The notes below the pieces were generated by a model. The model did no database searches, was not told the origin of the DNA, and saw nothing but the letters and a program-made list of their open reading frames with translations. A DNA stretch of 64,000 nt from assembly GCA_017525915.1 (NCBI GenBank), contig JAFXSC010000027.1, positions 1-64,000 of the forward strand. Reading direction: 5' to 3'. This document shows positions 1-64,000 of the stretch, piece after piece (positions within the stretch are counted from its first letter, which is position 1; every line of letters starts with the position of its first letter). This DNA comes from Ruminococcus sp. GTDB taxonomy: Bacteria; Bacillota; Clostridia; Oscillospirales; Ruminococcaceae. The position numbers were made by a program, and so were the translations under genes.

Positions 1-18
1 GTGAAAATCTGCTGATAA

Positions 19-192
19 TTATGCTTTGAGATAGATGGTCCGGCAGTTTTCAAATGTACAGTCCTTCTCCTCAGAGCCCTCATCGCTGAGATTGCTGTTT
101 ATGAATGTGCAGTTGATGAACTTGCAGTTTATCCAGTCCGTGTGGTCGCCGTAAGAGTTCATAAAAACACAGTTGATAAACTTGCATTTCAT
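19..192 (-). CDS. Small pentapeptide/beta-helix-like protein (57 aa), possibly a remnant
   Basis: The reading frame runs from an ATG at 192 to a TAA at 19, with an upstream in-frame stop at 220-222. The product is built of short repeated units (KFINCVF, INCKFINCTF, CTFENC) in which Asn-Cys alternates with Phe and basic residues. This pattern is typical of pentapeptide-repeat or right-handed beta-helix proteins. Such proteins are usually several times longer, so this is either a very small member or the 3' remnant of a larger gene. No strong ribosome binding site is seen upstream. No function can be assigned. Confidence 0.35.
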   Translation of the reverse strand: MKCKFINCVFMNSYGDHTDWINCKFINCTFINSNLSDEGSEEKDCTFENCRTIYLKA

Positions 193-504
193 AACAATAT
201 TTCTGTGGTAGTGAACTTGTTAATGTGCGCCTCACGGCGCTCTATGCAGCGTCTCCCGACGCCGGTTTGTCAAGCTGCTGGCATAACAAAAAAGACTGTT
301 TAGGGAAATAGACATAGTAATCCTGTTAAAAACAGAATCAGTATATATCTAAATCACTAAACAGTCTTAAATAAGTTCACAAGAACTTTTTCTTAGTTCT
401 TTTGAGCTTGAATATATTCTAACACATTATTTTGTGTTTGTCAAGACCTTTTTTCTCCCACTCAAAAAAATAATATATTTACAGAAATCAAGAATAATAG
501 CTAT
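193..504. other. Non-coding stretch at the left side of the mobile element
   Basis: No convincing gene is seen. The stretch holds a GC-rich patch (about 228-275), the long inverted repeat at 293-367, a short palindrome (AAGTTC ACAA GAACTT, about 374-389) and then AT-rich sequence up to the hairpin at 505. The left end of the mobile element may lie here, but I could not find a direct repeat matching the right junction. Confidence 0.4.
293..367. repeat. 11-bp inverted repeat with 53-nt loop
   Basis: AGACTGTTTAG at 293-303 is the exact reverse complement of CTAAACAGTCT at 357-367. A smaller inverted repeat (CTGTT/AACAG) lies in the loop. It sits in non-coding DNA next to the mobile element, so it could be a transposon end, a recombinase binding region or a structured RNA. 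The sequence does not distinguish these. Confidence 0.6.
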
Positions 505-549
505 ACCGCCTGCGCCCCCATGATGGGGCGCATATTTGTTACAGGCGGT
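505..549. repeat. Nested inverted repeats downstream of the relaxase gene; candidate oriT or hairpin
   Basis: ACCGCCTG (505-512) pairs with CAGGCGGT (542-549), and inside it TGCGCCCC (511-518) pairs with GGGGCGCA (525-532). There is no T-run on either side, so a simple terminator is less likely. Mobilisable elements often keep oriT as inverted repeats close to the relaxase gene, which ends at 629. The oriT role is inference. Confidence 0.45.
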
Positions 550-628
550 CTTAGTTAAGATTCGGTTTTGCTATATTTCAGAGCTTATCACAGGATTTAC
601 CGAGTTCACTATCATATCCCAGACTGAT

Positions 629-1231
629 TTATGTTTCCTCAACCTCAACATCATCCTGCGGGATAAAAATCTTAGGGAATGTCCATCCTTCATCTTTGCT
701 GTGATATTTGATAATAAGTTTTACCGGTTTTCTGATAACATTCGCAACACGTTGAGCAATTTCGCAGTTAGTCTTATTATCCGAATAGAGCATCGTCCCA
801 TCAGTGTAATCTGTTGTGTCTACAAAAGTATGCGTGTGAAAGCCTGCGGTTTGATGATCCTCATTGTGACCTACCGTCAAAGCCATATGCCCTTCGATTA
901 TGGGTTCGAATATTGCTAAGGTGAAGCGCATAGCTTCCGCAACAGATGCAGCAGTCTCATTAAGATAAGACACCACATACTGAACGAATGGGTTCTTCTC
1001 CTTGTTTCCCCAAAACGCTGCATTCTTGCGTAGCTGCATAGCGGCAATTCGGCAATTAGATGCATCGATGCTGTAAGCCTTTTTTGCTTTGCATCGGTCG
1101 TCAAGACAATACCTCATCGCAGTATATCTATACTTGTTGCCACCATCTGCATTTGTTATAACGATAAGCTCGTCTAAATCTCTGTCCTTATCCTCAAGAC
1201 CATCGAAAGTGATTATTTCAGGTGTTTCCAT
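629..1231 (-). CDS. Short relaxase / mobilisation nuclease-like protein
   Basis: The 200-residue product carries a relaxase motif III-like histidine cluster in its second half: HNEDHQTAGFHTHTFVD, i.e. H-x3-H-x5-H-x-H followed by acidic and Asn residues. In relaxases this cluster binds the metal needed to nick oriT, and the nicking Tyr lies nearer the N terminus; several Tyr residues are present but I cannot assign one. A helix resembling the conserved A-E-A-x-R-F-T segment of MobA/MobL-like proteins precedes the motif. Relaxases are usually 300 or more residues, so this is a minimal or truncated form. It overlaps the upstream MobC-like gene by 19 bp, so the two are translationally coupled. 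Family assignment is likely; activity is uncertain. Confidence 0.6.
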   Translation of the reverse strand: METPEIITFDGLEDKDRDLDELIVITNADGGNKYRYTAMRYCLDDRCKAKKAYSIDASNCRIAAMQLRKNAAFWGNKEKNPFVQYVVSYLNETAASVAEAMRFTLAIFEPIIEGHMALTVGHNEDHQTAGFHTHTFVDTTDYTDGTMLYSDNKTNCEIAQRVANVIRKPVKLIIKYHSKDEGWTFPKIFIPQDDVEVEET

Positions 1232-1482
1232 ACTCTTTGTGCCTTCTCTCTCATAACTGAAATCTTGTCCGGAGCAAATTCGCCGACAAGCTCCTCAGCT
1301 GCATTCACGACTTCCTGAACCGTAGCTGCAATAGCTGGCGTAAGCGGCCTTTCAAAGTGCTTGAGCCTGTAGTTGGCGACTTTTGAAAAGTCTGAACCTT
1401 CTGCTGCTGCAACCTCCTCGATCTGGTCAATGACACTGTCGGGAATACGGATAGGTTTGAGTGTGGTCTTTTCTTTTTTCAT
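1213..1482 (-). CDS. MobC-like / ribbon-helix-helix relaxosome accessory protein
   Basis: An 89-residue protein with a strong AGGAGG ribosome binding site 9 nt before the ATG. The N-terminal half (KPIRIPDSVIDQIEEVAAAE) has the strand-then-helix layout of ribbon-helix-helix DNA-binding proteins, followed by a helical C-terminal half. Placement immediately upstream of, and overlapping, a relaxase-like gene fits a MobC-type accessory factor that binds oriT and recruits the relaxase. This is inferred from fold pattern and context; a plain antitoxin-like or repressor RHH protein is the alternative. Confidence 0.55.
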   Translation of the reverse strand: MKKEKTTLKPIRIPDSVIDQIEEVAAAEGSDFSKVANYRLKHFERPLTPAIAATVQEVVNAAEELVGEFAPDKISVMREKAQRVWKHLK

Positions 1483-1660
1483 AGAATTATTCCTCCTGAT
1501 GATAGAATGTATTCTGTAATACCATCGCCGTTTCAGAGCATATCTGTGATATTATCCTGAGCTATTTTGCTTATATATAATATATATTATTATGCAGGAT
1601 ATAGGTAAAGGGCAAATGTATTACAAAATTATTTTACAGTTACTTTTTTGAAACAAATAT

Positions 1661-1689
1661 TTGCTTTTCAGATCCATCCGTGATATAAT
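1661..1689 (+). promoter_or_regulatory. Promoter for the HAD hydrolase gene
   Basis: TTGCTT (1661-1666) and TATAAT (1684-1689) with a 17-bp spacer, 27 nt before the start codon at 1716. Confidence 0.6.
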
Positions 1690-1715
1690 CATAAAAAACG
1701 GATAGAATGGGGATA

Positions 1716-2288
1716 ATGGCTGTGAATGTTTTCGATTTTGACAACACACTGTATCGCGGAGAGAGTTCAGTAGATCTAGCACTTTACATGATAAAGAACA
1801 ACAAGAAGATAATACTGTATCTGCCGAAAATCTTCTACAATCTGGTAAAATACAAACTCTGTATGGTTGAAAAGAGTAAGATGATAACAGCTATAAACGA
1901 CTTTTTACAGAACGTACTCAGAAGCAAAGAGGAACTTCTCGGTGCAATCGACGGATTCTGGGCTAATAACCGGCATAAACTTAATGTCAATATGCTGAAA
2001 CGCATCAATAGCAACGACGTTATAATAACAGCAGGACCGGATTTTCTGCTAAACGGCATTCGTGATATGCTGAATACTGACAATATCCTTTGCAGCTCTG
2101 TTGACACAGAAACAATGAAGGTCAGGTATCTCAACTTCGGAAGCAGCAAGGCGAAATACTACAAGAAAAAATACGGAAGTAAGCGTATTGACTGCTTCTA
2201 TACCGATTCCTACAATGACAAAGCGCTGATGGAATTGTCCGAGCGTGTTTATTTAGTAAAAAATGGCAGGCTCAAACGCGTAAAATGA
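1716..2288 (+). CDS. HAD-superfamily hydrolase (subfamily IB-like phosphatase)
   Basis: The 190-residue product has the haloacid dehalogenase motifs in order: DFDNTL near the N terminus (nucleophile and acid/base Asp), T-A-G in the middle (motif II), a Lys in SSKAKYYKKK (motif III) and DSYNDKAL (motif IV, Mg2+ binding). The helical insert between motifs I and II matches the phosphoserine-phosphatase-like IB group. These enzymes hydrolyse small phosphomonoesters in the cytoplasm; the substrate cannot be read from the sequence. The ATG at 1716 is preferred to 1707 because GGGGA lies just upstream of it. It has its own promoter inside the mobile element and no operon partner is obvious. Confidence 0.8.
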   Translation: MAVNVFDFDNTLYRGESSVDLALYMIKNNKKIILYLPKIFYNLVKYKLCMVEKSKMITAINDFLQNVLRSKEELLGAIDGFWANNRHKLNVNMLKRINSNDVIITAGPDFLLNGIRDMLNTDNILCSSVDTETMKVRYLNFGSSKAKYYKKKYGSKRIDCFYTDSYNDKALMELSERVYLVKNGRLKRVK

Positions 2289-2411
2289 CCTCAAATATGT
2301 GATATTGGCGGCTATATGCCGCCTTTTTCTATTATTTTGATTTTGTAAATATATATTATTTTAGTGGATACCCTTAATGGTATACTATTAAATGAAACAG
2401 GAGGTCAACCA

Positions 2412-2696
2412 ATGCCAGAGCCAAAGCGCTATCTGACCTGCGGCGTAGATGCCGCAATACCACTGGAGTTGCAGCTTTTCCTGTGGGAATGCGTAGACAG
2501 ACTGCCCGAGCCGCGCGACTACTTGCAGATTTTCGACTTAAAGCCAGTCGGGTGTCTACAAAGCATCACGCACTGGAGCGAAGAACCGGAATACCGTATG
2601 GAGTATCTGCTGTCGTCGGATAGTCCAATTTCCGACAAAATCTACGTCATAGACGACGGCACACATTCAACCATGCTGCTTGCCAGCGAATATTAA
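2412..2696 (+). CDS. DUF960 family protein
   Basis: A 94-residue protein with the layout of the DUF960 family, common on Firmicutes phages and mobile elements: RYLTCGVDAAIP, then LFLWECVDRL, DYLQIFDL, EYRMEY and the C-terminal VIDDGTHSTMLLASEY. The function of the family is unknown. The start at 2412 is chosen because AGGAGG lies 7 nt upstream; an in-frame ATG-like start at 2364 has no such site. A hairpin follows the stop codon before the amidoligase gene. Confidence 0.75.
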   Translation: MPEPKRYLTCGVDAAIPLELQLFLWECVDRLPEPRDYLQIFDLKPVGCLQSITHWSEEPEYRMEYLLSSDSPISDKIYVIDDGTHSTMLLASEY

Positions 2697-2702
2697 AACT
2701 AA

Positions 2703-2725
2703 AGCCAGCCCACAAGGGGCTGGCT
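2703..2725 (+). terminator. Intergenic hairpin between the DUF960 and amidoligase genes
   Basis: AGCCAGCCC and GGGCTGGCT form a 9-bp stem with a 5-nt loop. No T-run follows directly, so it may act as a partial terminator or mRNA processing/stability element. Confidence 0.45.
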
Positions 2726-2751
2726 TACGCTATTTATGGAGGTTTTTTACG

Positions 2752-3864
2752 ATGGAAAACAAGAACACAAATGCACTGTATTGCTCCCACTGTGGAGCAC
2801 TCATTGATGAAGGCGATGACTACGGCGAAGTCAATGGTGAGATAGTTTGCAATGACTGTATTGAGCGCTATACTTCAACCTGTGACCGTTGCGGTGAGAC
2901 GATCTGGACAGATGATAGCTACGGCGACGAATATACCACACTTTGCCGTCACTGTTATGAGAACCACTATACCCGCTGCTCCTGCTGTGATGCTTTGGTT
3001 CACGAGGACGACGCCTATCACCTGGACGGATACGACTACTGCTCAGAATGCTATCACGATGAAGTCGATAAGAACCGTTCTATCCATGACTATGGCTATA
3101 AGCCTGAGCCTATATTCTATGGAGACAGTTCCAGATATTTTGGTGTCGAACTCGAAATTGACGGAGCAGGAAAAGACTCGGACAATGCTGACGAGATACT
3201 TGCTATTGCAAACCGTGACGATGAGTACATCTATATCAAGGGAGACGGAAGCCTTGACGACGGTATGGAACTTGTGACACACCCGATGAGTTTGGATTAT
3301 CATAAGCAGTTCTGCTGGGAGGAGATAATGCGAAAGGCGATATCATTGGGATACCGCTCGCATCAAACTTCAACGTGTGGACTTCACATTCACGTCAATC
3401 GTTCCTGCTTCGGAGATAATCGTGACGAGCAGGATATCATCATCAGCCGGATACTTTACTTTGTTGAGCACCATTGGAATGAACTGCTGAAGTTCAGTAG
3501 ACGCTCTGAATACAGCATGAACCGGTGGGCTGCAAGGTACGGCTTTGAAAAGACCGGTAAGGAAATTCTCGACAAGGCAAAAAAGGGAAACAACGGACGC
3601 TATGCCGCTGTAAACCTTATGAACTACAATACCGTGGAATTCCGTCTGTTCAGAGGCACGCTCAAATATAATACGTTTATTGCCGCACTGGAGTTGGTCA
3701 ATGCTATTTGCGACCTCGCAATTGACTTGACAGATGAAGGTATTGCGAAGATGAGCTGGTCGGAGTTCGTAGAAACGCTCACAGAACCAGAACTTATAAC
3801 GTATCTCAAAGAGCGCCGGCTCTACATCAATGAAGAGGCAACTACAGATCAGGAGGAAATGTAA
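2752..3864 (+). CDS. Amidoligase-family protein with N-terminal zinc-ribbon repeats
   Basis: A 370-residue protein. Residues 1-115 hold five Cys-x2-Cys units (YCSHCG, VCNDC, TCDRCG, LCRHC, YCSEC), a LIM/treble-clef-like metal-binding array. From about residue 130 comes the amidoligase core: FGVELEID, ELVTHP, CGLHIHVN (about residue 208) and VEFRLFRGTL (about residue 296). The amidoligase family has a glutamine-synthetase-like fold and is predicted to form ATP-dependent amide bonds between carboxylates and amines, as in peptide tagging or modification. Start chosen by GGAGG 9 nt upstream. It is followed by a small hydrophobic protein and a class II glutamine amidotransferase, a neighbourhood already noted for this family. 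Substrate unknown. Confidence 0.8.
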   Translation: MENKNTNALYCSHCGALIDEGDDYGEVNGEIVCNDCIERYTSTCDRCGETIWTDDSYGDEYTTLCRHCYENHYTRCSCCDALVHEDDAYHLDGYDYCSECYHDEVDKNRSIHDYGYKPEPIFYGDSSRYFGVELEIDGAGKDSDNADEILAIANRDDEYIYIKGDGSLDDGMELVTHPMSLDYHKQFCWEEIMRKAISLGYRSHQTSTCGLHIHVNRSCFGDNRDEQDIIISRILYFVEHHWNELLKFSRRSEYSMNRWAARYGFEKTGKEILDKAKKGNNGRYAAVNLMNYNTVEFRLFRGTLKYNTFIAALELVNAICDLAIDLTDEGIAKMSWSEFVETLTEPELITYLKERRLYINEEATTDQEEM

Positions 3865-4023
3865 ATGGGACTTATATCAAAAATATTTAAAGTTGACCGT
3901 GAAACGGAACAGGAGATCAAGATGATTCTCAAATATGTGAGTGCTATTGTACTTATAGTAGCAGCAGGCAAGGCGGGCGTTGAACTCGGCGCATTGCCGT
4001 TTGACGACGATAAGGAGGTTTAA
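3865..4023 (+). CDS. Small hydrophobic protein (52 aa) in the amidoligase operon
   Basis: The ATG follows the amidoligase stop with no gap (TAAATG) and the gene ends 2 nt before the amidotransferase start, so all three are translationally coupled. The product has a charged N-terminal part, a central hydrophobic stretch (YVSAIVLIVAAGKAGVELG) and an acidic C-terminal tail (FDDDKEV). It could be a single-pass membrane peptide or a peptide substrate of the neighbouring ligase. AAGGAGG near its 3' end serves as ribosome binding site for the next gene. No family recognised. Confidence 0.65.
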   Translation: MGLISKIFKVDRETEQEIKMILKYVSAIVLIVAAGKAGVELGALPFDDDKEV

Positions 4024-4025
4024 CG

Positions 4026-5012
4026 ATGTGTGCATTGTTTGGTTGGCTCGACTACAAGGGAATAGTTCCGTACAGGATATTGAAGAAACTCACGCAAGCT
4101 CTCGGCAATGCCGCTGAGGAGCGCGGCACCGATGCAGCCGGTATCAGCTACATCAAGGACGGTAAGGTAATTATCTTCAAACGTCCCAAACCTGCTCACA
4201 AGATTTATTTCAATCCGCCAGAAGGCATTATCGCTGTCATGGGTCACACCCGTATGACTACTCAGGGCGACGGCAAGCTCAATTACAACAACCACCCGTT
4301 TCCCGGTACTGCCGGGGATACGGATTTCGCATTTGCACATAATGGCGTCCTCTGGAACGACAAGGAACTCCGGAAGGAAAACGTCATCCCCGACAGCTAT
4401 ATCGAGACTGATAGCTACATTGCCGTTCAGCTAATTGAAAAGCAGAACAAGCTGAGCTTCGACAGTCTGAAATATATGGCTGAGACTGTGGAAGGAAACT
4501 TCACGTTCACCGTACTCGACCAGAACAACAGCCTATACATTATAAAGGGAAGCAATCCGATGTGCCTGCTCCACTTCCCTGTTCTAGGATTGTATGTATA
4601 TGCTTCCACTGAGAGTATCATGAAAAGTGCTATCAGCAAGATAGGTCTGCACAAGTTCGCTTCGGATCGTATCACCACTGAGGAGGGAGATATACTCTGC
4701 ATTGACCATAACGGTAATATCACACGCTCGGAGTTTGAGCCTAAGATCTATCGTTCAAAGTACGCTGCGTGGTATGATTTTGATGATCCTTCTTATTGTA
4801 ATAGCAATCTGTATGAGGAGTTATTGCTTGCATACTGCGGCTGCTATGGTGTGGACAGTGCTGATGTTGAGCTTCTGCTCGAATATGGCTACACCTGCGA
4901 CGAAATTGAGGAAATGCTCATGGAGCCTAGCCTGCTCCAAGAAGCTATCAACGATATCAAGTTCGGCGCCGGCGAGAGTTTGTATGAGAGCTGTTGCGGA
5001 GGCGCTTGGTGA
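4026..5012 (+). CDS. Class II glutamine amidotransferase (Ntn hydrolase)
   Basis: A 328-residue protein beginning Met-Cys, so processing would expose Cys as the N-terminal nucleophile typical of GlmS/PurF-type glutaminase domains. Further class II hallmarks are RGTDAAG, GHTRMTTQG (Arg and Thr of the glutamine pocket), AHNGVLWN (oxyanion Asn-Gly) and ETDSY. The domain releases ammonia from glutamine. There is no synthase domain fused to it; the C-terminal 90 residues are acidic and unassigned. Coupling to the amidoligase two genes upstream suggests the ammonia, or a glutaminyl acyl group, is used in that reaction. Start supported by AAGGAGG 6 nt upstream. Confidence 0.85.
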   Translation: MCALFGWLDYKGIVPYRILKKLTQALGNAAEERGTDAAGISYIKDGKVIIFKRPKPAHKIYFNPPEGIIAVMGHTRMTTQGDGKLNYNNHPFPGTAGDTDFAFAHNGVLWNDKELRKENVIPDSYIETDSYIAVQLIEKQNKLSFDSLKYMAETVEGNFTFTVLDQNNSLYIIKGSNPMCLLHFPVLGLYVYASTESIMKSAISKIGLHKFASDRITTEEGDILCIDHNGNITRSEFEPKIYRSKYAAWYDFDDPSYCNSNLYEELLLAYCGCYGVDSADVELLLEYGYTCDEIEEMLMEPSLLQEAINDIKFGAGESLYESCCGGAW

Positions 5013-5030
5013 TGTCTCAAAAAGTATAGG

Positions 5031-5114
5031 ATGAAGTCCGTTGTGGCAAAAAAGCCGATAGAAGCAATGAGAAAACTTAAAAATCTCACTGTCGTGCTAC
5101 TACCGGCTGTATAA
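5031..5114 (+). CDS. Possible 27-aa peptide downstream of the amidotransferase
   Basis: A short frame (starting MKSVVAKKPIEAM) opens 18 nt after the amidotransferase stop and ends before a hairpin at 5135. The ribosome binding site is poor (TATAGG). It could be the last member of the amidoligase operon or chance. Confidence 0.2.
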   Translation: MKSVVAKKPIEAMRKLKNLTVVLLPAV

Positions 5115-5134
5115 CAAACTGTGATGAGAATGGA

Positions 5135-5159
5135 TACAGCCTCCTTCACGGAGGCTGTA
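5135..5159 (+). terminator. Hairpin at the end of the amidoligase operon
   Basis: TACAGCCTCC and GGAGGCTGTA form a 10-bp stem with a short loop. No clear T-run follows, so termination may be partial. Confidence 0.5.
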
Positions 5160-5307
5160 CATGTCTGAGAAAAAATGGAAATAATTCTGAATTTACGTTT
5201 TTCAAAACAATGCCGTAGAAAAAAAGGTGGAAACGGGGGCTAAATGACTGGTTGGGGAGGCAGTTGTTTTTGAAAAACTAAATTTTTAGAAAAAATCAGA
5301 AAAAATA

Positions 5308-6768
5308 TCATTGTTGAGATTTACTTATATCATTCTTTTGCTTGCTGAGTGCATCGTAATATTTATACAGAGCGGATTGGAAACTGTAAAATGTATTCTT
5401 CCGGATACACGAAAAATATTCGCTAATTGATGTCGGGAAAGAAAAAAGATCTGGATATTTAGCGTACATATCCTTTTCAAATTTAATCAGATTATTAAGT
5501 CCTTCAGATTCAGCAGCCTTCTTAATGAAGATCCTATGTTTGCGGAAGCTGGGAGTGGTTAGTTCGGATTTAAAGTTTTTTGCGAGCACTTCAATATTGT
5601 CAGAAATTAGATCGGTTAGCTCAACGACTAAGTTTTGAAAAGTAATATAATATCCTTTAGCCATATCATCTTTATAGAATTCTTCAATAGTCATGTGTAT
5701 ATAACCAAAGTCAAAAAAGATTTTGCTGCACGTTTCGAACAGTAAATAGTGTATTTTGCCGGAAACTCCCTTCGTTCTCTGATTGTAAAAATCAATATCA
5801 GATAGTTTAACCTCTATAATTGATGAAAGGAGCTTCTCTAAATAAGAGCGAGTTTCCTCATAGTATTGCTTTAGTTCATCGCTGACATATTTCTCAACCT
5901 GAGCTTGAGCTGCGCTTCTGATCTTAGCACGGTATGAATTAATTGAATGAGCAAGTCCGCCTGACTCTAAAAGAGGTTGTATGGCATACTTATTTAAATA
6001 GGTAAACCACCTCACTTTTTCAAATGGCACAGTATCTTTGAAGGAAAAAACAGGATAACTCATATATCGTTCACCGGAACAAAGTATATCGAAAATGTCC
6101 TGCTTCTTGTAGACATCTTCATCAGTAGCTGATGCTGTCGGCAGAAGAATTCGGAAATCCCTGATCAATTTCAGCGCTTGAAACACAGGAAGCTCAGAAC
6201 AATATATAGTATCGCTGTATTTTAGTTCTTCATTATGTTCGGTTCCTTCGTCAGCTTGGATCTCAATTTTTGCATAATTACCATCAAGAAGCTCAGAGAA
6301 ATCAGTTACTGTATTCTCTATCGCAAGTTCTTTGATAATCGCTTCCTGGAGTTTATGCAGTTCGAGTGTAATGTCATGATCTACGGCCTCCTTTTTGTTT
6401 TTATGCCCAGTAGCAACTACGATGTTATATAAGAATCTATTGACTATGATATCGTATATTTTCTCAGTCTTCGCTTTACCTAAATAATAGGAAGGGATAA
6501 AGATTCCGCGGTTATTCAAATACTTTTCTGCATTATTAATTGCTGTGACTCTGTCAAAATCTTTGGTATCTTCTCTATGTCTGATTTGTGGGTTAGCTTC
6601 CCAAAATACTATATCAAATAGATCTTTTATATTGCTAAAGGAATTTGGTGTATAGTTACAGTTGCTCACCACACTGTTATCCTTAACTATACAATTCCCA
6701 TCAGCAGACAAAGTATGTGTTCCAAATATCGCTTTCAAAAGGCTTTTGAGTGCTTCCTTGCGTGTCAT
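5308..6768 (-). CDS. Hypothetical protein (486 aa), divergent from the HerA-like ATPase
   Basis: I do not recognise the family. The product is soluble-looking, rich in Lys, Glu, Tyr and Phe, with no signal peptide or membrane segment, and predicted largely helical. No nuclease, Sir2, TIR or toprim motif could be picked out by eye. The ATG at 6768 is preferred because GGAGGG lies about 9 nt upstream; a longer form from 6807 lacks such a site. Its DNA is visibly more A+T-rich than the neighbouring ATPase and amidoligase genes, suggesting separate acquisition. It is transcribed away from the 6955-9909 ATPase gene, sharing a 186-bp intergenic region, so the two may be co-regulated. Confidence 0.75.
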   Translation of the reverse strand: MTRKEALKSLLKAIFGTHTLSADGNCIVKDNSVVSNCNYTPNSFSNIKDLFDIVFWEANPQIRHREDTKDFDRVTAINNAEKYLNNRGIFIPSYYLGKAKTEKIYDIIVNRFLYNIVVATGHKNKKEAVDHDITLELHKLQEAIIKELAIENTVTDFSELLDGNYAKIEIQADEGTEHNEELKYSDTIYCSELPVFQALKLIRDFRILLPTASATDEDVYKKQDIFDILCSGERYMSYPVFSFKDTVPFEKVRWFTYLNKYAIQPLLESGGLAHSINSYRAKIRSAAQAQVEKYVSDELKQYYEETRSYLEKLLSSIIEVKLSDIDFYNQRTKGVSGKIHYLLFETCSKIFFDFGYIHMTIEEFYKDDMAKGYYITFQNLVVELTDLISDNIEVLAKNFKSELTTPSFRKHRIFIKKAAESEGLNNLIKFEKDMYAKYPDLFSFPTSISEYFSCIRKNTFYSFQSALYKYYDALSKQKNDISKSQQ

Positions 6769-6954
6769 ATTAATATTCCCTCCAAAAATGAGCAAATTTG
6801 AGTGCAAAATGAAAATAACAGTTGTTTTCCAAGCTGATTTCCTATCAAAAAAAGACTGAAATTGGTGGATTTGGTAATACTTCTTAAAGCCTTTTGGTGA
6901 TAGAATGTAGTTGTCAACGATAGTTGAACATATTAATACAAGGGAAGTGGTAAA

Positions 6955-9909
6955 ATGTTGAATCCGTTATTCAACAACTCCGGCAGCCATCTGCCGGTAT
7001 TTGGTCCCCAGAGCACCTATCCTCGTGGTTGCGGCGATGCCAACAACTGGTCCGGCAACTACTGCAACAGTACCTTCAGCTGGAACAACGCTTGGTACAC
7101 AACAAGACAGGTGCTCTCCAGGCATTCTGATCCTGAGTTCTCCGCTCGAAAGATCATCCACGATGATTACAACGGAGAGTACAAGGTGCGTGAACGCAAC
7201 GGCAGGGTCGTTGTTGTCGGCAAGTTCCAGATCAAGAAGGTACTCGTGGTGAATCCAAGAAGCGAGAGCGAATTCGCGGCAATGTACTTCGAAATAGAAG
7301 TAGATGCCAAAAAATATCCGGTCGTTCTCTCCTACAAGGAGTATTGCGCGAGGGATTTGCTTTCTCACCTTCCGTTCTTCAAGCGCAATCCGGATTGTCC
7401 CGATTCGTACATCGTTGCTGCAGTGTACCTGGCACTCCAGGATTATCCTGACGCGCAGTTCCTTTCTACCGCCAGCCGCTCCGGTTTTGTGCAGTATGAG
7501 GAAGGAAAAGTGGATTTTGCGTCATCAGCCTCAGTGTTCCCAGGGCTTGAGGAGTACTATCCCCCTGATATAAGGGAGAGGAAGCTCATCAAGACTGACA
7601 GAGCGTTGGCCGATGTCACGGCGGAATACCGCAAATTTCTGGAATCCTACAAGGAGCTCATTCCTCTTGTTAACCTCCGCGTGCACGCCATTATCAGTCG
7701 TTTCTCCTGTGAGGGAGCGCCGGCTGAGGAAGCATACGTTGTCATACCGGCAGGCGAGAAAAGCGCCAAGGTAGCTATCGTGTGTCTGAAGACCAAGAGC
7801 TATGAGTCGACCTCGGTGTGCCCGCTGCTCGTAAGCAAAACAGAGCTTCGCGCGGAGCTTGACAGTACAAATGACGGCGTTGCACTCTTCCGCGATAACT
7901 CGCTCGTTGAGTCGGTTACAAAACGCATACCTAGCTTCGACGTACTTATGCAGGATCTCGTCGGAGCAGACGGCAGGGAAAAACGCGGCTGGCATGTCAT
8001 CTCGATTATCGAGGATAGACCAAGCAACATACCTCCGGGATTTCCGGCACTGTTCCTGGCACTCTCAGAACAGACTGGGGAGGTTGACGTGAAGAAACTG
8101 CAGAGGCTCAGCGGAGAGTTCGATGCAGCGCTGATCCGCTGGTTGGTCAACAATACAGCAAACGCGCTTGCAAAACTGAGAGCAGCTGTTGAAAAAATAG
8201 AGTTTTATCCCGACCATATGTTTGACCCTGAACGCGTAAGAACAATTAAGGGACTCAGCGCAACCGCGTGGTTCCTTGTGCAGCTTGGCTTGTACGGTCT
8301 TGACGATTCCAACGAATTCACTGGTTGGTTGAATCTTCAGCAGGTACAGTCTGACAGCGCGACCGTCGAAGTTGTCAACGACTTCCGCGATGTCGTAAAC
8401 AGGCTTATCGCGTCGGGAACTGTTAAGGTAGTCGGACAGGCAGGTCCGCCCTACTACTCCTCCGGGGAGTTTATCTCTGAGGACAACCTTATAAGCTTTG
8501 AGGTCAGCGTGCTCGACAACCTCATCTTACCGTTGCTGAAAACGACTAAACGCCGCAACGTGGTGCTTTCTGCACTGAGCGAGGCGGGCTTGCTCTATGC
8601 CAACAACAACTACAAACGCATTATAGCGGTCGAGGTCGCTCCTTTCAAGAAGCGCTCGTTGAGCGTGTATTCTGTATCAAAGGACATTCTGGACGAGGAG
8701 GCACTTGACAAGATCGCGGAGAAGGAGCTGGCTGCATTCTTCATGAGGTCGGAGCAGATGCACCACGACTTTATGCCAATCTTGCGTAATTTCTCAGGAG
8801 ACAAAGTAGCAGGCATTCACATCACACCTGACAGCGACACAGTCCCTCACGAGTATACCTGCGGCGCAACACGTTCCGGCAAGTCCCATCGCCTCTGTCA
8901 GCAGGCTGTCTTGAAGGCAGCGACTGGTGAGAAGGTGCTGATACTTGATCATAGTGGCGGATTTTCACTGCGTGAGCTTCGTAAACATCTTCCCGAACGT
9001 ACAATCTCTAAGTATTTTGATTCCTGGGATATCAACGAGAAAGGCTTGCCGGTCGATTTGATGAACCTTGACGGCTGTGAAACACTCCCAGAGGCGAAGA
9101 ACCAGCTTTTAGGCATTTTGTCGGCAGCAATAAGGGTCGGAGGCGACGTCCAGGAAAAAGTGTTAAGACGTCGTTTATCAACTTTCCTCAAGGAGCGTGG
9201 CAGCGAACCTGACGCTGAACTCAGAGATATACTCGATTACCTTGACTGCGGCGATCCTTTCCAGAAGAAGCTTTTTGAGAAGCTCTTCGACGTTTTCGAC
9301 AGTATGGAAGGTATCGCTCCGATTAAAAACGACTGGGAGCAGTTCTTCAAGAACTCTAAACCTATCATTGTAGTATCGGCTTCGGATGATAGCGTAAATA
9401 AGTCAACTCATCTGTTGGATATGTTGCTTGCGAGCCTTTATTCCTACAAACAGCACAGACCTGACGAAAGGCTCACCGTTGTAATCGATGAGGTGGAGGA
9501 TCACTATATCGCTTCAGGCTCTCCAATCGATATTATACTCAGGAAGGGCGGAAAACACGGTCTTACGCTTCTTTTGGCATCACAGGAGTTTTCGGTTGAT
9601 AAGGATAATCTCGGCAAACTCATCGGTAACTGCAAGACAATAGTTTTCTTCAGACCCAAGAATGATAATCTCAAGGAAATTGCAAGGATCACCGGCTTTG
9701 ATACTTCAACTCTTGCTGGCCTTGAGCAGGGCGAATGCATTGCAGTAGGTAATTTTGAAAGTACATTTGACGGAAAGAGCAAGCACATTGCCCTTATCGG
9801 CAGGACATACGTCACCGCGGAGGATGATGAAGATAGCAGCGACAACGAGGAAGATGACAGCGACAACGATGATTCCGTCCCGGACAACTACGTAGGCACA
9901 ACGCGCTGA
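6955..9909 (+). CDS. HerA/FtsK-superfamily P-loop ATPase (DNA translocase-like)
   Basis: A 984-residue protein. The C-terminal third holds a RecA-type motor: Walker A GATRSGKSH (about residue 636), Walker B LTVVIDEVEDH (about residue 840) and a sensor-like HGLTLLLASQEFS. Wording and spacing resemble HerA/TraG/VirD4-like ATPases that pump DNA or act as coupling proteins. The first 600 residues have no domain I recognise; the N terminus is rich in Asn, Gly, Trp and Cys. The last 35 residues are a strongly acidic tail (EDDEDSSDNEEDDSDNDD). AAGGGAAGTGG precedes the ATG. On an element with a relaxase it could be the coupling ATPase; alternatively it works with the divergent 486-residue protein in a defence-like pair. 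Confidence 0.75.
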   Translation: MLNPLFNNSGSHLPVFGPQSTYPRGCGDANNWSGNYCNSTFSWNNAWYTTRQVLSRHSDPEFSARKIIHDDYNGEYKVRERNGRVVVVGKFQIKKVLVVNPRSESEFAAMYFEIEVDAKKYPVVLSYKEYCARDLLSHLPFFKRNPDCPDSYIVAAVYLALQDYPDAQFLSTASRSGFVQYEEGKVDFASSASVFPGLEEYYPPDIRERKLIKTDRALADVTAEYRKFLESYKELIPLVNLRVHAIISRFSCEGAPAEEAYVVIPAGEKSAKVAIVCLKTKSYESTSVCPLLVSKTELRAELDSTNDGVALFRDNSLVESVTKRIPSFDVLMQDLVGADGREKRGWHVISIIEDRPSNIPPGFPALFLALSEQTGEVDVKKLQRLSGEFDAALIRWLVNNTANALAKLRAAVEKIEFYPDHMFDPERVRTIKGLSATAWFLVQLGLYGLDDSNEFTGWLNLQQVQSDSATVEVVNDFRDVVNRLIASGTVKVVGQAGPPYYSSGEFISEDNLISFEVSVLDNLILPLLKTTKRRNVVLSALSEAGLLYANNNYKRIIAVEVAPFKKRSLSVYSVSKDILDEEALDKIAEKELAAFFMRSEQMHHDFMPILRNFSGDKVAGIHITPDSDTVPHEYTCGATRSGKSHRLCQQAVLKAATGEKVLILDHSGGFSLRELRKHLPERTISKYFDSWDINEKGLPVDLMNLDGCETLPEAKNQLLGILSAAIRVGGDVQEKVLRRRLSTFLKERGSEPDAELRDILDYLDCGDPFQKKLFEKLFDVFDSMEGIAPIKNDWEQFFKNSKPIIVVSASDDSVNKSTHLLDMLLASLYSYKQHRPDERLTVVIDEVEDHYIASGSPIDIILRKGGKHGLTLLLASQEFSVDKDNLGKLIGNCKTIVFFRPKNDNLKEIARITGFDTSTLAGLEQGECIAVGNFESTFDGKSKHIALIGRTYVTAEDDEDSSDNEEDDSDNDDSVPDNYVGTTR

Positions 9910-9912
9910 CGC

Positions 9913-9937
9913 GGTGGCTCCATTTTTGGGAGCCACC
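9913..9937 (+). terminator. Hairpin after the HerA-like ATPase gene
   Basis: GGTGGCTCC and GGAGCCACC form a 9-bp stem with an ATTTTTG loop directly after the stop codon. It lacks a perfect T-run. Confidence 0.5.
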
Positions 9938-10027
9938 CCTATATATTATACCTCGTAATGCGATAAAGGTCAAGGAGTAATACAATTCTCCCAGACCGCA
10001 TACACTGCAAAGGAAGGAGTGAGCGCA

Positions 10028-10147
10028 GTGAAGGAAACAATACGTTCGAGAAGCACGTTCAGGTCTTCGGACAAGGAACAGCTCAGAAAGGCTGTGACTG
10101 AGAAGATCGGGAAGCTTGTGAATAATAAACTGAAGAAGGCTGGCTGA
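10028..10147 (+). CDS. Small basic protein (39 aa) preceding the recombinase
   Basis: A GTG start 10 nt after AAGGAAGG opens a 39-residue frame very rich in Lys and Arg (starting VKETIRSRSTFRSSDKEQLR, ending NNKLKKAG). It lies 34 nt before the recombinase start. A short basic protein here could be an excision or DNA-architecture factor, but no family is recognised. Confidence 0.5.
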   Translation: MKETIRSRSTFRSSDKEQLRKAVTEKIGKLVNNKLKKAG

Positions 10148-10181
10148 GGATAGCCGATCAAACTGAGAGGAGGTGCGGTCA

Positions 10182-11753
10182 ATGCCGAAAGTAGCGATAT
10201 ACTGCCGATTGTCAATCGAGGACAGAGACAAGTCCGGGAGCGATGACAGTGCAAGCATACAGAACCAGAAGTCCATGCTACGCGACTACTGCCGTGAGCG
10301 AGACTGGGAGATATACGATATATACGTCGATGACGGTTACAGCGGCATTGACCGCAGCCGTCCCGAGTTTAACCGTATGCTGCGCGACTGCGAGGCTGGT
10401 CATATTGACATAGTTCTGTGTAAGGATCAGTCACGCTTCTCTCGCGATACCGTGGTGATCGAGCAGTTCATCAACGACAGATTCCTCGAATGGGGCGTTC
10501 GCTTCATAGGAGTTGCCGATAATGCCGACTCCGAGAGCGAAAGCTACTCAACAATGCGGTTGTTTACAAGTGCATACAACGAGATGTACGTCAAGGATAT
10601 TTCCTCGAAGATACGGCGTACTTTAGCCTACAAGCGCGAGCAGGGGCAGTTCATCGGCTCGTTCGCTCCATATGGCTATCAGATTGACCCGGAGGACAAG
10701 CATCATCTCATTATTGACAGTGAAACTGCGCCGGTCATCCGCATGATATTTGAAATGTATGTCAGCGGCGAGGGCTACCGGAAAATAGTTCAGAAGCTCA
10801 ACCAGGAGGGGATAGTCAGTCCTACGGAATACAAGCGGCAGAAGGGTTCCAAATATGCCAACAGCTATGCTGAATCAGGCAATGCGAAGGGACTATGGAC
10901 GCAGTCAACCATTGCGCGGATACTTGCAAACGAGATGTACACCGGTACGCTTGTGCAGGGCAAGTCTCACCACATCAGCTACAAGAACAAGAAGCGGAAG
11001 AAAGTAGAGCAGGAGGACTGGGTGCGTATTCCCGGCGCTCACGAAGCTGTCATAGATGCGGAAACATGGGAGCGTTCGCAGGAACGTCTGAACAGTCACG
11101 CAAGGGTAGGGAAGCGCTCTCAGGAGCTTTCTCCTTTGTCAGGTAAGGTAAGATGTGCCTGCTGCGGACGGCCGATGAAGCGCAACGTATACTACAACAA
11201 GGCTAAGACTATTAAGTACTACGGCCTGCAATGTGCAACCTATAAGACCGGTGCAATGAACTGTCCCAACACTAAAACTATCAGCGGACTTGTTCTCGAG
11301 AAACATATACTTGATGAGCTGAATTCAATCGTTGAGCAGTTTTGCCAGACTGATGAAATAGTACTTTCGGACATCCATTCCGAGCAGATAAAGGAGCTTG
11401 AACGAAAACTCAACCTGCTGGAGGAGCGCCACAGAACCGCTAAGGAGCGCCTTGTGAAGATGTATAAGGACAAGCTGGACGGAATTGTATCGGATGAGGA
11501 CTATGCTCTGTTCCGGCAAAGCCTCAGTGCCGAGGAGGAAAGGCTATCGGAACAGATAGCAGAAGTCAATCAGCAGATAGCTGACTGCCGTAAACGTCAG
11601 GAAAACACTGATGGTCAGAAGGCTCTCATTGAGAGATACACTCACTTTGATACGCTTGACCGCACTGTTGCCGATGAGTTCATTGAGCTTGTCGAAGTCG
11701 GTATGCCTGACGAGAATGGTCAGCGCGAAATACATATACACTGGAAGATATAG
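10182..11753 (+). CDS. Large serine recombinase (TnpX-like site-specific integrase)
   Basis: A 523-residue protein. Residues 1-150 are a resolvase domain: VAIYCRLSIEDRD with the catalytic Ser in RLS, the Arg-containing DGYSGIDRSRPEFN, and CKDQSRFSRD. Then come a recombinase domain (AYKREQGQFIGSFAPYGY, SGEGYRKIVQKLN), a zinc ribbon (CACCGRPM to YGLQCATYKTGAMNCPN) and a coiled-coil segment (about residues 400-480). This is the architecture of large serine integrases of Tn4451-type elements, which insert and excise DNA without host factors. Start taken at 10182 (MPKVAIYCRLS) with GAGAGGAGG 9 nt upstream. It lies at the right end of the element and is followed by a terminator. Confidence 0.93.
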   Translation: MPKVAIYCRLSIEDRDKSGSDDSASIQNQKSMLRDYCRERDWEIYDIYVDDGYSGIDRSRPEFNRMLRDCEAGHIDIVLCKDQSRFSRDTVVIEQFINDRFLEWGVRFIGVADNADSESESYSTMRLFTSAYNEMYVKDISSKIRRTLAYKREQGQFIGSFAPYGYQIDPEDKHHLIIDSETAPVIRMIFEMYVSGEGYRKIVQKLNQEGIVSPTEYKRQKGSKYANSYAESGNAKGLWTQSTIARILANEMYTGTLVQGKSHHISYKNKKRKKVEQEDWVRIPGAHEAVIDAETWERSQERLNSHARVGKRSQELSPLSGKVRCACCGRPMKRNVYYNKAKTIKYYGLQCATYKTGAMNCPNTKTISGLVLEKHILDELNSIVEQFCQTDEIVLSDIHSEQIKELERKLNLLEERHRTAKERLVKMYKDKLDGIVSDEDYALFRQSLSAEEERLSEQIAEVNQQIADCRKRQENTDGQKALIERYTHFDTLDRTVADEFIELVEVGMPDENGQREIHIHWKI

Positions 11754-11765
11754 GAATACCAGATC

Positions 11766-11791
11766 ACGCCCTCAGTTGAGGGCGTTTTTTT
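11766..11791 (+). terminator. Rho-independent terminator of the recombinase gene
   Basis: ACGCCCTC and GAGGGCGT form an 8-bp stem with a 4-nt loop followed by TTTTTTT. Confidence 0.85.
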
Positions 11792-11826
11792 ATATTTTGG
11801 GTTGACTGTGTATATACCGCTCAGAC

Positions 11827-11858
11827 TGCCCACACTGCACGGACTTTTTGCCCACACT
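11827..11858. repeat. Two direct repeats TGCCCACACT near the element right end
   Basis: TGCCCACACT occurs at 11827-11836 and 11849-11858, start to start 22 bp (two helical turns), in the non-coding DNA between the recombinase terminator and the truncated host gene. Spacing and place suggest a recombinase binding region of the att site; this is inference. Confidence 0.4.
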
Positions 11859-11932
11859 CGCCGCTACTGCTCATAAGTTAAATAATATACTCGTGGCATG
11901 AACGTCATTACTGTTTCCGGAATAATTGTAAT

Positions 11933-12478
11933 GCGTCAGGCATTACTGCAGAGATGAAGGCGCTTGCATCAGCTACACTCGACTACGGCACAGCAGCACA
12001 AATCAAATTCAATCACAATGCAGCAGGTCTCACAGTAAGAAATACTGTTTCAAACCTCGCACTTTCAAAGCTCAAAAACTACAAGACTTCAACAACTCCC
12101 AAGGCGGACAGAGTTGACGGTGTAAGTATGTCTTTGAACGTTGAATTCGGCGCTGACAATACACTGTTTGTGACTTATTCACTTCCTTCCGGCAAGCCCG
12201 AAAAAGACTATACTTTCACTATTGATGGTAATACAGTTACACCTGTAAGTCTTGGCAGCGGATATTACAAACTTCAACTGACAAACATTTCTCCAAACAA
12301 GCTTGGCACTTCACATATCTTCAACTGCACAGATGGCACAAAGAACTGTTCTGTTGAGACAAGCGTTCTCGGCTATGCAAATCTGCTCGCAAGTCAGACA
12401 AGTGCCGAAGAATCACTCAAAAATCTTGCAAAGGCAATGTACCTGTACAGTCAGGCAGCAATAGCCTATGCAGGTTGA
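11933..12478 (+). pseudogene. 3' fragment of a BspA-like surface protein gene
   Basis: The frame encodes about 180 residues that match the last 180 residues of the 33642-36833 product throughout: ALASATLDYGTAAQI versus ALASATLDYGAAAQI, ADNTLFVTYSLPSGK versus EDNTLFITYTLPSGK, and AKAMYLYSQAAIAY versus AKAMYLYYYAAADY. The similarity starts near 11933 with no signal peptide or ribosome binding site, and the frame hits a stop at 11879. The N-terminal bulk is therefore missing, most simply because the mobile element inserted in the gene. An internal ATG at 11954 could start translation but has no ribosome binding site. It keeps its own terminator. Confidence 0.75.
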
Positions 12479-12489
12479 TATTTAACCTG

Positions 12490-12518
12490 AGAGCTCCCAT
12501 TCCCGGGAGCTCTTTTTT
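12490..12518 (+). terminator. Terminator of the truncated surface-protein gene
   Basis: AGAGCTCCC and GGGAGCTCT form a 9-bp stem followed by TTTTTT. Confidence 0.85.
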
Positions 12519-12593
12519 ATGGTAACAGCTTTACGTAAACGTTTGTCTGTACCTTTGCTATTGATTAATCTCCGAAGTTATGTTACAATAGTA

Positions 12594-12695
12594 AAGGACT
12601 TCAAGGGTACTGTACTCATCGTAAGCCACGAACCGGAGTTCTACATGGATATTGCCGATAATATCTGGAATATCGAGGAATGGTCAACAAGATAA
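12594..12695 (+). pseudogene. C-terminal remnant of an ABC-F ATPase gene
   Basis: The frame reads KDFKGTVLIVSHEPEFY then MDIADNIWNIEEW and a TAA. VSHEPEFY is the H-loop region of the second ATPase domain of ABC-F (ribosome-protection type) proteins. Everything upstream (Walker A, linker, first domain) is absent. It sits directly after the other truncated gene, so this locus has suffered at least two losses. Confidence 0.6.
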
Positions 12696-12707
12696 TCTGA
12701 CAGTAGT

Positions 12708-12732
12708 GGGGCAGCCTTGCGCTGCCCGTTTT
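12708..12732 (+). terminator. Terminator after the ABC-F remnant
   Basis: GGGCAGC and GCTGCCC form the stem (loop CTTGC), followed by GTTTT. Confidence 0.65.
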
Positions 12733-12896
12733 CGCATGATTCAGTATTGCATTTTTTCCAGAATGATACAAGATATGTATTGTAATGTTAATGTACTATA
12801 GATCCGAATGCTGACAACAGACTGTTGTTGAATCATGACAATTCTGTCTGAAGCATTTGCCGATTATCTAATATTTCTAATTTTGTTTTTGGGGTA
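12733..12896. other. Non-coding stretch before the leucine-rich protein operon
   Basis: AT-rich DNA with no frame that looks coding. Together with the remnants before it, about 500 bp lack an intact gene. Confidence 0.4.
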
Positions 12897-12925
12897 GTGA
12901 CAAAACCGTTAAAACATGATATAAT
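12897..12925 (+). promoter_or_regulatory. Promoter of the leucine-rich protein / peptide operon
   Basis: GTGACA (12897-12902) and TATAAT (12920-12925), spacer 17 bp; the start codon is 63 nt downstream. Confidence 0.6.
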
Positions 12926-12988
12926 ATAATCATTCAAGTTCGGATCCTGAATACAACAGTTTTACGACTGACTAAAGGAGGTTTTTTG

Positions 12989-14011
12989 ATGAAAAGAAAC
13001 TATTGGAAGAAAGCAGCAGCTGCTCTGCTTGCAGTGACACTTGTAGCAAGCTCAGTTCCTGCAAACACAACTGTGAAGGAGTACTTCAGCGGAGCAGTGC
13101 TTACCGCAAATGCCGAAGCGGTGACTGCTTCAGGCTACTGCGGTGACCCGACTTTCAACGAGAGTGAAAATGTAGCATGGTCGCTGGAAGACGGCGTTCT
13201 CACCATCAGCGGTACGGGTGCAATGGAGAATTTTAATGACGTTGCTCCGTGGTATAATTACAGTTCGGATATTACTGAAGTCGTAATTGAAAACGGCGTG
13301 ACAAGAATAGGAAGTGCTGCGTTCTATGGTTGCAGCATGTTGATTTCTGTTACCATTCCGGACAGCGTGACACGCATCGGTAATTCCGCATTCTCTGAAT
13401 GCAGCAATCTGACTTCTGTCACAATTCCGGATACTGTGGCAAGCATCGGAGATCACGCATTTTACTATTGCATCAGACTGAAAAGCGTCACTATCCCGGA
13501 AAGCGTAAAAGGCATAGGCTGCAATGCTTTTGAGTTGTGCGAAAGCCTGTATTCTGTCGTTATGGAAAGTGAGGCCGTGTCTCCAATTGACAATAATGCG
13601 TTTAAAAGTACAAACGAAAGCTTAAAGATCTACGTACCCGAGACAGCGGTAGGATCCTACAAGAATGAAGAAAGCTGGAGTGTCTACAATGAGAATATCA
13701 TCGGTTATTCCGATATACAGCTCCCCGACGGAAAATACAAGCAGACCGCGGAGATGAACGGCATATTCTACACCAGATTTGTCTTTGTCGTACCGGAAAA
13801 GCAGCTTGAAGGAATGAACAAGGCCGTCTTCATCGTACACTATGATGGTACGGACTATACCTATGAGACCAGCACGTATTACGAGGGCGTGATCTCTAAC
13901 TGGATCACCTACACACCCGCTTCTGAGAGCGACCGTGTAATGTTCGTTGTGACAGTTTCCAGCAGTTCCGACATAAGAGAAGAACTGAAATGCAAACTTG
14001 ATTTTGAATAA
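12989..14011 (+). CDS. Secreted BspA-like leucine-rich repeat protein with conserved C-terminal domain
   Basis: A 340-residue exported protein. The signal peptide (KKAAAALLAVTLVASSVPA) is followed by an N-terminal domain ending SLEDGVLTISGTGAM and then by four BspA-type repeats such as SVTIPDSVTRIGNSAFSECS. The last 95 residues (from about 245) are a distinct domain: YKQTAEMNG, TRFVFVVPEKQLEGM, STYYEGV and VMFVVTV. The same domain closes the 55941-58013 product (YRQTAEVDG, TRFVFVKPISELEGK, HTYYTGM, VLFAVTI). Both genes are followed within 20 nt by a gene for a nearly identical small peptide. BspA repeats usually mediate adhesion. Start at 12989 follows AAAGGAGG by 7 nt. The role of the C-terminal domain is unknown. 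Confidence 0.85.
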   Translation: MKRNYWKKAAAALLAVTLVASSVPANTTVKEYFSGAVLTANAEAVTASGYCGDPTFNESENVAWSLEDGVLTISGTGAMENFNDVAPWYNYSSDITEVVIENGVTRIGSAAFYGCSMLISVTIPDSVTRIGNSAFSECSNLTSVTIPDTVASIGDHAFYYCIRLKSVTIPESVKGIGCNAFELCESLYSVVMESEAVSPIDNNAFKSTNESLKIYVPETAVGSYKNEESWSVYNENIIGYSDIQLPDGKYKQTAEMNGIFYTRFVFVVPEKQLEGMNKAVFIVHYDGTDYTYETSTYYEGVISNWITYTPASESDRVMFVVTVSSSSDIREELKCKLDFE

Positions 14012-14025
14012 CGGAGGACACACCT

Positions 14026-14163
14026 ATGAAGGAAAAGTACACAGCTCCCGAAGTGGAGATCATAGCATTTGACACTGAGGATGTTATCACAACTTCAAAC
14101 TTCTCTAACGGCGGAAAAAGTGATGATTTCGGCGGCTACGGCGATATCCATATCGGCGGCTGA
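14026..14163 (+). CDS. Conserved small peptide (45 aa), MKEKYTAPEVEII family
   Basis: The ATG lies 7 nt after CGGAGG and 14 nt after the leucine-rich protein stop. The peptide has a conserved front half (MKEKYTAPEVEIIAFDTEDV, then ITTS) and a Gly/Asp-rich tail (SNGGKSDDFGGYGDIHIGG). The 55788-55922 gene encodes a 44-residue relative with identical MKEKYT, EII, EDVITTS and SNGG blocks but a different tail, likewise directly after a gene with the same C-terminal domain. A conserved leader-like half plus a variable Gly-rich half looks like a peptide precursor, but no modification enzyme or peptidase transporter is adjacent. It has no signal peptide. Function unknown. Confidence 0.75.
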   Translation: MKEKYTAPEVEIIAFDTEDVITTSNFSNGGKSDDFGGYGDIHIGG

Positions 14164-14218
14164 CTATTAAGGCAAATGGCGGCGGAGTTTCACTGCTGCC
14201 CCTTTCATGGAGGATATT

Positions 14219-14647
14219 ATGAAGTATATGGTAACAGCGGCAGCACTGTTCGGTTGCCTGCTCCTGTGCGGCTGTAAGAGCGGTAAGGAGAGTCCCTCGG
14301 CTCCTGACAGCACAACGGCAGTCACAACAACAGTCAGCGAGGAAAGCTCCGTTACAACGGAGGGGGAGAAAGCTGCGGCTGCCGACAAAACGACGGACTC
14401 AAAGGAAACGACAACAAAGGAATCAGTCGAAACGACCACGCAGAGCGTAACGACTAACAGTTCTGACGCTGCCGATATCGAGTTTGGCGGAGAGACTACT
14501 GAAACGCGGACACTTCCGCCGGAGACGGAAACGGTCACGACAGCAGCCGCGGAGACCACTGCTGCACAGCAGGATACCGGCGTTGATAACGGAGAGGTCA
14601 TGACCGATGACGGTCTTAACTGGTCGCCGCTTGTTCCGGTTGACTGA
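14219..14647 (+). CDS. Thr-rich lipoprotein
   Basis: A 142-residue protein. The lipobox LLCGC at residues 15-19 follows a short hydrophobic signal peptide, so it should be lipidated and membrane-tethered. The remainder is low-complexity, very rich in Thr, Glu, Ser and Ala (for example ETTTKESVETTTQ), and ends LNWSPLVPVD. No catalytic domain is visible. The ATG at 14219 follows GGAGG by 7 nt; an earlier ATG at 14207 overlaps that site. It is the third gene of the operon with the leucine-rich protein and the small peptide, and may be a flexible surface spacer. Confidence 0.75.
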   Translation: MKYMVTAAALFGCLLLCGCKSGKESPSAPDSTTAVTTTVSEESSVTTEGEKAAAADKTTDSKETTTKESVETTTQSVTTNSSDAADIEFGGETTETRTLPPETETVTTAAAETTAAQQDTGVDNGEVMTDDGLNWSPLVPVD

Positions 14648-14677
14648 ATCGTTACATTAATACCTATAGCAAAACAA

Positions 14678-14701
14678 CGCCCTCGGTGTAAGCTGAGGGC
14701 G
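14678..14701 (+). terminator. Terminator-like hairpin after the lipoprotein gene
   Basis: CGCCCTC and GAGGGCG form a 7-bp stem with a 10-nt loop; the T-run is weak. Confidence 0.55.
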
Positions 14702-14713
14702 CTGTATTATTCC

Positions 14714-14742
14714 TTGACAAAAAGCATTAAATGTGTTATATT
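14714..14742 (+). promoter_or_regulatory. Promoter of the NudC gene
   Basis: TTGACA (14714-14719) and TATATT (14737-14742) with a 17-bp spacer. Confidence 0.75.
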
Positions 14743-14779
14743 TTAATCAATACAGTTCTCGTTGAATACTGGAGGAATT

Positions 14780-15592
14780 ATGATACAGGACATTTATCCA
14801 AGCAGACTTGACAACAGCTTCAGAAATTACACAATTACAAGCGAAGACACCCTGATATTTTTTGACAGCACCGGCAGGATACTTTCAAAAGTTGAGAACG
14901 GCTGCCTGAGCTTCTGCTCAGGAGCAGAAGCTTCCGAAGCTGTATACCTGTTTTCCGTTGATGAAAAGCGTTATTTTCTTGCCCTCAGCGAGCCTGACTG
15001 CAAGAGCCCGGGATTTGTATACCGCACAGTTCGCCAGCTCCGTGATATATGCGGCGGCAAGGAACTGTTTGCTGCATTTACTGCATATCACCTCTGGAAG
15101 TGGTACGATGATAACAGATACTGCGGAAAATGCAGCGGAAAACTTTCGTATGATACCGAGGAGAGAGCACTTCTCTGCAAAGGCTGCGGAAGTAAGATAT
15201 ATCCGAGAATAAACCCGGCAGTGATAGTTGGTGTCACAAAAGGGGACAGCCTGCTCATAACAAGATACAGGAGCGGATATGCCCATAATGCACTTGTTGC
15301 GGGCTTCACTGAGATAGGCGAAACACTTGAGCAGACAGTCGAGCGTGAGGTAATGGAAGAGACCGGAGTAAAGGTGAACAACATCCGCTACTACAAGTCT
15401 CAGCCGTGGGGAATGGCTCAGGATATCCTTGTAGGATTCTTCTGCGATGCCGATGATGACAGCGAGATATGTATGGACGAAAATGAACTGAAATATGCTG
15501 AATGGGTAAAGCGTGAGGAGATAGTGCTCCAGCCGAACAATTTCAGCCTTACCAATGAGATGATGAAGCTTTTCAAGGAGAAGTTATTATGA
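14780..15592 (+). CDS. nudC: NAD(+) diphosphatase (Nudix hydrolase)
   Basis: A 270-residue cytoplasmic protein with all NudC features: a zinc ribbon (CGKCSGKL and LLCKGCGSK, about residues 115-137), the PRINPAVIVGV strand, the Nudix box GFTEIGETLEQTVE followed by REVMEETGV, and the NudC-specific SQPWGMAQDILVGFF. The enzyme splits NAD(H) to NMN(H) and AMP and can remove NAD caps from RNA; the SQPW element distinguishes it from other Nudix enzymes. The ATG at 14780 follows GGAGGAATT; the earlier TTG at 14762 is not needed. The stop overlaps the start of the next gene (ATGA), so the two are coupled. Confidence 0.93.
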   Translation: MIQDIYPSRLDNSFRNYTITSEDTLIFFDSTGRILSKVENGCLSFCSGAEASEAVYLFSVDEKRYFLALSEPDCKSPGFVYRTVRQLRDICGGKELFAAFTAYHLWKWYDDNRYCGKCSGKLSYDTEERALLCKGCGSKIYPRINPAVIVGVTKGDSLLITRYRSGYAHNALVAGFTEIGETLEQTVEREVMEETGVKVNNIRYYKSQPWGMAQDILVGFFCDADDDSEICMDENELKYAEWVKREEIVLQPNNFSLTNEMMKLFKEKLL

Positions 15593-16224
15593 TAATGAAA
15601 AAATATCTGGCAAGCATTACGCTGCTTTTATGTACTGCCACAGTCCTTTCAGGCTGCGGCTCGAAGAGTTCTGATAAGGATGATTCAAAAACAGAAGGCA
15701 CGACTGCCGCAGTTTCAGACGGAACACCCCGTGAACCGGTATTTGAGATAACAGTCTTTGATAACAAGCTCACTCTGCCTTCATCAGCCGATGACCTTTC
15801 TCCATTCAGTCTGGACCCGCTGAAAGTATATGCCTCTGATGCTGAACCGCCGTATACTCTTTCATACCTGTGGTATGACGGCTCTAACGGCTGCCGTTTC
15901 GGGCAGGTTTATATCGAAGGAGACTATGAAAGTGATCCCGAGAACAATGACCAGATAATCTCCCTTGAGATAGATACCGCTCCCGTTAATCCGACTGGTG
16001 AGGACTTCACTTTTGACTATATGGGGCTGGATATCAACTCATACAAGCAGGACGTCAGTGATCTGCTTGGTGAACCTGATGAGGAATTCACAGGCGCTTA
16101 CCGGTATTATGTTAACGATGATCCTGACAGTTATGTTCAGTTCAGTTTTGATTCGGTCTCAAAGATAAAGAAGATAAAGCTTGCTTATAAGAGTCCGGAT
16201 TTCAAGGATGATAAGAAGAACTGA
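15589..16224 (+). CDS. Lipoprotein of unknown function
   Basis: A 211-residue protein with a lysine-containing N terminus, a hydrophobic core and the lipobox LSGC (Cys at about residue 23). A Ser/Asp/Thr-rich linker leads to a folded domain with EITVFDNKLTLP, FDYMGLDINSYKQDVSDLLG and YVQFSFDSVSKIKKIKL. The 'xxVxxLLGxPD' phrase resembles small lipoprotein domains of the BamE/SmpA-like type, but that is only a resemblance. The gene overlaps nudC by 4 bp. Translation could also start at the ATG at 15595. Confidence 0.75.
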   Translation: MIMKKYLASITLLLCTATVLSGCGSKSSDKDDSKTEGTTAAVSDGTPREPVFEITVFDNKLTLPSSADDLSPFSLDPLKVYASDAEPPYTLSYLWYDGSNGCRFGQVYIEGDYESDPENNDQIISLEIDTAPVNPTGEDFTFDYMGLDINSYKQDVSDLLGEPDEEFTGAYRYYVNDDPDSYVQFSFDSVSKIKKIKLAYKSPDFKDDKKN

Positions 16225-16287
16225 CGGTTCTGTATCTGCCTGACAGGTAATATCCGGTTTATCCGTTTTCAGCTTTCAAATAACAGC

Positions 16288-16314
16288 AAAAAGTCCGGGC
16301 TTCCGGACTTTTTT
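16288..16314 (+). terminator. Terminator between the lipoprotein and ABC permease genes
   Basis: AAGTCCGG and CCGGACTT form an 8-bp stem with A-tract upstream and TTTTTT downstream, so it may serve both convergent genes. Confidence 0.85.
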
Positions 16315-16320
16315 GTGGTT

Positions 16321-17013
16321 TTATTTACTGGCACTTGCCTCAATAGCGGCCATCAGGGCTTTGTTCTTAACGGCGAACTTGTCACCCTTTTTCCACCAGA
16401 TGTTTTCAAGTACAAGAGTAAAGGCAATTGCAAAGATATAACCGCAAACGGTGATTATCACTGCTGTCGGCATGGTTTGTCCGATAATGCTGTTTGCGAA
16501 CGATTTAGCTTTAACCGCAAATGGAAATGATAAAAATGTCATATACGCTATGAATTGTATCACTGAAATAAAAGTTACTCCTTTTTTTCCGTAGCAGCCG
16601 CCAAAGATGATCATCTGCACACTGCTTATCGTGTTGAATATAAGTGTATCGGACAGCCCTTGATTTCCGAGATTGGCGTAAGCCGATATGGCAAGCAGTG
16701 TGTCATACAGTATACTCAGAACTGCGACCGCTGTCACCGGGCTTATTGTAAACAGTTCTTTTGCACAATTGCAGGAACTGTAAAATTTGTTTTGCTGCAG
16801 CTTTGCATTTCCTGCGATAATAGCGAAAACTAATCCGAAATTGCCCATCTGAACACTTCCGAGCATGGTTAAATAATCCTTGCTTCCGACGGGATCGGGT
16901 TCCAGGATGAAAAGCAGCGACATTCCGAGCATTATAAACAGTCCGAAGCCGATCACGAAAGGATGTGCTGCCGCCTGGATATATAGCTTTAAAGCTCTTG
17001 CAACTTTTTTCAT
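16321..17013 (-). CDS. Membrane protein, second permease-like component of the ABC transporter
   Basis: A 230-residue protein with about six hydrophobic segments (for example FVIGFGLFIMLGMSLLFIL and FVIGFGL to AFTLVLENIWW). No soluble domain is present. It ends the operon that starts with the GntR regulator, 15 nt after the other permease. Six-helix proteins with this context are the membrane halves of YtrC/YtrD-like exporters. Substrate unknown. Confidence 0.7.
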   Translation of the reverse strand: MKKVARALKLYIQAAAHPFVIGFGLFIMLGMSLLFILEPDPVGSKDYLTMLGSVQMGNFGLVFAIIAGNAKLQQNKFYSSCNCAKELFTISPVTAVAVLSILYDTLLAISAYANLGNQGLSDTLIFNTISSVQMIIFGGCYGKKGVTFISVIQFIAYMTFLSFPFAVKAKSFANSIIGQTMPTAVIITVCGYIFAIAFTLVLENIWWKKGDKFAVKNKALMAAIEASASK

Positions 17014-17028
17014 AGCTGATCATCTCCT

Positions 17029-17721
17029 TTATTGATTCCATTTATTCTTTTTATAGTCACTCAGCATAGCTTTTTGCGAGATCAGGATAAACGGTACTGC
17101 TACAGCCGCGACTGCAAGACCAATATAGATATTTCCGTCAAAAACATTTGGAAGTATCACACCCGGCAGTCCTGTGGCAAAGATAATGAACGGTGTTAAA
17201 AATCCCCTTAGAGCAGGATTCTTGATGTAATTCATGAAGTTTACTTCTCCGATTGAGAGCAGAAGAAAAGCTCCTATGTAGATAATATCACTTATTCCGT
17301 ATGATAGCTTGAATACTCCCAACAGATGGGAAAATGCTCCGAAGATCAGAATTGCTATAAGCGCAGTAACACGGGCAATAAGCGAGGCATTTTTCATTTT
17401 TCTGTAAGTATCGAATCCGCCTTTTACCGTCCGGAAATACTTGCCGCCCGGTAATTGCCTGTCATAGTGCATAAGGCCTGTTATCATCAGGATAATGCCT
17501 GCATCAATGGCCAGAAACGTGTTTATGAATCCGGTGCCGCTCAATTCATTCCGGGCTTCCGAAACACTTCCCTGTGACATCAGCATTACTATAAAAAATG
17601 CGGAAATGGTCGCAGAATACATCAGTATGCCGCCTATGCCGAGCTTGAGAGCGTGCAGTCCCATGCCGTCTCCGGTGTAGATCTTATGTGCCTGTGAGAG
17701 CGTCAGAGTATTATTGGTCAT
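17029..17721 (-). CDS. ABC transporter permease-like membrane protein
   Basis: A 230-residue polytopic protein (MTNNTLTLSQAHKIYTGDG start) with hydrophobic stretches around MYSATISAFFIVMLM, FLAIDAGIILMITGL and LIARVTALIAILIFG. The ATG at 17721 follows GGAGG by 5 nt and overlaps the ATPase gene by 11 bp in another frame (ATGACCAATAA), so the two are translationally coupled. A longer frame to 17820 is not supported. It should form the membrane channel for the neighbouring ATPase. Confidence 0.75.
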   Translation of the reverse strand: MTNNTLTLSQAHKIYTGDGMGLHALKLGIGGILMYSATISAFFIVMLMSQGSVSEARNELSGTGFINTFLAIDAGIILMITGLMHYDRQLPGGKYFRTVKGGFDTYRKMKNASLIARVTALIAILIFGAFSHLLGVFKLSYGISDIIYIGAFLLLSIGEVNFMNYIKNPALRGFLTPFIIFATGLPGVILPNVFDGNIYIGLAVAAVAVPFILISQKAMLSDYKKNKWNQ

Positions 17722-18598
17722 CTTCCTCCGCCTTTCTGAGTATGCCGACACTGAGCTGCTGCAATGTGGGAGTTTCAACAGCAGTATCGAATGTACTGAG
17801 CATTCCGGCGTTTTCTGCAAGAGCTATGCCCTCAAAGCTTGTACGTCCGCCCGAACAGGAGATCATAAAAGGTCTTGCCTTGTCGGCATTCTCAGCATCG
17901 CCGTGAACGAGTATGTATTTTTCTTTCAGGTCCTCAACAAATCCCTGCTCTATGACCTTGCCATTTGCCATAAATACCGCATAGTCCGTTGCATATTCCA
18001 TATCGGCGATATTATGAGTGGAGAACAGTATCGAGCGTTCACCGTCGCGCTCGCTCAGATACTCCCTGAACAGGTCGCATAACATATCTCGGGCAAGCGG
18101 GTCAAGTGATGATGCCGGCTCGTCAAGCACAAGAAGCTCTGTATCCCTTGCAAGCACTGAAGCAAGATAGGCACGCATCTTGTTGCCGTCTGAGAGTTGC
18201 ACAAGCTTTTTCTGCTTCTTTTCTGCCGGGTCGCCGAGCTTGAATCTCTTGCAAAGCTCTGAAAATCTCTGCCTGTTAAAGTTGTCAAAGCCAAGCTCCA
18301 CAGAATCAGCTACCTTTTTAAGCGTCCATTCAAGCGGGAAGAAATTTGCCGAGGAACAATAGCCGATACGGTTGCGGAGGTTATCATTGTCAATATCGGT
18401 CATATTCCCGAAATAGACAGCTTCGCCGCTTGTTTTGCCTGTAACGCCGCAAAGTATATCTATCAGTGTTGTCTTGCCTGCGCCGTTTGCACCTATAAGT
18501 GCAGTTGCAAATCCGCAGGGAACAGAAGCGTGGACTTCACCAAGCATAAAATCCTTGTATTTTTTTGTGATACCGTTGATCTCGATCGCATTATTCAT
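17711..18598 (-). CDS. ABC transporter ATP-binding protein (YtrB-like)
   Basis: A 295-residue ATPase subunit: Walker A GANGAGKTT (about residue 38), a degenerate signature LSDGNKMR in place of LSGGQ, Walker B LLVLDEPASSLD, and the H-loop STH. The weak signature is common in the YtrB-like group. The C-terminal 80 residues form a regulatory extension. ATG at 18598 lies 8 nt after AGGAG; the GTG at 18607 is too close. Together with two permease-like proteins and a GntR repressor it forms a typical YtrA-type operon linked to cell-envelope stress and antimicrobial peptides in Firmicutes; the substrate is not known. Confidence 0.88.
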   Translation of the reverse strand: MNNAIEINGITKKYKDFMLGEVHASVPCGFATALIGANGAGKTTLIDILCGVTGKTSGEAVYFGNMTDIDNDNLRNRIGYCSSANFFPLEWTLKKVADSVELGFDNFNRQRFSELCKRFKLGDPAEKKQKKLVQLSDGNKMRAYLASVLARDTELLVLDEPASSLDPLARDMLCDLFREYLSERDGERSILFSTHNIADMEYATDYAVFMANGKVIEQGFVEDLKEKYILVHGDAENADKARPFMISCSGGRTSFEGIALAENAGMLSTFDTAVETPTLQQLSVGILRKAEEDDQ

Positions 18599-18622
18599 AT
18601 CTGACACTCCTGTTCTTATTCT

Positions 18623-18709
18623 TCAAGCATTGCCCTGAGGGAGCATTTCCTGCCCCCGGTGCAGATGATAGCTTCCTGACCCTGTATATTTTTTTATCAG
18701 CTCATTCAT
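18623..18709 (-). CDS. Possible 28-aa peptide between the regulator and ATPase genes
   Basis: An ATG 8 nt after GGAAGGG opens a short frame (MNELIKKYTGSGSYHLHRG start) that fills the gap between the GntR and ATPase genes. It may be a small operon protein, a leader or chance. Confidence 0.35.
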   Translation of the reverse strand: MNELIKKYTGSGSYHLHRGQEMLPQGNA

Positions 18710-18735
18710 AATGAACATTCCCTTCCTGTTTTTCC

Positions 18736-19110
18736 TTATTCCTCGTCAAAGTTCCACAGCATTTCAAGTGTCTGTTCAACTTCTTCAAGTCCGACTCCTG
18801 CAATCTTTGCGGAGTATATAGCATCTGACAGGTGCTTTTCGAGCTGCCGCATATGTTGTTCTTTCAGCATTCGTTCATCCTGAGCATTAACATAGTAGCC
18901 CTTTCCTTTTGAAGCAGTCACCAGACCTTCCGAGGCAAGTTCCTCGTATGCTTTCATCGTGGTGATAACGCTGATCTTCAGATCCTGCGCCAGCCCCCGG
19001 ATAGATGGCAGCGGGTCGCCTGCTTTCAGCTTGCCGGTCAGGATCTGCTCTCTGAGCTGGACAGCGATCTGTTTGTAGATCGGTTCGTTTGAATTCTGAT
19101 AGATTTTCAA
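18736..19110 (-). CDS. GntR-family transcriptional regulator (YtrA subfamily)
   Basis: A 124-residue regulator: the winged-helix domain covers residues 1-75 (PIYKQIAVQLREQILTGKL, GDPLPSIRGLAQDLKIS, AYEELASEGLV), and the short helical C-terminal part (about 45 residues) matches YtrA-type repressors, which lack a large effector domain. The TTG at 19110 is chosen because AAGGAGAGG precedes it by 5 nt; the upstream frame to 19167 runs into the operator. As first gene of the ABC operon, with a palindrome overlapping its promoter, it is very probably an autorepressor relieved by an envelope stress. Confidence 0.88.
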   Translation of the reverse strand: MKIYQNSNEPIYKQIAVQLREQILTGKLKAGDPLPSIRGLAQDLKISVITTMKAYEELASEGLVTASKGKGYYVNAQDERMLKEQHMRQLEKHLSDAIYSAKIAGVGLEEVEQTLEMLWNFDEE

Positions 19111-19138
19111 ATGATCCTCTCCTTTCGTTCTCAACTGT

Positions 19139-19184
19139 TTATGTGGTATATATACAGTATATAACACATAAGCAGTTCTGTCAA
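19139..19184 (-). promoter_or_regulatory. Promoter and operator of the GntR/ABC operon
   Basis: On the minus strand, TTGACA (19184-19179), a 17-bp spacer and TATACT (19161-19156) form a near-consensus promoter. Overlapping it is an imperfect palindrome at 19139-19171 with outer arms TTATGTG / CACATAA and inner arms TATATA / TATATA. Binding of the regulator here would cover the -10, giving repression. Confidence 0.8.
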
Positions 19185-19311
19185 GAGCATAATATTACAA
19201 TTATCGGCATTAAAACCAGCGCGGAGTTGTTGCATTTGTACAAAACAGAACAAAAATAGGCGGATACTTCGTGATGAAGCATCCGCCTTTGTGGTCAAAT
19301 TGATATATTGG

Positions 19312-21402
19312 TTATTCCCATGGCTGTTTCGGGTTTGCTTTGAAGTTTTTCAGTGTCTCTTCCCAGTATACATAGCCGAATTCCTGTTTTGTCCAGTCTG
19401 CAAGGAAATCAAGCTTTGCCTTTAAATGGGGATAGTCCTTGTAGAAGTTCATTTCGTTCTGGTGGAAATGAGTGAAACTTTCATCGTCTTCTTTCCATTC
19501 AAATAATTCCTCGATCAGTGTCGCACGGTCTTCCATAGGGGTAACGATGCTGTAGCTTCCTATGAAATAAGGAAGGCTCTTATCTGCATCCTTATCGTAT
19601 GAGAAGTAGTCGGTTCTGTATGTATTATTCTGTGAATATCCGTCAAAATCCTGCGTATAGCTGAAACCTGCGGGGTTGAGAGCGTTCCACTTTTCATCAT
19701 CAAGAGGGTATTTCTTCTTGACAAGGCTCTCAACGGTATGGAGCATCTCGTGGTGGAATGAAGTTGAGCTGTATCCGAAAGCGTTGTGATTGAGTGCGAT
19801 GTTGTACCAGCCGCCGGTAGTATAGGCTATGCCGCCTGCTGAGAACGACGAATACATATCGGTCTTGAGATCATGTAAAAACGAAACACGGAGGCCGCAC
19901 TTGCCGTTCGGTGCCTTGAAATGCTCGAAGAAGCCTTCGGGGTACATTTTCAGAACTTCTCTGAAATCCTTGAGGTCGAGGAGCTCTGTCTCGGGATCGT
20001 TATAGTCATAATCTTCAATGGATTCAAATACATATTCTATTCCGTACTCGGCATCCTTTACTTCATCGCCGATGAGTATTTTAATGCCGAATTCCTTTTC
20101 TATCTGGTCGGCATATGCGCGGACTTCCTTGTATTTGTCACCGGACTTTGCGGGAGTGAATACCTCGTTCGTATTGCCGCCTTCTTCAAGAGCGATATCG
20201 TATGTGAGGAGGGAGGGGTCTGTCATCAGAAGCGCCGTTGTTTCTCTGTCTTCGATGAAATAATTCAGGCTGATTATCCAGCGCCTGAGTTCGGGACAGT
20301 ATATGCCGTTTACGGAAGATGTAGTATCATATTCGCCGGAGGTAAGATCAATTGCAGTTGAAACAGCGCCTTTTTCCGTGTCAACAAAGCAGATATCTTT
20401 TATGGTGCCCTTTCTCACTGCCATATCATATCTTATCATCATTATGTATCTGCTGTCTTCGTCACCGACAAGGGTGTAAGAGGAAACAGCCTCATCAGAA
20501 AGATGGTATGACTTCTTAAAGCCGCTGTTCTGAGGACCGTACATCTCGATATAGTATCCGTAAGGGTCTGTGTAATCAGCAGATTTCAGATCAAATGAAC
20601 CGCCGGGGATAAGGCCTGAATCTGAGCAATCCGAGTTTAACACTGAGAGCAGGGAACCGTCGTCGAGTGAATACAGTCCCTTTACATTACCGGTGATCGT
20701 ATCCTCAGAGGCTTCATATGCGACGAATGATCTGCTGTCGATATTTACATTTGTCATGAGGGAAAGTCCCTTATCACCAAAAAGCTTGGAAGTATTTCCC
20801 TTCCTGTCGATTCTTGTCAGCGCAGTGTCGCCAAGTGAAGTAGAGTATATGCAGTCATTTTCAGCGTCAACATAAAAGTTATTTGCATCTATATTGTCTA
20901 ACTGAAAAACTTCAGGCTCATTCCTTCCCTCTGCATAGCAGCGTATCTTAACATTGTTACCGTCGTTGTAGTATGCGGCAACAGTACCGTCATTGAAAAT
21001 ACCTATCGGTTCGTAATCTGTATTATCAAATTCGAGAGTCCTTGTGATCTTGTCATGTATCGGGTCAAAAATTACACAGCTGCGTTTTGTCCAGTCTGAG
21101 TAATAGATCATAACAGTGTTGTCCGGACCGGAGAACAGCTTATATGCAACGCCGCCATTCTTGACGCTGTCAAAGGCTTCCACAGGCTGTGACATAGGCG
21201 GCATCAGGGGAGCGGTAGTTGTTGTGGTGGTAGTTGTTTCAGAGGTAGCGGGAATAGCGTTGACGGTATTATTTTCTGATGTGATCTCTGCGGCAGCAGG
21301 CTTTTCAGAACTGCTGCTTTTTTGGGAGGAACAGCTTGTTGCTGAAAATGCAGAACTCAGACATATAACTGCTGCGATGATAAAACTGATGTGCTTTTTC
21401 AT
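19312..21402 (-). CDS. Lipoprotein with putative zinc-metallopeptidase domain
   Basis: A 696-residue protein with a signal peptide and lipobox-like ATSC (Cys 24), then a Ser/Thr-rich linker with a run of Thr. Residues about 80-420 are rich in beta strands with repeated 'DxxG' turns, suggesting a beta-propeller. The C-terminal part contains TTGGWYNIALNHNAFG, SFHHEMLHTVE (HExxH zinc-binding helix; HEMLH), GFSYTQDFDGY and a downstream EDRATLIEELFEW that could give the third zinc ligand. This order fits gluzincin-like surface peptidases. Its promoter has the same response-regulator box and 27-bp spacing as the sensor-kinase and 24122 genes, so it belongs to that regulon. Confidence 0.75.
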   Translation of the reverse strand: MKKHISFIIAAVICLSSAFSATSCSSQKSSSSEKPAAAEITSENNTVNAIPATSETTTTTTTTAPLMPPMSQPVEAFDSVKNGGVAYKLFSGPDNTVMIYYSDWTKRSCVIFDPIHDKITRTLEFDNTDYEPIGIFNDGTVAAYYNDGNNVKIRCYAEGRNEPEVFQLDNIDANNFYVDAENDCIYSTSLGDTALTRIDRKGNTSKLFGDKGLSLMTNVNIDSRSFVAYEASEDTITGNVKGLYSLDDGSLLSVLNSDCSDSGLIPGGSFDLKSADYTDPYGYYIEMYGPQNSGFKKSYHLSDEAVSSYTLVGDEDSRYIMMIRYDMAVRKGTIKDICFVDTEKGAVSTAIDLTSGEYDTTSSVNGIYCPELRRWIISLNYFIEDRETTALLMTDPSLLTYDIALEEGGNTNEVFTPAKSGDKYKEVRAYADQIEKEFGIKILIGDEVKDAEYGIEYVFESIEDYDYNDPETELLDLKDFREVLKMYPEGFFEHFKAPNGKCGLRVSFLHDLKTDMYSSFSAGGIAYTTGGWYNIALNHNAFGYSSTSFHHEMLHTVESLVKKKYPLDDEKWNALNPAGFSYTQDFDGYSQNNTYRTDYFSYDKDADKSLPYFIGSYSIVTPMEDRATLIEELFEWKEDDESFTHFHQNEMNFYKDYPHLKAKLDFLADWTKQEFGYVYWEETLKNFKANPKQPWE

Positions 21403-21440
21403 AATGATACCCCTCTTCGTCAGGTTTTGTTTACAATGCT

Positions 21441-21489
21441 ATTATAGCATGATTACTTCCGGAATTGTGTGAAATTACAAAAATGTAAT
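21441..21489 (-). promoter_or_regulatory. Response-regulator box and -10 of the peptidase lipoprotein gene
   Basis: ATTACA-N4-TGTAAT (21474-21489) lies exactly 27 bp from TATAAT (21446-21441, minus strand). An extra half-site GATTACA lies immediately further upstream (about 21490-21502). There is no good -35, as expected for an activated promoter. The stretch TGCTATAAT-A-GCATTGTAAACAAAA is nearly the same as at the 24122 promoter. Confidence 0.75.
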
Positions 21490-21569
21490 CAGTATGTAAT
21501 CGTTCCCAGGAATCCGGCAGTTATTGCCATGAGTTATTCAGGCGGGACTGGTGTTCAATAAGAATAGTT

Positions 21570-21592
21570 AAGCTGCCGCATTAAGCGGCAGC
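21570..21592 (-). terminator. Hairpin downstream of the sensor kinase gene
   Basis: AGCTGCCGC and GCGGCAGCT form a 9-bp stem. The following bases are only moderately T-rich, so it may be a weak terminator. Confidence 0.4.
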
Positions 21593-21665
21593 TCCGGATG
21601 AATGACGTTAATTGTAAAAAAATGTAGACAAATCACAGCGTTTATGTTATAATAACTATAAAGTC

Positions 21666-23207
21666 CTATTTTGCCAGCGGCAGGGTGAATATGAACGACG
21701 TTCCCTTACCGGGCTCGCTCTCAGCCCATATCTTTCCGCCGTGTGATTCAATAATGAACTTACAGATGAACAGTCCCAGACCTGTGCCGGTCTCAGAATG
21801 CTTGCCCTTGTAGTAGCGTTCCCAGATATGCGGCAGATCTTCGGGGGAGATACCGCTTCCGTTATCCCTGACTGTTATCTTTGCAAAGCCGTCTTCCTCA
21901 TCAGACTTTATAACGATAGTGCCGTTGTGAGTGTGCTTCATCGCGTTGGAAACGAGGTTGACGAATACTCGCTGGAGTCTTGTTTTATCAGCATCGACCT
22001 TCGGCATTTCGAGCGGTATCCTGATCGCAAGGCGGTTGTTGTTCTTGTTGAGGACTGCGAAATAAGTCTCGGCAGTTTCGCGCACTATGCTGTCAAGGTC
22101 ACAGGGCGCCTTTTCAAGCACCATTCGTCCCTCCTCGATACGGGTCGCATCAAGTATCTGTGTTACCATGAGAGCCATGCGGTTCGCCTCGGAGGATATG
22201 CGCTGGAGTTTTTCGCGGATCTCCTCACTTCCTGCTCCGTTCGCAACGTCTATCTCCGCATTCTGTGCGTAGCCTGACATAGCGGCAAGAGGTGTTTTAA
22301 GCTCATGTGAAACATCGGAGAGGAAGGTCGTCTTCATTCTGTTGGTCTCTTCAAGAGCTTCTTTTTCCTGCTGTGCCTTGAGCCGTTCAAGCTCTATCGG
22401 GTCTGCAACATATCCTGAGAGTTTTCTTGTATATATCAGACCAAGAAGCATTATCACTACGATAGCCGCAGTCATGAACAGCATAGCTCTTCGGAAAGCT
22501 GTTCTGTTATTCGCTTTTTCTGCACTGCTGACATCATATACTCTTTCCTGAGCAAGTGTGTCGAGCAGTTCCTTGTTTTTCCACTCCTGTATTATTCCCA
22601 CCGTTGCAGGAGTATCGTCTCTTTCAAATTCAAGCTTTTTGAAGTATATAGTTATGAAGCCTTCGTCAGTCTCTATGTAGGAATCACCGACTTCATTGTT
22701 TTTGACCCATGATACTCCGTCCTTATCGGTAAATGTCATTTCACTTGTACGGCGTTCATCTGCATAGATGTCGTTGATCATCTTCTCGAACTCGTCACGG
22801 TAAACTCCGTTAGGGCTGTAGAAGAAGTCTCCGTAAGTGAAGAATGCGACGGTATCTGTTACCATTTCAGGATCTATGTTCAGAGTTTCACAATAGATAT
22901 CATAAGCAATGTTGCTGGTAAATTCGAGATATTCCTGGATCCGAGCTTCCTGGAGATAACTCTTTGATATGTAGCTGAGCAGTCTTGCTTTGTTTCCGGT
23001 CTCATTCATGATCGAGAATTTCTCATTCTCCCTGAATATTCCTGTTATATCATCAGAAAAACCGACAAGTGACTTTTCATTCCGTTTCTGTATCCTTCCG
23101 GCAAGTATTATGAATACCGTTCCCATACATATGAGCGTTATCACCATTGAACACAGTATGACAACGAATAGCTTGTTCTTTAGTTTCATTGAATGTTTTT
23201 TCCGCAT
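21666..23207 (-). CDS. Sensor histidine kinase
   Basis: A 513-residue membrane kinase. TM1 (residues 14-35) and TM2 (about 240-260) flank a roughly 200-residue extracytoplasmic sensor domain. The cytoplasmic part has the H-box DVSHELKTPLAAMSGY, N-box NLVSNAMKHT, G1 DNGSGI, F-box IWERYYKG and G2 GTGLGLFICK, so kinase and phosphatase sites are complete. It is divergent from the response regulator at 23330; a single palindromic box lies between them. The ligand cannot be inferred, but the predicted targets are surface lipoproteins, suggesting envelope sensing. Confidence 0.92.
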   Translation of the reverse strand: MRKKHSMKLKNKLFVVILCSMVITLICMGTVFIILAGRIQKRNEKSLVGFSDDITGIFRENEKFSIMNETGNKARLLSYISKSYLQEARIQEYLEFTSNIAYDIYCETLNIDPEMVTDTVAFFTYGDFFYSPNGVYRDEFEKMINDIYADERRTSEMTFTDKDGVSWVKNNEVGDSYIETDEGFITIYFKKLEFERDDTPATVGIIQEWKNKELLDTLAQERVYDVSSAEKANNRTAFRRAMLFMTAAIVVIMLLGLIYTRKLSGYVADPIELERLKAQQEKEALEETNRMKTTFLSDVSHELKTPLAAMSGYAQNAEIDVANGAGSEEIREKLQRISSEANRMALMVTQILDATRIEEGRMVLEKAPCDLDSIVRETAETYFAVLNKNNNRLAIRIPLEMPKVDADKTRLQRVFVNLVSNAMKHTHNGTIVIKSDEEDGFAKITVRDNGSGISPEDLPHIWERYYKGKHSETGTGLGLFICKFIIESHGGKIWAESEPGKGTSFIFTLPLAK

Positions 23208-23263
23208 TCAGCTTCCCCCTTTTCAGCAGTACAAAGTGTCACAACTCATTGGTTTATGAGTAT

Positions 23264-23312
23264 ATTATACACTATAATCTGTCAATTTCAAGTATAATTA
23301 CAGAATTGTAAT
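23264..23312 (-). promoter_or_regulatory. Shared response-regulator box between the kinase and regulator genes
   Basis: ATTACA-N4-TGTAAT (23297-23312). Toward the kinase gene (minus strand) it is again exactly 27 bp from a TATAAT (23269-23264). Toward the regulator gene (plus strand) the box overlaps a TATAAT at 23294-23299, so binding may activate the kinase gene while limiting the regulator gene. Confidence 0.75.
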
Positions 23313-23329
23313 CAACAGAGGAGGTACCT

Positions 23330-24016
23330 ATGCCGCATATATTATTAGTTGAAGATGATACCGACATAATGCGTATCAATCGCAGCTTCCTTGAAAACGA
23401 AGGATATACCGTGCACTGTGCGGATTCTGTCCAGACAGCAGCTTTCAAGCTCGAAGAGTGTATACCTGATCTCGTCCTGCTCGACGTAATGCTGCCGGAC
23501 GGTGACGGTATGGACTTCTGTAAGATACTGCGCACAAAGACTCAGGCTCCGGTCATATTCCTGACGGCACGCGATGAGAGCGATAGTGTTATCAAGGGCT
23601 TCCGCAGCGGCGGTGATGACTATATCACAAAACCATACGATTTAAATGTATTAAAAGCGCGCATCGAAGCTCAGCTCCGCAGAAACGTCTCACAGGCGCC
23701 GCAGCACCCGCGTATTGAGATGCCCTATCTGACGGTCGATCTTTTTTCGGGTTCCGCAACACTTGACGGAAATGAGTTCTCACTTCCGCAGCGTGAATTG
23801 CAGATACTCTATATGCTTGCTTCAAAAATAGGTGAGAGGATCAGCTACCGCGAGATATACAAGACGATATACGGCTGTGATGTTGACGATAGCAAGAATA
23901 CTATAAGAGTCAATATTTCCCGCCTGAAAAAGCATCTTGAAATGGACGATATGAGTACATATGAGATAGCTTCAACTTCTGAAGGGGAGTATGTTCTGAG
24001 GCGTGTTGTGTTCTGA
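23330..24016 (+). CDS. OmpR/PhoB-family response regulator
   Basis: A 228-residue protein. The receiver domain (1-118) has VEDDTDI, phospho-acceptor Asp in LLDVMLPDGDG, LTARDE and the Lys of YITKPYD. The winged-helix output domain (130-226) includes LPQRELQILYMLASKIGERIS and TIRVNISRLKKHLE. The AGGAGG before the ATG is good. It pairs with the divergent kinase; predicted sites are the three ATTACA-N4-TGTAAT boxes in this window. Confidence 0.93.
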   Translation: MPHILLVEDDTDIMRINRSFLENEGYTVHCADSVQTAAFKLEECIPDLVLLDVMLPDGDGMDFCKILRTKTQAPVIFLTARDESDSVIKGFRSGGDDYITKPYDLNVLKARIEAQLRRNVSQAPQHPRIEMPYLTVDLFSGSATLDGNEFSLPQRELQILYMLASKIGERISYREIYKTIYGCDVDDSKNTIRVNISRLKKHLEMDDMSTYEIASTSEGEYVLRRVVF

Positions 24017-24030
24017 GAAAACAAGTTGTG

Positions 24031-24079
24031 ATTACAATTCTGTAATTTTACTCACTTCCTGAAATAAACGTGCTATAAT
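24031..24079 (+). promoter_or_regulatory. Response-regulator box and -10 of the 24122 lipoprotein gene
   Basis: ATTACA-N4-TGTAAT (24031-24046) is 27 bp from TATAAT (24074-24079). The -35 region (CTCACT) is poor. Spacing and -10 surroundings match the promoter of the 19312-21402 gene. Confidence 0.8.
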
Positions 24080-24121
24080 GGCATTGTAAACAAAAACAAC
24101 ACCCGAAAGGAAGTAGTTACA

Positions 24122-25315
24122 ATGAAAAAATCTTTTATTATACTTACAGCCGCTTTAACAAGCATAAGCCTTTTCTCCTGCGGAGCTGTCAACAGCAGCG
24201 ACAGCGAAAAGAAAGCAGCAACGACTGAAAGCTCGAGCGTTCTCAGCCTTCCAACAATTGACAAGGCAGAGATAGTTGCCGAGTACACTGATGAAGGTGA
24301 CGGTTATGAGTACCGTCTTGACGTTGAAGGCGACTTAAAATACTGGGCGGCAGACATCACCATCACAGAATGCGGTGAACAGTCAACTTTCCAGTCAACG
24401 ACAAGGGACTATGACAGGAACAGCAGGATCATCACTGCCGGCAGCGATATAACAGCTGTAAGCGCAGTGATAACCCCCTATGATGCTGATAACAATGCCG
24501 GAAAGCCCGTAACTATCAACTGGGATCCTAACAGGGTAGAAAAGGCTTCATCAGAGAAAGGTACAGAGAAAGCGACATCAGCCACGACATCTGTAGCTAT
24601 TGAGGATATAACTCTTGACGGTATCGCCGGCAACTGGATATATGAACTTCGCGATGCAAGCTCAACAGAGGAATACGTCGGAATACCGAAGGGCTATGTA
24701 ACTGTATCAAGTGACGGCACATATACCTACAATAACGGAGCATTTACCGAAAACGGCACTGTCAAGGTTGATTACGATGAATTTATGGAAGGTAACAAGG
24801 TACCCTTCTACGCCTTCTATAATGAGAACAATGAGTTCTGGATAGGCTGCTATGTAAATCAGAACGAGAAAGATATATTCTATATCGGAAACGGCGGTGA
24901 GAGCCGTCTGGTTCGTGATACCGGCAATGCTGTCGGCGGTACTGACAATTATTCCGTTCCCAATGAGTACGGCTTCTATGAGTATAAGGAGCCTCCGCGT
25001 GAGGGCGCAGGCTGCATCATGGTCAAGGACATCGAAGGCAAATGGATTCACGGTCAGTTTATCCTTGAAATAAAGAGCTGCGATATGTACAGCGGCGAGT
25101 TTGAGGACAGCAATGAAGGCGGCAATTACACCGGAAAGGTAAAGCTTGAATTCACGCTTGAGGAAAACAACATGACCCAGCTCTGGTACAACCTCTACAC
25201 CAATGACGGCAAGCTTTTCAAGAGCTTCAAGGCTACCGGAGATATCCCGGTAAACTCTATCAAGGACGAACAGTCTAACGGCATCGAGCACACACGCGTC
25301 AAAACTGAGAACTGA
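24122..25315 (+). CDS. Lipoprotein controlled by the two-component system
   Basis: A 397-residue protein with a signal peptide and lipobox LFSC (Cys 20). Two beta-rich modules are visible: residues about 55-145 (YRLDVEGDLKYWAADITIT) and two related later units, ITLDGIAGNWIYELRD (about residue 165) and VKDIEGKWIHGQFILEIK (about residue 303), which look like lipocalin/META-like 'GxW' beta-barrel repeats. No catalytic residues are evident. It has its own terminator and the response-regulator box upstream, so it is probably an envelope-stress or surface-binding lipoprotein. Confidence 0.75.
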   Translation: MKKSFIILTAALTSISLFSCGAVNSSDSEKKAATTESSSVLSLPTIDKAEIVAEYTDEGDGYEYRLDVEGDLKYWAADITITECGEQSTFQSTTRDYDRNSRIITAGSDITAVSAVITPYDADNNAGKPVTINWDPNRVEKASSEKGTEKATSATTSVAIEDITLDGIAGNWIYELRDASSTEEYVGIPKGYVTVSSDGTYTYNNGAFTENGTVKVDYDEFMEGNKVPFYAFYNENNEFWIGCYVNQNEKDIFYIGNGGESRLVRDTGNAVGGTDNYSVPNEYGFYEYKEPPREGAGCIMVKDIEGKWIHGQFILEIKSCDMYSGEFEDSNEGGNYTGKVKLEFTLEENNMTQLWYNLYTNDGKLFKSFKATGDIPVNSIKDEQSNGIEHTRVKTEN

Positions 25316-25330
25316 AATATGATCAAAGCA

Positions 25331-25361
25331 GCTCTGTGCGGGAATCCGCACAGAGCCTTTT
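25331..25361 (+). terminator. Terminator of the 24122 lipoprotein gene
   Basis: GCTCTGTGCGG and CCGCACAGAGC form an 11-bp stem followed by CTTTT. Confidence 0.85.
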
Positions 25362-25525
25362 AATTATTCTGCTGATGAAAACTATGCTTGACACACCTAT
25401 TCTTATCAAGTATAATTTGAAATATAAACCGAAGCCGTTCGCTTGGAGCGGTATATAAAAGGGTGATAATAAGAGATCGTTTCTTTTAAAGGGGACGGCT
25501 TTCCTTTAACTTAGAATAACAGAAA

Positions 25526-25547
25526 CGGCGAGCCATAAGGCTCGCCG
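25526..25547 (-). terminator. Terminator of the GH8 endoglucanase gene
   Basis: CGGCGAGCC and GGCTCGCCG form a 9-bp stem just beyond the stop of the minus-strand gene, followed on that strand by TTTCTGTTATT. Confidence 0.65.
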
Positions 25548-25567
25548 CTGTGTTTATAGAGTATCCT

Positions 25568-26995
25568 TCATTGATATGCCAAGTTACGATGTTTTGTGAA
25601 AACCTTCCGTTTTAGCAGGATAAGGTCAAAGACGTCAAGTCTGCTGTCGCTGTTGATATCTCCTGCCTTCCAGTTCTTGAATTCTGAGGAATCAGAACCG
25701 AGCAGCCACTTTTGCAGCAGGATAACATCAGCGATACTGAGGTCACCATCCATGTTGACATCTCCGGTTAAGTCGGAAGTCTCCGGGACTATCCAGCCGC
25801 CGTCGTCGGTGATAAGGCAGAGCATTGCGATAGTATTGCCGAAATATGAGTCTATACCGATATCAATGACTTCGCTTCGTATAGCATCGTGCCATTCGGT
25901 ATCGCCTGCACAGGCGGCTGTAAGCATGAGCGGCGCAGTGAAGCAGAGGTCATCCCAGTCTGAGACTGCATTGCCGTCAGGGGTATATCCTGCCATGATC
26001 ATTTCGGGATCACCGCCGGTCGCTGTTTTGAAGAAGGAATTGACCGTTTCTGCATATCGCTTTGCATCTTTGTTATTTCCGACTATCGCATCAGTGCCTA
26101 TACGCCACGGAGTTCGGCAGGAGTTATAGTAATAATTCCCGTCACTGTCGTCTTCGAGGAAGTATGCAGGAGCAGGTATCCATGAGCCGCTGCTGTCCTT
26201 GACTATGAAATCCGGAAGCAGACCGGTATGGTATCTGTCAACGAAGCCATTGATGATACTGTAAGTGTTATCGTACAGAGTGTTCCAGCGTTCATCACCT
26301 GTTACGGCTGCGAATACCGGAAAATACTGCATTATGAAGTCGGAAGCGCGGGTCGCGGTGAAGTATTTGTCGTTTTCATCAACATCATATGCCCAGTCAC
26401 CGAGACGCAGTATATTGTCAGTATGGCTGACATCGTATTCCATAATGTCATTTAATACAAGCTCAGCAGCACGGCGGTAGTCTGTTCCGCTGTCGCTGCC
26501 CCATATACTGTCTGCGAGCAGGAGCGCATAGGCGATATCAAGATCGCCGTCGGTAGCCGAATCGCATCCGTTTGAGTCAACAAGCTCCCTGCCGTTATCG
26601 CTCTGCTGCCATGCCATAAGGTGCGGACCTATACTGCTCGGGTGTGCAAGATAATACCGGTACATTCCGTCGAAGATATCCTTTGCATCGCTGTCATAGT
26701 CTGACATGAGAGCCGTAATGAGCATACCGTAGCCGTGAGCTTCGGAAACAGTCACAGGTACTTCCGTATGTGCCTGTTCATAAGTCTGATCACCGTAGAA
26801 CACATAATACTGAGTGTCGTCGCTGACGTAAGGATCACTGTAAAGATAGGTGTTTTTCCACTCCTTATAGTATTCGAGCGTTTCAGACGACAGTTTATCA
26901 GCAGCCGGCGATGCAGAACTTGTTCTGAGAGGAGCAGGTGTAAACGGTGCTGTCAGCAGCGCCGCAGAAAGAAGTGAAGATATCAGTCTTTTCAT
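25568..26995 (-). CDS. GH8 endoglucanase with C-terminal dockerin
   Basis: A 475-residue exported enzyme. After the signal peptide (MKRLISSLLSAALLTAPFT) comes a glycoside hydrolase family 8 domain (about 30-400): SEAHGYGMLITALM carries the proposed general-acid Glu, and ATDGDLDIAYALLLADSIW matches the GH8 signature with its catalytic Asp. Residues about 405-470 are a type I dockerin with two Ca-binding repeats, GDVNMDGDLSIADVILLQKW and GDINSDSRLDVFDLILLKRK. It should cleave beta-1,4-glucan and plug into a cohesin-bearing scaffold. The ATG at 26995 follows GAGGGG; the longer frame to 27034 overlaps the upstream gene. It lies 25 bp after a diguanylate cyclase gene, likely in one transcript. Confidence 0.92.
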   Translation of the reverse strand: MKRLISSLLSAALLTAPFTPAPLRTSSASPAADKLSSETLEYYKEWKNTYLYSDPYVSDDTQYYVFYGDQTYEQAHTEVPVTVSEAHGYGMLITALMSDYDSDAKDIFDGMYRYYLAHPSSIGPHLMAWQQSDNGRELVDSNGCDSATDGDLDIAYALLLADSIWGSDSGTDYRRAAELVLNDIMEYDVSHTDNILRLGDWAYDVDENDKYFTATRASDFIMQYFPVFAAVTGDERWNTLYDNTYSIINGFVDRYHTGLLPDFIVKDSSGSWIPAPAYFLEDDSDGNYYYNSCRTPWRIGTDAIVGNNKDAKRYAETVNSFFKTATGGDPEMIMAGYTPDGNAVSDWDDLCFTAPLMLTAACAGDTEWHDAIRSEVIDIGIDSYFGNTIAMLCLITDDGGWIVPETSDLTGDVNMDGDLSIADVILLQKWLLGSDSSEFKNWKAGDINSDSRLDVFDLILLKRKVFTKHRNLAYQ

Positions 26996-27020
26996 CAGAA
27001 ATGTACCCCTCACCTTTGTA

Positions 27021-28433
27021 TTATGTTCTCGCATGCCTTCTTCTGTCCTTATCGGGATTCAGGCGATAGTATTCCGCTTTGTCCTTGTACATATTCTCGT
27101 CAGCGGTATGCATTGCCCTGCTGATGTCATATTTGCCTGTGACAAAAGCCGTGCCTATCGCAAAGCTCACATCGGGCGTGCTTTGTATGAGAGCGCGAAG
27201 CTGCTTTACCTGCTGTGCCAGCTTATCCTCTGTTATATCCGGACAGAGCACAACGAACTCGTCTCCGCCGGCACGGTAGATCTCATAATCCCCGAAGGTA
27301 ATCTTCAGCAGCGATGCCGCTTTTGAGAGAAGTCTGTCACCGGCATCGTGACCCTCAACGTCATTCACGTTCTTCAGCCCGTTCAGGTCAGCAAAGACTA
27401 CTCCCATAGATGCAGGGAGTGCAGCTTTACCGGATATGAGCGCATCAACACGATCGTTCATAGCATTGCGGTTGTTGACCTGTGTCAGCTCATCAACTGT
27501 ACTTCTTATCTCCAGATGCGAGATGAGCTGGTGGTTCTGAATGACAGCCGCGAGTAGGAAAGCCGAGAGTTCGAGCGTACTTTTTATTTTCATCATCTTT
27601 GAGGTATCAAAGTTTGCAGCCCAGATAAAGCCAACAAGCGTTCTCTTGCAGCGTATCTCGAAAAGTATGAGGTTCCTTATATCATGCATGCAGAGGGACT
27701 TGTACCACAGAGGATCGCGCTCCTCGATTACTTTCAGGTCTTCAAGGAGCAGACAGTCGCTCATTTCAAGAGCTTTCTCCCAGCGCATAGCGACTTCAAA
27801 GGGCGTGCATTCCATTTCTGACGAAAAGGTCTCGAGCTGCTTCTGCTGGAGTCCCATGTCATTGAAAAAGGCGCACTGTCTGGTAGTTTCGTCAACAGTA
27901 TATATCGAGCACTTCTCAGCGCCGCATATCTCTTTTATCTCCGCCGCTGCGGCAGACATAGCCTGATCGAAGTCCTGCATTTCGTGGAGCTTTATGCTCA
28001 TATTTGTAATGGCAGTAGCGACATCGGCTGTATGCTGGGACATCGAATCAGTTTCGAGCTCATCAGCGTATTCGAGTATGTACAGGCAATAGACAGTTTT
28101 TACATCACCATCGGCAGTGGGAGCATCGGCATCGCAGACAGGGATATAGAAACCCTTCAGCCAGAAGCCGCGGGCATTCACATAGGAATACAGCGAGCGC
28201 TTTGTGCTTCCGCTCTTATAGAGATATCGCTCGAAATTGAGGTCCATCCAGTAATTGCGGTAGGGGATACCCGGATAGAATTCAGGTGCATCTGGGCGGA
28301 AATGGAGCATACCTTCGTTTTTCTTGTTCACGCCCATAAGACGTATCTCGCTGAAAGAGCCGTCAGGCAGGATATCAAAGGAATAAAGGCTGGCAAGTCC
28401 GTCAATGCCTTCCAGCCATGACTGTAAATTCAT
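27021..28433 (-). CDS. Diguanylate cyclase with N-terminal PAS/GAF-like sensor
   Basis: A 470-residue cytoplasmic protein without membrane segments. Residues about 1-125 form a PAS-like region, 145-300 a GAF-like region (EKCSIYTVDETTRQCAFF), and 305-465 a GGDEF domain with YRAGGDEFVVL as active site, so it should make c-di-GMP. The inhibitory RxxD site is not obvious upstream. AGGAGG precedes the ATG. It is directly upstream of the GH8 endoglucanase gene on the same strand and has its own promoter at 28470-28498. Confidence 0.88.
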   Translation of the reverse strand: MNLQSWLEGIDGLASLYSFDILPDGSFSEIRLMGVNKKNEGMLHFRPDAPEFYPGIPYRNYWMDLNFERYLYKSGSTKRSLYSYVNARGFWLKGFYIPVCDADAPTADGDVKTVYCLYILEYADELETDSMSQHTADVATAITNMSIKLHEMQDFDQAMSAAAAEIKEICGAEKCSIYTVDETTRQCAFFNDMGLQQKQLETFSSEMECTPFEVAMRWEKALEMSDCLLLEDLKVIEERDPLWYKSLCMHDIRNLILFEIRCKRTLVGFIWAANFDTSKMMKIKSTLELSAFLLAAVIQNHQLISHLEIRSTVDELTQVNNRNAMNDRVDALISGKAALPASMGVVFADLNGLKNVNDVEGHDAGDRLLSKAASLLKITFGDYEIYRAGGDEFVVLCPDITEDKLAQQVKQLRALIQSTPDVSFAIGTAFVTGKYDISRAMHTADENMYKDKAEYYRLNPDKDRRRHART

Positions 28434-28469
28434 AGGAAAACCTCCTTTTGCGGAGTATTATATAATAAT

Positions 28470-28498
28470 ATATTACCACAAAATGATATTTTTGTCAA
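28470..28498 (-). promoter_or_regulatory. Promoter of the diguanylate cyclase / GH8 operon
   Basis: TTGACA (28498-28493) and TAATAT (28475-28470) on the minus strand, spacer 17 bp. Confidence 0.7.
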
Positions 28499-28535
28499 TA
28501 TGCTGTAAATTTTACATCAACTATTTTCAAAAATG

Positions 28536-28564
28536 TTGAAAATGCGTCTGCGATATGATATAAT
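28536..28564 (+). promoter_or_regulatory. Promoter of the dockerin/beta-helix protein gene
   Basis: TTGAAA (28536-28541) and TATAAT (28559-28564), spacer 17 bp, 56 nt before the start codon. Confidence 0.7.
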
Positions 28565-28619
28565 ACATGAGAAGACACTATTTTATCCATTAAAAAGACG
28601 CAAGCGAGGTGAGTGTGTT

Positions 28620-30818
28620 ATGAAAAAGAAGCTAAGTATCATGATATCAGCAATTATCTGTACGGCAGCCGTTCCGGCAGATTCTCATGCCGCCGGTAGT
28701 CCGTGGAAATTCACATCTTCATTCATTCAGAACTGGTACTGCCGCGACTGGACTGAGGAGCGCTGGGAACAGGAATTCACAGCCGCAAAGTCTGCCGGCT
28801 TTGATTCGCTGATACTGCAATCGACTTACGATATCGTGCGCGGAGACTGCGCCGGAAATAAGCAGGATACCGCGGCTTATCCCTCAGCGGAGAGCTTCTG
28901 TATGTTCCCCTCGGCAATCAGCGCGACCTATCATTCTTCCCAGAACAGCGGAGATGCGATTGAACTTGCTCTAAAAGCAGCGAAAGCAACAGATATGCAG
29001 CTATGGATCGGTATTGTTAATGATGATATGTGGTGGAATTACGGCTGGGGAGCACCTTCAAGCTATTTTGAGGACTGGTGCGGTTCCAATTCGGAGCTTA
29101 GCAGCGGACTTATAAGCGAGATATGGCAGCGCTACGGCAGCGATTACGGCGACCAGATAGCAGGCTGGTACTACACGAACGAGATATGGAACATCGACGC
29201 TGCCTGTGACGGTTCGGACAACGGCGAATACGCGCGTATAATAGGCGAGAACATCAATGCGGCAGTTACAGCGATAAACAGGGCTTGTCCCGGAAAGCCG
29301 CTCATCATCAGCCCGTTTTTCAACACTGACATTTCCTCTCCGGAGCAGTTCGGGAGCTTCATCAGCGATGTCATAGCTTCGTCCGGACTGCGTGATATAG
29401 ACATTTATGCTCCGCAGGAAGGCGGTGGACGTGAGTATCCTCCGGAGATTATCCGCAAGTGGGCTGAGGAGCAGAAAAAGGCTGTTGACGGGCGTATGCA
29501 CTTCTGGATGAATAACGAGTGCTTCGGCAAGGAGCGTACTGCCAAGCCTGTTGAGCAGTTACGTGAGAATTATAATGCCACTGCTGACCTTGCAGAGAAC
29601 AATATCCTGTTTTCGTGGAACCACTATTATGCGACCGATAATGCGCTGAACAGTCAGTTCACAGCGTTCAGTTCGGAAACGGTCAGTGGTGATGTGAACG
29701 GTGACGGAGAGCTTACAGTTGCCGATATAGTGCTTTTGCAGAAGTGGCTGTTAGCTTCGCCCGACGCGCAGCTCAGGAACTGGCAGGCTGCTGATCTGTG
29801 TACCGACGGCAGGCTTGACGTTTTCGATATGATACAGATGCGGAGAGCACTCATTGACTCGCAGAATGTGGATAACAGCATTGTCGTATCCAACGTTGAG
29901 GAGCTCCGTGCTGCTGTGAAAAATGCCGGTGCAGGTGACGTTATAAAGGTCGCTCCGGGGGAATATCTCTGCGGAAGTCAGAAGCTATACTCACAGGCAG
30001 AAGGCACCGCTGAGAAGCCGATAGTCCTTGAAGCTCTTGACAAAAACGATCCTCCCGTGCTCAGAGGAGCAAATACTGCAAGCGGTTATATCCTGCACAT
30101 TACCGGTGACAACTGGGTGGTTGACGGCTTGAAACTTACCAATTCTCAGAAGGGGATAGTCCTTGATAACTCAAATCATACCGTCATACAGAACTGCGAG
30201 GTATGTGATATAGGTGCAGAGGCGATAGCTGTCCGTGACGGCAGTTCTTACTGCACTGTGAAGTCCTGCTATATCCACGATACCGGACTTGTTTCTCCCG
30301 GATACGGTGAGGGCGTCTACATTGGCAGCTCAAAGGAAAAGACGGAGTTCGACTTCAAGTGTGACCACAACAAGGTTATTGACTGCACTTTTAAAAATGT
30401 AGCCGCAGAGCACGTTGACGTCAAGGAGTACACAACAGGTACGGAGATTTGCGGCTGCACTTTCTATGGTGACGGCATGACCGGTGAGAACTACGCCGGA
30501 AGTTTTCTCGACCTCAAGGGCAACGACTGCTATGTACATGATAACGTGGGCTACCGGAACGGAAATCCGAAGATCGTTGCGGCTTTCGAGGTGCATGAGC
30601 AGGTCGAGGGCTGGGGATATCATCACATTTTCGAGAACAACACGCTGTACATGGATCAGCCATACGGCGCGGAGAATACAAGCCGCAGGATGTATGTAGT
30701 TGACGGCTGGTTCAGCGATTTTTCCGTGAAGAATAACCTTGTGGATTACGGAAACGGGCTTGTTCACGCGGATAGCTGGGAGTTCTACAACTCAGACAAT
30801 GTCACTTATCTTGAATGA
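28620..30818 (+). CDS. Exported DUF4434-like TIM-barrel / dockerin / parallel beta-helix protein
   Basis: A 732-residue exported protein with an unusual order. After the signal peptide (ending ADSHA) residues about 25-350 resemble a DUF4434-type (beta/alpha)8 domain (SFIQNWYCRDWTEERWEQEF, GWYYTNEIWNID, DIDIYAPQEGGG, FSWNHYYAT). Residues 355-425 are a dockerin with two repeats (GDVNGDGELTVADIVLLQKW and LCTDGRLDVFDMIQMRRAL). Residues about 430-732 form a right-handed beta-helix like pectate lyase family 9/chondroitinase-B-like proteins (VVDGLKLTNSQKGIVLDN, NHTVIQNCEVCDIG). Both ends thus look like polysaccharide-acting modules with the dockerin in the middle. The exact substrate is not evident. 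GAGGTGA precedes the ATG. Confidence 0.8.
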   Translation: MKKKLSIMISAIICTAAVPADSHAAGSPWKFTSSFIQNWYCRDWTEERWEQEFTAAKSAGFDSLILQSTYDIVRGDCAGNKQDTAAYPSAESFCMFPSAISATYHSSQNSGDAIELALKAAKATDMQLWIGIVNDDMWWNYGWGAPSSYFEDWCGSNSELSSGLISEIWQRYGSDYGDQIAGWYYTNEIWNIDAACDGSDNGEYARIIGENINAAVTAINRACPGKPLIISPFFNTDISSPEQFGSFISDVIASSGLRDIDIYAPQEGGGREYPPEIIRKWAEEQKKAVDGRMHFWMNNECFGKERTAKPVEQLRENYNATADLAENNILFSWNHYYATDNALNSQFTAFSSETVSGDVNGDGELTVADIVLLQKWLLASPDAQLRNWQAADLCTDGRLDVFDMIQMRRALIDSQNVDNSIVVSNVEELRAAVKNAGAGDVIKVAPGEYLCGSQKLYSQAEGTAEKPIVLEALDKNDPPVLRGANTASGYILHITGDNWVVDGLKLTNSQKGIVLDNSNHTVIQNCEVCDIGAEAIAVRDGSSYCTVKSCYIHDTGLVSPGYGEGVYIGSSKEKTEFDFKCDHNKVIDCTFKNVAAEHVDVKEYTTGTEICGCTFYGDGMTGENYAGSFLDLKGNDCYVHDNVGYRNGNPKIVAAFEVHEQVEGWGYHHIFENNTLYMDQPYGAENTSRRMYVVDGWFSDFSVKNNLVDYGNGLVHADSWEFYNSDNVTYLE

Positions 30819-30959
30819 TATAATACCTTAAAAATAAAAACTGTAAAAATCTGAAAAAATTTATGTATCCGGTGTCACAATTCTGAAATGCCAGCTGTAT
30901 ATAGGTCAGAACGGCAAATAAAACCGTTGAAAATCAAATTTATGAAAGCAGGTATTATT

Positions 30960-32171
30960 ATGAAAAAGATTATTGCAACAACAATGGCACTGGTTATGGC
31001 GGCTTCTATGACAGCTTGCGGAAGCGTTGACAGCTCATCAGGCACTAAGCCCGGAGCAAATGTATCCGATATGTCCTACGGCGGTCCGGAAGCTAAAACT
31101 ACAACGGAGGCGGTAACAACAATGGCAGCAACGGAGGCAACGACTATAGCACAGCTTGCAGGCGGCTGGGCAGCTGTATCAGGTGATACATCACTCAGCG
31201 CAAACAAAAACGCAAAGGCAGCCTTTGACAAGGCGACAGGAGCACTTGCAGGCATGGGATTTGAGCCGCTTGCAGTTCTTGGTACTCAGGTAGTTGCCGG
31301 TACGAATTACTGCATTCTTTGCAGAGGCAGGGCAACAGTTCCGGGCGCAGAGCCTTGTATCGAACTTGTGTACATCTATGAGGACTTAAAGGGCAATGCA
31401 GAGATAACCGGTTCAAAGACAATTATCGGCAGTGAGTCTCTTGACGGCGGCTGGTCGGCAAACAGCGGCGATACCGACATTGCAAAGAACGCTGACGTGA
31501 AGAAGGCTTTTGAGAAGGTAACTGATACTCTTACAGGTCTCTCACTGGAACCCACTGCATATCTCGGCAGTCAGGTCGTTGCAGGTTCAAATTATCTCAT
31601 TCTTTGCAAAGCAACGGCAGCAGTTCCCAATGCTGTGCCTGAGTTCAGGTTAGTTACCGTTTACGCTGACCTTGAAGGCGGTGCGGAGATGACAGATATT
31701 GACGAGATATCATTCGGCGAGTATGACGGAGAAGCCAGCGAAAGTGAAGAAAACACTGAGGAGGCAACTGCTCAGCTCGCCAATCCGTGGGCTGGATATG
31801 CAACTGTCGAAGAAGCTGCAAATGCTGCCAATATCAGTTTTGCTGCTCCAGATACTCTCGGAGGAAGAGAGCGGTACCTCGTTCAGGCTATGAAGGGCGT
31901 TGCAGAGGTAAGATACGGCACCGGCAGCGATACAACGGGATTCCGCAAGGGGACTGGTACTGACGATATTTCCGGTGACTACAACACATACAATGAGATT
32001 AGCACGGCTGAGGTTTCCGGTGCAGATGTAACTCTCCGCGGCAATGACGGAAAGGTATTCGGGGCTATCTGGAATGACGGCACTTACAGCTACGCATATT
32101 ACGCAGATGGCGGTGTCTCCATTGACGCAGCAAAGGCTGATATAGCAGCAATTATCGCAGAGAATAACTGA
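30960..32171 (+). CDS. Lipoprotein with two cystatin-like repeats
   Basis: A 403-residue lipoprotein (lipobox MTAC, Cys 20). Two tandem units of about 90 residues (about 65-155 and 160-250) each start with GGW, contain an alpha-helix (KAAFDKATGALAGM / KKAFEKVTDTLTGL) and then LGTQVVAGTNYCIL / LGSQVVAGSNYLIL. Q-V-V-A-G is the classic inhibitory loop of cystatins (MEROPS I25), and the following VPGAEPCIELVYIYEDL / VPNAVPEFRLVTVYADL strands fit the same fold. The C-terminal 130 residues resemble the extracytoplasmic domain of the anti-sigma factor two genes downstream (TDDISGDYNTYNEI versus TEDISGEYDEFTTV). Predicted role: surface-bound inhibitor of C1-type cysteine proteases. First gene of an operon with the ECF sigma factor. 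Confidence 0.75.
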   Translation: MKKIIATTMALVMAASMTACGSVDSSSGTKPGANVSDMSYGGPEAKTTTEAVTTMAATEATTIAQLAGGWAAVSGDTSLSANKNAKAAFDKATGALAGMGFEPLAVLGTQVVAGTNYCILCRGRATVPGAEPCIELVYIYEDLKGNAEITGSKTIIGSESLDGGWSANSGDTDIAKNADVKKAFEKVTDTLTGLSLEPTAYLGSQVVAGSNYLILCKATAAVPNAVPEFRLVTVYADLEGGAEMTDIDEISFGEYDGEASESEENTEEATAQLANPWAGYATVEEAANAANISFAAPDTLGGRERYLVQAMKGVAEVRYGTGSDTTGFRKGTGTDDISGDYNTYNEISTAEVSGADVTLRGNDGKVFGAIWNDGTYSYAYYADGGVSIDAAKADIAAIIAENN

Positions 32172-32186
32172 TTACAGGAGCATAAT

Positions 32187-32795
32187 ATGGAACTTGCGTT
32201 ACAGGACAACTCACTTTCATTCGGAGGAGCTCTGCGGAGGATACTGCGGGCATTATACGCTTTTGCAGCAATGCCGTTCGCAAAAAAGCGTTCGGAGACA
32301 AAGGCGGACCAGCAGGAGAAGTACCTCCGCGGAATAATGGAAAAGCACGGAAACAGGCTGCTTCGGCTTGCTTACTCATACCTTCACAATATGCAGGATT
32401 CCGAGGAGATATTGCAGGACGTGCTTATGAAGCTGCTTGACAAAGTTCCGGAATTCGAGAGCGATGAGCATGAAAAGGCGTGGCTGCTGAGAGTGACTGC
32501 AAACCTCTCCAAAAACCGCATAGAGTACAACAAGCTCCGCGATACAGACGAACTCAAAGACGAGCTTGTCGCGGAGGAGAGACAGGATCTGTCCTTCGTG
32601 TGGGACGCCGTGAAGGAGCTGCCGGAGAATTACCGCGAGGTCATCCACCTGTTCTATGAGGAGGGATACCAGACCGACGAGATAGCCGATATACTCGGCG
32701 ATACCGGTGCGAATATCCGAACAAGGCTAAAACGTGCAAGGGCTAAACTCAAGGAAATTCTGAAAGAGGAGTATGATTTCTGTGAGCAAGTATAA
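32187..32795 (+). CDS. ECF-type RNA polymerase sigma factor
   Basis: A 202-residue protein: a variable N-terminal extension of about 45 residues, sigma region 2 (MEKHGNRLLRLAYSYLHNM, DSEEILQDVLMKLL, KAWLLRVTANLSKNR) and region 4 (ELPENYREVIHLFYEEGYQT, DEIADILGDTGANIRTRLKR). No region 1.1 or 3, as usual for group 4 sigma factors. AGGAG precedes the ATG; the gene lies 15 nt after the cystatin-like lipoprotein gene and overlaps the anti-sigma gene. It probably transcribes its own operon in response to an envelope signal. Confidence 0.92.
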   Translation: MELALQDNSLSFGGALRRILRALYAFAAMPFAKKRSETKADQQEKYLRGIMEKHGNRLLRLAYSYLHNMQDSEEILQDVLMKLLDKVPEFESDEHEKAWLLRVTANLSKNRIEYNKLRDTDELKDELVAEERQDLSFVWDAVKELPENYREVIHLFYEEGYQTDEIADILGDTGANIRTRLKRARAKLKEILKEEYDFCEQV

Positions 32796-33426
32796 CGAGA
32801 TTATGGAACATATCGAGCTTACTGATGAAATGCGCGAGCGCATAATCGGAAACGTTTCGGCAAAGCAGAAGCGCCGCCGGTTCAGCAGAATGATAAGTGC
32901 GGTAGTTGCGGCTGCAGCTTGTATCGCAATTGTATTTGCATCTGTTGCAGTGCTGAAGAATACCGGTAAGCTGAGTAAAACTGATAATCCCATCGTGGAC
33001 GCGACTGCTCCAACAGTCGATACTGCCGGCACCTACGGAGGTACTATGTATCGGAGCGCAGCCGAGCTTTCAGAGAATTTCGGCATTGAAATATGTGAGC
33101 TCACGAAGCTTCCGTTCGATGTCAGCACAGTCAGCTATTCGATTATGTTCGACAGCTTTGCGGAGATAGATTACTGCGGCGATGACGGCGAGGAATGCTG
33201 TTTCCGTATCGGCAAAGATACCGAGGATATCAGCGGAGAATACGACGAGTTCACAACTGTTGAGACTGAAACTGTGAACGGCTGCGAGGTCACTCTCAAA
33301 GGCTATGACTATAGCTATCGTATAGCTTCATGGGTGAAGGACGGACATTTCTATTCCGTTTCACTCAGCAGCGGAACAGACAAGGACATTATACTGGAAA
33401 TAGCCGGGGAAGTTATCAGCGGCTGA
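32782..33426 (+). CDS. Membrane anti-sigma factor with DUF4367-like domain
   Basis: A 214-residue protein. The cytoplasmic N-terminal 30 residues (SKYNEIMEHIELTDEMRERI) would bind the sigma factor, one transmembrane helix follows (MISAVVAAAACIAIVFASVAV), and the extracytoplasmic part (about 60-214) matches DUF4367-like anti-sigma domains and is related to the C terminus of the cystatin-like lipoprotein. The GTG at 32782 lies 10 nt after AGAGGAG; the in-frame ATG at 32773 is only 1 nt from it. The start overlaps the sigma gene by 14 bp, giving tight coupling. Confidence 0.82.
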   Translation: MSKYNEIMEHIELTDEMRERIIGNVSAKQKRRRFSRMISAVVAAAACIAIVFASVAVLKNTGKLSKTDNPIVDATAPTVDTAGTYGGTMYRSAAELSENFGIEICELTKLPFDVSTVSYSIMFDSFAEIDYCGDDGEECCFRIGKDTEDISGEYDEFTTVETETVNGCEVTLKGYDYSYRIASWVKDGHFYSVSLSSGTDKDIILEIAGEVISG

Positions 33427-33441
33427 ATCTGAAGTACAAGC

Positions 33442-33473
33442 GCCTCCTGCCATAACGGCAGGAGGCATTTTTT
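33442..33473 (+). terminator. Terminator of the sigma/anti-sigma operon
   Basis: GCCTCCTGCC and GGCAGGAGGC form a 10-bp stem, then a T-run. Confidence 0.9.
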
Positions 33474-33545
33474 GTGGAAAATGCGTATCAGGTATTTGTA
33501 TATTATTACAAAAGTTGGATGCTGTGAAAAATGCCGGATTATATC

Positions 33546-33574
33546 TTGAATTTTATGCCAGAATATGGTATTAT
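33546..33574 (+). promoter_or_regulatory. Promoter of the DUF285 surface-protein gene
   Basis: TTGAAT (33546-33551) and TATTAT (33569-33574), spacer 17 bp. Confidence 0.6.
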
Positions 33575-33641
33575 AGTAGTGAACGTCAAATGACTGACGG
33601 ATGCTTTTCTCAGGAAGTGTTATTTAAGGAGGAACTCAGAA

Positions 33642-36600
33642 ATGAAAAAAACATTCAAAAAGACGATAGCCGCGGCTATGGCGCTTCTCATAGTTGCAGG
33701 TGCAGCTCCCTTCGAGCCCGGCACATTCAGCTTTATACCAAAGCCTTCCGTAACAGCGGAGGCTGCAAACGGAGTCGAGTTCAACGAGACGACCGGCGTG
33801 CTCACTCTCTCCGGCAGTTTCAGCTCATCAGAAGTGCAGAAGTATGCCAAGAATGAGAACGTTAAGACAGTCATAGCCGATTCCAGCGCTGTTTTCCCAT
33901 CTTACTGCTTTAATCTTTTTCAGAATTTTTACTGTACGTCTATTGATATTAGTCAGGCGGATACCTCAAAACTTATTGATATGTCCGGACTGTTCAAAGG
34001 CTGTAAAAATGCTACCTCGATCAAGATCTCTGGCTGCGATTTGAAGAAGGTCAAGACCTTTAAAAGCCTGTTTTCCGGCTGTTCTGCTCTTGAAACAGTC
34101 GATTTCACAGGCTGTTCAACATCATCTGCCCTGACAACTGTGAATTCAATGTTCTCGGGCTGTAGCGCTCTTACTGCTGTCAAAAGCTTAAATGCTCTCA
34201 CAACTACCGGTGTTACTGATTTTAACGGTATGTTCTCAAGCTGCGCTTCTCTTCCTTCGATTGACCTGAGTGAGCTCAATACAGAAAATGCGCTTTCTAT
34301 GGATGCTATGTTCAGCGGCTGCAATTCTTTTGCCTCTATTGATCTGAGATATATCAATTCATCAAATGTGACTTCTATGCAAAGTATGTTCAGTTACTGC
34401 ACAGGTTTGACATATCTTGATCTTACAGGATTAAATACAGCCAAAGTAACAAATATGAGTTCTATGTTCAGTGGGTGTGATGCACTCACATCTATCAAAT
34501 TTCCTTCGAATTTTGATACATCGAAGGTTGAGAATATGTCCTCGATGTTCTATAACTGTAAGGCACTTGCTTCTGTTGATCTTTCAATGTTTAATACATC
34601 TAATGTTACCAGGATGGATTATATGTTTGAGAACTGCTACAAGCTCGCTGATATTGATCTTTCCAATTTTGATACATCAAAAGTAGTGACTATGTCCCAA
34701 ATGTTTAACTCATGTTATGCATTGACAGATCTTGATCTGTCAAGCTTCGATACATACAATGTTACTGATATGATGCATATGTTTAATAGCTGCAGCAAGC
34801 TGACTTCTCTTAAAGTACCGTTCGATACACATAATGTTAAAAATATGGCTTATATGTTCCAGGGGTGTTCTTCCATCACCTCGCTTGATCTCAGCACCTT
34901 TGACACTTCTAATGTAACAGACATGCGGTATATGTTTGAATACTGCAAATCGCTGACAAACGTAACCTTCGGTACAAGATTTGATACCAGAAAAGTTACA
35001 AATATGTCCTATATGTTCTACTATTGCTGGAAGCTCAAAACCCTTGACCTTTCACGCTTCGATACAAAAAATGTTTCAAAAATGGACCATATGTTTGCTG
35101 TCTGCGATAACCTCAGGACTGTATATGCTTCTGAGCTCTGGAGCAATGAAGCTGCGCTTGGTCCCAATGGAAACAGTACACAGATGTTTGGCGGATGCAG
35201 ATTCCTAACAGGCGGATCCGGCTTTGCCCATGATTCCAAGAAGATTGACTGCAACTATGCAAACTTCGGAGAAGAAGGCTATTTCACAAAGGGAACAGCC
35301 AATTTCCCGATAAAGGTCGGAGGCGAGCGGGTAACTACCGACAACCGCGAGAATATCTACTCCAATGGTCCGGATCATGTATACTATGATTATGACAGTA
35401 ACACCCTCTATATCCCTTGTGATGTTGAAGTGCCTGTCAGCGATGGCAATGCAGAGCTGATATATGCAGAGGACTCGCTGAATATCTGTTTCAGCTCCGG
35501 CGATGGTCAGAGGACGGTAACTGCGTCCGGAGAGACAGGCAGCAAGACCCTGATGAATATCAACTGCAATTACAGAACGATCAATATCACCGGTCATGAT
35601 GCAGTGATTCCCGAAGATAACAGTACCAATCTTGATGCCGTGGGCTGGGATATCAGTATTACCGGAAAAAACAACACCGTTGATATAAACAGCTTCACAA
35701 GCTTCAGCTCCGGAAGGCTCGCTTCTCTCTCCGGTGATGACAGCGGCAATAAGCTCAGTTTCACTGATATGGAGGCTGATATAGCAGGTGACGTTTACGG
35801 CTTTGACGGCGGATTGACCTTTAATGGCTGCGCAGTCGCTGCACCGCTCAATGCCACCGTTTCCGGCGGCAGTATCCTGAAGGATGGTTCACCGGCTTCT
35901 GATGTCAGAATAAGAAAGGATACAGCCTGCTATGGCGTCCTCAGCACGGCAAGTGTCGTATTCGGCGGCGCTCTCGGTCTTAATTACAAGGTTAAGCTCA
36001 GCGATACGCTGAAAGATTCTGATGCTGTATATGCCCTCATGACAGTTAACGGCAGAGAGAAAAAGATCTGCGTTAAGGATCTTACTCCCGACAGCAGCGG
36101 CTTCTATACCTTTACCTGTCCTGTTTACTCCACCGAGATGCGTGATGATATTTGCTTCACGCTGTATTACGGTGACAATAAGACAGAACTTCTTACTTCA
36201 AAGGGAAAGACGGCAGACAACGGAGAATTCCACTATTCTGTCGCCGACTACCTCACAGCAGTAACACAGCTTGAGGGCACAGGCTATGCCAAGATAAGAG
36301 CCCTCGCAAGCGCTACACTCGATTACGGTGCAGCTGCACAGATACGATTCGACCATAACGCAGAAGGCGTTGCTTTAAGCAAAGAGGTTGTTGATCTTAT
36401 CTTCAGCGATATCGACAAATACACAATCAGCACCACTGCCAAGGACAAGAGACCTTCCGGCGTAACAGCTTCAATGAGCGTTGAGTTCGGTGAGGACAAT
36501 ACACTCTTCATTACCTATACACTTCCCAGCGGCAAGACAACCAACGATTATAAATTCTATATTGACAGCAAGGTAGTTACCCCCAAGAGCCTCGGCAGCA

Positions 36601-36833
36601 ATATGTACAGACTTGAAGTTAAGAATATCTCACCTGACAACCTCGCTAAGAACCATATCTTCAACTGCAAGGAAAAGTCAACAAGCAAGTCGTTCAGGGC
36701 AGAGCTCAATGTTCTTTCCTATGCTAATGCTGTTGCAAAGAGCTCGATGAACGCCAATGATATCGATCTGGCAAAGGCTATGTATCTCTACTACTATGCA
36801 GCAGCAGATTACACAGGAAAGCTTCCGCAATAA
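33642..36833 (+). CDS. Secreted BspA-like protein with DUF285 repeats
   Basis: A 1063-residue exported protein. The signal peptide (MKKTFKKTIAAAMALLIVAG) is followed by about 18 BspA/DUF285 repeats of roughly 23 residues (residues 90-510), such as TSNVTRMDYMFENCYKLADI, a solenoid often found in bacterial surface adhesins. After a linker come a beta-rich region (about 550-760) and a C-terminal domain of about 270 residues (GLNYKVKLSDTL, TVNGREKKICV, YLTAVTQLEGTGYAKIRALA, KAMYLYYYAAADY). The last 180 residues have a truncated copy at 11933-12478. No sortase motif or membrane anchor is seen at the C terminus, so attachment is non-covalent or the protein is released. Confidence 0.88.
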   Translation: MKKTFKKTIAAAMALLIVAGAAPFEPGTFSFIPKPSVTAEAANGVEFNETTGVLTLSGSFSSSEVQKYAKNENVKTVIADSSAVFPSYCFNLFQNFYCTSIDISQADTSKLIDMSGLFKGCKNATSIKISGCDLKKVKTFKSLFSGCSALETVDFTGCSTSSALTTVNSMFSGCSALTAVKSLNALTTTGVTDFNGMFSSCASLPSIDLSELNTENALSMDAMFSGCNSFASIDLRYINSSNVTSMQSMFSYCTGLTYLDLTGLNTAKVTNMSSMFSGCDALTSIKFPSNFDTSKVENMSSMFYNCKALASVDLSMFNTSNVTRMDYMFENCYKLADIDLSNFDTSKVVTMSQMFNSCYALTDLDLSSFDTYNVTDMMHMFNSCSKLTSLKVPFDTHNVKNMAYMFQGCSSITSLDLSTFDTSNVTDMRYMFEYCKSLTNVTFGTRFDTRKVTNMSYMFYYCWKLKTLDLSRFDTKNVSKMDHMFAVCDNLRTVYASELWSNEAALGPNGNSTQMFGGCRFLTGGSGFAHDSKKIDCNYANFGEEGYFTKGTANFPIKVGGERVTTDNRENIYSNGPDHVYYDYDSNTLYIPCDVEVPVSDGNAELIYAEDSLNICFSSGDGQRTVTASGETGSKTLMNINCNYRTINITGHDAVIPEDNSTNLDAVGWDISITGKNNTVDINSFTSFSSGRLASLSGDDSGNKLSFTDMEADIAGDVYGFDGGLTFNGCAVAAPLNATVSGGSILKDGSPASDVRIRKDTACYGVLSTASVVFGGALGLNYKVKLSDTLKDSDAVYALMTVNGREKKICVKDLTPDSSGFYTFTCPVYSTEMRDDICFTLYYGDNKTELLTSKGKTADNGEFHYSVADYLTAVTQLEGTGYAKIRALASATLDYGAAAQIRFDHNAEGVALSKEVVDLIFSDIDKYTISTTAKDKRPSGVTASMSVEFGEDNTLFITYTLPSGKTTNDYKFYIDSKVVTPKSLGSNMYRLEVKNISPDNLAKNHIFNCKEKSTSKSFRAELNVLSYANAVAKSSMNANDIDLAKAMYLYYYAAADYTGKLPQ

Positions 36834-36880
36834 GGAATCGTCTGAAATACTTCTTGAATAACATGAAATACTGATACTAA

Positions 36881-36911
36881 GACCGGGGCTCAATGAGCCC
36901 CGGTCGCTTTT
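36881..36911 (+). terminator. Terminator of the DUF285 surface-protein gene
   Basis: GACCGGGGCT and AGCCCCGGTC form a 10-bp stem with a 5-nt loop, followed by GCTTTT. Confidence 0.85.
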
Positions 36912-37244
36912 AAATAACAGAGTAATACTATATATAATAGTATTAAAAGGGTAGCTGCTCTGTGTCCTTGCCTTGCTGTTTTTTAGAGCGTTTATATAAA
37001 CTCAGCCGTAATTTCGGCAGCTATTTGTTTACAATGTTGGAAAGTGTTGAAAAAACAGCGTATTATGTAAAATATTAATGACGAATATTGTGCGGTTTTA
37101 ACGAATTTTCAAGTGACCGGGAACTTTTTCAGCCTTCGGAAATCTTTGAGGCACCTAACAATTGCCTGTTTTTCGCTGAAAATTCCTGATGTAGCCACGA
37201 AAGCGTACTGTCAGCATTAACATATGGAGATACTATGCTATCAG
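36912..37244. other. Non-coding stretch upstream of the surface-structure locus
   Basis: No frame looks coding. It includes the palindrome AATACTAT-ATATA-ATAGTATT at 36924-36944 and several short T-rich tracts. It could carry regulatory sites for the 37334-51601 operon, but I recognise no riboswitch. Confidence 0.45.
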
Positions 37245-37273
37245 TTGACAATGTGAAATTATAGTGATATAAT
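37245..37273 (+). promoter_or_regulatory. Promoter of the SipW/TasA/sortase locus
   Basis: TTGACA (37245-37250) and TATAAT (37268-37273), spacer exactly 17 bp: a consensus sigma-A promoter, 61 nt before the first gene. Confidence 0.8.
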
Positions 37274-37333
37274 ATAGGTTAAGATATTATATGATTTTTA
37301 TATCAGTATATCTTTTTCATATACAGGATAGAG

Positions 37334-38035
37334 GTGGTAAGTATCAACGCTGAAAAGAAACAGACAGAACAGACTCAGACAAGTAAGGGATATAAGGTGT
37401 TTTCGATAGTCCGTTCTGTAATTGTTTACCTCTTTGCCTTTTGTATTATAATAGGTGCGCTGTTGTTTGCATCGAGCAAGAATCCAAACAAATCGCTTTT
37501 CGGATACCGCTACTATACCGTGCTTACTCCCTCAATGGAGCCGAAGTACAGTGAGGGCGATATGGTGTTCGTAAAGCTGTGCGGTGCAGGGAGCATTGAT
37601 GTAGGCGATGTCATTACATTCAATCCCTCCTCGGGCGGCGACGCATACCTTACCCATAGAGTAACACAGAAGATTGAAGATTATCAGGGCTCCGGCGTGA
37701 CCTGTTTCCGGACGAAGGGTGACGCCAACGATTCTGAGGACTCATTCCTCATCGATGAGGACCGCGTAATAGGAGTTGTAAAATTCCATGTGCCGCATCT
37801 CGGCCACATAGTCCGGTTCATACAGCTCAGATGGTATTTCGTAATACCGTTTATTTTGCTGATCGCAGTTTTTTTCCACCTTATGCAGCTATATTTCGCA
37901 CCGCCAAAGGTTGAGACGGAAACTGTTGTAAATACCGGGGAGATCTCCGGATCAGAAAAAGGGGACGACCCGGACAAGGATCTCCCAGAAGAATTACAAG
38001 GAGTGATAAAGGATGAAAAAGACCAAGAAGAATGA
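37334..38035 (+). CDS. SipW-type signal peptidase I
   Basis: A 233-residue membrane protein. TM1 (about 27-47) precedes the catalytic Ser in LTPSMEPKYSEGD; the second conserved block is YLTHRVTQ, with His where most bacterial enzymes have Lys, so it belongs to the ER-type (SipW) Ser-His class. Further blocks are GDVITFNP and TKGDAND. A second TM segment (about 165-190) precedes a charged tail. SipW enzymes cut the signal peptides of TasA/camelysin-type subunits, three of which are encoded in this operon. GTG start with AGGA 5 nt upstream; the 3' end overlaps the next gene by 23 bp. Confidence 0.88.
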   Translation: MVSINAEKKQTEQTQTSKGYKVFSIVRSVIVYLFAFCIIIGALLFASSKNPNKSLFGYRYYTVLTPSMEPKYSEGDMVFVKLCGAGSIDVGDVITFNPSSGGDAYLTHRVTQKIEDYQGSGVTCFRTKGDANDSEDSFLIDEDRVIGVVKFHVPHLGHIVRFIQLRWYFVIPFILLIAVFFHLMQLYFAPPKVETETVVNTGEISGSEKGDDPDKDLPEELQGVIKDEKDQEE

Positions 38036-39632
38036 TCGCCGAATCCTTGCCGCAGCACTGGTCGTTGCAGGCGTAACAGTTGCCGGCTCCACCTTTGCGT
38101 GGTTCACAAGCAAGGACGAGGTTACCAACAGACTGAGCGCGAGCGCAAGCTACAATGTAAGCATCGCCGAAGATTTTACCCCGCCTGAGAATTGGGTTCC
38201 CGGTCAGACGATCGACAAGAATGTCGGTGCGGTCAATACCGGCAATACCGATGCGTTCGTTCGTATGTGGCTGGAAGGTGAAATGCGACTGATTGCAGAG
38301 GGGGCATCTAGCCTTGCTGCAAATTCAACAGATGTGACAGGACTTGTCGCCGTGACAGATCAGCAGCTTTTGGATTCTAACCTGACATATAAAGTCGGTG
38401 ATGTTTATCTGAAAGAACTGTCAACCAAAACAATTCAGAATCCTGATGCACAGAATGCAGCATCTCCGACAGCATATTCTGAGGTGATGTCTGTTCAGGC
38501 AGGCGGTGAACTTGCACTTGTTACTCCTAAAACAGGCAATGCTTCGTACAAGTTTACCCCTAATCAGGCAATGAGCGTTACCAACAATGCAGGAGCTATT
38601 CAGCATATCGCAAAAGACGTTGAGTATACTGTTACGATTGACACCACTGCAGCAGCAGACATTGTCGTTACTACTACTCCTGCTTCGGGTACAACTCCGG
38701 CATCTGGAACCATTACATTGAATTCACTGGCTGCTTTCCGCAACATTGATTCCAACACGTTTGTACCTGTTTCTGATGGTTTGTACATTTTCAGAAGAAA
38801 TGGTAATATGACCAATGGTTCTCCTGCTGCCGGAAGTCAAGATGACTACGAGTTCAGCGGGTACTATGTAGAGACAATTAGCGGGACACAGCATTTCTTT
38901 GCACTGGAATACGACAATACAGGCTCTCAGCGTTCTGATAATGTCCTGCCGGATAGCGTTGTAACAGTTACTCTTGGTGCTGACAATAATTATACAGTTG
39001 CTGATAATGGTATCAAGATGTTCGCCGCAACTCAGCAGACGATTGAAAACAACGCACTGAATTGGAAGTATATCGATACTGATACAACTGTAACTCCTTA
39101 CACTAACAATACAGACAGAACAGTCGTGTATGTATCTGGCGGCAAGATTTATGACACTCTTGGTGACTTTGTTGCAGGTGATGAATCCACAACTGTTACA
39201 AGTGTTTCTTCGGGTTATACAGCAGGGACGGATATCACCTATACAGCCCATAGATTCCTTGTTGCAAATGGTAATGTTATCATTAATATTGCACTTTCCA
39301 ACATCGGTGCAGACGCTGAGAAATGGACGGCGAAAACAGCAGATGGTAAGGACACTACATTCTACTACAACAATGACCTCGAAGAGGGCGCAACCACGGC
39401 ACAGCTTGTTGGCAGCCTGACTATGGACAGTTCCGTTACTCAGAACGATTACATCGCATTTGATTTTGACCTCAATGTTCTCATGGATTCTGTTCAGGTT
39501 ACTATTGCTGATAACGGTGACGAGGGCTTTGCTTCTGTTGACTCATGGGCAGCTGCTGGAAACAATGTCGCGGCAACTGGTGGAGAAGGTACTGTTACAA
39601 ACGGCGAAATTGAACTGATTTCTTGGTCTTAA
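38013..39632 (+). CDS. TasA/camelysin-like exported fibre subunit (539 aa)
   Basis: The N terminus is a SipW-dependent signal: KKNDRR, hydrophobic ILAAALVVAGVTVAGSTFAW, then FTSKDEVTNRLSAS. The mature N terminus SYNVSIAEDF and the block PGQTIDKNVGAVNTGNTDAF, followed by VRMWLEGEM, match the TasA/camelysin core. A large Thr/Ala-rich beta region (about 110-450) is inserted, and the end TKDGKDTTFYY-like and DYIAFDFDLNVLMDSVQVT part closes the domain. No anchor motif at the C terminus. It should be a secreted, fibre-forming matrix or pilus-like subunit, cleaved by the SipW encoded just upstream. AAGGAG lies 10 nt before the ATG. Confidence 0.8.
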   Translation: MKKTKKNDRRILAAALVVAGVTVAGSTFAWFTSKDEVTNRLSASASYNVSIAEDFTPPENWVPGQTIDKNVGAVNTGNTDAFVRMWLEGEMRLIAEGASSLAANSTDVTGLVAVTDQQLLDSNLTYKVGDVYLKELSTKTIQNPDAQNAASPTAYSEVMSVQAGGELALVTPKTGNASYKFTPNQAMSVTNNAGAIQHIAKDVEYTVTIDTTAAADIVVTTTPASGTTPASGTITLNSLAAFRNIDSNTFVPVSDGLYIFRRNGNMTNGSPAAGSQDDYEFSGYYVETISGTQHFFALEYDNTGSQRSDNVLPDSVVTVTLGADNNYTVADNGIKMFAATQQTIENNALNWKYIDTDTTVTPYTNNTDRTVVYVSGGKIYDTLGDFVAGDESTTVTSVSSGYTAGTDITYTAHRFLVANGNVIINIALSNIGADAEKWTAKTADGKDTTFYYNNDLEEGATTAQLVGSLTMDSSVTQNDYIAFDFDLNVLMDSVQVTIADNGDEGFASVDSWAAAGNNVAATGGEGTVTNGEIELISWS

Positions 39633-39686
39633 TCGCTACACATGACACAATAAATCAAACATAAGTAAAGGAGGGAGGCTGGCTTG

Positions 39687-40457
39687 ATGCATGCAAAAAA
39701 AGTTTTTGCTGCGCTGGCAGGCAGCCTCCTGCTTCTTTCCTGCAATTGCCTCACGGCTTTTGCGGAGGTCGCTTTGCCAGAAGGCGCGGTAAAGGGGCTT
39801 CCGGAGAAGCTGACCGCTATGGACTCTGACGGCAACGTAGTCAGCAGTTCTACAGGCGAATACTTCTTCCATGTGGAGAACATGGACTACGGCGTTACCT
39901 ACACTAAGGACGTCCAGCTCATGAATCTCCGCGACGATAAGGCGTACCATATCTATTTTTACGTCGAGCCGCTGTTCAAAAACGGCGAGATCGACCTCGA
40001 AAAAGGCTGTGAATGCACCTTCTGGCTTGACGGTCAGGAGTTCTACAAAGGCGATGTCACAGGCCATGGCAATATCGACCTGACACAACAGGTCTATGAC
40101 TGCGGTCTCTACAATCCCGGCGACAGCCACACGCTGAAATGCAGTGTCGTCTGGAACAATCTCGATGTTCTGGTGGGCGTGGACAACGGTCACCGGCTGA
40201 TTGACATTAATGGCGAGCATGTGCTGGTCGGTTCCGATGACAGCGGTTATGTCGAGGGTGAGATCGAGTTCAAGTGGATTTTCTGTGCCGCTGTGGACGA
40301 GGACTATGATCCGCCGAAGACAGGTCTCTTTTTAGCTGGAAACTCGTTCTGGCTTATTGCTATTGCCGTACTGTCAGTAATGACAGGCGGAATGCTGTTT
40401 CTGGTGTTCCTGAAAAAGAAACAGAAAGACGCCAATGATAAGACGAATGAAACGTAA
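39687..40457 (+). CDS. Sortase-anchored surface protein with PPKTG motif
   Basis: A 256-residue protein with a signal peptide (VFAALAGSLLLLSCNCLTAFA), a beta-rich ectodomain (about 30-215: HVENMDYGVTYTKDVQL, FYVEPLFKNGEIDL, FWLDGQEFYKGD) and a C-terminal cell-wall sorting signal: PPKTG, hydrophobic FWLIAIAVLSVMTGGMLFLV and KKKQK. The next gene encodes a class B sortase, the obvious partner. It probably anchors the TasA-like structure to the peptidoglycan. The ATG at 39687 follows GGAGGGAGG. Confidence 0.82.
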   Translation: MHAKKVFAALAGSLLLLSCNCLTAFAEVALPEGAVKGLPEKLTAMDSDGNVVSSSTGEYFFHVENMDYGVTYTKDVQLMNLRDDKAYHIYFYVEPLFKNGEIDLEKGCECTFWLDGQEFYKGDVTGHGNIDLTQQVYDCGLYNPGDSHTLKCSVVWNNLDVLVGVDNGHRLIDINGEHVLVGSDDSGYVEGEIEFKWIFCAAVDEDYDPPKTGLFLAGNSFWLIAIAVLSVMTGGMLFLVFLKKKQKDANDKTNET

Positions 40458-41199
40458 AGCGGTGATCGTCAGCCTGCTTCTGCTGATTTCTGCCGGTGTT
40501 TACTGCGGTTATAGGTACTATCATGAGGACGTTCTTCCGGAAAAGCAGATCGATGAAGCCTATGACAAACAGATCGAGCTTTTTGAGAGCATAAAGCCTG
40601 AGATAGCTGAAAGTGAGAAAGGTTGCAATATATTGGAGCCTGCTGAAGAAGTTAACAGCGGTGTTGTCGGTTGGATCACTATTCCCGGCACGCATATAGA
40701 CTATCCGATATGTCAGGCAGAGGATAACGACTTCTATCTCCATAACGGTTTCGACGGGCAGTATAACAACGAACTTGGCTGTCCGTTCCTGGATTATCGC
40801 TGCGAATCCGATTTCAGTGGCTTTAATTCGATCGTATACGCGCATCATATGTCAGGACAGCGGATGTTTGCAGATATCAGCCTCTTTAAGGATCAATCGT
40901 TTTTCAACGCTCATTCCGCAGGACAGCTGATACTGAATGATGATGTCCGCACGGTGCGCTTTTTTGCATACCTGAATGTTTACCCGACTGCTCCCGCATA
41001 TCATGCGGTTTTCATGACTGATTCCGAAAAGCGGGAGTATCTTGAATATATCGAAGAAACGGCAGATTATTGCCTATATTCTGCCAATGACCTGGATAGT
41101 GATGACCTCAATTTATTGCTTCTCTCTACTTGCACCTATGAGTTTAACGATGCAAGAGGGATACTTGTAGGAATAATTGAGCCGGCACAGACATCATAA
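40435..41199 (+). CDS. Class B sortase
   Basis: A 254-residue membrane transpeptidase. N-terminal TM helix (about 8-27), then the SrtB-type region GVVGWITIPGTHIDYPICQ and NDFYLHNGFDGQYNNELGC. Catalytic residues are His in VYAHHM, Cys in LLLLSTCTYEF and Arg in NDARGILVG, the usual order for sortases, with the helical N-terminal insert of class B. It would attach the PPKTG protein of the preceding gene, which it overlaps by 23 bp. No other candidate sorting motif is found in the operon. Confidence 0.92.
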   Translation: MIRRMKRKAVIVSLLLLISAGVYCGYRYYHEDVLPEKQIDEAYDKQIELFESIKPEIAESEKGCNILEPAEEVNSGVVGWITIPGTHIDYPICQAEDNDFYLHNGFDGQYNNELGCPFLDYRCESDFSGFNSIVYAHHMSGQRMFADISLFKDQSFFNAHSAGQLILNDDVRTVRFFAYLNVYPTAPAYHAVFMTDSEKREYLEYIEETADYCLYSANDLDSDDLNLLLLSTCTYEFNDARGILVGIIEPAQTS

Positions 41200-41448
41200 C
41201 TTACAATAATTACGGAAACCGGACGTATCCCCCATGATGTTCGGCTTTTGACTCAATACAAACAGATTTCATCTGCACCTATATACTATGATCATATACA
41301 GAGCCATGATTGTCGTTGTTTTTCATACAATTATGCTCTTGAAACCGCACTTGATTCTTATGGGGGAATTGGGTGCGTTTTTGTTTTGGTTTTGCGCTGT
41401 TTATGATTTGATTCAGGTGTGAAAAGAGAATGTCTATGAAGCGGAATT

Positions 41449-41928
41449 ATGGCTAAAATCAAAAAAGTATTCAATACAGTATATATTGTGATATCTACTG
41501 CGGTGATTACCGTTGGTGTAATTCTCGTTGTATTACTATTATGCGGTATCCGGCTGTATAGTGTCCAATCAGGCTCTATGGGGGAGCTGCTTCCTGTTGG
41601 CTCTGTCTGCTTTGTAAGCACCTACAGTAAGTATGAGAATATAGAATACGGAGATGTGATATCTTTCCGCGTCAGCGATGGTATGCGTGTCACTCACAGA
41701 GTTGTCAAAGTGACAGCGGAGGGAGTCTATACGCAGGGGGATATGAATAAGGAGCAAGATCCTGATCCTGTTACAAAAGAAAATTATATCGGAAAGACGG
41801 TGTTTGCTCTACCGTATCTTGGGGCAGCGCTGGGATTTTTCCATACGCTGTGGGGCAAAATAGCGATTTGCTTCGGCATTCTGCTGCTGGTGATCGCAGG
41901 AGTATTCTATAAGAAAACTTCAGAATGA
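41449..41928 (+). CDS. Second SipW-type signal peptidase I
   Basis: A 159-residue protein: TM1 (about 10-32), catalytic Ser in VQSGSMGELLPVGS, YGDVISFRV, MRVTHRVVKV with His in the general-base position, and TQGDMNKEQDPDPV; TM2 near the C terminus (FFHTLWGKIAICFGILLLV). It is shorter than the first SipW but has every catalytic block. It immediately precedes, and its stop overlaps the ribosome binding region of, a second TasA-like gene, so each peptidase seems paired with its own substrate. Confidence 0.88.
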   Translation: MAKIKKVFNTVYIVISTAVITVGVILVVLLLCGIRLYSVQSGSMGELLPVGSVCFVSTYSKYENIEYGDVISFRVSDGMRVTHRVVKVTAEGVYTQGDMNKEQDPDPVTKENYIGKTVFALPYLGAALGFFHTLWGKIAICFGILLLVIAGVFYKKTSE

Positions 41929-41942
41929 AAGGAGGTATTCCC

Positions 41943-42695
41943 GTGCAGATCAAAAAGAAATTAAAAAATGTGATTCGCAAGAACAAACGCCAGAAGCTGA
42001 CTTTGATCGCAGCTTTGATTGCGGTCTGCGTTTGTATGCTGACGGGAATCTTCTCCTATTTTCACAGTCAGGACGTTGTTACGAACAGACTAACTGCTCC
42101 CAATGGAGCAGTAGGTATTCAAGAGCCTTTGTGGGACAATAAAGGACAATATAAAGCGAAAGCCTCTGAACCGGGCATGACAATAGAGAAGAATCCTTCC
42201 GGTGTCAATACAGGGCAGGTTGATGTGTATATCCGACTTGTCATGACGATAGATGCAAGCACTTTCAATTCTAAAAATGACACCTATGATGCCAGTTATC
42301 AGTATAGCGAAGCAGAGCGTGTAAACCGCATTCTTGACCATATCAAGCTTGCAAACGGTGATGCATTTCTGAACGCTATGCGGACATCTACAAACAATGC
42401 AAATTTTATTATGGACAAGAAGACAGATGCTGGTACTGAAAAGACTACCTACTATTTCTACTACATCGGCGATGATGCAGAGCAGAAAATGAAAGTGGTC
42501 AAGCCCGGCGAAAAGACGGCCGATCTGTTTGATCATATTGACATTCCGATTTATAAAAAAGACTATTTTGGCGTTTTTGATCAGCCGTATGATATTATTC
42601 TGACGGCAGAGGGCGTTCCGGCTGCAAATTATCCTGACGGGTTGACTGTGACGGCTGGGATCGGGACAGATGAGAACCCAAGTCCTTTCAATTAA
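41943..42695 (+). CDS. TasA/camelysin-like exported subunit (250 aa)
   Basis: GTG start 8 nt after AAAGGAGG. Basic N terminus, hydrophobic LTLIAALIAVCVCMLTGIFS, then YFHSQDVVTNRLTAPNGAVG, the same 'F-x-S-x-D-x-VTNRL' cleavage region as in the 38013 product (FTSKDEVTNRLSA). MTIEKNPSGVNTGQVDVYIR matches PGQTIDKNVGAVNTGNTDAF in the larger paralogue. No C-terminal anchor. Probably another fibre subunit processed by the adjacent SipW. Confidence 0.8.
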   Translation: MQIKKKLKNVIRKNKRQKLTLIAALIAVCVCMLTGIFSYFHSQDVVTNRLTAPNGAVGIQEPLWDNKGQYKAKASEPGMTIEKNPSGVNTGQVDVYIRLVMTIDASTFNSKNDTYDASYQYSEAERVNRILDHIKLANGDAFLNAMRTSTNNANFIMDKKTDAGTEKTTYYFYYIGDDAEQKMKVVKPGEKTADLFDHIDIPIYKKDYFGVFDQPYDIILTAEGVPAANYPDGLTVTAGIGTDENPSPFN

Positions 42696-42743
42696 GGCTG
42701 AAGAGAAGTTCAATTGAAATTACTATGAAAGGTAGATGGCGTA

Positions 42744-45700
42744 ATGTTTGGGAAAATGACAAACAGGTTAATCAGTTTTCTGACTGCTGCAGTTCTGACA
42801 ACATCAAACGTGCTGCAGATTGCGCCTGTTGTTGCAGTAGATGACGGTCCGGATCTGACATATCAGAGTATTGAGCTGTACCCGAACGGCGAAGAAGCGG
42901 AGCAGGTCGTCACACTGGACGGCTTGATGCCGGAGCGCGCCGAGGCTGAGGCCATTGATGTATCAGAGGAGTATGACGGCGTTGCTGCGTATGATATAAC
43001 GATTACGGACGACGGCGAGGAATACCAGCCGGGTGAGAGATATCCGATTCTCGTAGAGATCGTGGATCCGGTGATCCCTGAGAGCAACAGCATTGAGTTA
43101 TGGCATATTCTTGATGACGGCGAAAGAGAACAGATCTTTGACTTTACCGCAGAGGAAGGTAAGGTCAGATTCTTTGCGACCGGTTTTTCAGTGTATCAGA
43201 TCGTGGATGCTATTAAGCCTCTCAATATTATCTATGATGTAGAGGCACTTTCCGGGGAATCTACGCATGGTATTTATGAGATTGAAACGATTGGAACAAG
43301 CACCGATTTCGTATATAATGTTGTGACTCCGTCATTTGACCCCCTTACAGGAACAGCGACGAAGATGAACAGCCTTCAGGCTTTCAAGGATAATCTTGCG
43401 GATGGATTTTATCTTAGCACCAAGCGCTATGGATATTATGCAATCAATGGTCAAGAGAATAATTCGCGAGATGCTAATAGAACTGGTATTGCTCTTACTC
43501 GCATATATAAAACTAATAATATTCACAACAATTTAACTAATGCGTATGAAGCGGGCGCAAAGAAGTTTTATTTCGAGGAAGTAGATGCTAATAATAGTTA
43601 CTACAAAATTTATACAATGGCTGATGACGGGACTACGAGAAAGTATGTTAGCCATAATGGAACAACTAACAATGTGTTTTTGACAAATGATGAAAATAAT
43701 TCGGATTCAACTCTCACATATGAAACGGTATGGAAAGTTGGGTATAATAGTGATTATTTTTATTTTCAAGACATTTATGGGAGTTTTAATGACAAAGATT
43801 GCTTTTTGAGTGAAACAGCGAGAGATAATAATACATCGCGTGGATTGACCATATATAATAACGGGTATACCGATGGCGGTGCACAGTTTTATCTTTGGAC
43901 TTATTCTCCGCCGGAATTAACCGAAGACCCGTATCACTTAAATGGGCAAACCTATGGGTTGATTAATAATAATGGCACCAAGGGCTATGCTTTAATGGCA
44001 GGTAAGCCGTCAACAAATCAGGCTACCGACCTTGGCATTGTTGAAGTCAATAGAGGAACAGGCAGCTATACCTCTCAGTATGGTATTTCAGGCTGGACAT
44101 TTGAATGGATTCCCGGAACATTGACATATTATGTCAGCGCAAAGGCTGATAATGGTGCAGATCAGAAATACCTGAAACTCAATGCTGCCGGTATATCCTT
44201 GGTTGATGCTTCGGAGGCATCTGCCATAATGGTAACACCAGACAGAACAACAGGAAGAATAAAGCTTACGGTTCCTTCTATGAATGCTTCCATTATAAGA
44301 AGTGGCAGTGCCCGCTTCATGAAAGACAAAAATACCGTTACCACAGAAACAAACTATACAAATGAGCTAAGACTTTTCGATCTGGTTGAAATTCCAACAA
44401 CCGCAGATGCACTTGCATTGGATGGAAAGACTGACATTTTGGTTTATAATAATCAGTATGCGGTTCTTTCGACTGGAAACGGTTCTACTTTGAACAGGCA
44501 GGCTGTAACCGTAAAATCCGAAACAGAATATGTATATTTCAATGATCTTACAGAATGGACGTTTACAAATGTTGACACCAACCGTTATATCATTTCTACA
44601 GAAATAGATGGTGTTACGAAGTATCTGAAAATCGTAAACGGAAACGGCAAAGTATTCCTGTCAGATACAGAGTTTATTTTAACTGTGCTTTCTGATGATA
44701 ATAAGATTAAAATATCCAACACAACAGATAAGAGATGGTTGGGACACGGCAATTCTGCTTTTCAGTCTAAAAATGAGAGCGATGCGGCATCTTTGAATCT
44801 TGCTTCTACAACACCTGCCCCAACCTCAGATCCGCTCGGACTTGACGGCAAGACATATGGTGTGATTGCTTGTGATGCGGAAAACAACAAGGGTATTGTT
44901 TTGAATTCCAAGACACAGCTGACTTATGATGCTGCTAACAAGAAATATATCAACACCACAGAGATGCTTTCAGGCTGGACGTTCCATTGGGAAGGGGAAA
45001 ACAAGTATACACTGACGAATTCCGAAGGAAAGTATCTTAATAGTACTTTTGGTGTGAGTGACACTGCACAGGTGTTTGCTGTTATCAAAGATGGCGATGC
45101 CATTACTATGTATAATCCGGAGAATTCAAAAGTTCTTTCGTGGAATGAAAGCTTATTAAAATTTGATTTTCAATCACCCAATACAACAATGCCGCATTAC
45201 TTCCATCTGGTGGATCTTTCCAATCAGCCAACAGATCCCTACGGTCTCGACGGCAGATCTTTTGGCCTTATGTATTATCAGAACGGCGTTTACGGTTATA
45301 CAATGCAGGCTAAAGCAAATTCGGACAGTTCGGCTTTGCAAAGCTATTCGACAGAAACGAGAGTCAATCCTCTGACACATAACTATGTTAACTTCGTTAC
45401 CGAGGAGGATGACGCAGTTTCATTCTGGAAATTCAAACATGTTGCGGATGATTATTATCAGCTTTCAGCTAATACTGATAACGGTGTAAAATACCTGAAT
45501 ATCACTTCAGCCGGAAAACTGCAACTCTCCGACACTCCGCAGAGCATAAGAGTGAATCCCGGCTCGGGCAGCTATGCGGGCATGATTCAGCTGTATGCAG
45601 AAGGAAAATATGTTGAATTCACGACGAGTACTTTTTCCGCCAAAAACTTTGACATCAATAACAAGGGACTGTTCTGGCTGAATCTGATCGAAGATGTGTC

Positions 45701-48700
45701 CATGCTGATCCCGGATGACTTTGTGGTTTACACTGCCAAGAAGGTCGGAGTATCTGAGCGCGAAGAAGGCAATCCGAATAAGTATAAGGTTCGCAATAAC
45801 GAGCCAGGAGAAACCCCGGTGCATAATGAAATCATTATTTACACCCGTGTGTGGGATGCAACGCAGAACAGATACCGCTTCTATGCCATCGACCATGACG
45901 GCAGCCTTGTAGAGTGCTATGAGCGCGGCGATAATATCATGTGGATCGGCAGCCAGGTTAATACGCTGAAATGGACGTTTATTGAGTATCTGTATGATGA
46001 CGGCACCACGACCAATTACTATGATCTGTATAATCCGTATTCGGGCAAGTATATCGTTCCGCAGATCAAGGACGGGCAGATCCTTGTCACGGAAGATCAG
46101 CCACGCGGTATAAATATGCCCGGCCGACGCGAAGGCGAATACTATACGCAGTTCATCAAATGGGATGATGCAAACTATGCTTTTGCAGCCGTTAGAGCAA
46201 ACAATACTGACACTGCGATAGAGTCCTGCAAGAAAAAACAAGGTGATACGTTCTATTTTGCACATCTGGATACCTCTGCTGATCTGAACGAGGTTGAAAC
46301 TGTTGATAATTCAAAGTATGGCATTACCATGAAGATGGTTGACTTTAACGGTGCAACGATCAATACGGACGAAGCGGGTAATAAACTTGGTTGTGATACA
46401 ACAGTAGAGCAGCATACAGTAATGGGACGCTCGCACTGGTCACGAGAAGATGCCTTAAAAGCCGACTCCGGTTTGTTGTCAACCAATTTGGAGGGTGAAT
46501 ATCCCACCGCATTGCTGACTAATAATTCTTTAGGTGTATTGTTTGACAAAGCGGATACACATGTTGTCAATCATCTGTTTATCCAGAGTACATTGGAGCA
46601 GAGCGGCTATTTTGAATATGACAGCTGCCAGAATTTTGCGACGCTGAAAGACGCGGACGATCACGATTTTGGAAATCCCTCTAAAAACAGTGCCGGTGAA
46701 TATCTGTTCCTGGTGGAGGAAAACGGCTATCAGGTTGTCAAGGCATATGCTGATCCGTCAACGGCACCCGCCGGCGCAAAACAGATCTACGATTTCAGAG
46801 TCACAAAGGAACTCGCAACTTATGATTCGGGCGGTGACAAGCCCTCTCTGAAACACTGTCAGTTCCTGCCGTATGACGGTATTGATGCAGGTTATTACGC
46901 AACTACAAACGGCTGGAATCTGTATGATGCATTGCAGGAGCCGTTGAGTGATTCCGATCCCAGAAAGTACGAGCGACTCCACAAGATTGATACTGTTGAC
47001 AACTATTTTGGCATGGAGCTGGAGGCAAGCTTTATCCAGACACCTAACGGAAAAGATAACTGGAACCATCCGATCATCTTTGAGTTTACCGGAGACGATG
47101 ATTTCTGGCTTTATGTTGACGGTGAGCTTGTCATTGACCTTGGCGGTGTTCACTCTGCTCTTGAAGGTACTGTCAATTTTGCTACCGGAGAAGTTGTTGT
47201 GAATGGAGTACCTAATACATTAAGGGACATTTTCTATAAAAACTATCGCGGATATACCCCTGAGGAAGCCGTTGCAAATATAAAAAGGTTAAAAGGCAAA
47301 AACAATCTTACGCTTCAGGATATTGAAGCAGATCCGGAATTAAAGGCAATATACGACAGGTACATGGAAAGACATCATACTCCTGAAGAAGCACAGCAAT
47401 ACGTTGAGAAACTTTTTAAAGAGACAGATGACGGCCACTATGTCTTTAAGGATTACACGAAGCACACCATGAAGATCTTTTACATGGAGCGTGGTGCTGG
47501 TGCTTCCAATTTGCATATGCGCTTTAATATCAGTTCTGTCAATCCCGGCAGCGTAATGCTGACCAAGCAGGTAGAAACTAAGGATGAAAATGGAAACGAA
47601 ATTCAGACTGGTATAGACGGAGAACTCGATGAAAACCTACTTCAATTTCCGTATCAGATCTGGTTTGCAACTAAGGATGTGCAGGAAGCAGCAGTTGCGG
47701 CGTACAAAACTACGCATGAAATTACAGCTGAGCTTGAAGAGCCGCAGATCATTGAGGCATTAAATGAATATGCAGCTTTAAATCCGGATGCAATGCTTCT
47801 CACGCCTGATACAGATAATTTCAGTATCGGCTACCAGCAATCTGCCAGACCCATCCGTTATGAAGAGAGCTTCACTGACAATCGAAATGATACTTTCCAT
47901 AAGGTCTTTTTCCTGTATCCCGGCATGAGCGCGGACATTCGTTTCCCGGAAGACACGCTGTATTATAAGATCATTGAGTGCGGCATCGACTCAAATGTTT
48001 ACGATATTACGGATATTGAAGGTGGTGACGGCAACACCAACGTTAACGGTGCGACAGAACTGCCGTGGACAAAGGTCAGCGACCGTCCGAATGTTGTTTA
48101 TAAGAATACAGTTGCAAAGAATGCGTTCAAGCCTCTGCGCATTACAAAAATACTGTTTGATGATCAGGGAAATAAAGTGAGCTATGAGGATGACTCTGAA
48201 CGCTATACGTTCCGTCTGTATCTGACCGACGGTATTTCTGATAATCTGAAGCTCACCAATATGTACAAATACCACGTATTGGATCCGAGTGGAAACTATT
48301 GTACATGGGATTCCAACACTGGGGATTTTGTATCAACGGGAAAATCGGATCTATCTCAGCTGCAGGATAAACTCGACCTTATTTCGTTTGAAACATCTAT
48401 CAACGGTGCGATCTCCAATATTCCTCCCGAGTATACGGTTGAGGTTCCTAATCTGCCGCTTCACTCCTATTTCATGGTGGAGGAGCGCGCTGATGAGACA
48501 CCAAGGGGATATAAGTATCTGCGATTTAGTGATCACGGTACGGGTAATAATCTATATCCTGCTTCCTTTAATAAACAGGATACCGTTATAGTGAATGGAA
48601 AGACGCATACTATCAAAGAAGAGGATAGACAATGTGCAGGACAGATACCTGAGGATATTAAGGATAATGATACCGGGGATACAATCTTAACTATCAGCCC

Positions 48701-50897
48701 ATGGGTGGATATTGATAACAAACAAGGCTGGGAACTATGTGCCGAAAAGGTGTGGTCTGACAAGGACTTTGTCAAGGGTCATGACAACATCTATACCGCT
48801 GTCTACCTGAAGAATTCGGACGGCACCGAAACGTTAAAACGGGATTCCATCAGAGAACTCAGAAGCCCTGATACAGGAGTATGGTATTATTACGACAAAC
48901 TTGATGAAGGGCATACATTCTCCGATTATGCCATTTATGAGGTCAAACTGAGCGAGGCACCGACGTCAGTTACAGCGGTCGAAGATGCGTTGCGCGGAAC
49001 AGTGTACGAAGTAGCTGTTTCAGACACCACCAATGTGACAAAGAACGAGGACGGCCCACTGTTTAATGTCGGCTATATGAAAAACTGGGAGATACAAGCC
49101 CAGAAGGATTGGACGATAAACAGCGAGAGTTCGACATACACCGCCGTCTATCTGAAAAACACAGACGGCAGCGAAACGCTGCTGGAGGATTCCATCAGAA
49201 AGCTCGATGCCCCGAATACCGAAGTATCTTATACCTTTGAGACTCTTAAGCGGGGTCATACTTTTTCTGATTATGCCGTTTATGAGGTGGATCTGAATCA
49301 ATATCCGACATCGGTGCAGGGAACAGAGCAAATCGTGACGGTTTCAGAGCCCGGTCTTGTGACAAAAAAACCTGCGGATGGTTCGTTCAGTTATGTAAAG
49401 CCTTCGGAGAACGGCAGCTACCGCGTGAGCTATGATAAAGGTACGCCGACTGGCGGCAAAAATAATGTACGCACAGATTCGATCACCAATACACGTCAGG
49501 GCGGTCTCGTTATTCATCTGTATGAAATGAATGAAATGGGTGAACCAACAACGACTGCTTTGAAGGGCGGCGTTTTTGAACTGAAAAAGGCGGGTGACGG
49601 TACACTGCTTGGCGAATATGTTTCAGACAAAGACGGTCTTGTGACAGTCATGTATGACTTTGATCTGAATCAAGAGTATATACTTACTGAAACGTCAGCT
49701 CCTAAGGGCTATCTGGGTGTACCAAATACCATCACCATTCGCATAAATACTGATGAAGAAGGAACAACTGCAACGGGCATTACAGTCAGTGGAAACAGCA
49801 CAGAATGGGCGACAGGAAATTTAAAATCATTGACAGAAGAGATTGTCGCAGAGGTGGATGTCTACAACCCGAAGTTCGAGGTCAAGTTCAAGAAGGTAGA
49901 CACTCAGGGGCAGCCGCTGGAAGGCGCGACCTTCTCGATCTATCGCTGCGTCAAAGCTATGCAGAACGGCGTTGATATTGAACGAATGGACTATTATCCT
50001 TTGGAAGGATATAAGGATTTTAAGTCTGCCGGGACAACCGGAATCATTTTTGACATCTGCGAGGCAAATAACAATTTGCTGCTTCCCGGAAAGTATTATC
50101 TATACGAGGAAGAAGCTCCGACGAATTATATCGGTCTGGAGAAGCCTATCAAATTTGAGATCACCGATATTGGCGAAGTTCTCATATACGAAATTGCGGC
50201 GAATGGAACGGAGACACCGGTAACTTCCAATCAATATTTATCCAAGGAAGGTTATTCCTATCTGTTTACCATTCCTAATCAGTTTTCCAGACGTGATTAC
50301 TATTTCGACATCGAAAAGATCATTTTCGTGGACAAGAATGTTCATGACCGTGATACCGAGCAGAAGTTTATTTTCAAGGTTGACAGATTTGATGAGGGTA
50401 CTGATAATTTCAGCGACAGTAATATCAAAGATTCATTCTATGTCACGCTCAACTGCGATAACGATATTACGCAGACCTATGTGTACCCGTTCAGCGAGGA
50501 AACCGTTGACGGAAAGACGTTCAACAACGATAAAACAATTACCTGTCGAGACGGATATAGCTTCCCGGCCGCAATCTGGAACGGGAGAAAAACGGTTCAT
50601 GTTTCAAGCGATGGCGTATACCGTGTTTCGGAGGTTTCGGGCTGGTCGTCAACAGATTATGATTTCTGGCCGGGTTCAAATGTGTATAAGGGGTATGGTT
50701 CTCCTGTCCGGCAGGGACAGTCCGACGGATACGTTATCTTTGATACGTCCGCAGTTAAGGCGGATCAGTTCAAAAACGATACCGCTACGATAAACGGCAA
50801 TGTTGAATACCGCCCGACCGCAAGCTTCACGAACAGCGAGACCGAATATGCATATCTCAGCTCACAGGCTTATGCAGACAACAAGATCAACCGATAA
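42744..50897 (+). CDS. Giant repeat adhesin/pilin-like protein (2717 aa)
   Basis: Signal peptide (LISFLTAAVLTTSNVLQIAPVVA), then a beta domain (about 35-170). Residues about 215-990 hold about five degenerate tandem units of 130-170 residues starting like DPYHLNGQTYGLI, ALDGKTDILVYN, DPLGLDGKTYGVI and DPYGLDGRSFGLM and including 'GWTFEW...KYL' phrases; they look like beta-trefoil or similar binding modules. Residues about 1250-1600 form a fibro-slime/PA14-like domain (FTGDDDFWLYVDGELVIDLG). Two related Cna-B-like modules (about 1990-2110 and 2112-2260, WELCAEKVW / WEIQAQKDW) and a SpaA-like pilin domain (KVDTQGQPLEGATFSIYRC, about 2380) follow. It ends with YADNKINR and no sorting motif, unusual for such proteins. 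Likely the host- or fibre-binding tip of the locus. Confidence 0.85.
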   Translation: MFGKMTNRLISFLTAAVLTTSNVLQIAPVVAVDDGPDLTYQSIELYPNGEEAEQVVTLDGLMPERAEAEAIDVSEEYDGVAAYDITITDDGEEYQPGERYPILVEIVDPVIPESNSIELWHILDDGEREQIFDFTAEEGKVRFFATGFSVYQIVDAIKPLNIIYDVEALSGESTHGIYEIETIGTSTDFVYNVVTPSFDPLTGTATKMNSLQAFKDNLADGFYLSTKRYGYYAINGQENNSRDANRTGIALTRIYKTNNIHNNLTNAYEAGAKKFYFEEVDANNSYYKIYTMADDGTTRKYVSHNGTTNNVFLTNDENNSDSTLTYETVWKVGYNSDYFYFQDIYGSFNDKDCFLSETARDNNTSRGLTIYNNGYTDGGAQFYLWTYSPPELTEDPYHLNGQTYGLINNNGTKGYALMAGKPSTNQATDLGIVEVNRGTGSYTSQYGISGWTFEWIPGTLTYYVSAKADNGADQKYLKLNAAGISLVDASEASAIMVTPDRTTGRIKLTVPSMNASIIRSGSARFMKDKNTVTTETNYTNELRLFDLVEIPTTADALALDGKTDILVYNNQYAVLSTGNGSTLNRQAVTVKSETEYVYFNDLTEWTFTNVDTNRYIISTEIDGVTKYLKIVNGNGKVFLSDTEFILTVLSDDNKIKISNTTDKRWLGHGNSAFQSKNESDAASLNLASTTPAPTSDPLGLDGKTYGVIACDAENNKGIVLNSKTQLTYDAANKKYINTTEMLSGWTFHWEGENKYTLTNSEGKYLNSTFGVSDTAQVFAVIKDGDAITMYNPENSKVLSWNESLLKFDFQSPNTTMPHYFHLVDLSNQPTDPYGLDGRSFGLMYYQNGVYGYTMQAKANSDSSALQSYSTETRVNPLTHNYVNFVTEEDDAVSFWKFKHVADDYYQLSANTDNGVKYLNITSAGKLQLSDTPQSIRVNPGSGSYAGMIQLYAEGKYVEFTTSTFSAKNFDINNKGLFWLNLIEDVSMLIPDDFVVYTAKKVGVSEREEGNPNKYKVRNNEPGETPVHNEIIIYTRVWDATQNRYRFYAIDHDGSLVECYERGDNIMWIGSQVNTLKWTFIEYLYDDGTTTNYYDLYNPYSGKYIVPQIKDGQILVTEDQPRGINMPGRREGEYYTQFIKWDDANYAFAAVRANNTDTAIESCKKKQGDTFYFAHLDTSADLNEVETVDNSKYGITMKMVDFNGATINTDEAGNKLGCDTTVEQHTVMGRSHWSREDALKADSGLLSTNLEGEYPTALLTNNSLGVLFDKADTHVVNHLFIQSTLEQSGYFEYDSCQNFATLKDADDHDFGNPSKNSAGEYLFLVEENGYQVVKAYADPSTAPAGAKQIYDFRVTKELATYDSGGDKPSLKHCQFLPYDGIDAGYYATTNGWNLYDALQEPLSDSDPRKYERLHKIDTVDNYFGMELEASFIQTPNGKDNWNHPIIFEFTGDDDFWLYVDGELVIDLGGVHSALEGTVNFATGEVVVNGVPNTLRDIFYKNYRGYTPEEAVANIKRLKGKNNLTLQDIEADPELKAIYDRYMERHHTPEEAQQYVEKLFKETDDGHYVFKDYTKHTMKIFYMERGAGASNLHMRFNISSVNPGSVMLTKQVETKDENGNEIQTGIDGELDENLLQFPYQIWFATKDVQEAAVAAYKTTHEITAELEEPQIIEALNEYAALNPDAMLLTPDTDNFSIGYQQSARPIRYEESFTDNRNDTFHKVFFLYPGMSADIRFPEDTLYYKIIECGIDSNVYDITDIEGGDGNTNVNGATELPWTKVSDRPNVVYKNTVAKNAFKPLRITKILFDDQGNKVSYEDDSERYTFRLYLTDGISDNLKLTNMYKYHVLDPSGNYCTWDSNTGDFVSTGKSDLSQLQDKLDLISFETSINGAISNIPPEYTVEVPNLPLHSYFMVEERADETPRGYKYLRFSDHGTGNNLYPASFNKQDTVIVNGKTHTIKEEDRQCAGQIPEDIKDNDTGDTILTISPWVDIDNKQGWELCAEKVWSDKDFVKGHDNIYTAVYLKNSDGTETLKRDSIRELRSPDTGVWYYYDKLDEGHTFSDYAIYEVKLSEAPTSVTAVEDALRGTVYEVAVSDTTNVTKNEDGPLFNVGYMKNWEIQAQKDWTINSESSTYTAVYLKNTDGSETLLEDSIRKLDAPNTEVSYTFETLKRGHTFSDYAVYEVDLNQYPTSVQGTEQIVTVSEPGLVTKKPADGSFSYVKPSENGSYRVSYDKGTPTGGKNNVRTDSITNTRQGGLVIHLYEMNEMGEPTTTALKGGVFELKKAGDGTLLGEYVSDKDGLVTVMYDFDLNQEYILTETSAPKGYLGVPNTITIRINTDEEGTTATGITVSGNSTEWATGNLKSLTEEIVAEVDVYNPKFEVKFKKVDTQGQPLEGATFSIYRCVKAMQNGVDIERMDYYPLEGYKDFKSAGTTGIIFDICEANNNLLLPGKYYLYEEEAPTNYIGLEKPIKFEITDIGEVLIYEIAANGTETPVTSNQYLSKEGYSYLFTIPNQFSRRDYYFDIEKIIFVDKNVHDRDTEQKFIFKVDRFDEGTDNFSDSNIKDSFYVTLNCDNDITQTYVYPFSEETVDGKTFNNDKTITCRDGYSFPAAIWNGRKTVHVSSDGVYRVSEVSGWSSTDYDFWPGSNVYKGYGSPVRQGQSDGYVIFDTSAVKADQFKNDTATINGNVEYRPTASFTNSETEYAYLSSQAYADNKINR

Positions 50898-50917
50898 TAC
50901 GAAAGGAGGAGCGATGC

Positions 50918-51601
50918 ATGAATAAGAAAAAGAAAAAGAAACGAACGATTATCATTTGCAGTAGTCTCATAGCAGTATTGCTCATCACTCCTCTGATCGT
51001 ATTCGCATTGGTGTATTACAGTAATCGTCGAACGAACTCATTTCAGCCTGCCGAAGCGAATATTCAGGTGAAGGAAGGCAACGAGGTCGGTGACGAGATT
51101 AATAATACTGCCGACTACAAATGGACAGCAACTGATGACGGTAATTTTTACAAAGTTGAAAAGCCGGTTCAAATTTATGATGAGCGGAAAAAGAACGATG
51201 AGTATCTGCGTGTGCGCTTTATACCGATGTGGTATGACACAGACGGAAACGTAGTTGGCGGGGCAGATGAATTTTCTGATTTCAGTAGTTTTGCTCTGGA
51301 CAATGAGGAGCAATCACAGGCAACAGCACTCCTGTTCAAGAATTCATCCGGTACTGAGCTCCTGAAGCTGAATCTGGATCCGAACTGGAGCGATAGCTGG
51401 AGCTATAATACATCAGATCAATGCTTCTATTATAAAGCTGCAATCAAGTCAGGAGATATATCTTCTACATTGATGACAGGAGCACAAATCTCTAAAGCTG
51501 TATTTGACAGCACAGAGGAGTATACACTGCATATTGAGGTTCTCGCCGATGCGATCCAGACAAGCGGTGATCCGAAAAACGACCGGAACTGGTCAGAATA
51601 A
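50918..51601 (+). CDS. Small TasA-like exported subunit (227 aa)
   Basis: A run of Lys and Arg (MNKKKKKKRT) precedes a hydrophobic segment (IIICSSLIAVLLITPLIVFA) and LVYYSNRRTNSFQPAEANIQ, which aligns in pattern with camelysin/TasA mature N termini. The C-terminal part (YTLHIEVLADAIQTSGDPKN) also fits that family's last strand. It is the last gene of the operon, 20 nt after the adhesin gene, with a GGAGG site. Possibly a minor or capping subunit. The family link is weaker than for the other two. Confidence 0.65.
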   Translation: MNKKKKKKRTIIICSSLIAVLLITPLIVFALVYYSNRRTNSFQPAEANIQVKEGNEVGDEINNTADYKWTATDDGNFYKVEKPVQIYDERKKNDEYLRVRFIPMWYDTDGNVVGGADEFSDFSSFALDNEEQSQATALLFKNSSGTELLKLNLDPNWSDSWSYNTSDQCFYYKAAIKSGDISSTLMTGAQISKAVFDSTEEYTLHIEVLADAIQTSGDPKNDRNWSE

Positions 51602-51610
51602 CAACAAACA

Positions 51611-51656
51611 AGCGGCTACGGAAAGAAGCAACCTGCTTCCGATGTAGCCGCTTTTT
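51611..51656 (+). terminator. Terminator of the surface-structure operon
   Basis: AGCGGCTAC and GTAGCCGCT form the outer stem, GAAGC/GCTTC an inner stem, then TTTTT. Confidence 0.85.
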
Positions 51657-51784
51657 ATTTCTGTACCGTAAGCGCCAGATGAACCAAGCCTTGCCCACAT
51701 AAACTGAACGAGCCGAGGAAACTCGGCTCGAAGTGTATCTGTGTAACGCTTATGTCTGTTTGCTGGTAATATGAACGTCACAAA

Positions 51785-51862
51785 GTAAGGGTAAAATGTT
51801 CCGCGTCTTCCCATCCGGTGTCAAAAATGGTATAATGGAATCCTAAGCAAGTCATTGGACTT
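51785..51862 (+). repeat. Left copy of a 78-bp inverted repeat
   Basis: This stretch matches the reverse complement of 55681-55758 at 72 of 78 positions by eye, including a long identical core containing TCCGGTGTCAAAAATGGTAT. It contains a TATAAT pointing inward. The pair brackets the GGDEF, EAL and exonuclease genes. Nearby hairpin CGAGCCGAGG/CTCGGCTCG (about 51710-51731) and GTAAGCG/GTAACGC-like sequences suggest remains of an insertion sequence. Confidence 0.75.
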
Positions 51863-51894
51863 GTGAAAAATCATTCAGCCGAACAATATGGAGC

Positions 51895-52929
51895 TTACAG
51901 CACCACCTGATTCTTTCCGTTGTTTTTTCCAAAGTACAGCTTTTCATCCGCCTTTGAGATCCAGATATCACTCGACAAGCTCTCATTATAGCTACAGACA
52001 CCGATTGTCACAGTAATTCTGAGGTCACTGCCCTCATAGCGGAATACCTCGTCAGCGATCTTTTTTCGGAGAGCTTCAAGCCGCTCAGAACCGCAAGACT
52101 TTCTTTCGCTGAGAATGATAAACTCCTCACCGCCCCATCGGCAGACAATACAGTCCTTGCAGGTCTCCTGTGCAAGCACTGCAATCTGATGCAGGATATA
52201 GTCACCACAGTTGTGTCCGTAGGTGTCATTGACCTTCTTGAAGTCATCTATATCAAGCAGCGCGATCCAACGATCTACCGGACTCTTGGTCTCCATCTGA
52301 TTCAACGCAGCAAGAAGATAATGACGGTTATACAGACCCGTGAGGTTATCGACCATTGCCATACGCTCCAGCTTTTCCTCGTTACGGATTGCTATATTGT
52401 GGAAAAGATATAGGAAAAGTATCACGATACTGAACGTAGCGACTGAATTGAAGATGATGTGAATATCAATGGCACTTCTCGGAACATTATAGATCGGGTC
52501 GTGAAATCTTGCATAAACATACACACCGATATAACAAGCGACATGAACAGCGATCATAGGTACAAAGGGCAGTTCCTTTTTCAGCACCCGCTTGTGGAGA
52601 TAGCCGAAATAGCTGATGCAGGTAATCATTCCGACGGCATAAAGCTGAAAAGCCGGCTCTGTACCCATGCAAACCACACCTGTTATCATAAACCCGAGAA
52701 TGACTGCGCAAATTATCACGGTTGAGGTCAGATAATGCTTTTTCAGGATGAGATAGATATTGGTCGTGTTAATGACCAGCTTCACATAAATAACATATCT
52801 GATGATGGGCATATCATAGATGATTCCCATGCTTAAGAAAAATACATCTGTGAAGAGCAGAAACCCGCCGAAGAACAGCGTCAGATTTCGTATCAAAGCT
52901 GTGTTTTTATCCGATTCATTCATATGCAT
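51895..52929 (-). CDS. Membrane-bound diguanylate cyclase
   Basis: A 344-residue protein with about five to six N-terminal membrane helices (residues 10-170, e.g. LFFGGFLLFTDVFFLSMGI) and a C-terminal GGDEF domain: DNLTGLYNRHYLLAAL, ALLDIDDFKKVNDTYGHNCG and the active-site CRWGGEEFIIL, so it should make c-di-GMP. Several starts are possible (52932, 52929, 52923); 52929 is 4 nt from GGAG. It lies 12 nt after the EAL gene on the same strand, making a synthesis/degradation pair. Confidence 0.9.
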   Translation of the reverse strand: MHMNESDKNTALIRNLTLFFGGFLLFTDVFFLSMGIIYDMPIIRYVIYVKLVINTTNIYLILKKHYLTSTVIICAVILGFMITGVVCMGTEPAFQLYAVGMITCISYFGYLHKRVLKKELPFVPMIAVHVACYIGVYVYARFHDPIYNVPRSAIDIHIIFNSVATFSIVILFLYLFHNIAIRNEEKLERMAMVDNLTGLYNRHYLLAALNQMETKSPVDRWIALLDIDDFKKVNDTYGHNCGDYILHQIAVLAQETCKDCIVCRWGGEEFIILSERKSCGSERLEALRKKIADEVFRYEGSDLRITVTIGVCSYNESLSSDIWISKADEKLYFGKNNGKNQVVL

Positions 52930-52941
52930 CACGCTCCGATC

Positions 52942-54480
52942 TCAAACAGACTGTATCGTATAGAGGTACTTTCCGTCCTCCAATTTTGAAATCCGGATAT
53001 TTTTTAGTTTGTAGCCGCTGCCGCCGCGAACCTTGAACGACTGCTGAATATAGTCTTCCACTCGCTTTTTGAGAGTATCAAGGTCGAAAAACGCCAGATA
53101 TCTATCCCGATCCTCCGGGTGAACTTCTGTAGCGGCGAATTCAGTGATTCCTTTCCTCAGTGAAACCGTGCCATAGATTTTCGCAAATCCGGCATTGGAA
53201 TAGATCTGTACGGCACCGTCCTTATCCGGAGTGATCTCTGTGACAAGATCATAGGTTGCATACAGCGACTGGCTGTATTTGAGAACGAGGTAATCGCTTC
53301 GTTCTGAGCTGATGATATGAACGGTTGATGCAATGAGATGCCTGTCTCCGGAGGATGCGATCAGTTTGGTTGTAAATGTATATACAACATCTCTTATGAT
53401 GTTATCTATTTTCTGAATGCCGCCGGGATAAATGGTTCTCTCGATCTGACGCATAAATCGGTCATAGTATGCATATCGTTCGTCATTGACATCGTTTTCA
53501 ATCTGCTCTATGGAGTTGTAGCCGAGCTTCTTTATCTCCTCTGAATAGGCGGCATTCACATAAGGATATGATATCTTGCCATGATTGTACTCGATTAAAG
53601 CTATCGGAGCCGTTCCACAAACATAGTCCGTATTGTTTTCTGACAGATCGAGTGTTGTCATAAGCGGATCACCGCTTAAAAAATCAATTTCTCCTGCTTT
53701 GTTCCAGAATTCACGTTCACTTCTTGTTTCTGAGGAGTGGGTTTCCAGATAGGCTAATAAGTCCGCCTCACACATCGGCTTTGCAAAATAATACCCCTGT
53801 AATATCTCGCAGCCAATGTCTCTGAGAAATGCAAGCTGTTCTTCGGTCTCCACGCCCTCTGACAGCGTGTGAATTCCGATAGCTTTGGACATATTGACAA
53901 TAGAGGAGATGATTTTTCTGGAACGGACATCGAACTTCCTAAGCAGCGACATATCGATTTTCAGGACGTCGAACGGATAATCGCGCAGCACGTTCAAAGA
54001 CGAGTACCCGCTTCCGAAATCATCCATCCAGATACTGAAGCCTGCATTATGGAACTGTTCAAACAGTCTTTGCGTGTTCTCAGGATTTGTGAGCATTGTG
54101 CTTTCCGTGATTTCAAAATGAATTGCGCTGGCCGGAACATGGTAGCGATTCAGGATATCTGTGATCTCACGGAACATATCTGTCTCCACGAAATCAAGTC
54201 TTGACAGGTTGATAGAAAATATCATGTCCTTGCAGTCATTTTGCTGATAGTAGCGACAGACATTCTCTACCATTGCCAGATCGAGCTTGTGTATCAGCTT
54301 GTGTTCTTCCAGTGAGTTTATAAACTCACCGGGCGGTATCAGTCCTCGCTCCGGATCGTCCCATCGTGCCAAAGCCTCGGCACCAAAGACCTTGCCGGAG
54401 ATGGTACGGGTCAACGGTTGGAAGAATGCCTTAATATACCCGTTGTTCAGGGCTTCTTCAAATCTGTTTACAAAATCCAT
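52942..54480 (-). CDS. EAL-domain c-di-GMP phosphodiesterase with C-terminal PAS-like domain
   Basis: A 512-residue protein. The EAL domain comes first (residues 5-245): AEALARW, INLSRLDF, FEITEST, DDFGSGYSSLN, LKIDMSLL, SEGVETEEQ and LQGYYFAKP are all present, so the metal and substrate sites look intact. Residues about 270-510 are PAS-like (SYPYVNAAYSEEIKKLGYN, YSNAGFAKIYG, VHPEDRDRYLAF). EAL before the sensor is an uncommon order. No membrane segment. It is the first gene of the pair with the membrane cyclase. Confidence 0.9.
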   Translation of the reverse strand: MDFVNRFEEALNNGYIKAFFQPLTRTISGKVFGAEALARWDDPERGLIPPGEFINSLEEHKLIHKLDLAMVENVCRYYQQNDCKDMIFSINLSRLDFVETDMFREITDILNRYHVPASAIHFEITESTMLTNPENTQRLFEQFHNAGFSIWMDDFGSGYSSLNVLRDYPFDVLKIDMSLLRKFDVRSRKIISSIVNMSKAIGIHTLSEGVETEEQLAFLRDIGCEILQGYYFAKPMCEADLLAYLETHSSETRSEREFWNKAGEIDFLSGDPLMTTLDLSENNTDYVCGTAPIALIEYNHGKISYPYVNAAYSEEIKKLGYNSIEQIENDVNDERYAYYDRFMRQIERTIYPGGIQKIDNIIRDVVYTFTTKLIASSGDRHLIASTVHIISSERSDYLVLKYSQSLYATYDLVTEITPDKDGAVQIYSNAGFAKIYGTVSLRKGITEFAATEVHPEDRDRYLAFFDLDTLKKRVEDYIQQSFKVRGGSGYKLKNIRISKLEDGKYLYTIQSV

Positions 54481-54507
54481 TCTATATCACCTCTAGTCGA
54501 GTTATCA

Positions 54508-55048
54508 TCATGTAAGTCTGTATGTCCTGATAAAATCCTTTTCATTTGCGCCGTCAGCAATGTATCTGAGCAGTATCTCTGCACAGGCTCTACTATCGCT
54601 GTCTGCCTTGTGGTGATCCAGAGGGATCCCGTAGTAATCGCATAAGATATTCAGGTTGTGCTTCATCCCCGGCAGGAGCTTGCGCCCGGCTTGGACGGTA
54701 CAGAGATAGCGCACTGACTTCTTCCATGTGATATTGTAGGCGGTTAAGCATGCTTTCAAAACAGAAAGATCGAATACCGCATTGTGAGCAACAAGAACGC
54801 CGGACTCCATCCATGGTTTTATAGTTTCCCACAGTTCAGAAAATGTCGGAGCATCTGCCACAGTGAAGTCATCTATTCCTGTCAGCTCTATATTAAAGCT
54901 ATCGAACGGCACTTCTGGGTTTACATAGGAAAAGAGACTATCCGTAATTACACCGTCAGATATTTTTGTAATTCCTATTGCGCTCATGCGATTGTTATAG
55001 CGGTTGGGTGTTTCTACATCAAATACTATGTAGGTGTGAAGTGTGCAT
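54508..55048 (-). pseudogene. DnaQ-like 3'-5' exonuclease gene with an early frameshift
   Basis: The main frame (54508-54987) encodes 159 residues with the later DEDDh motifs AHNAVFDLSVL and HHKADSDSRA. Motif I (YIVFDVETPNR, with the catalytic Asp and Glu) lies upstream in the same frame but that frame has no start codon. The good ribosome binding site AAGGAGG leads instead to an ATG at 55048 whose frame stops after 9 codons. A one-base shift between 55048 and about 55030 joins the two. The gene is therefore broken, or the start lies at the internal ATG and lacks motif I. Confidence 0.65.
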
Positions 55049-55078
55049 TGACGCGCCTCCTTTCATTCCAACAGCAAC

Positions 55079-55180
55079 TCATGAACATAAATCATCGCAG
55101 TGTTTATCTAAGTGAAACACGTTGAGAATGGTAGCTTTCTCGGCAATGTTCGTGCCGACAACTGTGAATTTATCGTTCAT
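55079..55180 (-). CDS. Short peptide (33 aa), possible HsdM-like fragment
   Basis: ATG at 55180 follows AAGGAG by 9 nt. The start MNDKFTVVGTNIAEKATIL is reminiscent of the N terminus of type I restriction-modification M subunits, but the frame ends after 33 residues. It precedes the frameshifted exonuclease gene and shares its promoter. Either a gene remnant or a short leader peptide; the resemblance is weak. Confidence 0.35.
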   Translation of the reverse strand: MNDKFTVVGTNIAEKATILNVFHLDKHCDDLCS

Positions 55181-55234
55181 AGGGTATCTACTCCTTGCGA
55201 TTGCTGATAAGATATGCAATAAGAATATATAGTT

Positions 55235-55263
55235 ATTATATCATATAATTTAAGAAGTGTCAA
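55235..55263 (-). promoter_or_regulatory. Promoter upstream of the short peptide / exonuclease genes
   Basis: TTGACA (55263-55258) and TATAAT (55240-55235) on the minus strand, spacer 17 bp: full consensus. Confidence 0.8.
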
Positions 55264-55315
55264 TAAAATTAATGTGTAAAATGACATATGTAGTGAAAGG
55301 CAATTGTACAAAAAA

Positions 55316-55347
55316 AGCCAGCAGAGCGCGTGGCTCTGCTGGCTTTT
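55316..55347. terminator. Bidirectional terminator
   Basis: AGCCAGCAGAG and CTCTGCTGGCT form an 11-bp stem with an A-run before and TTTT after. Confidence 0.8.
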
Positions 55348-55349
55348 GT

Positions 55350-55372
55350 GTAAGCGTAAAGTAAGCGTAAAC
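55350..55372. repeat. Direct repeat GTAAGCGTAAA, resembles an IS66-type end
   Basis: GTAAGCGTAAA occurs twice in a row. IS66-family termini begin with GTAAGCG-like sequence, and a small IS66 accessory-like frame lies just to the right. This supports an IS remnant, not an intact element. Confidence 0.4.
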
Positions 55373-55429
55373 CGCCAACATAAGCTACCAAAGAAACAGA
55401 CTCACCTTGAAGGTGGGGCTGTTTGCATA

Positions 55430-55600
55430 TCAAGTATTGAATGGCAAGCTGATCGTCCCGGCAGGCTGTGAGAACAATTCTGTCAGATACTGCTCTGTAT
55501 CCACACCGTTTGCCTGCTGTGCTTCAAGCTGTTCTGCCCATTCCCGCATGCGTACATCCTGCTTTACTGCCGTGATCGCTGTTGTGGTTTCCGATTGCAT
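55430..55600 (-). CDS. Short IS66 accessory protein-like frame (56 aa), probable remnant
   Basis: AGGAGG lies 6 nt before the ATG. The product contains VRMREWAEQLEAQQANGVD, similar in pattern to the N terminus of IS66-family accessory proteins (a short W-x-x-x-I/L helix with 'QxxG'), then diverges and stops. No helix-turn-helix part or transposase gene follows. The assignment is tentative. Confidence 0.4.
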   Translation of the reverse strand: MQSETTTAITAVKQDVRMREWAEQLEAQQANGVDTEQYLTELFSQPAGTISLPFNT

Positions 55601-55680
55601 ACCGATTCCTCCTCGTGTCAGTCTAATTTACTCCAATTTAGTCCATTGGACTGATTTAGACTGTCTCAAATGGTCTAAAG

Positions 55681-55758
55681 AAGTCCAACGGCTTTCTTAG
55701 GATTCCATTATACCATTTTTGACACCGGAAGGGAAGACGCGGATCATTTTACTCTTAC
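55681..55758 (-). repeat. Right copy of the 78-bp inverted repeat
   Basis: Reverse complement of the left copy at 51785-51862 with 6 mismatches; the TATAAT inside it points inward on the minus strand. The two copies are equal in length and orientation-reversed, so recombination between them would invert the 3.8-kb segment. Confidence 0.75.
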
Positions 55759-55787
55759 GTCACAAACATACTTTGCTCACTTACGTT

Positions 55788-55922
55788 CTAACTGAAATCA
55801 ATATTCGGAGTTCCGGGAACGTCTCCGGCATCTCCGCCGTTACTCAGTGTTGACGTCGTGATGACATCCTCTGCATCGAACCGGATGATCTCCAGCTCCG
55901 GAATAGTGTATTTTTCTTTCAT
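55788..55922 (-). CDS. Conserved small peptide (44 aa), MKEKYTIPELEII family
   Basis: ATG at 55922 follows CGGAGG. The sequence starts MKEKYTIPELEIIRFDAEDV, continues ITTSTLSNGG and ends DVPGTPNIDFS. It is a clear relative of the 14026-14163 peptide (about 60 percent identical over the first 30 residues), with a different C-terminal tail. As there, it directly follows a gene whose product ends in the YRQTAE...TRFVFV domain (18 nt gap). It lacks a signal peptide. Function unknown; a precursor-peptide or partner-peptide role is possible. Confidence 0.75.
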   Translation of the reverse strand: MKEKYTIPELEIIRFDAEDVITTSTLSNGGDAGDVPGTPNIDFS

Positions 55923-55940
55923 TATCGTATCCTCCGTATA

Positions 55941-58013
55941 TCAAGTCAGGTTTATCCGGCAGCTAAGCATCCATTCGTCTTCCTCAGGAACGCCTGCTAT
56001 TGTGACGGCAAACAACACACAGTCCTTGGCGAGCATATACTGCTGACCGTTGAAGCGCATACCGGTGTAATAGGTGTGTGTAACAGAGGTTATCTCACGG
56101 CCGTTGTATCTGGCAGTGAATGTCGCTCTGGTTTTGCCTTCGAGTTCGGAAATTGGCTTGACAAATACGAAACGTGTAAGGCGCTTGCCGTCCACTTCTG
56201 CCGTCTGCCTGTAAGTGCCGGGACAGAGTGCAGGGGGGGCAATCGTGTAGCTGCTGTCATCGTTCTGTACGATCGACTGGGCGCCCGAACCGAGGTATTT
56301 ACCCCATTCTGCATTCCATGTGGAGAAGGTGCCATTGTTGAACGTGATGCTGCATCCGTCCTCTGCGGTGATAGTGCAGCCGCCTGCCAGTTCAAAGTAA
56401 CCGCCGTTCACTATGACATTGCCGCCTGCCGGAATAACTGTGTTCTCCGGCGCATAGCTCTGATCTACGTATGCGTGGAAACCGCTGGTGTTGGTGACCT
56501 TACCGGTGCCCTCTGCGGAGGTATCACTGAATGACAGAGTACCTGCACCACTGGATATATCACCGGGGATAAATCCGCTCTCAACAAGGAAAGACCTCTC
56601 CGCCATGTTCAGTGTGTGACCGTTCAGGTCAATGGTAAGATTGCCGTAGACAGTGCGCTCACCCTCGGTCATGGAAAGGTCGATGTCTTTCGTCAGCCTG
56701 AGTATCGTGTCATATCCGGTGACCTCATTGCGGATATATGCCTCATTAAGCATACTTATGACTTCATAGAATTCATGCGGCTGGGAGACCGGTATCACAT
56801 CGTTCTCGATGTAGCTGATCTTGATGTCGCCGAAGCAGGAGGCAGTGAGTATGTACTCTTCCTTCTCCTCATCGTATGAAGGCAGGCTGAACTCGCCATC
56901 TTCCGTGGTCAGAACGAATGGCTTTTCGGAAGTGTAGGTGATGTAGTTCTGACGTTCTCCGTATTCCCCGACGCCGTAAGGATTGATGTTGCTGGGATCG
57001 AGTTCCTCATCGGTGTAGGTGTATTCAGCTTTAACGCCGCCGTCCTCCGGAAGGTCGAGGGTCAGCGTCAGCGCAAAGCTGTACGGGTTTTCAAGTGTAC
57101 CGTCACCGCTCGTGACGAAGAAACCGAGAGGCGTGGTGGAATAGGGCAGGGAAGTGAACCACGTCAGCGGGTAGTAGTAAGTGCCGTCGGAAAAACCGAA
57201 GCTGTATTGCCAGTCGCCGAAATCATAGGCGACCTTATTCACCTTGACGTAAGCATCTTCGGTCATTTCAAGGACTGTGCCGTGCTGATCGGTGTACCGG
57301 AAGACTTCGCCCTGCTGTAGTTTCACCGTATCACCGAGGAAGATGAAGGAGCCTACAGAGAGAGTTTTGGCATTCTCGATATCCGGTCCCTCCATCAGTT
57401 CTTCTTGTGTAATGGTGAGCTGCTCTTGACCTTTGATAACAGGCGAACTTTCAAGCTCGATCTCCTCAAACACCGGAATTTCTTGTTCAGTAGTGCTTGT
57501 GACCGTAGTCGAAGAACTTGTAGATGTAGTTGTAGTGCTTGTAGTCGTAGAGCTTGTAGTTTGATTATCTGGAACTGATTGACCTGAAACTATATTACTC
57601 GTACTTGAACTTGCATCTTTAAGAACTGTATTTCCATCGCTATTGGTCTGTGTGGTGTCATCTTCTAATAAATCGGATACTGTTCCGTGATCTCCGGACT
57701 CCATTGTTGCGCTGCCAGTCCTGCCGATCAGTTCGATTTGACCTCTGGTGTTGTTTTTCACATTGGCGCTTGCACCGTCCTTCTTGGTAGTTACAGTGCT
57801 TCCCTCAGCGCCTTTTTTGAATGCTACATTAACTGTGGCGTATACGGCAACATCTGTCGGTACAGACGATTGCAACGCACCTTTATTTGCCGTCATTACT
57901 TAAGGAACAGCAACCTCTGACTTCCCGGTCGCTGTTGCACCGAACGAAACTCCGCTCATCGCAAGCGATGCCGCCAGAATACAAGCCGCCGCTTTTCTCA
58001 TTAGCTGATTCAT
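55941..58013 (-). pseudogene. Exported surface protein gene interrupted by an in-frame TAA after the signal peptide
   Basis: From an ATG at 58013 (7 nt after AGGAGG) the frame encodes a signal peptide (KAAACILAASLAMSGVSFGA) and TATGKSEVAVP, then TAA at 57902-57900; the same frame continues with GTA ATG ACG and runs 651 codons to 55941. The large part has a Ser/Thr-rich linker (TTSSTTTSTTTTSTSSS), beta-rich domains, a right-handed-helix-like stretch (NLTIDLNGHTLNMAERSFLV) and the C-terminal domain YRQTAEVDG ... TRFVFVKPISELEGK shared with the 12989-14011 product. If translated from the ATG at 57896 the product would not be exported, and no ribosome binding site precedes that ATG. A recent nonsense mutation is the simplest reading. 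Confidence 0.75.
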
Positions 58014-58040
58014 TTTCATTCCTCCTGTTCTGATTCAGGT

Positions 58041-58163
58041 AAAAAATCAAAAACGTATCACACAGGATAACTCATCCCATGCGATACGTCATCTGCTCAT
58101 GTGAAAATGCATTGTGACGTGCTATCCGTCCCGGGAAACCGTGCCTTTCGTACACGGGTTTCC
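58041..58163 (-). promoter_or_regulatory. Structured 5' leader with terminator and anti-terminator stems (attenuator)
   Basis: On the minus strand the leader has a first hairpin (GGAAACCCGTG / CACGGTTTCC, 58163-58134), then GATA-gc-ACGTCA (58126-58115) which can pair with TGACGTATC (58091-58083). The latter overlaps the 5' arm of a 16-bp terminator stem (58089-58053; outer arms ACGTATC/GATACGT, GAGTT loop) followed by TTTTTGATTTTTT. The two pairings exclude each other, as in transcription-attenuating riboswitches. The ribosome binding site comes after the T-run. I do not recognise the upstream part as a known aptamer. Confidence 0.65.
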
Positions 58164-58174
58164 TGATTACGCTC

Positions 58175-58203
58175 ATTATAGCACAGCCGCTGTAAAGATG
58201 CAA
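58175..58203 (-). promoter_or_regulatory. Promoter of the attenuator-controlled operon
   Basis: TTGCAT (58203-58198) and TATAAT (58180-58175), 17-bp spacer; transcription would start just before the first leader hairpin. Confidence 0.7.
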
Positions 58204-58279
58204 TAGAATACTGTGAGTTTTACATAAATGCCAAATAATAGGCGGCGCTTTTGTTGGAATCATAAAAGGAATGCTGACT

Positions 58280-59485
58280 TCACTCAGCAGTTTCATGTTC
58301 CTCCCGGGTTCCGGCTATGCTGACAAAGGTTTTGACGAACCACAATATCACAACATAAAGTATCGGGTCACATAATGCACGCAATCCGATCGTATAGACA
58401 GCCTGCCCGTATATTCCGCTGAAATGCTTGTTCAGCATCTTGACCTCATAAAGCCCCATGATATTGAATAACAGTGAGGATATGAACAGTGCAAGCATAC
58501 TGATGTTGAAGCGCTTCATATTTTCAGGGGTGTTTATTTCGCTGTGTGCCGATGAGAGCATAACTCTGATAAGCATATACACAGTCACGGCGGAAGCTAT
58601 GAACACGGGCAGATCTTTTATAAGTCTGAATATCAGCAGGTTCCTGTATGTTTCGGGGGAGTCGGCAAGCTCACGCGGGAAGGTCAGCAGATCAGAATAG
58701 AACGGAAGCATGGCGTCGTGAGTTTTATAGCTCGCTATTTCATAAATTCTTGTGATAATTCGTATCAGCATGAAAGCACAGGATACAGCACCAATGAGAG
58801 CGGCAAATGATTTCAGCGCCTTTGAATTTCCGGACGTGTCCTTTTTCTGTACGTTCAGCGAGTGCTGCCTTGTAATTAGTGCTGTCATTATGATAAGCGC
58901 CGGTATGCCGAAAAGCTGATATATCTGACAGTAGTATGACCTGTTCTCAAATATACCTGTGACATAGGGCTGTTCGGCGTTCATCATGTATATCCCCCTT
59001 ATCACTGACCAGATGCCCTGTATCAGCACAGCGATACCTGCGGTCATAAGCAGTTTCCAGCCGTTCTGACAGAAGAAGCGTTTCTTGTCGGCCTTTCGGA
59101 ACGCCAGAAAAACACAGACGAACAGCAGAACAGGCGACACCGTTGTAATAATATTGGTCACTATGCCCATGGGAGAATTCTTGTCCGTGACTTTGTCGGC
59201 GGCTTTGTAGTTTTCGACTGAACCGTAATTGTTCTCCACTGTGAGCCATATATAGAACGTGCCGCAGTAGTCGTGCCCCAGGTCGCTCTCAGGCGTCAAT
59301 TCCGAAGCTTTCCTGCCGTTTCCTGCTATTACAGCCTTATCCTCATCGTCAACAACGAACAGGACAAATATCGCTTGACTGATATAAAACAAGACAACTC
59401 CGACAATGAGCACCACAAAAGTGAAGCTGACGTTATGTATTTTTTTATTCGCCTTTTCGGACATTTCGTCTGGTTCAAAGTTCAT
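58280..59485 (-). CDS. Polytopic membrane protein of unknown function (401 aa)
   Basis: About seven hydrophobic segments, starting with FVVLIVGVVLFYISQAIFVLF (residues 24-45). An extracytoplasmic loop of about 65 residues follows the first helix; then pairs of helices (IITTVSPVLLFVCVFLAF, LLMTAGIAVLIQGIW, IPALIIMTALI, ALIGAVSCAFMLI, LPVFIASAVTVYMLI, MLALFISSLLFNIMGL). No transporter or enzyme motif is recognised. CAGGAGG precedes the ATG. It stands alone with its own promoter at 59506-59534. Confidence 0.75.
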   Translation of the reverse strand: MNFEPDEMSEKANKKIHNVSFTFVVLIVGVVLFYISQAIFVLFVVDDEDKAVIAGNGRKASELTPESDLGHDYCGTFYIWLTVENNYGSVENYKAADKVTDKNSPMGIVTNIITTVSPVLLFVCVFLAFRKADKKRFFCQNGWKLLMTAGIAVLIQGIWSVIRGIYMMNAEQPYVTGIFENRSYYCQIYQLFGIPALIIMTALITRQHSLNVQKKDTSGNSKALKSFAALIGAVSCAFMLIRIITRIYEIASYKTHDAMLPFYSDLLTFPRELADSPETYRNLLIFRLIKDLPVFIASAVTVYMLIRVMLSSAHSEINTPENMKRFNISMLALFISSLLFNIMGLYEVKMLNKHFSGIYGQAVYTIGLRALCDPILYVVILWFVKTFVSIAGTREEHETAE

Positions 59486-59505
59486 TCTACAGCCTCCTGA
59501 AAGGC

Positions 59506-59534
59506 ATTATATCATAATGAATGCCGTTTGTCAT
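59506..59534 (-). promoter_or_regulatory. Promoter of the membrane-protein gene
   Basis: ATGACA (59534-59529) and TATAAT (59511-59506), minus strand, 17-bp spacer. Confidence 0.6.
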
Positions 59535-59575
59535 TGACATATGTTAATTCTATCCTTATCTGCTTCAAGCTGCTG

Positions 59576-62389
59576 CTATCTTCTGATACTGTTTTTCTTT
59601 TTTGTCCGGAACAACACTATCATGGATATGATAAGCAGCACTACTAATACTGATAATACTACTATAAGTACAATCGGTGCAGAGTCTGAGCCTTTACCGG
59701 AGGATGCTTCGTTTCCGTCTTTGCCGACGGTACTGAGCCTGTTTCCGTTTGCATCGACCACATATACAGCCTGTTCCGACACGTTTGCTGTGACCGGAAC
59801 GGAAAAGCGCTTGCCGTTTTCGAGAGGAATATTGTTATACTCATAGCTGTCTCCGACCGTTTCACCATTCATTGCGACCTCCTGAAATCTTACGTTCATG
59901 CTGCCGCTGTCGTAGGCAGTGACCCTGACCTCAAAATCCTCGTCCTCCGGCAGTACAAAGGATTTCCCTCCGTCCTCGTCTACAAACATCGGGAGCAGGG
60001 TATTCTCCTCATCGACCGCTTCGTCCTTGACTCTACCAATGAGTTCGCCCTTATAGTAAACTTCAACATCAATAGGGCACCATAAGGACAGATGAACCCA
60101 GTTTTTGACGCTATCGAGAAAATCATCATTTTTAACGCCTTCAACATAGTATTTGAATTCATGACTTTCTGTCATTTGCCTTACAGGCTGCCTGAGATGT
60201 AAACTAATGAACGGGTAGCTGTTGTATCCCTTGCCTTCTAATTTGAACGGACGGCAGTGACCGAATTTGACATATCCGATAGGAATATTGGGGACAGCGT
60301 CATCACTGTTGAGTATATTGAAGATATTGTGCGCATAGTCAAGGGTGTCTTCACTGTAATCTGTAACAACATTAGGTGTTGCATAGGTATAGGTGTAGAT
60401 ATCTTTCTCAGTCACAAAATCGCCGAACGCTCCGCGGTTGGCAGCATATCCGCATATATTGGCACACGCCGCACCGAGACTGTGACCTGTGAACAGGAAT
60501 TTAACCTGCTTTCCCGTACCATTGATATAATCACCGTGTTCTTCCACATATTGATTCCAGCCAATAATTGCTAACTGATAGAATGATGCAAAACCAGTAT
60601 GAATATTCAGATTTACAACTGTATTGCCCTTAGTGTTCTTTATCGGATAATTGCTTGACAGGAAACTAAGATCCGTACATATATCATCAAAACCGGACGT
60701 CCCTCTGAATGAAAATGCAACGAGAATGGTATCATCCAATTCTTTTGTCGCTATTGAAAAAGCTCTGTCATTACGCCCGAAAAACCAATCTAAAATTGGC
60801 AGTGCCTCAATAGAGATAAGTTCCATATTAAAAACATTTCGTATTTCAGGATTACCGTTCAGGTACGAATCATACAAATTCTTGACGTTTTCGTCTACTA
60901 TATCACCATAGGAATAAAGGAAAAGCATTTCAGATGGTATTAATCTAGTATTGCCAGAATATTCAATATGAAGCGCAGTTAATGGTATTCTTATAACGGG
61001 CTTATATTCATCAGGACATTTAGAATAGCCGAACATCATCTTGTTATCGAAACCGAGCTTGTCATATGCGTTGATTATATTCGAGCCGGTATGGTCACTG
61101 TCGCCGTCATCATAAGCCGCCATGCTTAGCGCAACGGCAAGCGTTGAAATGTCCTTGTGATATTCTGTACTGTCCTGCATGAACATTTCCTCCGTGCAGG
61201 ATACATCGTCAACATAACCGCCAGGATAATGTATGTCGCAGGGCTCGTCTTTTGTCTCAGGCTGATTGTTACCGCCCTCTTTTTTGAGCAGTTCGATAAC
61301 TCCCCACTTGCCGTTCATCTTGACCCATGCAAGTCCGTTATGTACTGGGCGGATATCCTCAAACTCTCCGAATCTTACCAGTACATTGCCGCTGAGGTCA
61401 ATGTATCCGCATTCGCCGTTCTTTTTGGCAGCGATAACTCCTTCTGTCGGCAGGAACGGAGCAGGGCAGTAAAAATCACGGTTGAAGCTTTCCTCGTCCT
61501 CGCCGTACAGCAGTACCGATACCGGTTTCCATGGAATTTCATAGAAGTAATTGTCCTCAAAAGGCTCAAGCTCAGCCATTATTTCATTTCCCTTATTGTC
61601 AAAGACAGTCCATACCTCTTTGTCCTTTGAAAAGGCACAGTACATCCACGATTCCAAAAATACGGATTGTGCGTATGCATAAGGGTATTCCGGCTTGACC
61701 AGTATTCTTTCTGTATCCGCAAGTCCGAAATTTGAGGACATAAGCTCGGAATCGCCAATGCCGGGGTAATCTTTCATAGGGACACCGGTCTCGACCCTTC
61801 TGCTGTTGTAAGCCTCCAGCGAATATGTAGCTGGCTGTACAATGAATGAATATGAGCCTATATTGCAACTCTGCCAGTCTTCCATGACACCATAAACTGT
61901 ATTATCTTTTACGCTCCACAGCAATCCGAAAGAGAGTAATCCGTCTATATCCGGAATGCCATATTTCCATGAGGTTTTGTCGTAAACGTTGTCGAGTTCA
62001 TCGATACCTTTTGAAACAGTTACCGTCTTTCCACTCTTACTGTCATAAACTGCCCGGTAATAATCCATACCGTAACGCAAGGCGTTGCAGCTGTCATATA
62101 CCGGCTCGACTACTATATTTCCGTCGTGGTCGATGAATCCGTATTTGCCGTTTTTCTTGATGTACACATAATTGTGGAACCAAAATTGTCCGGTGTCATT
62201 GGTGGTATAGTCACTGACGTAAATATTATCCGCCTCGACGGTCGGTTCTAAGTGCCATGTATAACCCATGTCTGTTGGTACTCTTGTCGGCTTTGCATTT
62301 ACAGTCGCAGCGCCCTGAACGATACCGCAGCCGGATATAATTGTACCGCACAAGAGACCGCTGATAATCCTTGAAAACATCTTTTTCAT
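59576..62389 (-). CDS. WG-repeat / class 3 lipase surface protein
   Basis: A 937-residue protein. The start MKKMFSR with lipobox-like IISGC (about residue 20) indicates a lipoprotein. Residues about 75-380 contain WG/KYG repeats (KNGKYGFIDHDGNIVVEPVY, KKNGECGYIDLSGNVLV, MNGKWGVIE). Residues about 420-760 are an alpha/beta hydrolase of lipase class 3: FSFRGTSGFDD, nucleophile in FTGHSLGAACANICG, and downstream Asp (NSDDAVPN) and His candidates. A beta domain (about 770-890) precedes a C-terminal TM helix (APIVLIVVLSVLVVLLIISM) and basic tail. Anchoring at both ends would be unusual. ATG at 62389 is 9 nt from CGGAG. Confidence 0.8.
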   Translation of the reverse strand: MKKMFSRIISGLLCGTIISGCGIVQGAATVNAKPTRVPTDMGYTWHLEPTVEADNIYVSDYTTNDTGQFWFHNYVYIKKNGKYGFIDHDGNIVVEPVYDSCNALRYGMDYYRAVYDSKSGKTVTVSKGIDELDNVYDKTSWKYGIPDIDGLLSFGLLWSVKDNTVYGVMEDWQSCNIGSYSFIVQPATYSLEAYNSRRVETGVPMKDYPGIGDSELMSSNFGLADTERILVKPEYPYAYAQSVFLESWMYCAFSKDKEVWTVFDNKGNEIMAELEPFEDNYFYEIPWKPVSVLLYGEDEESFNRDFYCPAPFLPTEGVIAAKKNGECGYIDLSGNVLVRFGEFEDIRPVHNGLAWVKMNGKWGVIELLKKEGGNNQPETKDEPCDIHYPGGYVDDVSCTEEMFMQDSTEYHKDISTLAVALSMAAYDDGDSDHTGSNIINAYDKLGFDNKMMFGYSKCPDEYKPVIRIPLTALHIEYSGNTRLIPSEMLFLYSYGDIVDENVKNLYDSYLNGNPEIRNVFNMELISIEALPILDWFFGRNDRAFSIATKELDDTILVAFSFRGTSGFDDICTDLSFLSSNYPIKNTKGNTVVNLNIHTGFASFYQLAIIGWNQYVEEHGDYINGTGKQVKFLFTGHSLGAACANICGYAANRGAFGDFVTEKDIYTYTYATPNVVTDYSEDTLDYAHNIFNILNSDDAVPNIPIGYVKFGHCRPFKLEGKGYNSYPFISLHLRQPVRQMTESHEFKYYVEGVKNDDFLDSVKNWVHLSLWCPIDVEVYYKGELIGRVKDEAVDEENTLLPMFVDEDGGKSFVLPEDEDFEVRVTAYDSGSMNVRFQEVAMNGETVGDSYEYNNIPLENGKRFSVPVTANVSEQAVYVVDANGNRLSTVGKDGNEASSGKGSDSAPIVLIVVLSVLVVLLIISMIVLFRTKKKNSIRR

Positions 62390-62445
62390 TATCATCATCT
62401 CCGTTATGTCATTTTTGCATCAAAGTCTTGTTTCCGCTATATTCA

Positions 62446-62474
62446 ATTATAGTATCCGCTATAAGATATGTCAA
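62446..62474 (-). promoter_or_regulatory. Promoter of the WG-repeat lipase gene
   Basis: TTGACA (62474-62469) and TATAAT (62451-62446) on the minus strand, 17-bp spacer. Confidence 0.8.
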
Positions 62475-62516
62475 TATTTGTACAGCTCCTGCGTAAAAAA
62501 TAAGTTCATCAAATAC

Positions 62517-62545
62517 TGTACAAAGCAGACCAAATATGGTATAAT
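62517..62545 (+). promoter_or_regulatory. Promoter of the DHH phosphoesterase gene
   Basis: TGTACA (62517-62522) and TATAAT (62540-62545), 17-bp spacer, 33 nt before the ATG. Confidence 0.6.
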
Positions 62546-62578
62546 AAAAAATAGCTAAAAAAAGGAGAACAGAGTCTT

Positions 62579-64000
62579 ATGAAATATGAACCGCTGCTGA
62601 AGCATCTTCTTAACTATGATGATATTGTCATTCAGGTGCATCACAATCCCGATGCCGATGCGATCGCTTCCGGATTTGCGCTTTGCCGCTATCTGGAAAA
62701 AAACGGGAAAAGACCGCGCTTAATTTATGCCGGAGAACGCGAGATCAGCAAGCCCAATATACTCATCATGCTGAACAAGCTCGGCATTCAGGTCAGCCAT
62801 GTCAAAAACCTGAACGAAAATGGCACGCGACCTCAGCTTCTTATTACGGTCGACTGCTTTCACGGAGAAGGGAATGTCGGCAGCTTTGCGGCGGAAAACG
62901 TCATTGTCATCGACCATCACCGCCTCCCTAAGGGAAAGCCTGTTCCGGAGCATTCAGTCATCAAGGAGCATTACGGAAGCTGTGCAGCTGTCATCTATGA
63001 ACTGTTCAAGGAGGTTGGCTATGACCTCAACGAGGAACAGGAAGTTGCAACGGCACTCTACTACGGCTTGTATATGGACACCGTCGGGCTTTCAGAGATA
63101 AGCGAGCCGATGGACCGTGAGCTGCGCGATACCGCAGACTATGATAAAGCGCTCATACGGCTGCTTGCGAATACCAATCTGACAGAGGAGGAACTCGGTA
63201 TTATCGGCAAGGCGCTAAGTACCTGCAAGTATTATCAGCATCCCGACAGCTTCGCGGTATCAGACGATCCCGCCATTCCGAAGCAGCACAGCGCCTATAC
63301 CCTTGCGGAGAACTGCGATCCTAATCTTCTCGGTATCATCTCCGATACGCTGATCCAGGTCGATATGGTTTCAGACTGCGTTGTCTGCTGTCCGTATCAT
63401 AACGGATACAAGCTCTCCGTCCGCACCTGTGCGGATTCGGTCAAGGCGCCTGATCTTGCCGCGTTTATTACCTACGGATACGGTGGAGGCGGCGGACATG
63501 ATAACAAAGCAGGCGGCTGCATCGACTATAAAAGTTTGCTGCCGAAGGACATTATGGATTTTCTTGCAGACCGCATCCGCGATTTCTTTACAAAGCCAGA
63601 TGTCATTTCCGCGGGCAGGGAGCATCCTGATTTTTCCGGCGCAGAGCGTTTCCGGAAAAAAGAGACCGTTCTGGGCTATGTACCGACAGCATTGCTCTCG
63701 CCGGACGGAGAGGAGATACGTATTCGTATGCTGGAGGGTGACATTACTTTGACGCCCGACCCGGACATCTACCTGATGGTCGGGGTGATAGGGGAGGTAT
63801 ATCCCATCACGCGTGAAAAATTCGAGAAAAAATATGTCATATGTGAGGGGACACCGGATGTGTCTGCATATCATTATCCGCCTTCCGCATGGATCGGTCA
63901 GAACAAAACAGGTATACAGCTCGCGGAATATCTGCGCGGCTGCAAGGCGTCCGGAAACAGCGAGATACTTGCCTTGAAGCTGGATAATTTTACAAAGCTC
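62579..64000 (+). CDS. DHH-family phosphoesterase (partial, runs off the window)
   Basis: The frame opens with ATG at 62579 after AAAGGAG and stays open for 474 codons to the window edge. Motifs: VHHNPDADAIASGFAL (DHH motif I), LLITVDCFHGEGN (motif II), VIDHHRLPKG (DHH motif), YYGLYMDTVG (motif IV), and the DHHA1-like glycine-rich YGYGGGGGHDNKAGG (about residue 305). These enzymes use Mn2+ to cleave phosphodiesters or short oligonucleotides such as pApA. Beyond about residue 350 lies an extra domain (GYVPTALLSPDGEEIRIRML) not found in the simple NrnA type, so it is a larger variant. The 3' end is not in the window. Confidence 0.85.
   Translation, partial: MKYEPLLKHLLNYDDIVIQVHHNPDADAIASGFALCRYLEKNGKRPRLIYAGEREISKPNILIMLNKLGIQVSHVKNLNENGTRPQLLITVDCFHGEGNVGSFAAENVIVIDHHRLPKGKPVPEHSVIKEHYGSCAAVIYELFKEVGYDLNEEQEVATALYYGLYMDTVGLSEISEPMDRELRDTADYDKALIRLLANTNLTEEELGIIGKALSTCKYYQHPDSFAVSDDPAIPKQHSAYTLAENCDPNLLGIISDTLIQVDMVSDCVVCCPYHNGYKLSVRTCADSVKAPDLAAFITYGYGGGGGHDNKAGGCIDYKSLLPKDIMDFLADRIRDFFTKPDVISAGREHPDFSGAERFRKKETVLGYVPTALLSPDGEEIRIRMLEGDITLTPDPDIYLMVGVIGEVYPITREKFEKKYVICEGTPDVSAYHYPPSAWIGQNKTGIQLAEYLRGCKASGNSEILALKLDNFTKL

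Follow-up and report, generated by a model that had tools for sequence, protein, structure and literature searches.

Small peptides encoded behind exported-protein genes of Ruminococcus, best read as LPP-type RiPP precursors

Two short peptides are encoded in the window, the whole stretch of 64,000 nucleotides from Ruminococcus sp. that we analysed. Gene content and sequence give good evidence that they are best read as RiPP precursors of the LPP type (linear polyphosphorylated peptides), a family from Bacillota described by Popov et al. in May 2026 (PMC13381572). The assignment follows from the set of genes around a co-occurring kinase, which corresponds to the LPP core. Evidence that the peptides form functional pairs with the proteins encoded directly upstream is moderate. 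LPP-type precursors, together with a proposed docking of their tails to the C-terminal domain of the neighbouring protein, are probably the best joint explanation of the data. According to the main text of Popov et al., the LPP core gene set was already known (PMC13381572). New here, as far as the literature searched shows, are the dispersal of precursors behind genes for surface proteins, an agreement between tail and class of the partner domain, though not in every genome tested, and a lipoprotein as third partner.

The relevant features of the window are the following.

12986..14011, plus strand: partner 1, an exported BspA-type LRR protein of 341 aa with a C-terminal domain here called TYY (PF13306, 4.2e-33; hydrophobic N-terminus)
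13721..14008, plus strand: TYY C-terminal domain of partner 1 (no family over cut-off; no PDB sequence match)
14026..14163, plus strand: putative precursor peptide 1, 45 aa (ORF call, position confirmed)
14026..14088, plus strand: predicted leader of peptide 1, residues 1-21 (cleavage point by analogy with LppA as described in PMC13381572)
14089..14160, plus strand: TTS and tail of peptide 1, the predicted core
14095-14097, plus strand: Ser24 of peptide 1, the proposed phosphate acceptor
14207..14647, plus strand: Thr-rich lipoprotein ending in SPLVPVD, third member of the cassette (same cluster in L034-L038)
55788..55922, minus strand: putative precursor peptide 2, 44 aa (ORF call, position confirmed)
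55941..57896, minus strand: partner 2, a large protein with the TYY domain at its end (no Pfam match)
55953..56222, minus strand: TYY C-terminal domain of partner 2 (43% identical to the copy in partner 1, E 6.5e-15)
57900..58019, minus strand: signal-peptide ORF belonging to partner 2 (in frame with the main ORF and closed by a TAA just ahead of it)

The ORF calls confirmed that each peptide lies directly behind a large gene, with gaps of 14 nt (peptide 1) and 18 nt (peptide 2), and the comparison of the two partners confirmed a shared C-terminal domain of about 95 residues, both as the first-pass annotation had claimed. The sequence GGAGG at 14013-14017 precedes the ATG of peptide 1. Aligned over 41 residues, the two peptides show 66% identity (E 6.8e-12). 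Neither they nor the TYY domain reached the cut-off of any family in Pfam or NCBIfam, and none was found in PHROGs at E 0.1. Residues 260-292 of partner 1 gave a match to Peptidase_M60_C below the cut-off (0.03), and partner 2 had nothing in Pfam up to E 1. Since a single in-frame TAA splits the signal peptide from the main ORF, partner 2 as it stands may not be exported; this copy may be inactive, or a base of the TAA may be wrong.

The two cassettes had been taken as a duplication, but the host genome (3.09 Mb in 67 contigs) holds 12 peptide copies. A single query found these 12 places, and a profile returned the same 12 and one more at E 7.9. For nine of the 12, a large ORF (341-2088 aa) ends no more than 70 nt upstream. 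The frame directly ahead of the L014 peptide still has a match to the C-terminal domain of another class, AYA, described below (1.5e-5), but is interrupted; the upstream frame of L013, AYA-like by eye, is interrupted as well, and the copy at L010 has no partner. In a class-wide sample, up to 21 peptide matches, some of them partial, occurred in a single genome.

The peptides consist of a constant leader and a variable tail. The earlier description as conserved peptides with different tails holds for the leaders, which are common to both; the two window tails, in turn, are related in kind, both belonging to the TYY class, which has a tail motif of its own (below). For family-wide analyses we used 91 loci, namely the 12 host copies and 79 loci from a contig scan. 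The scan gave 252 confirmed stretches, of which the 80 best supplied the 79 loci, and 48 of the 79 carry the name Ruminococcus. They were picked with the pattern F[DE]x[ES]DVI[TA]TS, which in part imposes the near-invariance of these same residues. In all 35 peptides compared (sets of 15 and 20), a Ser follows the D-V/I motif at four to six residues, in 31 of them at the distance found in the window.

These ORFs behave as genes, as judged from Shine-Dalgarno-like sites and from the pN/pS values of the TYY class. Such a site was found at 75 of the 81 testable peptide starts of the 91-locus set, compared with 2/91 at a control position. In the TYY class, pN/pS was 0.20 for the leader, 0.56 for the tail and 0.43 for the domain, and the leader stayed within 0.11-0.20 across three groups. 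The tail is thus under moderate selection. The very short length of the ORFs might suggest chance frames, an explanation refuted by 12 copies in one genome, the leader values and the frequency of Shine-Dalgarno sites.

The distribution of the peptides was compared with that of an HprK-like kinase. Among 60 genomes including the host (thresholds E 0.01 for the peptide and E 1e-20 for the kinase), 27 contained the peptide, 24 the kinase and 23 both. The kinase was thus present in 23/27 peptide genomes and in 1/33 peptide-free ones (Fisher 1.6e-11); G005, G016, G023 and G032 had only the peptide and G048 only the kinase. A sample of 293 genomes of the class (peptide threshold E 0.001) gave the kinase in 36 of 37 peptide genomes, the exception being G278, and in 40 of 256 peptide-free genomes (76/293 overall; 1.1e-23). 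At genus level, all 27 peptide genera had the kinase, compared with 53/181 overall (9e-18). Peptide genomes of this sample cover 17 families. At the threshold used, 40 of the 76 kinase-bearing genomes had no peptide; some of the kinase matches, partial ones within longer frames, may represent different HprK relatives. The L158 region has the kinase, but no peptide was found in it.

In Clostridia the kinase usually belongs to one set of genes, which encode a PqqD-type RRE, the HprK-like kinase, an S26/SipW-like peptidase, an MsbA-like exporter and an NTP_transf_5 protein. Locus L079 shows a single run behind an exported protein: precursor, lipoprotein, RRE, NTP_transf_5, HprK-like kinase, S26 and ABC. 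All five maturation genes are also together in L155, and further families of the order and class have them grouped likewise. When the neighbours of the 91 peptides were clustered, a recurrent downstream set appeared at a subset of loci, with the kinase cluster at 14, NTP_transf_5 at 11, the PqqD-like cluster at 10 and S26 at 6; an ABC cluster was present at 17, some of these being other ABC proteins. For the L079 proteins, the RRE (PqqD, PF05402, 1.5e-14) and the NTP_transf_5 protein (PF14907, 4.6e-41) are over the Pfam cut-off. The exporter matches MsbA (7.9e-65) below the NCBIfam cut-off. Also below their cut-offs are the S26 protein, best matched by NCBIfam sigpep_I_arch (archaeal signal peptidase I, 2e-7) and without a match in Pfam, and the kinase, with NCBIfam HPr kinase at 0.0011 and Pfam Hpr_kinase_C at 0.023. 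The kinase had no match among PDB sequences (E 0.01). The SynChlorMet system differs in that the model of its HprK-like protein ScmC, although the best NCBIfam match of the L079 kinase, scores far below cut-off (3.5e-7), and HPr-rel-A in that its PqqD-like NCBIfam model TIGR04353 matches L079 at 0.0018, again far below cut-off.

Host copies of these genes are dispersed. The HprK-like kinase has one match genome-wide, 71% identical to the L079 copy, and its gene lies together with the S26 and ABC genes, without a precursor, at C42:368150-371085 (= L118:9651-12586). Neither the host kinase nor the host S26 protein matched Pfam at E 0.01. The host S26 copy keeps the Ser, His and Asp motifs, while 6 of 15 copies miss one motif by pattern; the host exporter copy has ABC_membrane and ABC_tran. 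On C41, peptide L014 is followed by PqqD-like and NTP_transf_5 genes, the latter assigned by similarity clustering. A second host PqqD-like gene lies on C37, behind a Thr-rich lipoprotein ending in IELPEIPL. Peptide L017 is followed by genes for a sugar transferase, a UDP-glucose dehydrogenase-type protein and a nucleotidyl transferase. Genome-wide counts in the host cover the kinase (one) and the RRE (two), and further copies of the other maturation genes are possible.

The LPP core consists of lppA, K, B, S, D and N. In the parts of the paper considered here, LppK polyphosphorylates core Ser3, and the SipW-like peptidase LppS cleaves after T-1, assisted by the RRE LppB, which is described as contacting the leader through D70 and N33; deletion of lppN gave no visible change (PMC13381572). 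All five maturation genes have counterparts here: RRE, HprK-like kinase, SipW-like S26 peptidase, MsbA-like exporter and NTP transferase. Further likenesses are the Y..P leader, the variable tail, a Ser near the leader end and a capsule-gene neighbourhood. Of the published leader motif, YxxPxVLxHQxIxFETxxS (PMC13381572), only YxxP and the late Ser are present, and the rest differs. Ser24 lies 19 residues past the Tyr and Ser3 of LppA 18 past its own (PMC13381572), a difference of one residue that leaves the exact cut site uncertain. In an alignment of 26 RRE rows, with the LppB places set by residue number, Asn occupies the N33 place in 24 and Asp the D70 place in 25; the L054 RRE has Asp and Asn at residue numbers 70 and 33. 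The published survey of LPPs covers Bacilli, its experiments used Paenibacillus alginolyticus, and clusters had one to three candidate precursors, as far as the main text tells (PMC13381572). In contrast, the present system belongs to Clostridia and includes a tagged lipoprotein. A single genome has 12 precursors, most of which lie apart from the maturation genes and most of which follow the gene of an exported protein. The first-pass annotation knew of no described system of this form, a view that the agreement with the LPP gene set corrects. Of the roles it offered for the peptide (precursor, chaperone, regulator or secretion partner), that of a precursor is best supported, by the gene set, the kinase co-occurrence, and the constant leader with its variable tail.

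Phosphorylated lasso peptides such as paeninodin and pseudomycoidin, to which LPPs are related, share a PqqD-type B1, an HprK-like kinase, a nucleotidyltransferase-type protein and a Y/W..P leader (PMC9266682, PMC7533575, both seen in part). In pseudomycoidin, the nucleotidyltransferase-type PsmN is reported to be needed, perhaps indirectly, for hexoses on the phosphorylated Ser (PMC9266682), and among rumen lasso leaders, those from R. flavefaciens and R. albus have Tyr and Pro spaced as in our peptides, in the part of PMC7533575 considered. A further point for true lasso precursors with a cyclase encoded elsewhere is the relation of the RRE to lasso B1. Among PDB chains, the profile of the RRE picks out the lasso B1 proteins TfuB1 and TbiB1, and 9x90, named a lasso PqqD chaperone. 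Unlike the phosphorylated lasso systems, the host has no match to the B2 protease domain PF13471 at E 0.001, which exceeded its cut-off in 3/60 genomes, and no lasso core pattern. A constant Gly is lacking, since the residue after TTS may be N, T, G, D, L or others, and no ring Asp/Glu is fixed at 7-9. On these grounds the lasso reading was rejected; we consider it very improbable.

The pairing with exported proteins is general, as had been proposed, with swapped N-terminal modules. For 74 of the 91 peptides, an ORF of 150 aa or more on the same strand ends within 120 nt, compared with 198 of 724 control genes from the same loci. Of the 74 partners, 61 look exported, as do 266/724 control genes, by a crude hydropathy rule rather than a signal-peptide predictor (a hydrophobic segment at the N-terminus and no more than one elsewhere). 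The remaining 17 peptides have no such ORF upstream, some of them near contig ends. In other orders of the class, 19 of 20 peptides compared lie no more than 130 nt behind an ORF of 300 aa or more on their strand, the exception being L160; these regions were picked by hand among search hits, partly for their proximity to the kinase. In L123 (G043), two large tandem proteins with identical last 24 residues precede a single peptide (795-8477), and one tail may serve two partners there.

Tight spacing to the upstream gene and the missing hydrophobic signal sequence would also suit a small unmodified cytosolic peptide that helps to fold or regulates the exported protein encoded before it. The co-occurrence with the kinase, the genes for RRE, kinase, peptidase and exporter that cluster with the peptide at some loci, and the combination of constant leader and variable tail argue against such a role, and we regard it as improbable.

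The 74 partners were sorted into classes by their C-terminal 110 residues. The largest is AYA with 32 members, followed by TYY with 12, to which both window tails belong, and smaller classes. Neither the TYY nor the AYA domain matched PDB sequences (E 1). A search of the host genome for the TYY domain gave, besides the two copies of the window, a single additional match at E 0.1. A peptide specific for the TYY domain is excluded by the finding that peptides follow other C-terminal domains too. Only 2 of the 12 host peptides lie behind it and seven of the other ten behind large proteins with other C-terminal domains, and among the 60 genomes the domain was found in three and the peptide in 27. 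The family therefore occurs mostly without the TYY domain, which the first-pass annotation had itself named as evidence against its proposal. In the opposite direction, all four TYY domains in the 60 genomes, two of them those of the window, are followed by a peptide. The 12 TYY loci of the 91-locus set had been selected by their peptide, so that the step from domain to peptide is carried by these four hits. For AYA-domain proteins of the host, five of eight are followed by a peptide and three are not. The window itself contains an AYA-type C-terminus fragment at 11954-12478 (plus strand), 0.5 kb before partner 1, and, at 33642-36833 (plus strand), an exported repeat protein of 1063 aa that ends in an AYA domain, both without a peptide; the latter indicates that a partner class occurs without one.

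The class of the C-terminal domain goes with the type of tail in the Ruminococcus-centred set, which supports the idea that domain and peptide belong together. The test used 44 of the 74 paired loci, with dereplication at 60% and a minimum of four members per class. Tail similarity was 17.1 within and 13.1 between classes, a difference reached in 0 of 10,000 permutations, and in 11 of 10,000 when TYY was left out. The leaders of the same 44 peptides, taken as a control, showed no class effect (3537/10,000). The tail motif [GSAPN][DN]I.[IF] was present in 7/7 dereplicated TYY-class tails, compared with 1/37 others. Single genomes gave mixed results. In G073, from another order, the tail correlated with the partner C-terminus (Mantel 0.76, 13/5000), as did the leaders (0.42, 26/5000). 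No tail-domain correlation was seen for the 10 peptides of G241 (0.04, 1958/5000), and for the five of G072/G102 it was not significant (783/5000). These genome-wise tests kept only peptides with an upstream ORF and a match to a regular expression, and consequently give no pairing rate.

An LPP-type precursor could also have an independent function, for example as bacteriocin, signal or capsule decoration, with co-expression as its only tie to the partner and with linkage as the cause of the tail-domain correlation. Tail and domain are adjacent in the DNA and may travel as one cassette, so joint inheritance alone could yield the correlation, and G241 shows none. The published LPP work notes capsule loci nearby (main text of PMC13381572), and the host kinase operon likewise adjoins CpsB/CapC, Wzz/AAA_31 and Polysacc_synt_2 genes. 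However, the coupling to large exported proteins is seen again in other orders, the peptide is kept behind every TYY domain found in the 60 genomes, and the tail motif persists in partners whose TYY domains are down to 35-60% identical to that of partner 1. We regard independent function as quite possible, while leaning against it.

A Thr-rich lipoprotein adjoins at least 24 of the 91 peptides, 23 found by a scan and the one of the window (14207-14647) added by hand; the scan had also missed the known cases in L035, L038 and L066, which were left out. Nineteen of the 24 end in P-phi-phi-P-phi, compared with 17 of 915 C-termini of the same loci, a control that includes the lipoproteins themselves, and with 1 of 52 lipobox ORFs further off. 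Many of the 24 are homologous to one another. In L052, L066 and L090 a near-identical tail is found on peptide and lipoprotein, and the L054 lipoprotein ends with a complete second precursor sequence. A general rule that the peptide tail equals the lipoprotein tail of its own locus was rejected: the agreement is striking in L052, L090 and L073 and weak overall (341/10,000; 22 loci).

Returning to LPP-type precursors that dock to their neighbours, we propose the following pathway. By homology to LPP biosynthesis, the PqqD-like RRE would bind the Y..P leader, the HprK-like kinase would phosphorylate the conserved Ser, probably Ser24, the S26/SipW-like peptidase would take off the leader and the MsbA-like transporter would export the core; the NTP_transf_5 protein may decorate the phosphate. 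The precursors themselves are dispersed, most of them behind the genes for large modular exported proteins, and maturation genes can be encoded elsewhere. From the way in which tail type follows domain class in the Ruminococcus-centred set we infer, without a homologue as guide, that the exported modified tail may be a ligand of the C-terminal domain of the partner. In its simplest form the peptide would be a docking tag, by which the surface protein is kept attached to whatever structure bears the phosphate. The Thr-rich lipoprotein, by a similar conjecture without a homologue, would bear a comparable tag on a lipid anchor.

This suggests a possible way of holding modular surface proteins at the cell surface. 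In its full form, each modular protein would have its own phosphopeptide, with the tail bound in the C-terminal domain and the phosphate end on a cell-surface polymer; lipoprotein tails would be the membrane-anchored version, and one maturation set would serve a dozen unlinked pairs. We put forward such a RiPP-built attachment only tentatively and think it rather unlikely as a whole; LPP cores that act alone and are merely co-transcribed with surface proteins are at least as likely as anchoring. Popov et al. left the role and final structure of LPPs open, in the text considered (PMC13381572). Since most precursors here can be assigned a protein partner, with tail type tied to domain type, a possible clue to that role is at hand, and the question turns into one of binding and localisation tests. 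In addition, the LPP gene set is extended to at least 17 families in the class sample, including bacteria recorded from rumen and faeces.

We did not find scattered precursors behind surface-protein genes, domain-matched tails or a lipoprotein as third partner in the open-access literature, outside of which are most subscription papers and bioRxiv. In that literature a single paper, PMC13381572, was found to use the name LPP. The main text of PMC13381572, supplements aside, contains neither 'Clostridi' nor 'surface', and no such system is among the rumen RiPPs listed in the part of PMC13289728 considered.

Some loci show variant arrangements. In L103, at about 10001-10084, a signal peptide is fused straight to a peptide tail and most of the leader is gone, by internal deletion or as a real fusion. 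L133 (G048) has PqqD, HprK-like, ABC and S26 genes (5902-11523) with a different small ORF (6171-6473) that contains a Y..P stretch and perhaps represents a related RiPP type. A methyltransferase-like protein was seen by eye within the operon of two genomes (L054, 3122-3884 nt past the peptide start; L134:9923-10594). Finally, the window contains at 37334-39632 (plus strand) an S26 signal peptidase gene (PF10502, 5e-5), followed by the gene for an exported protein that presumably resembles the TasA/camelysin type.
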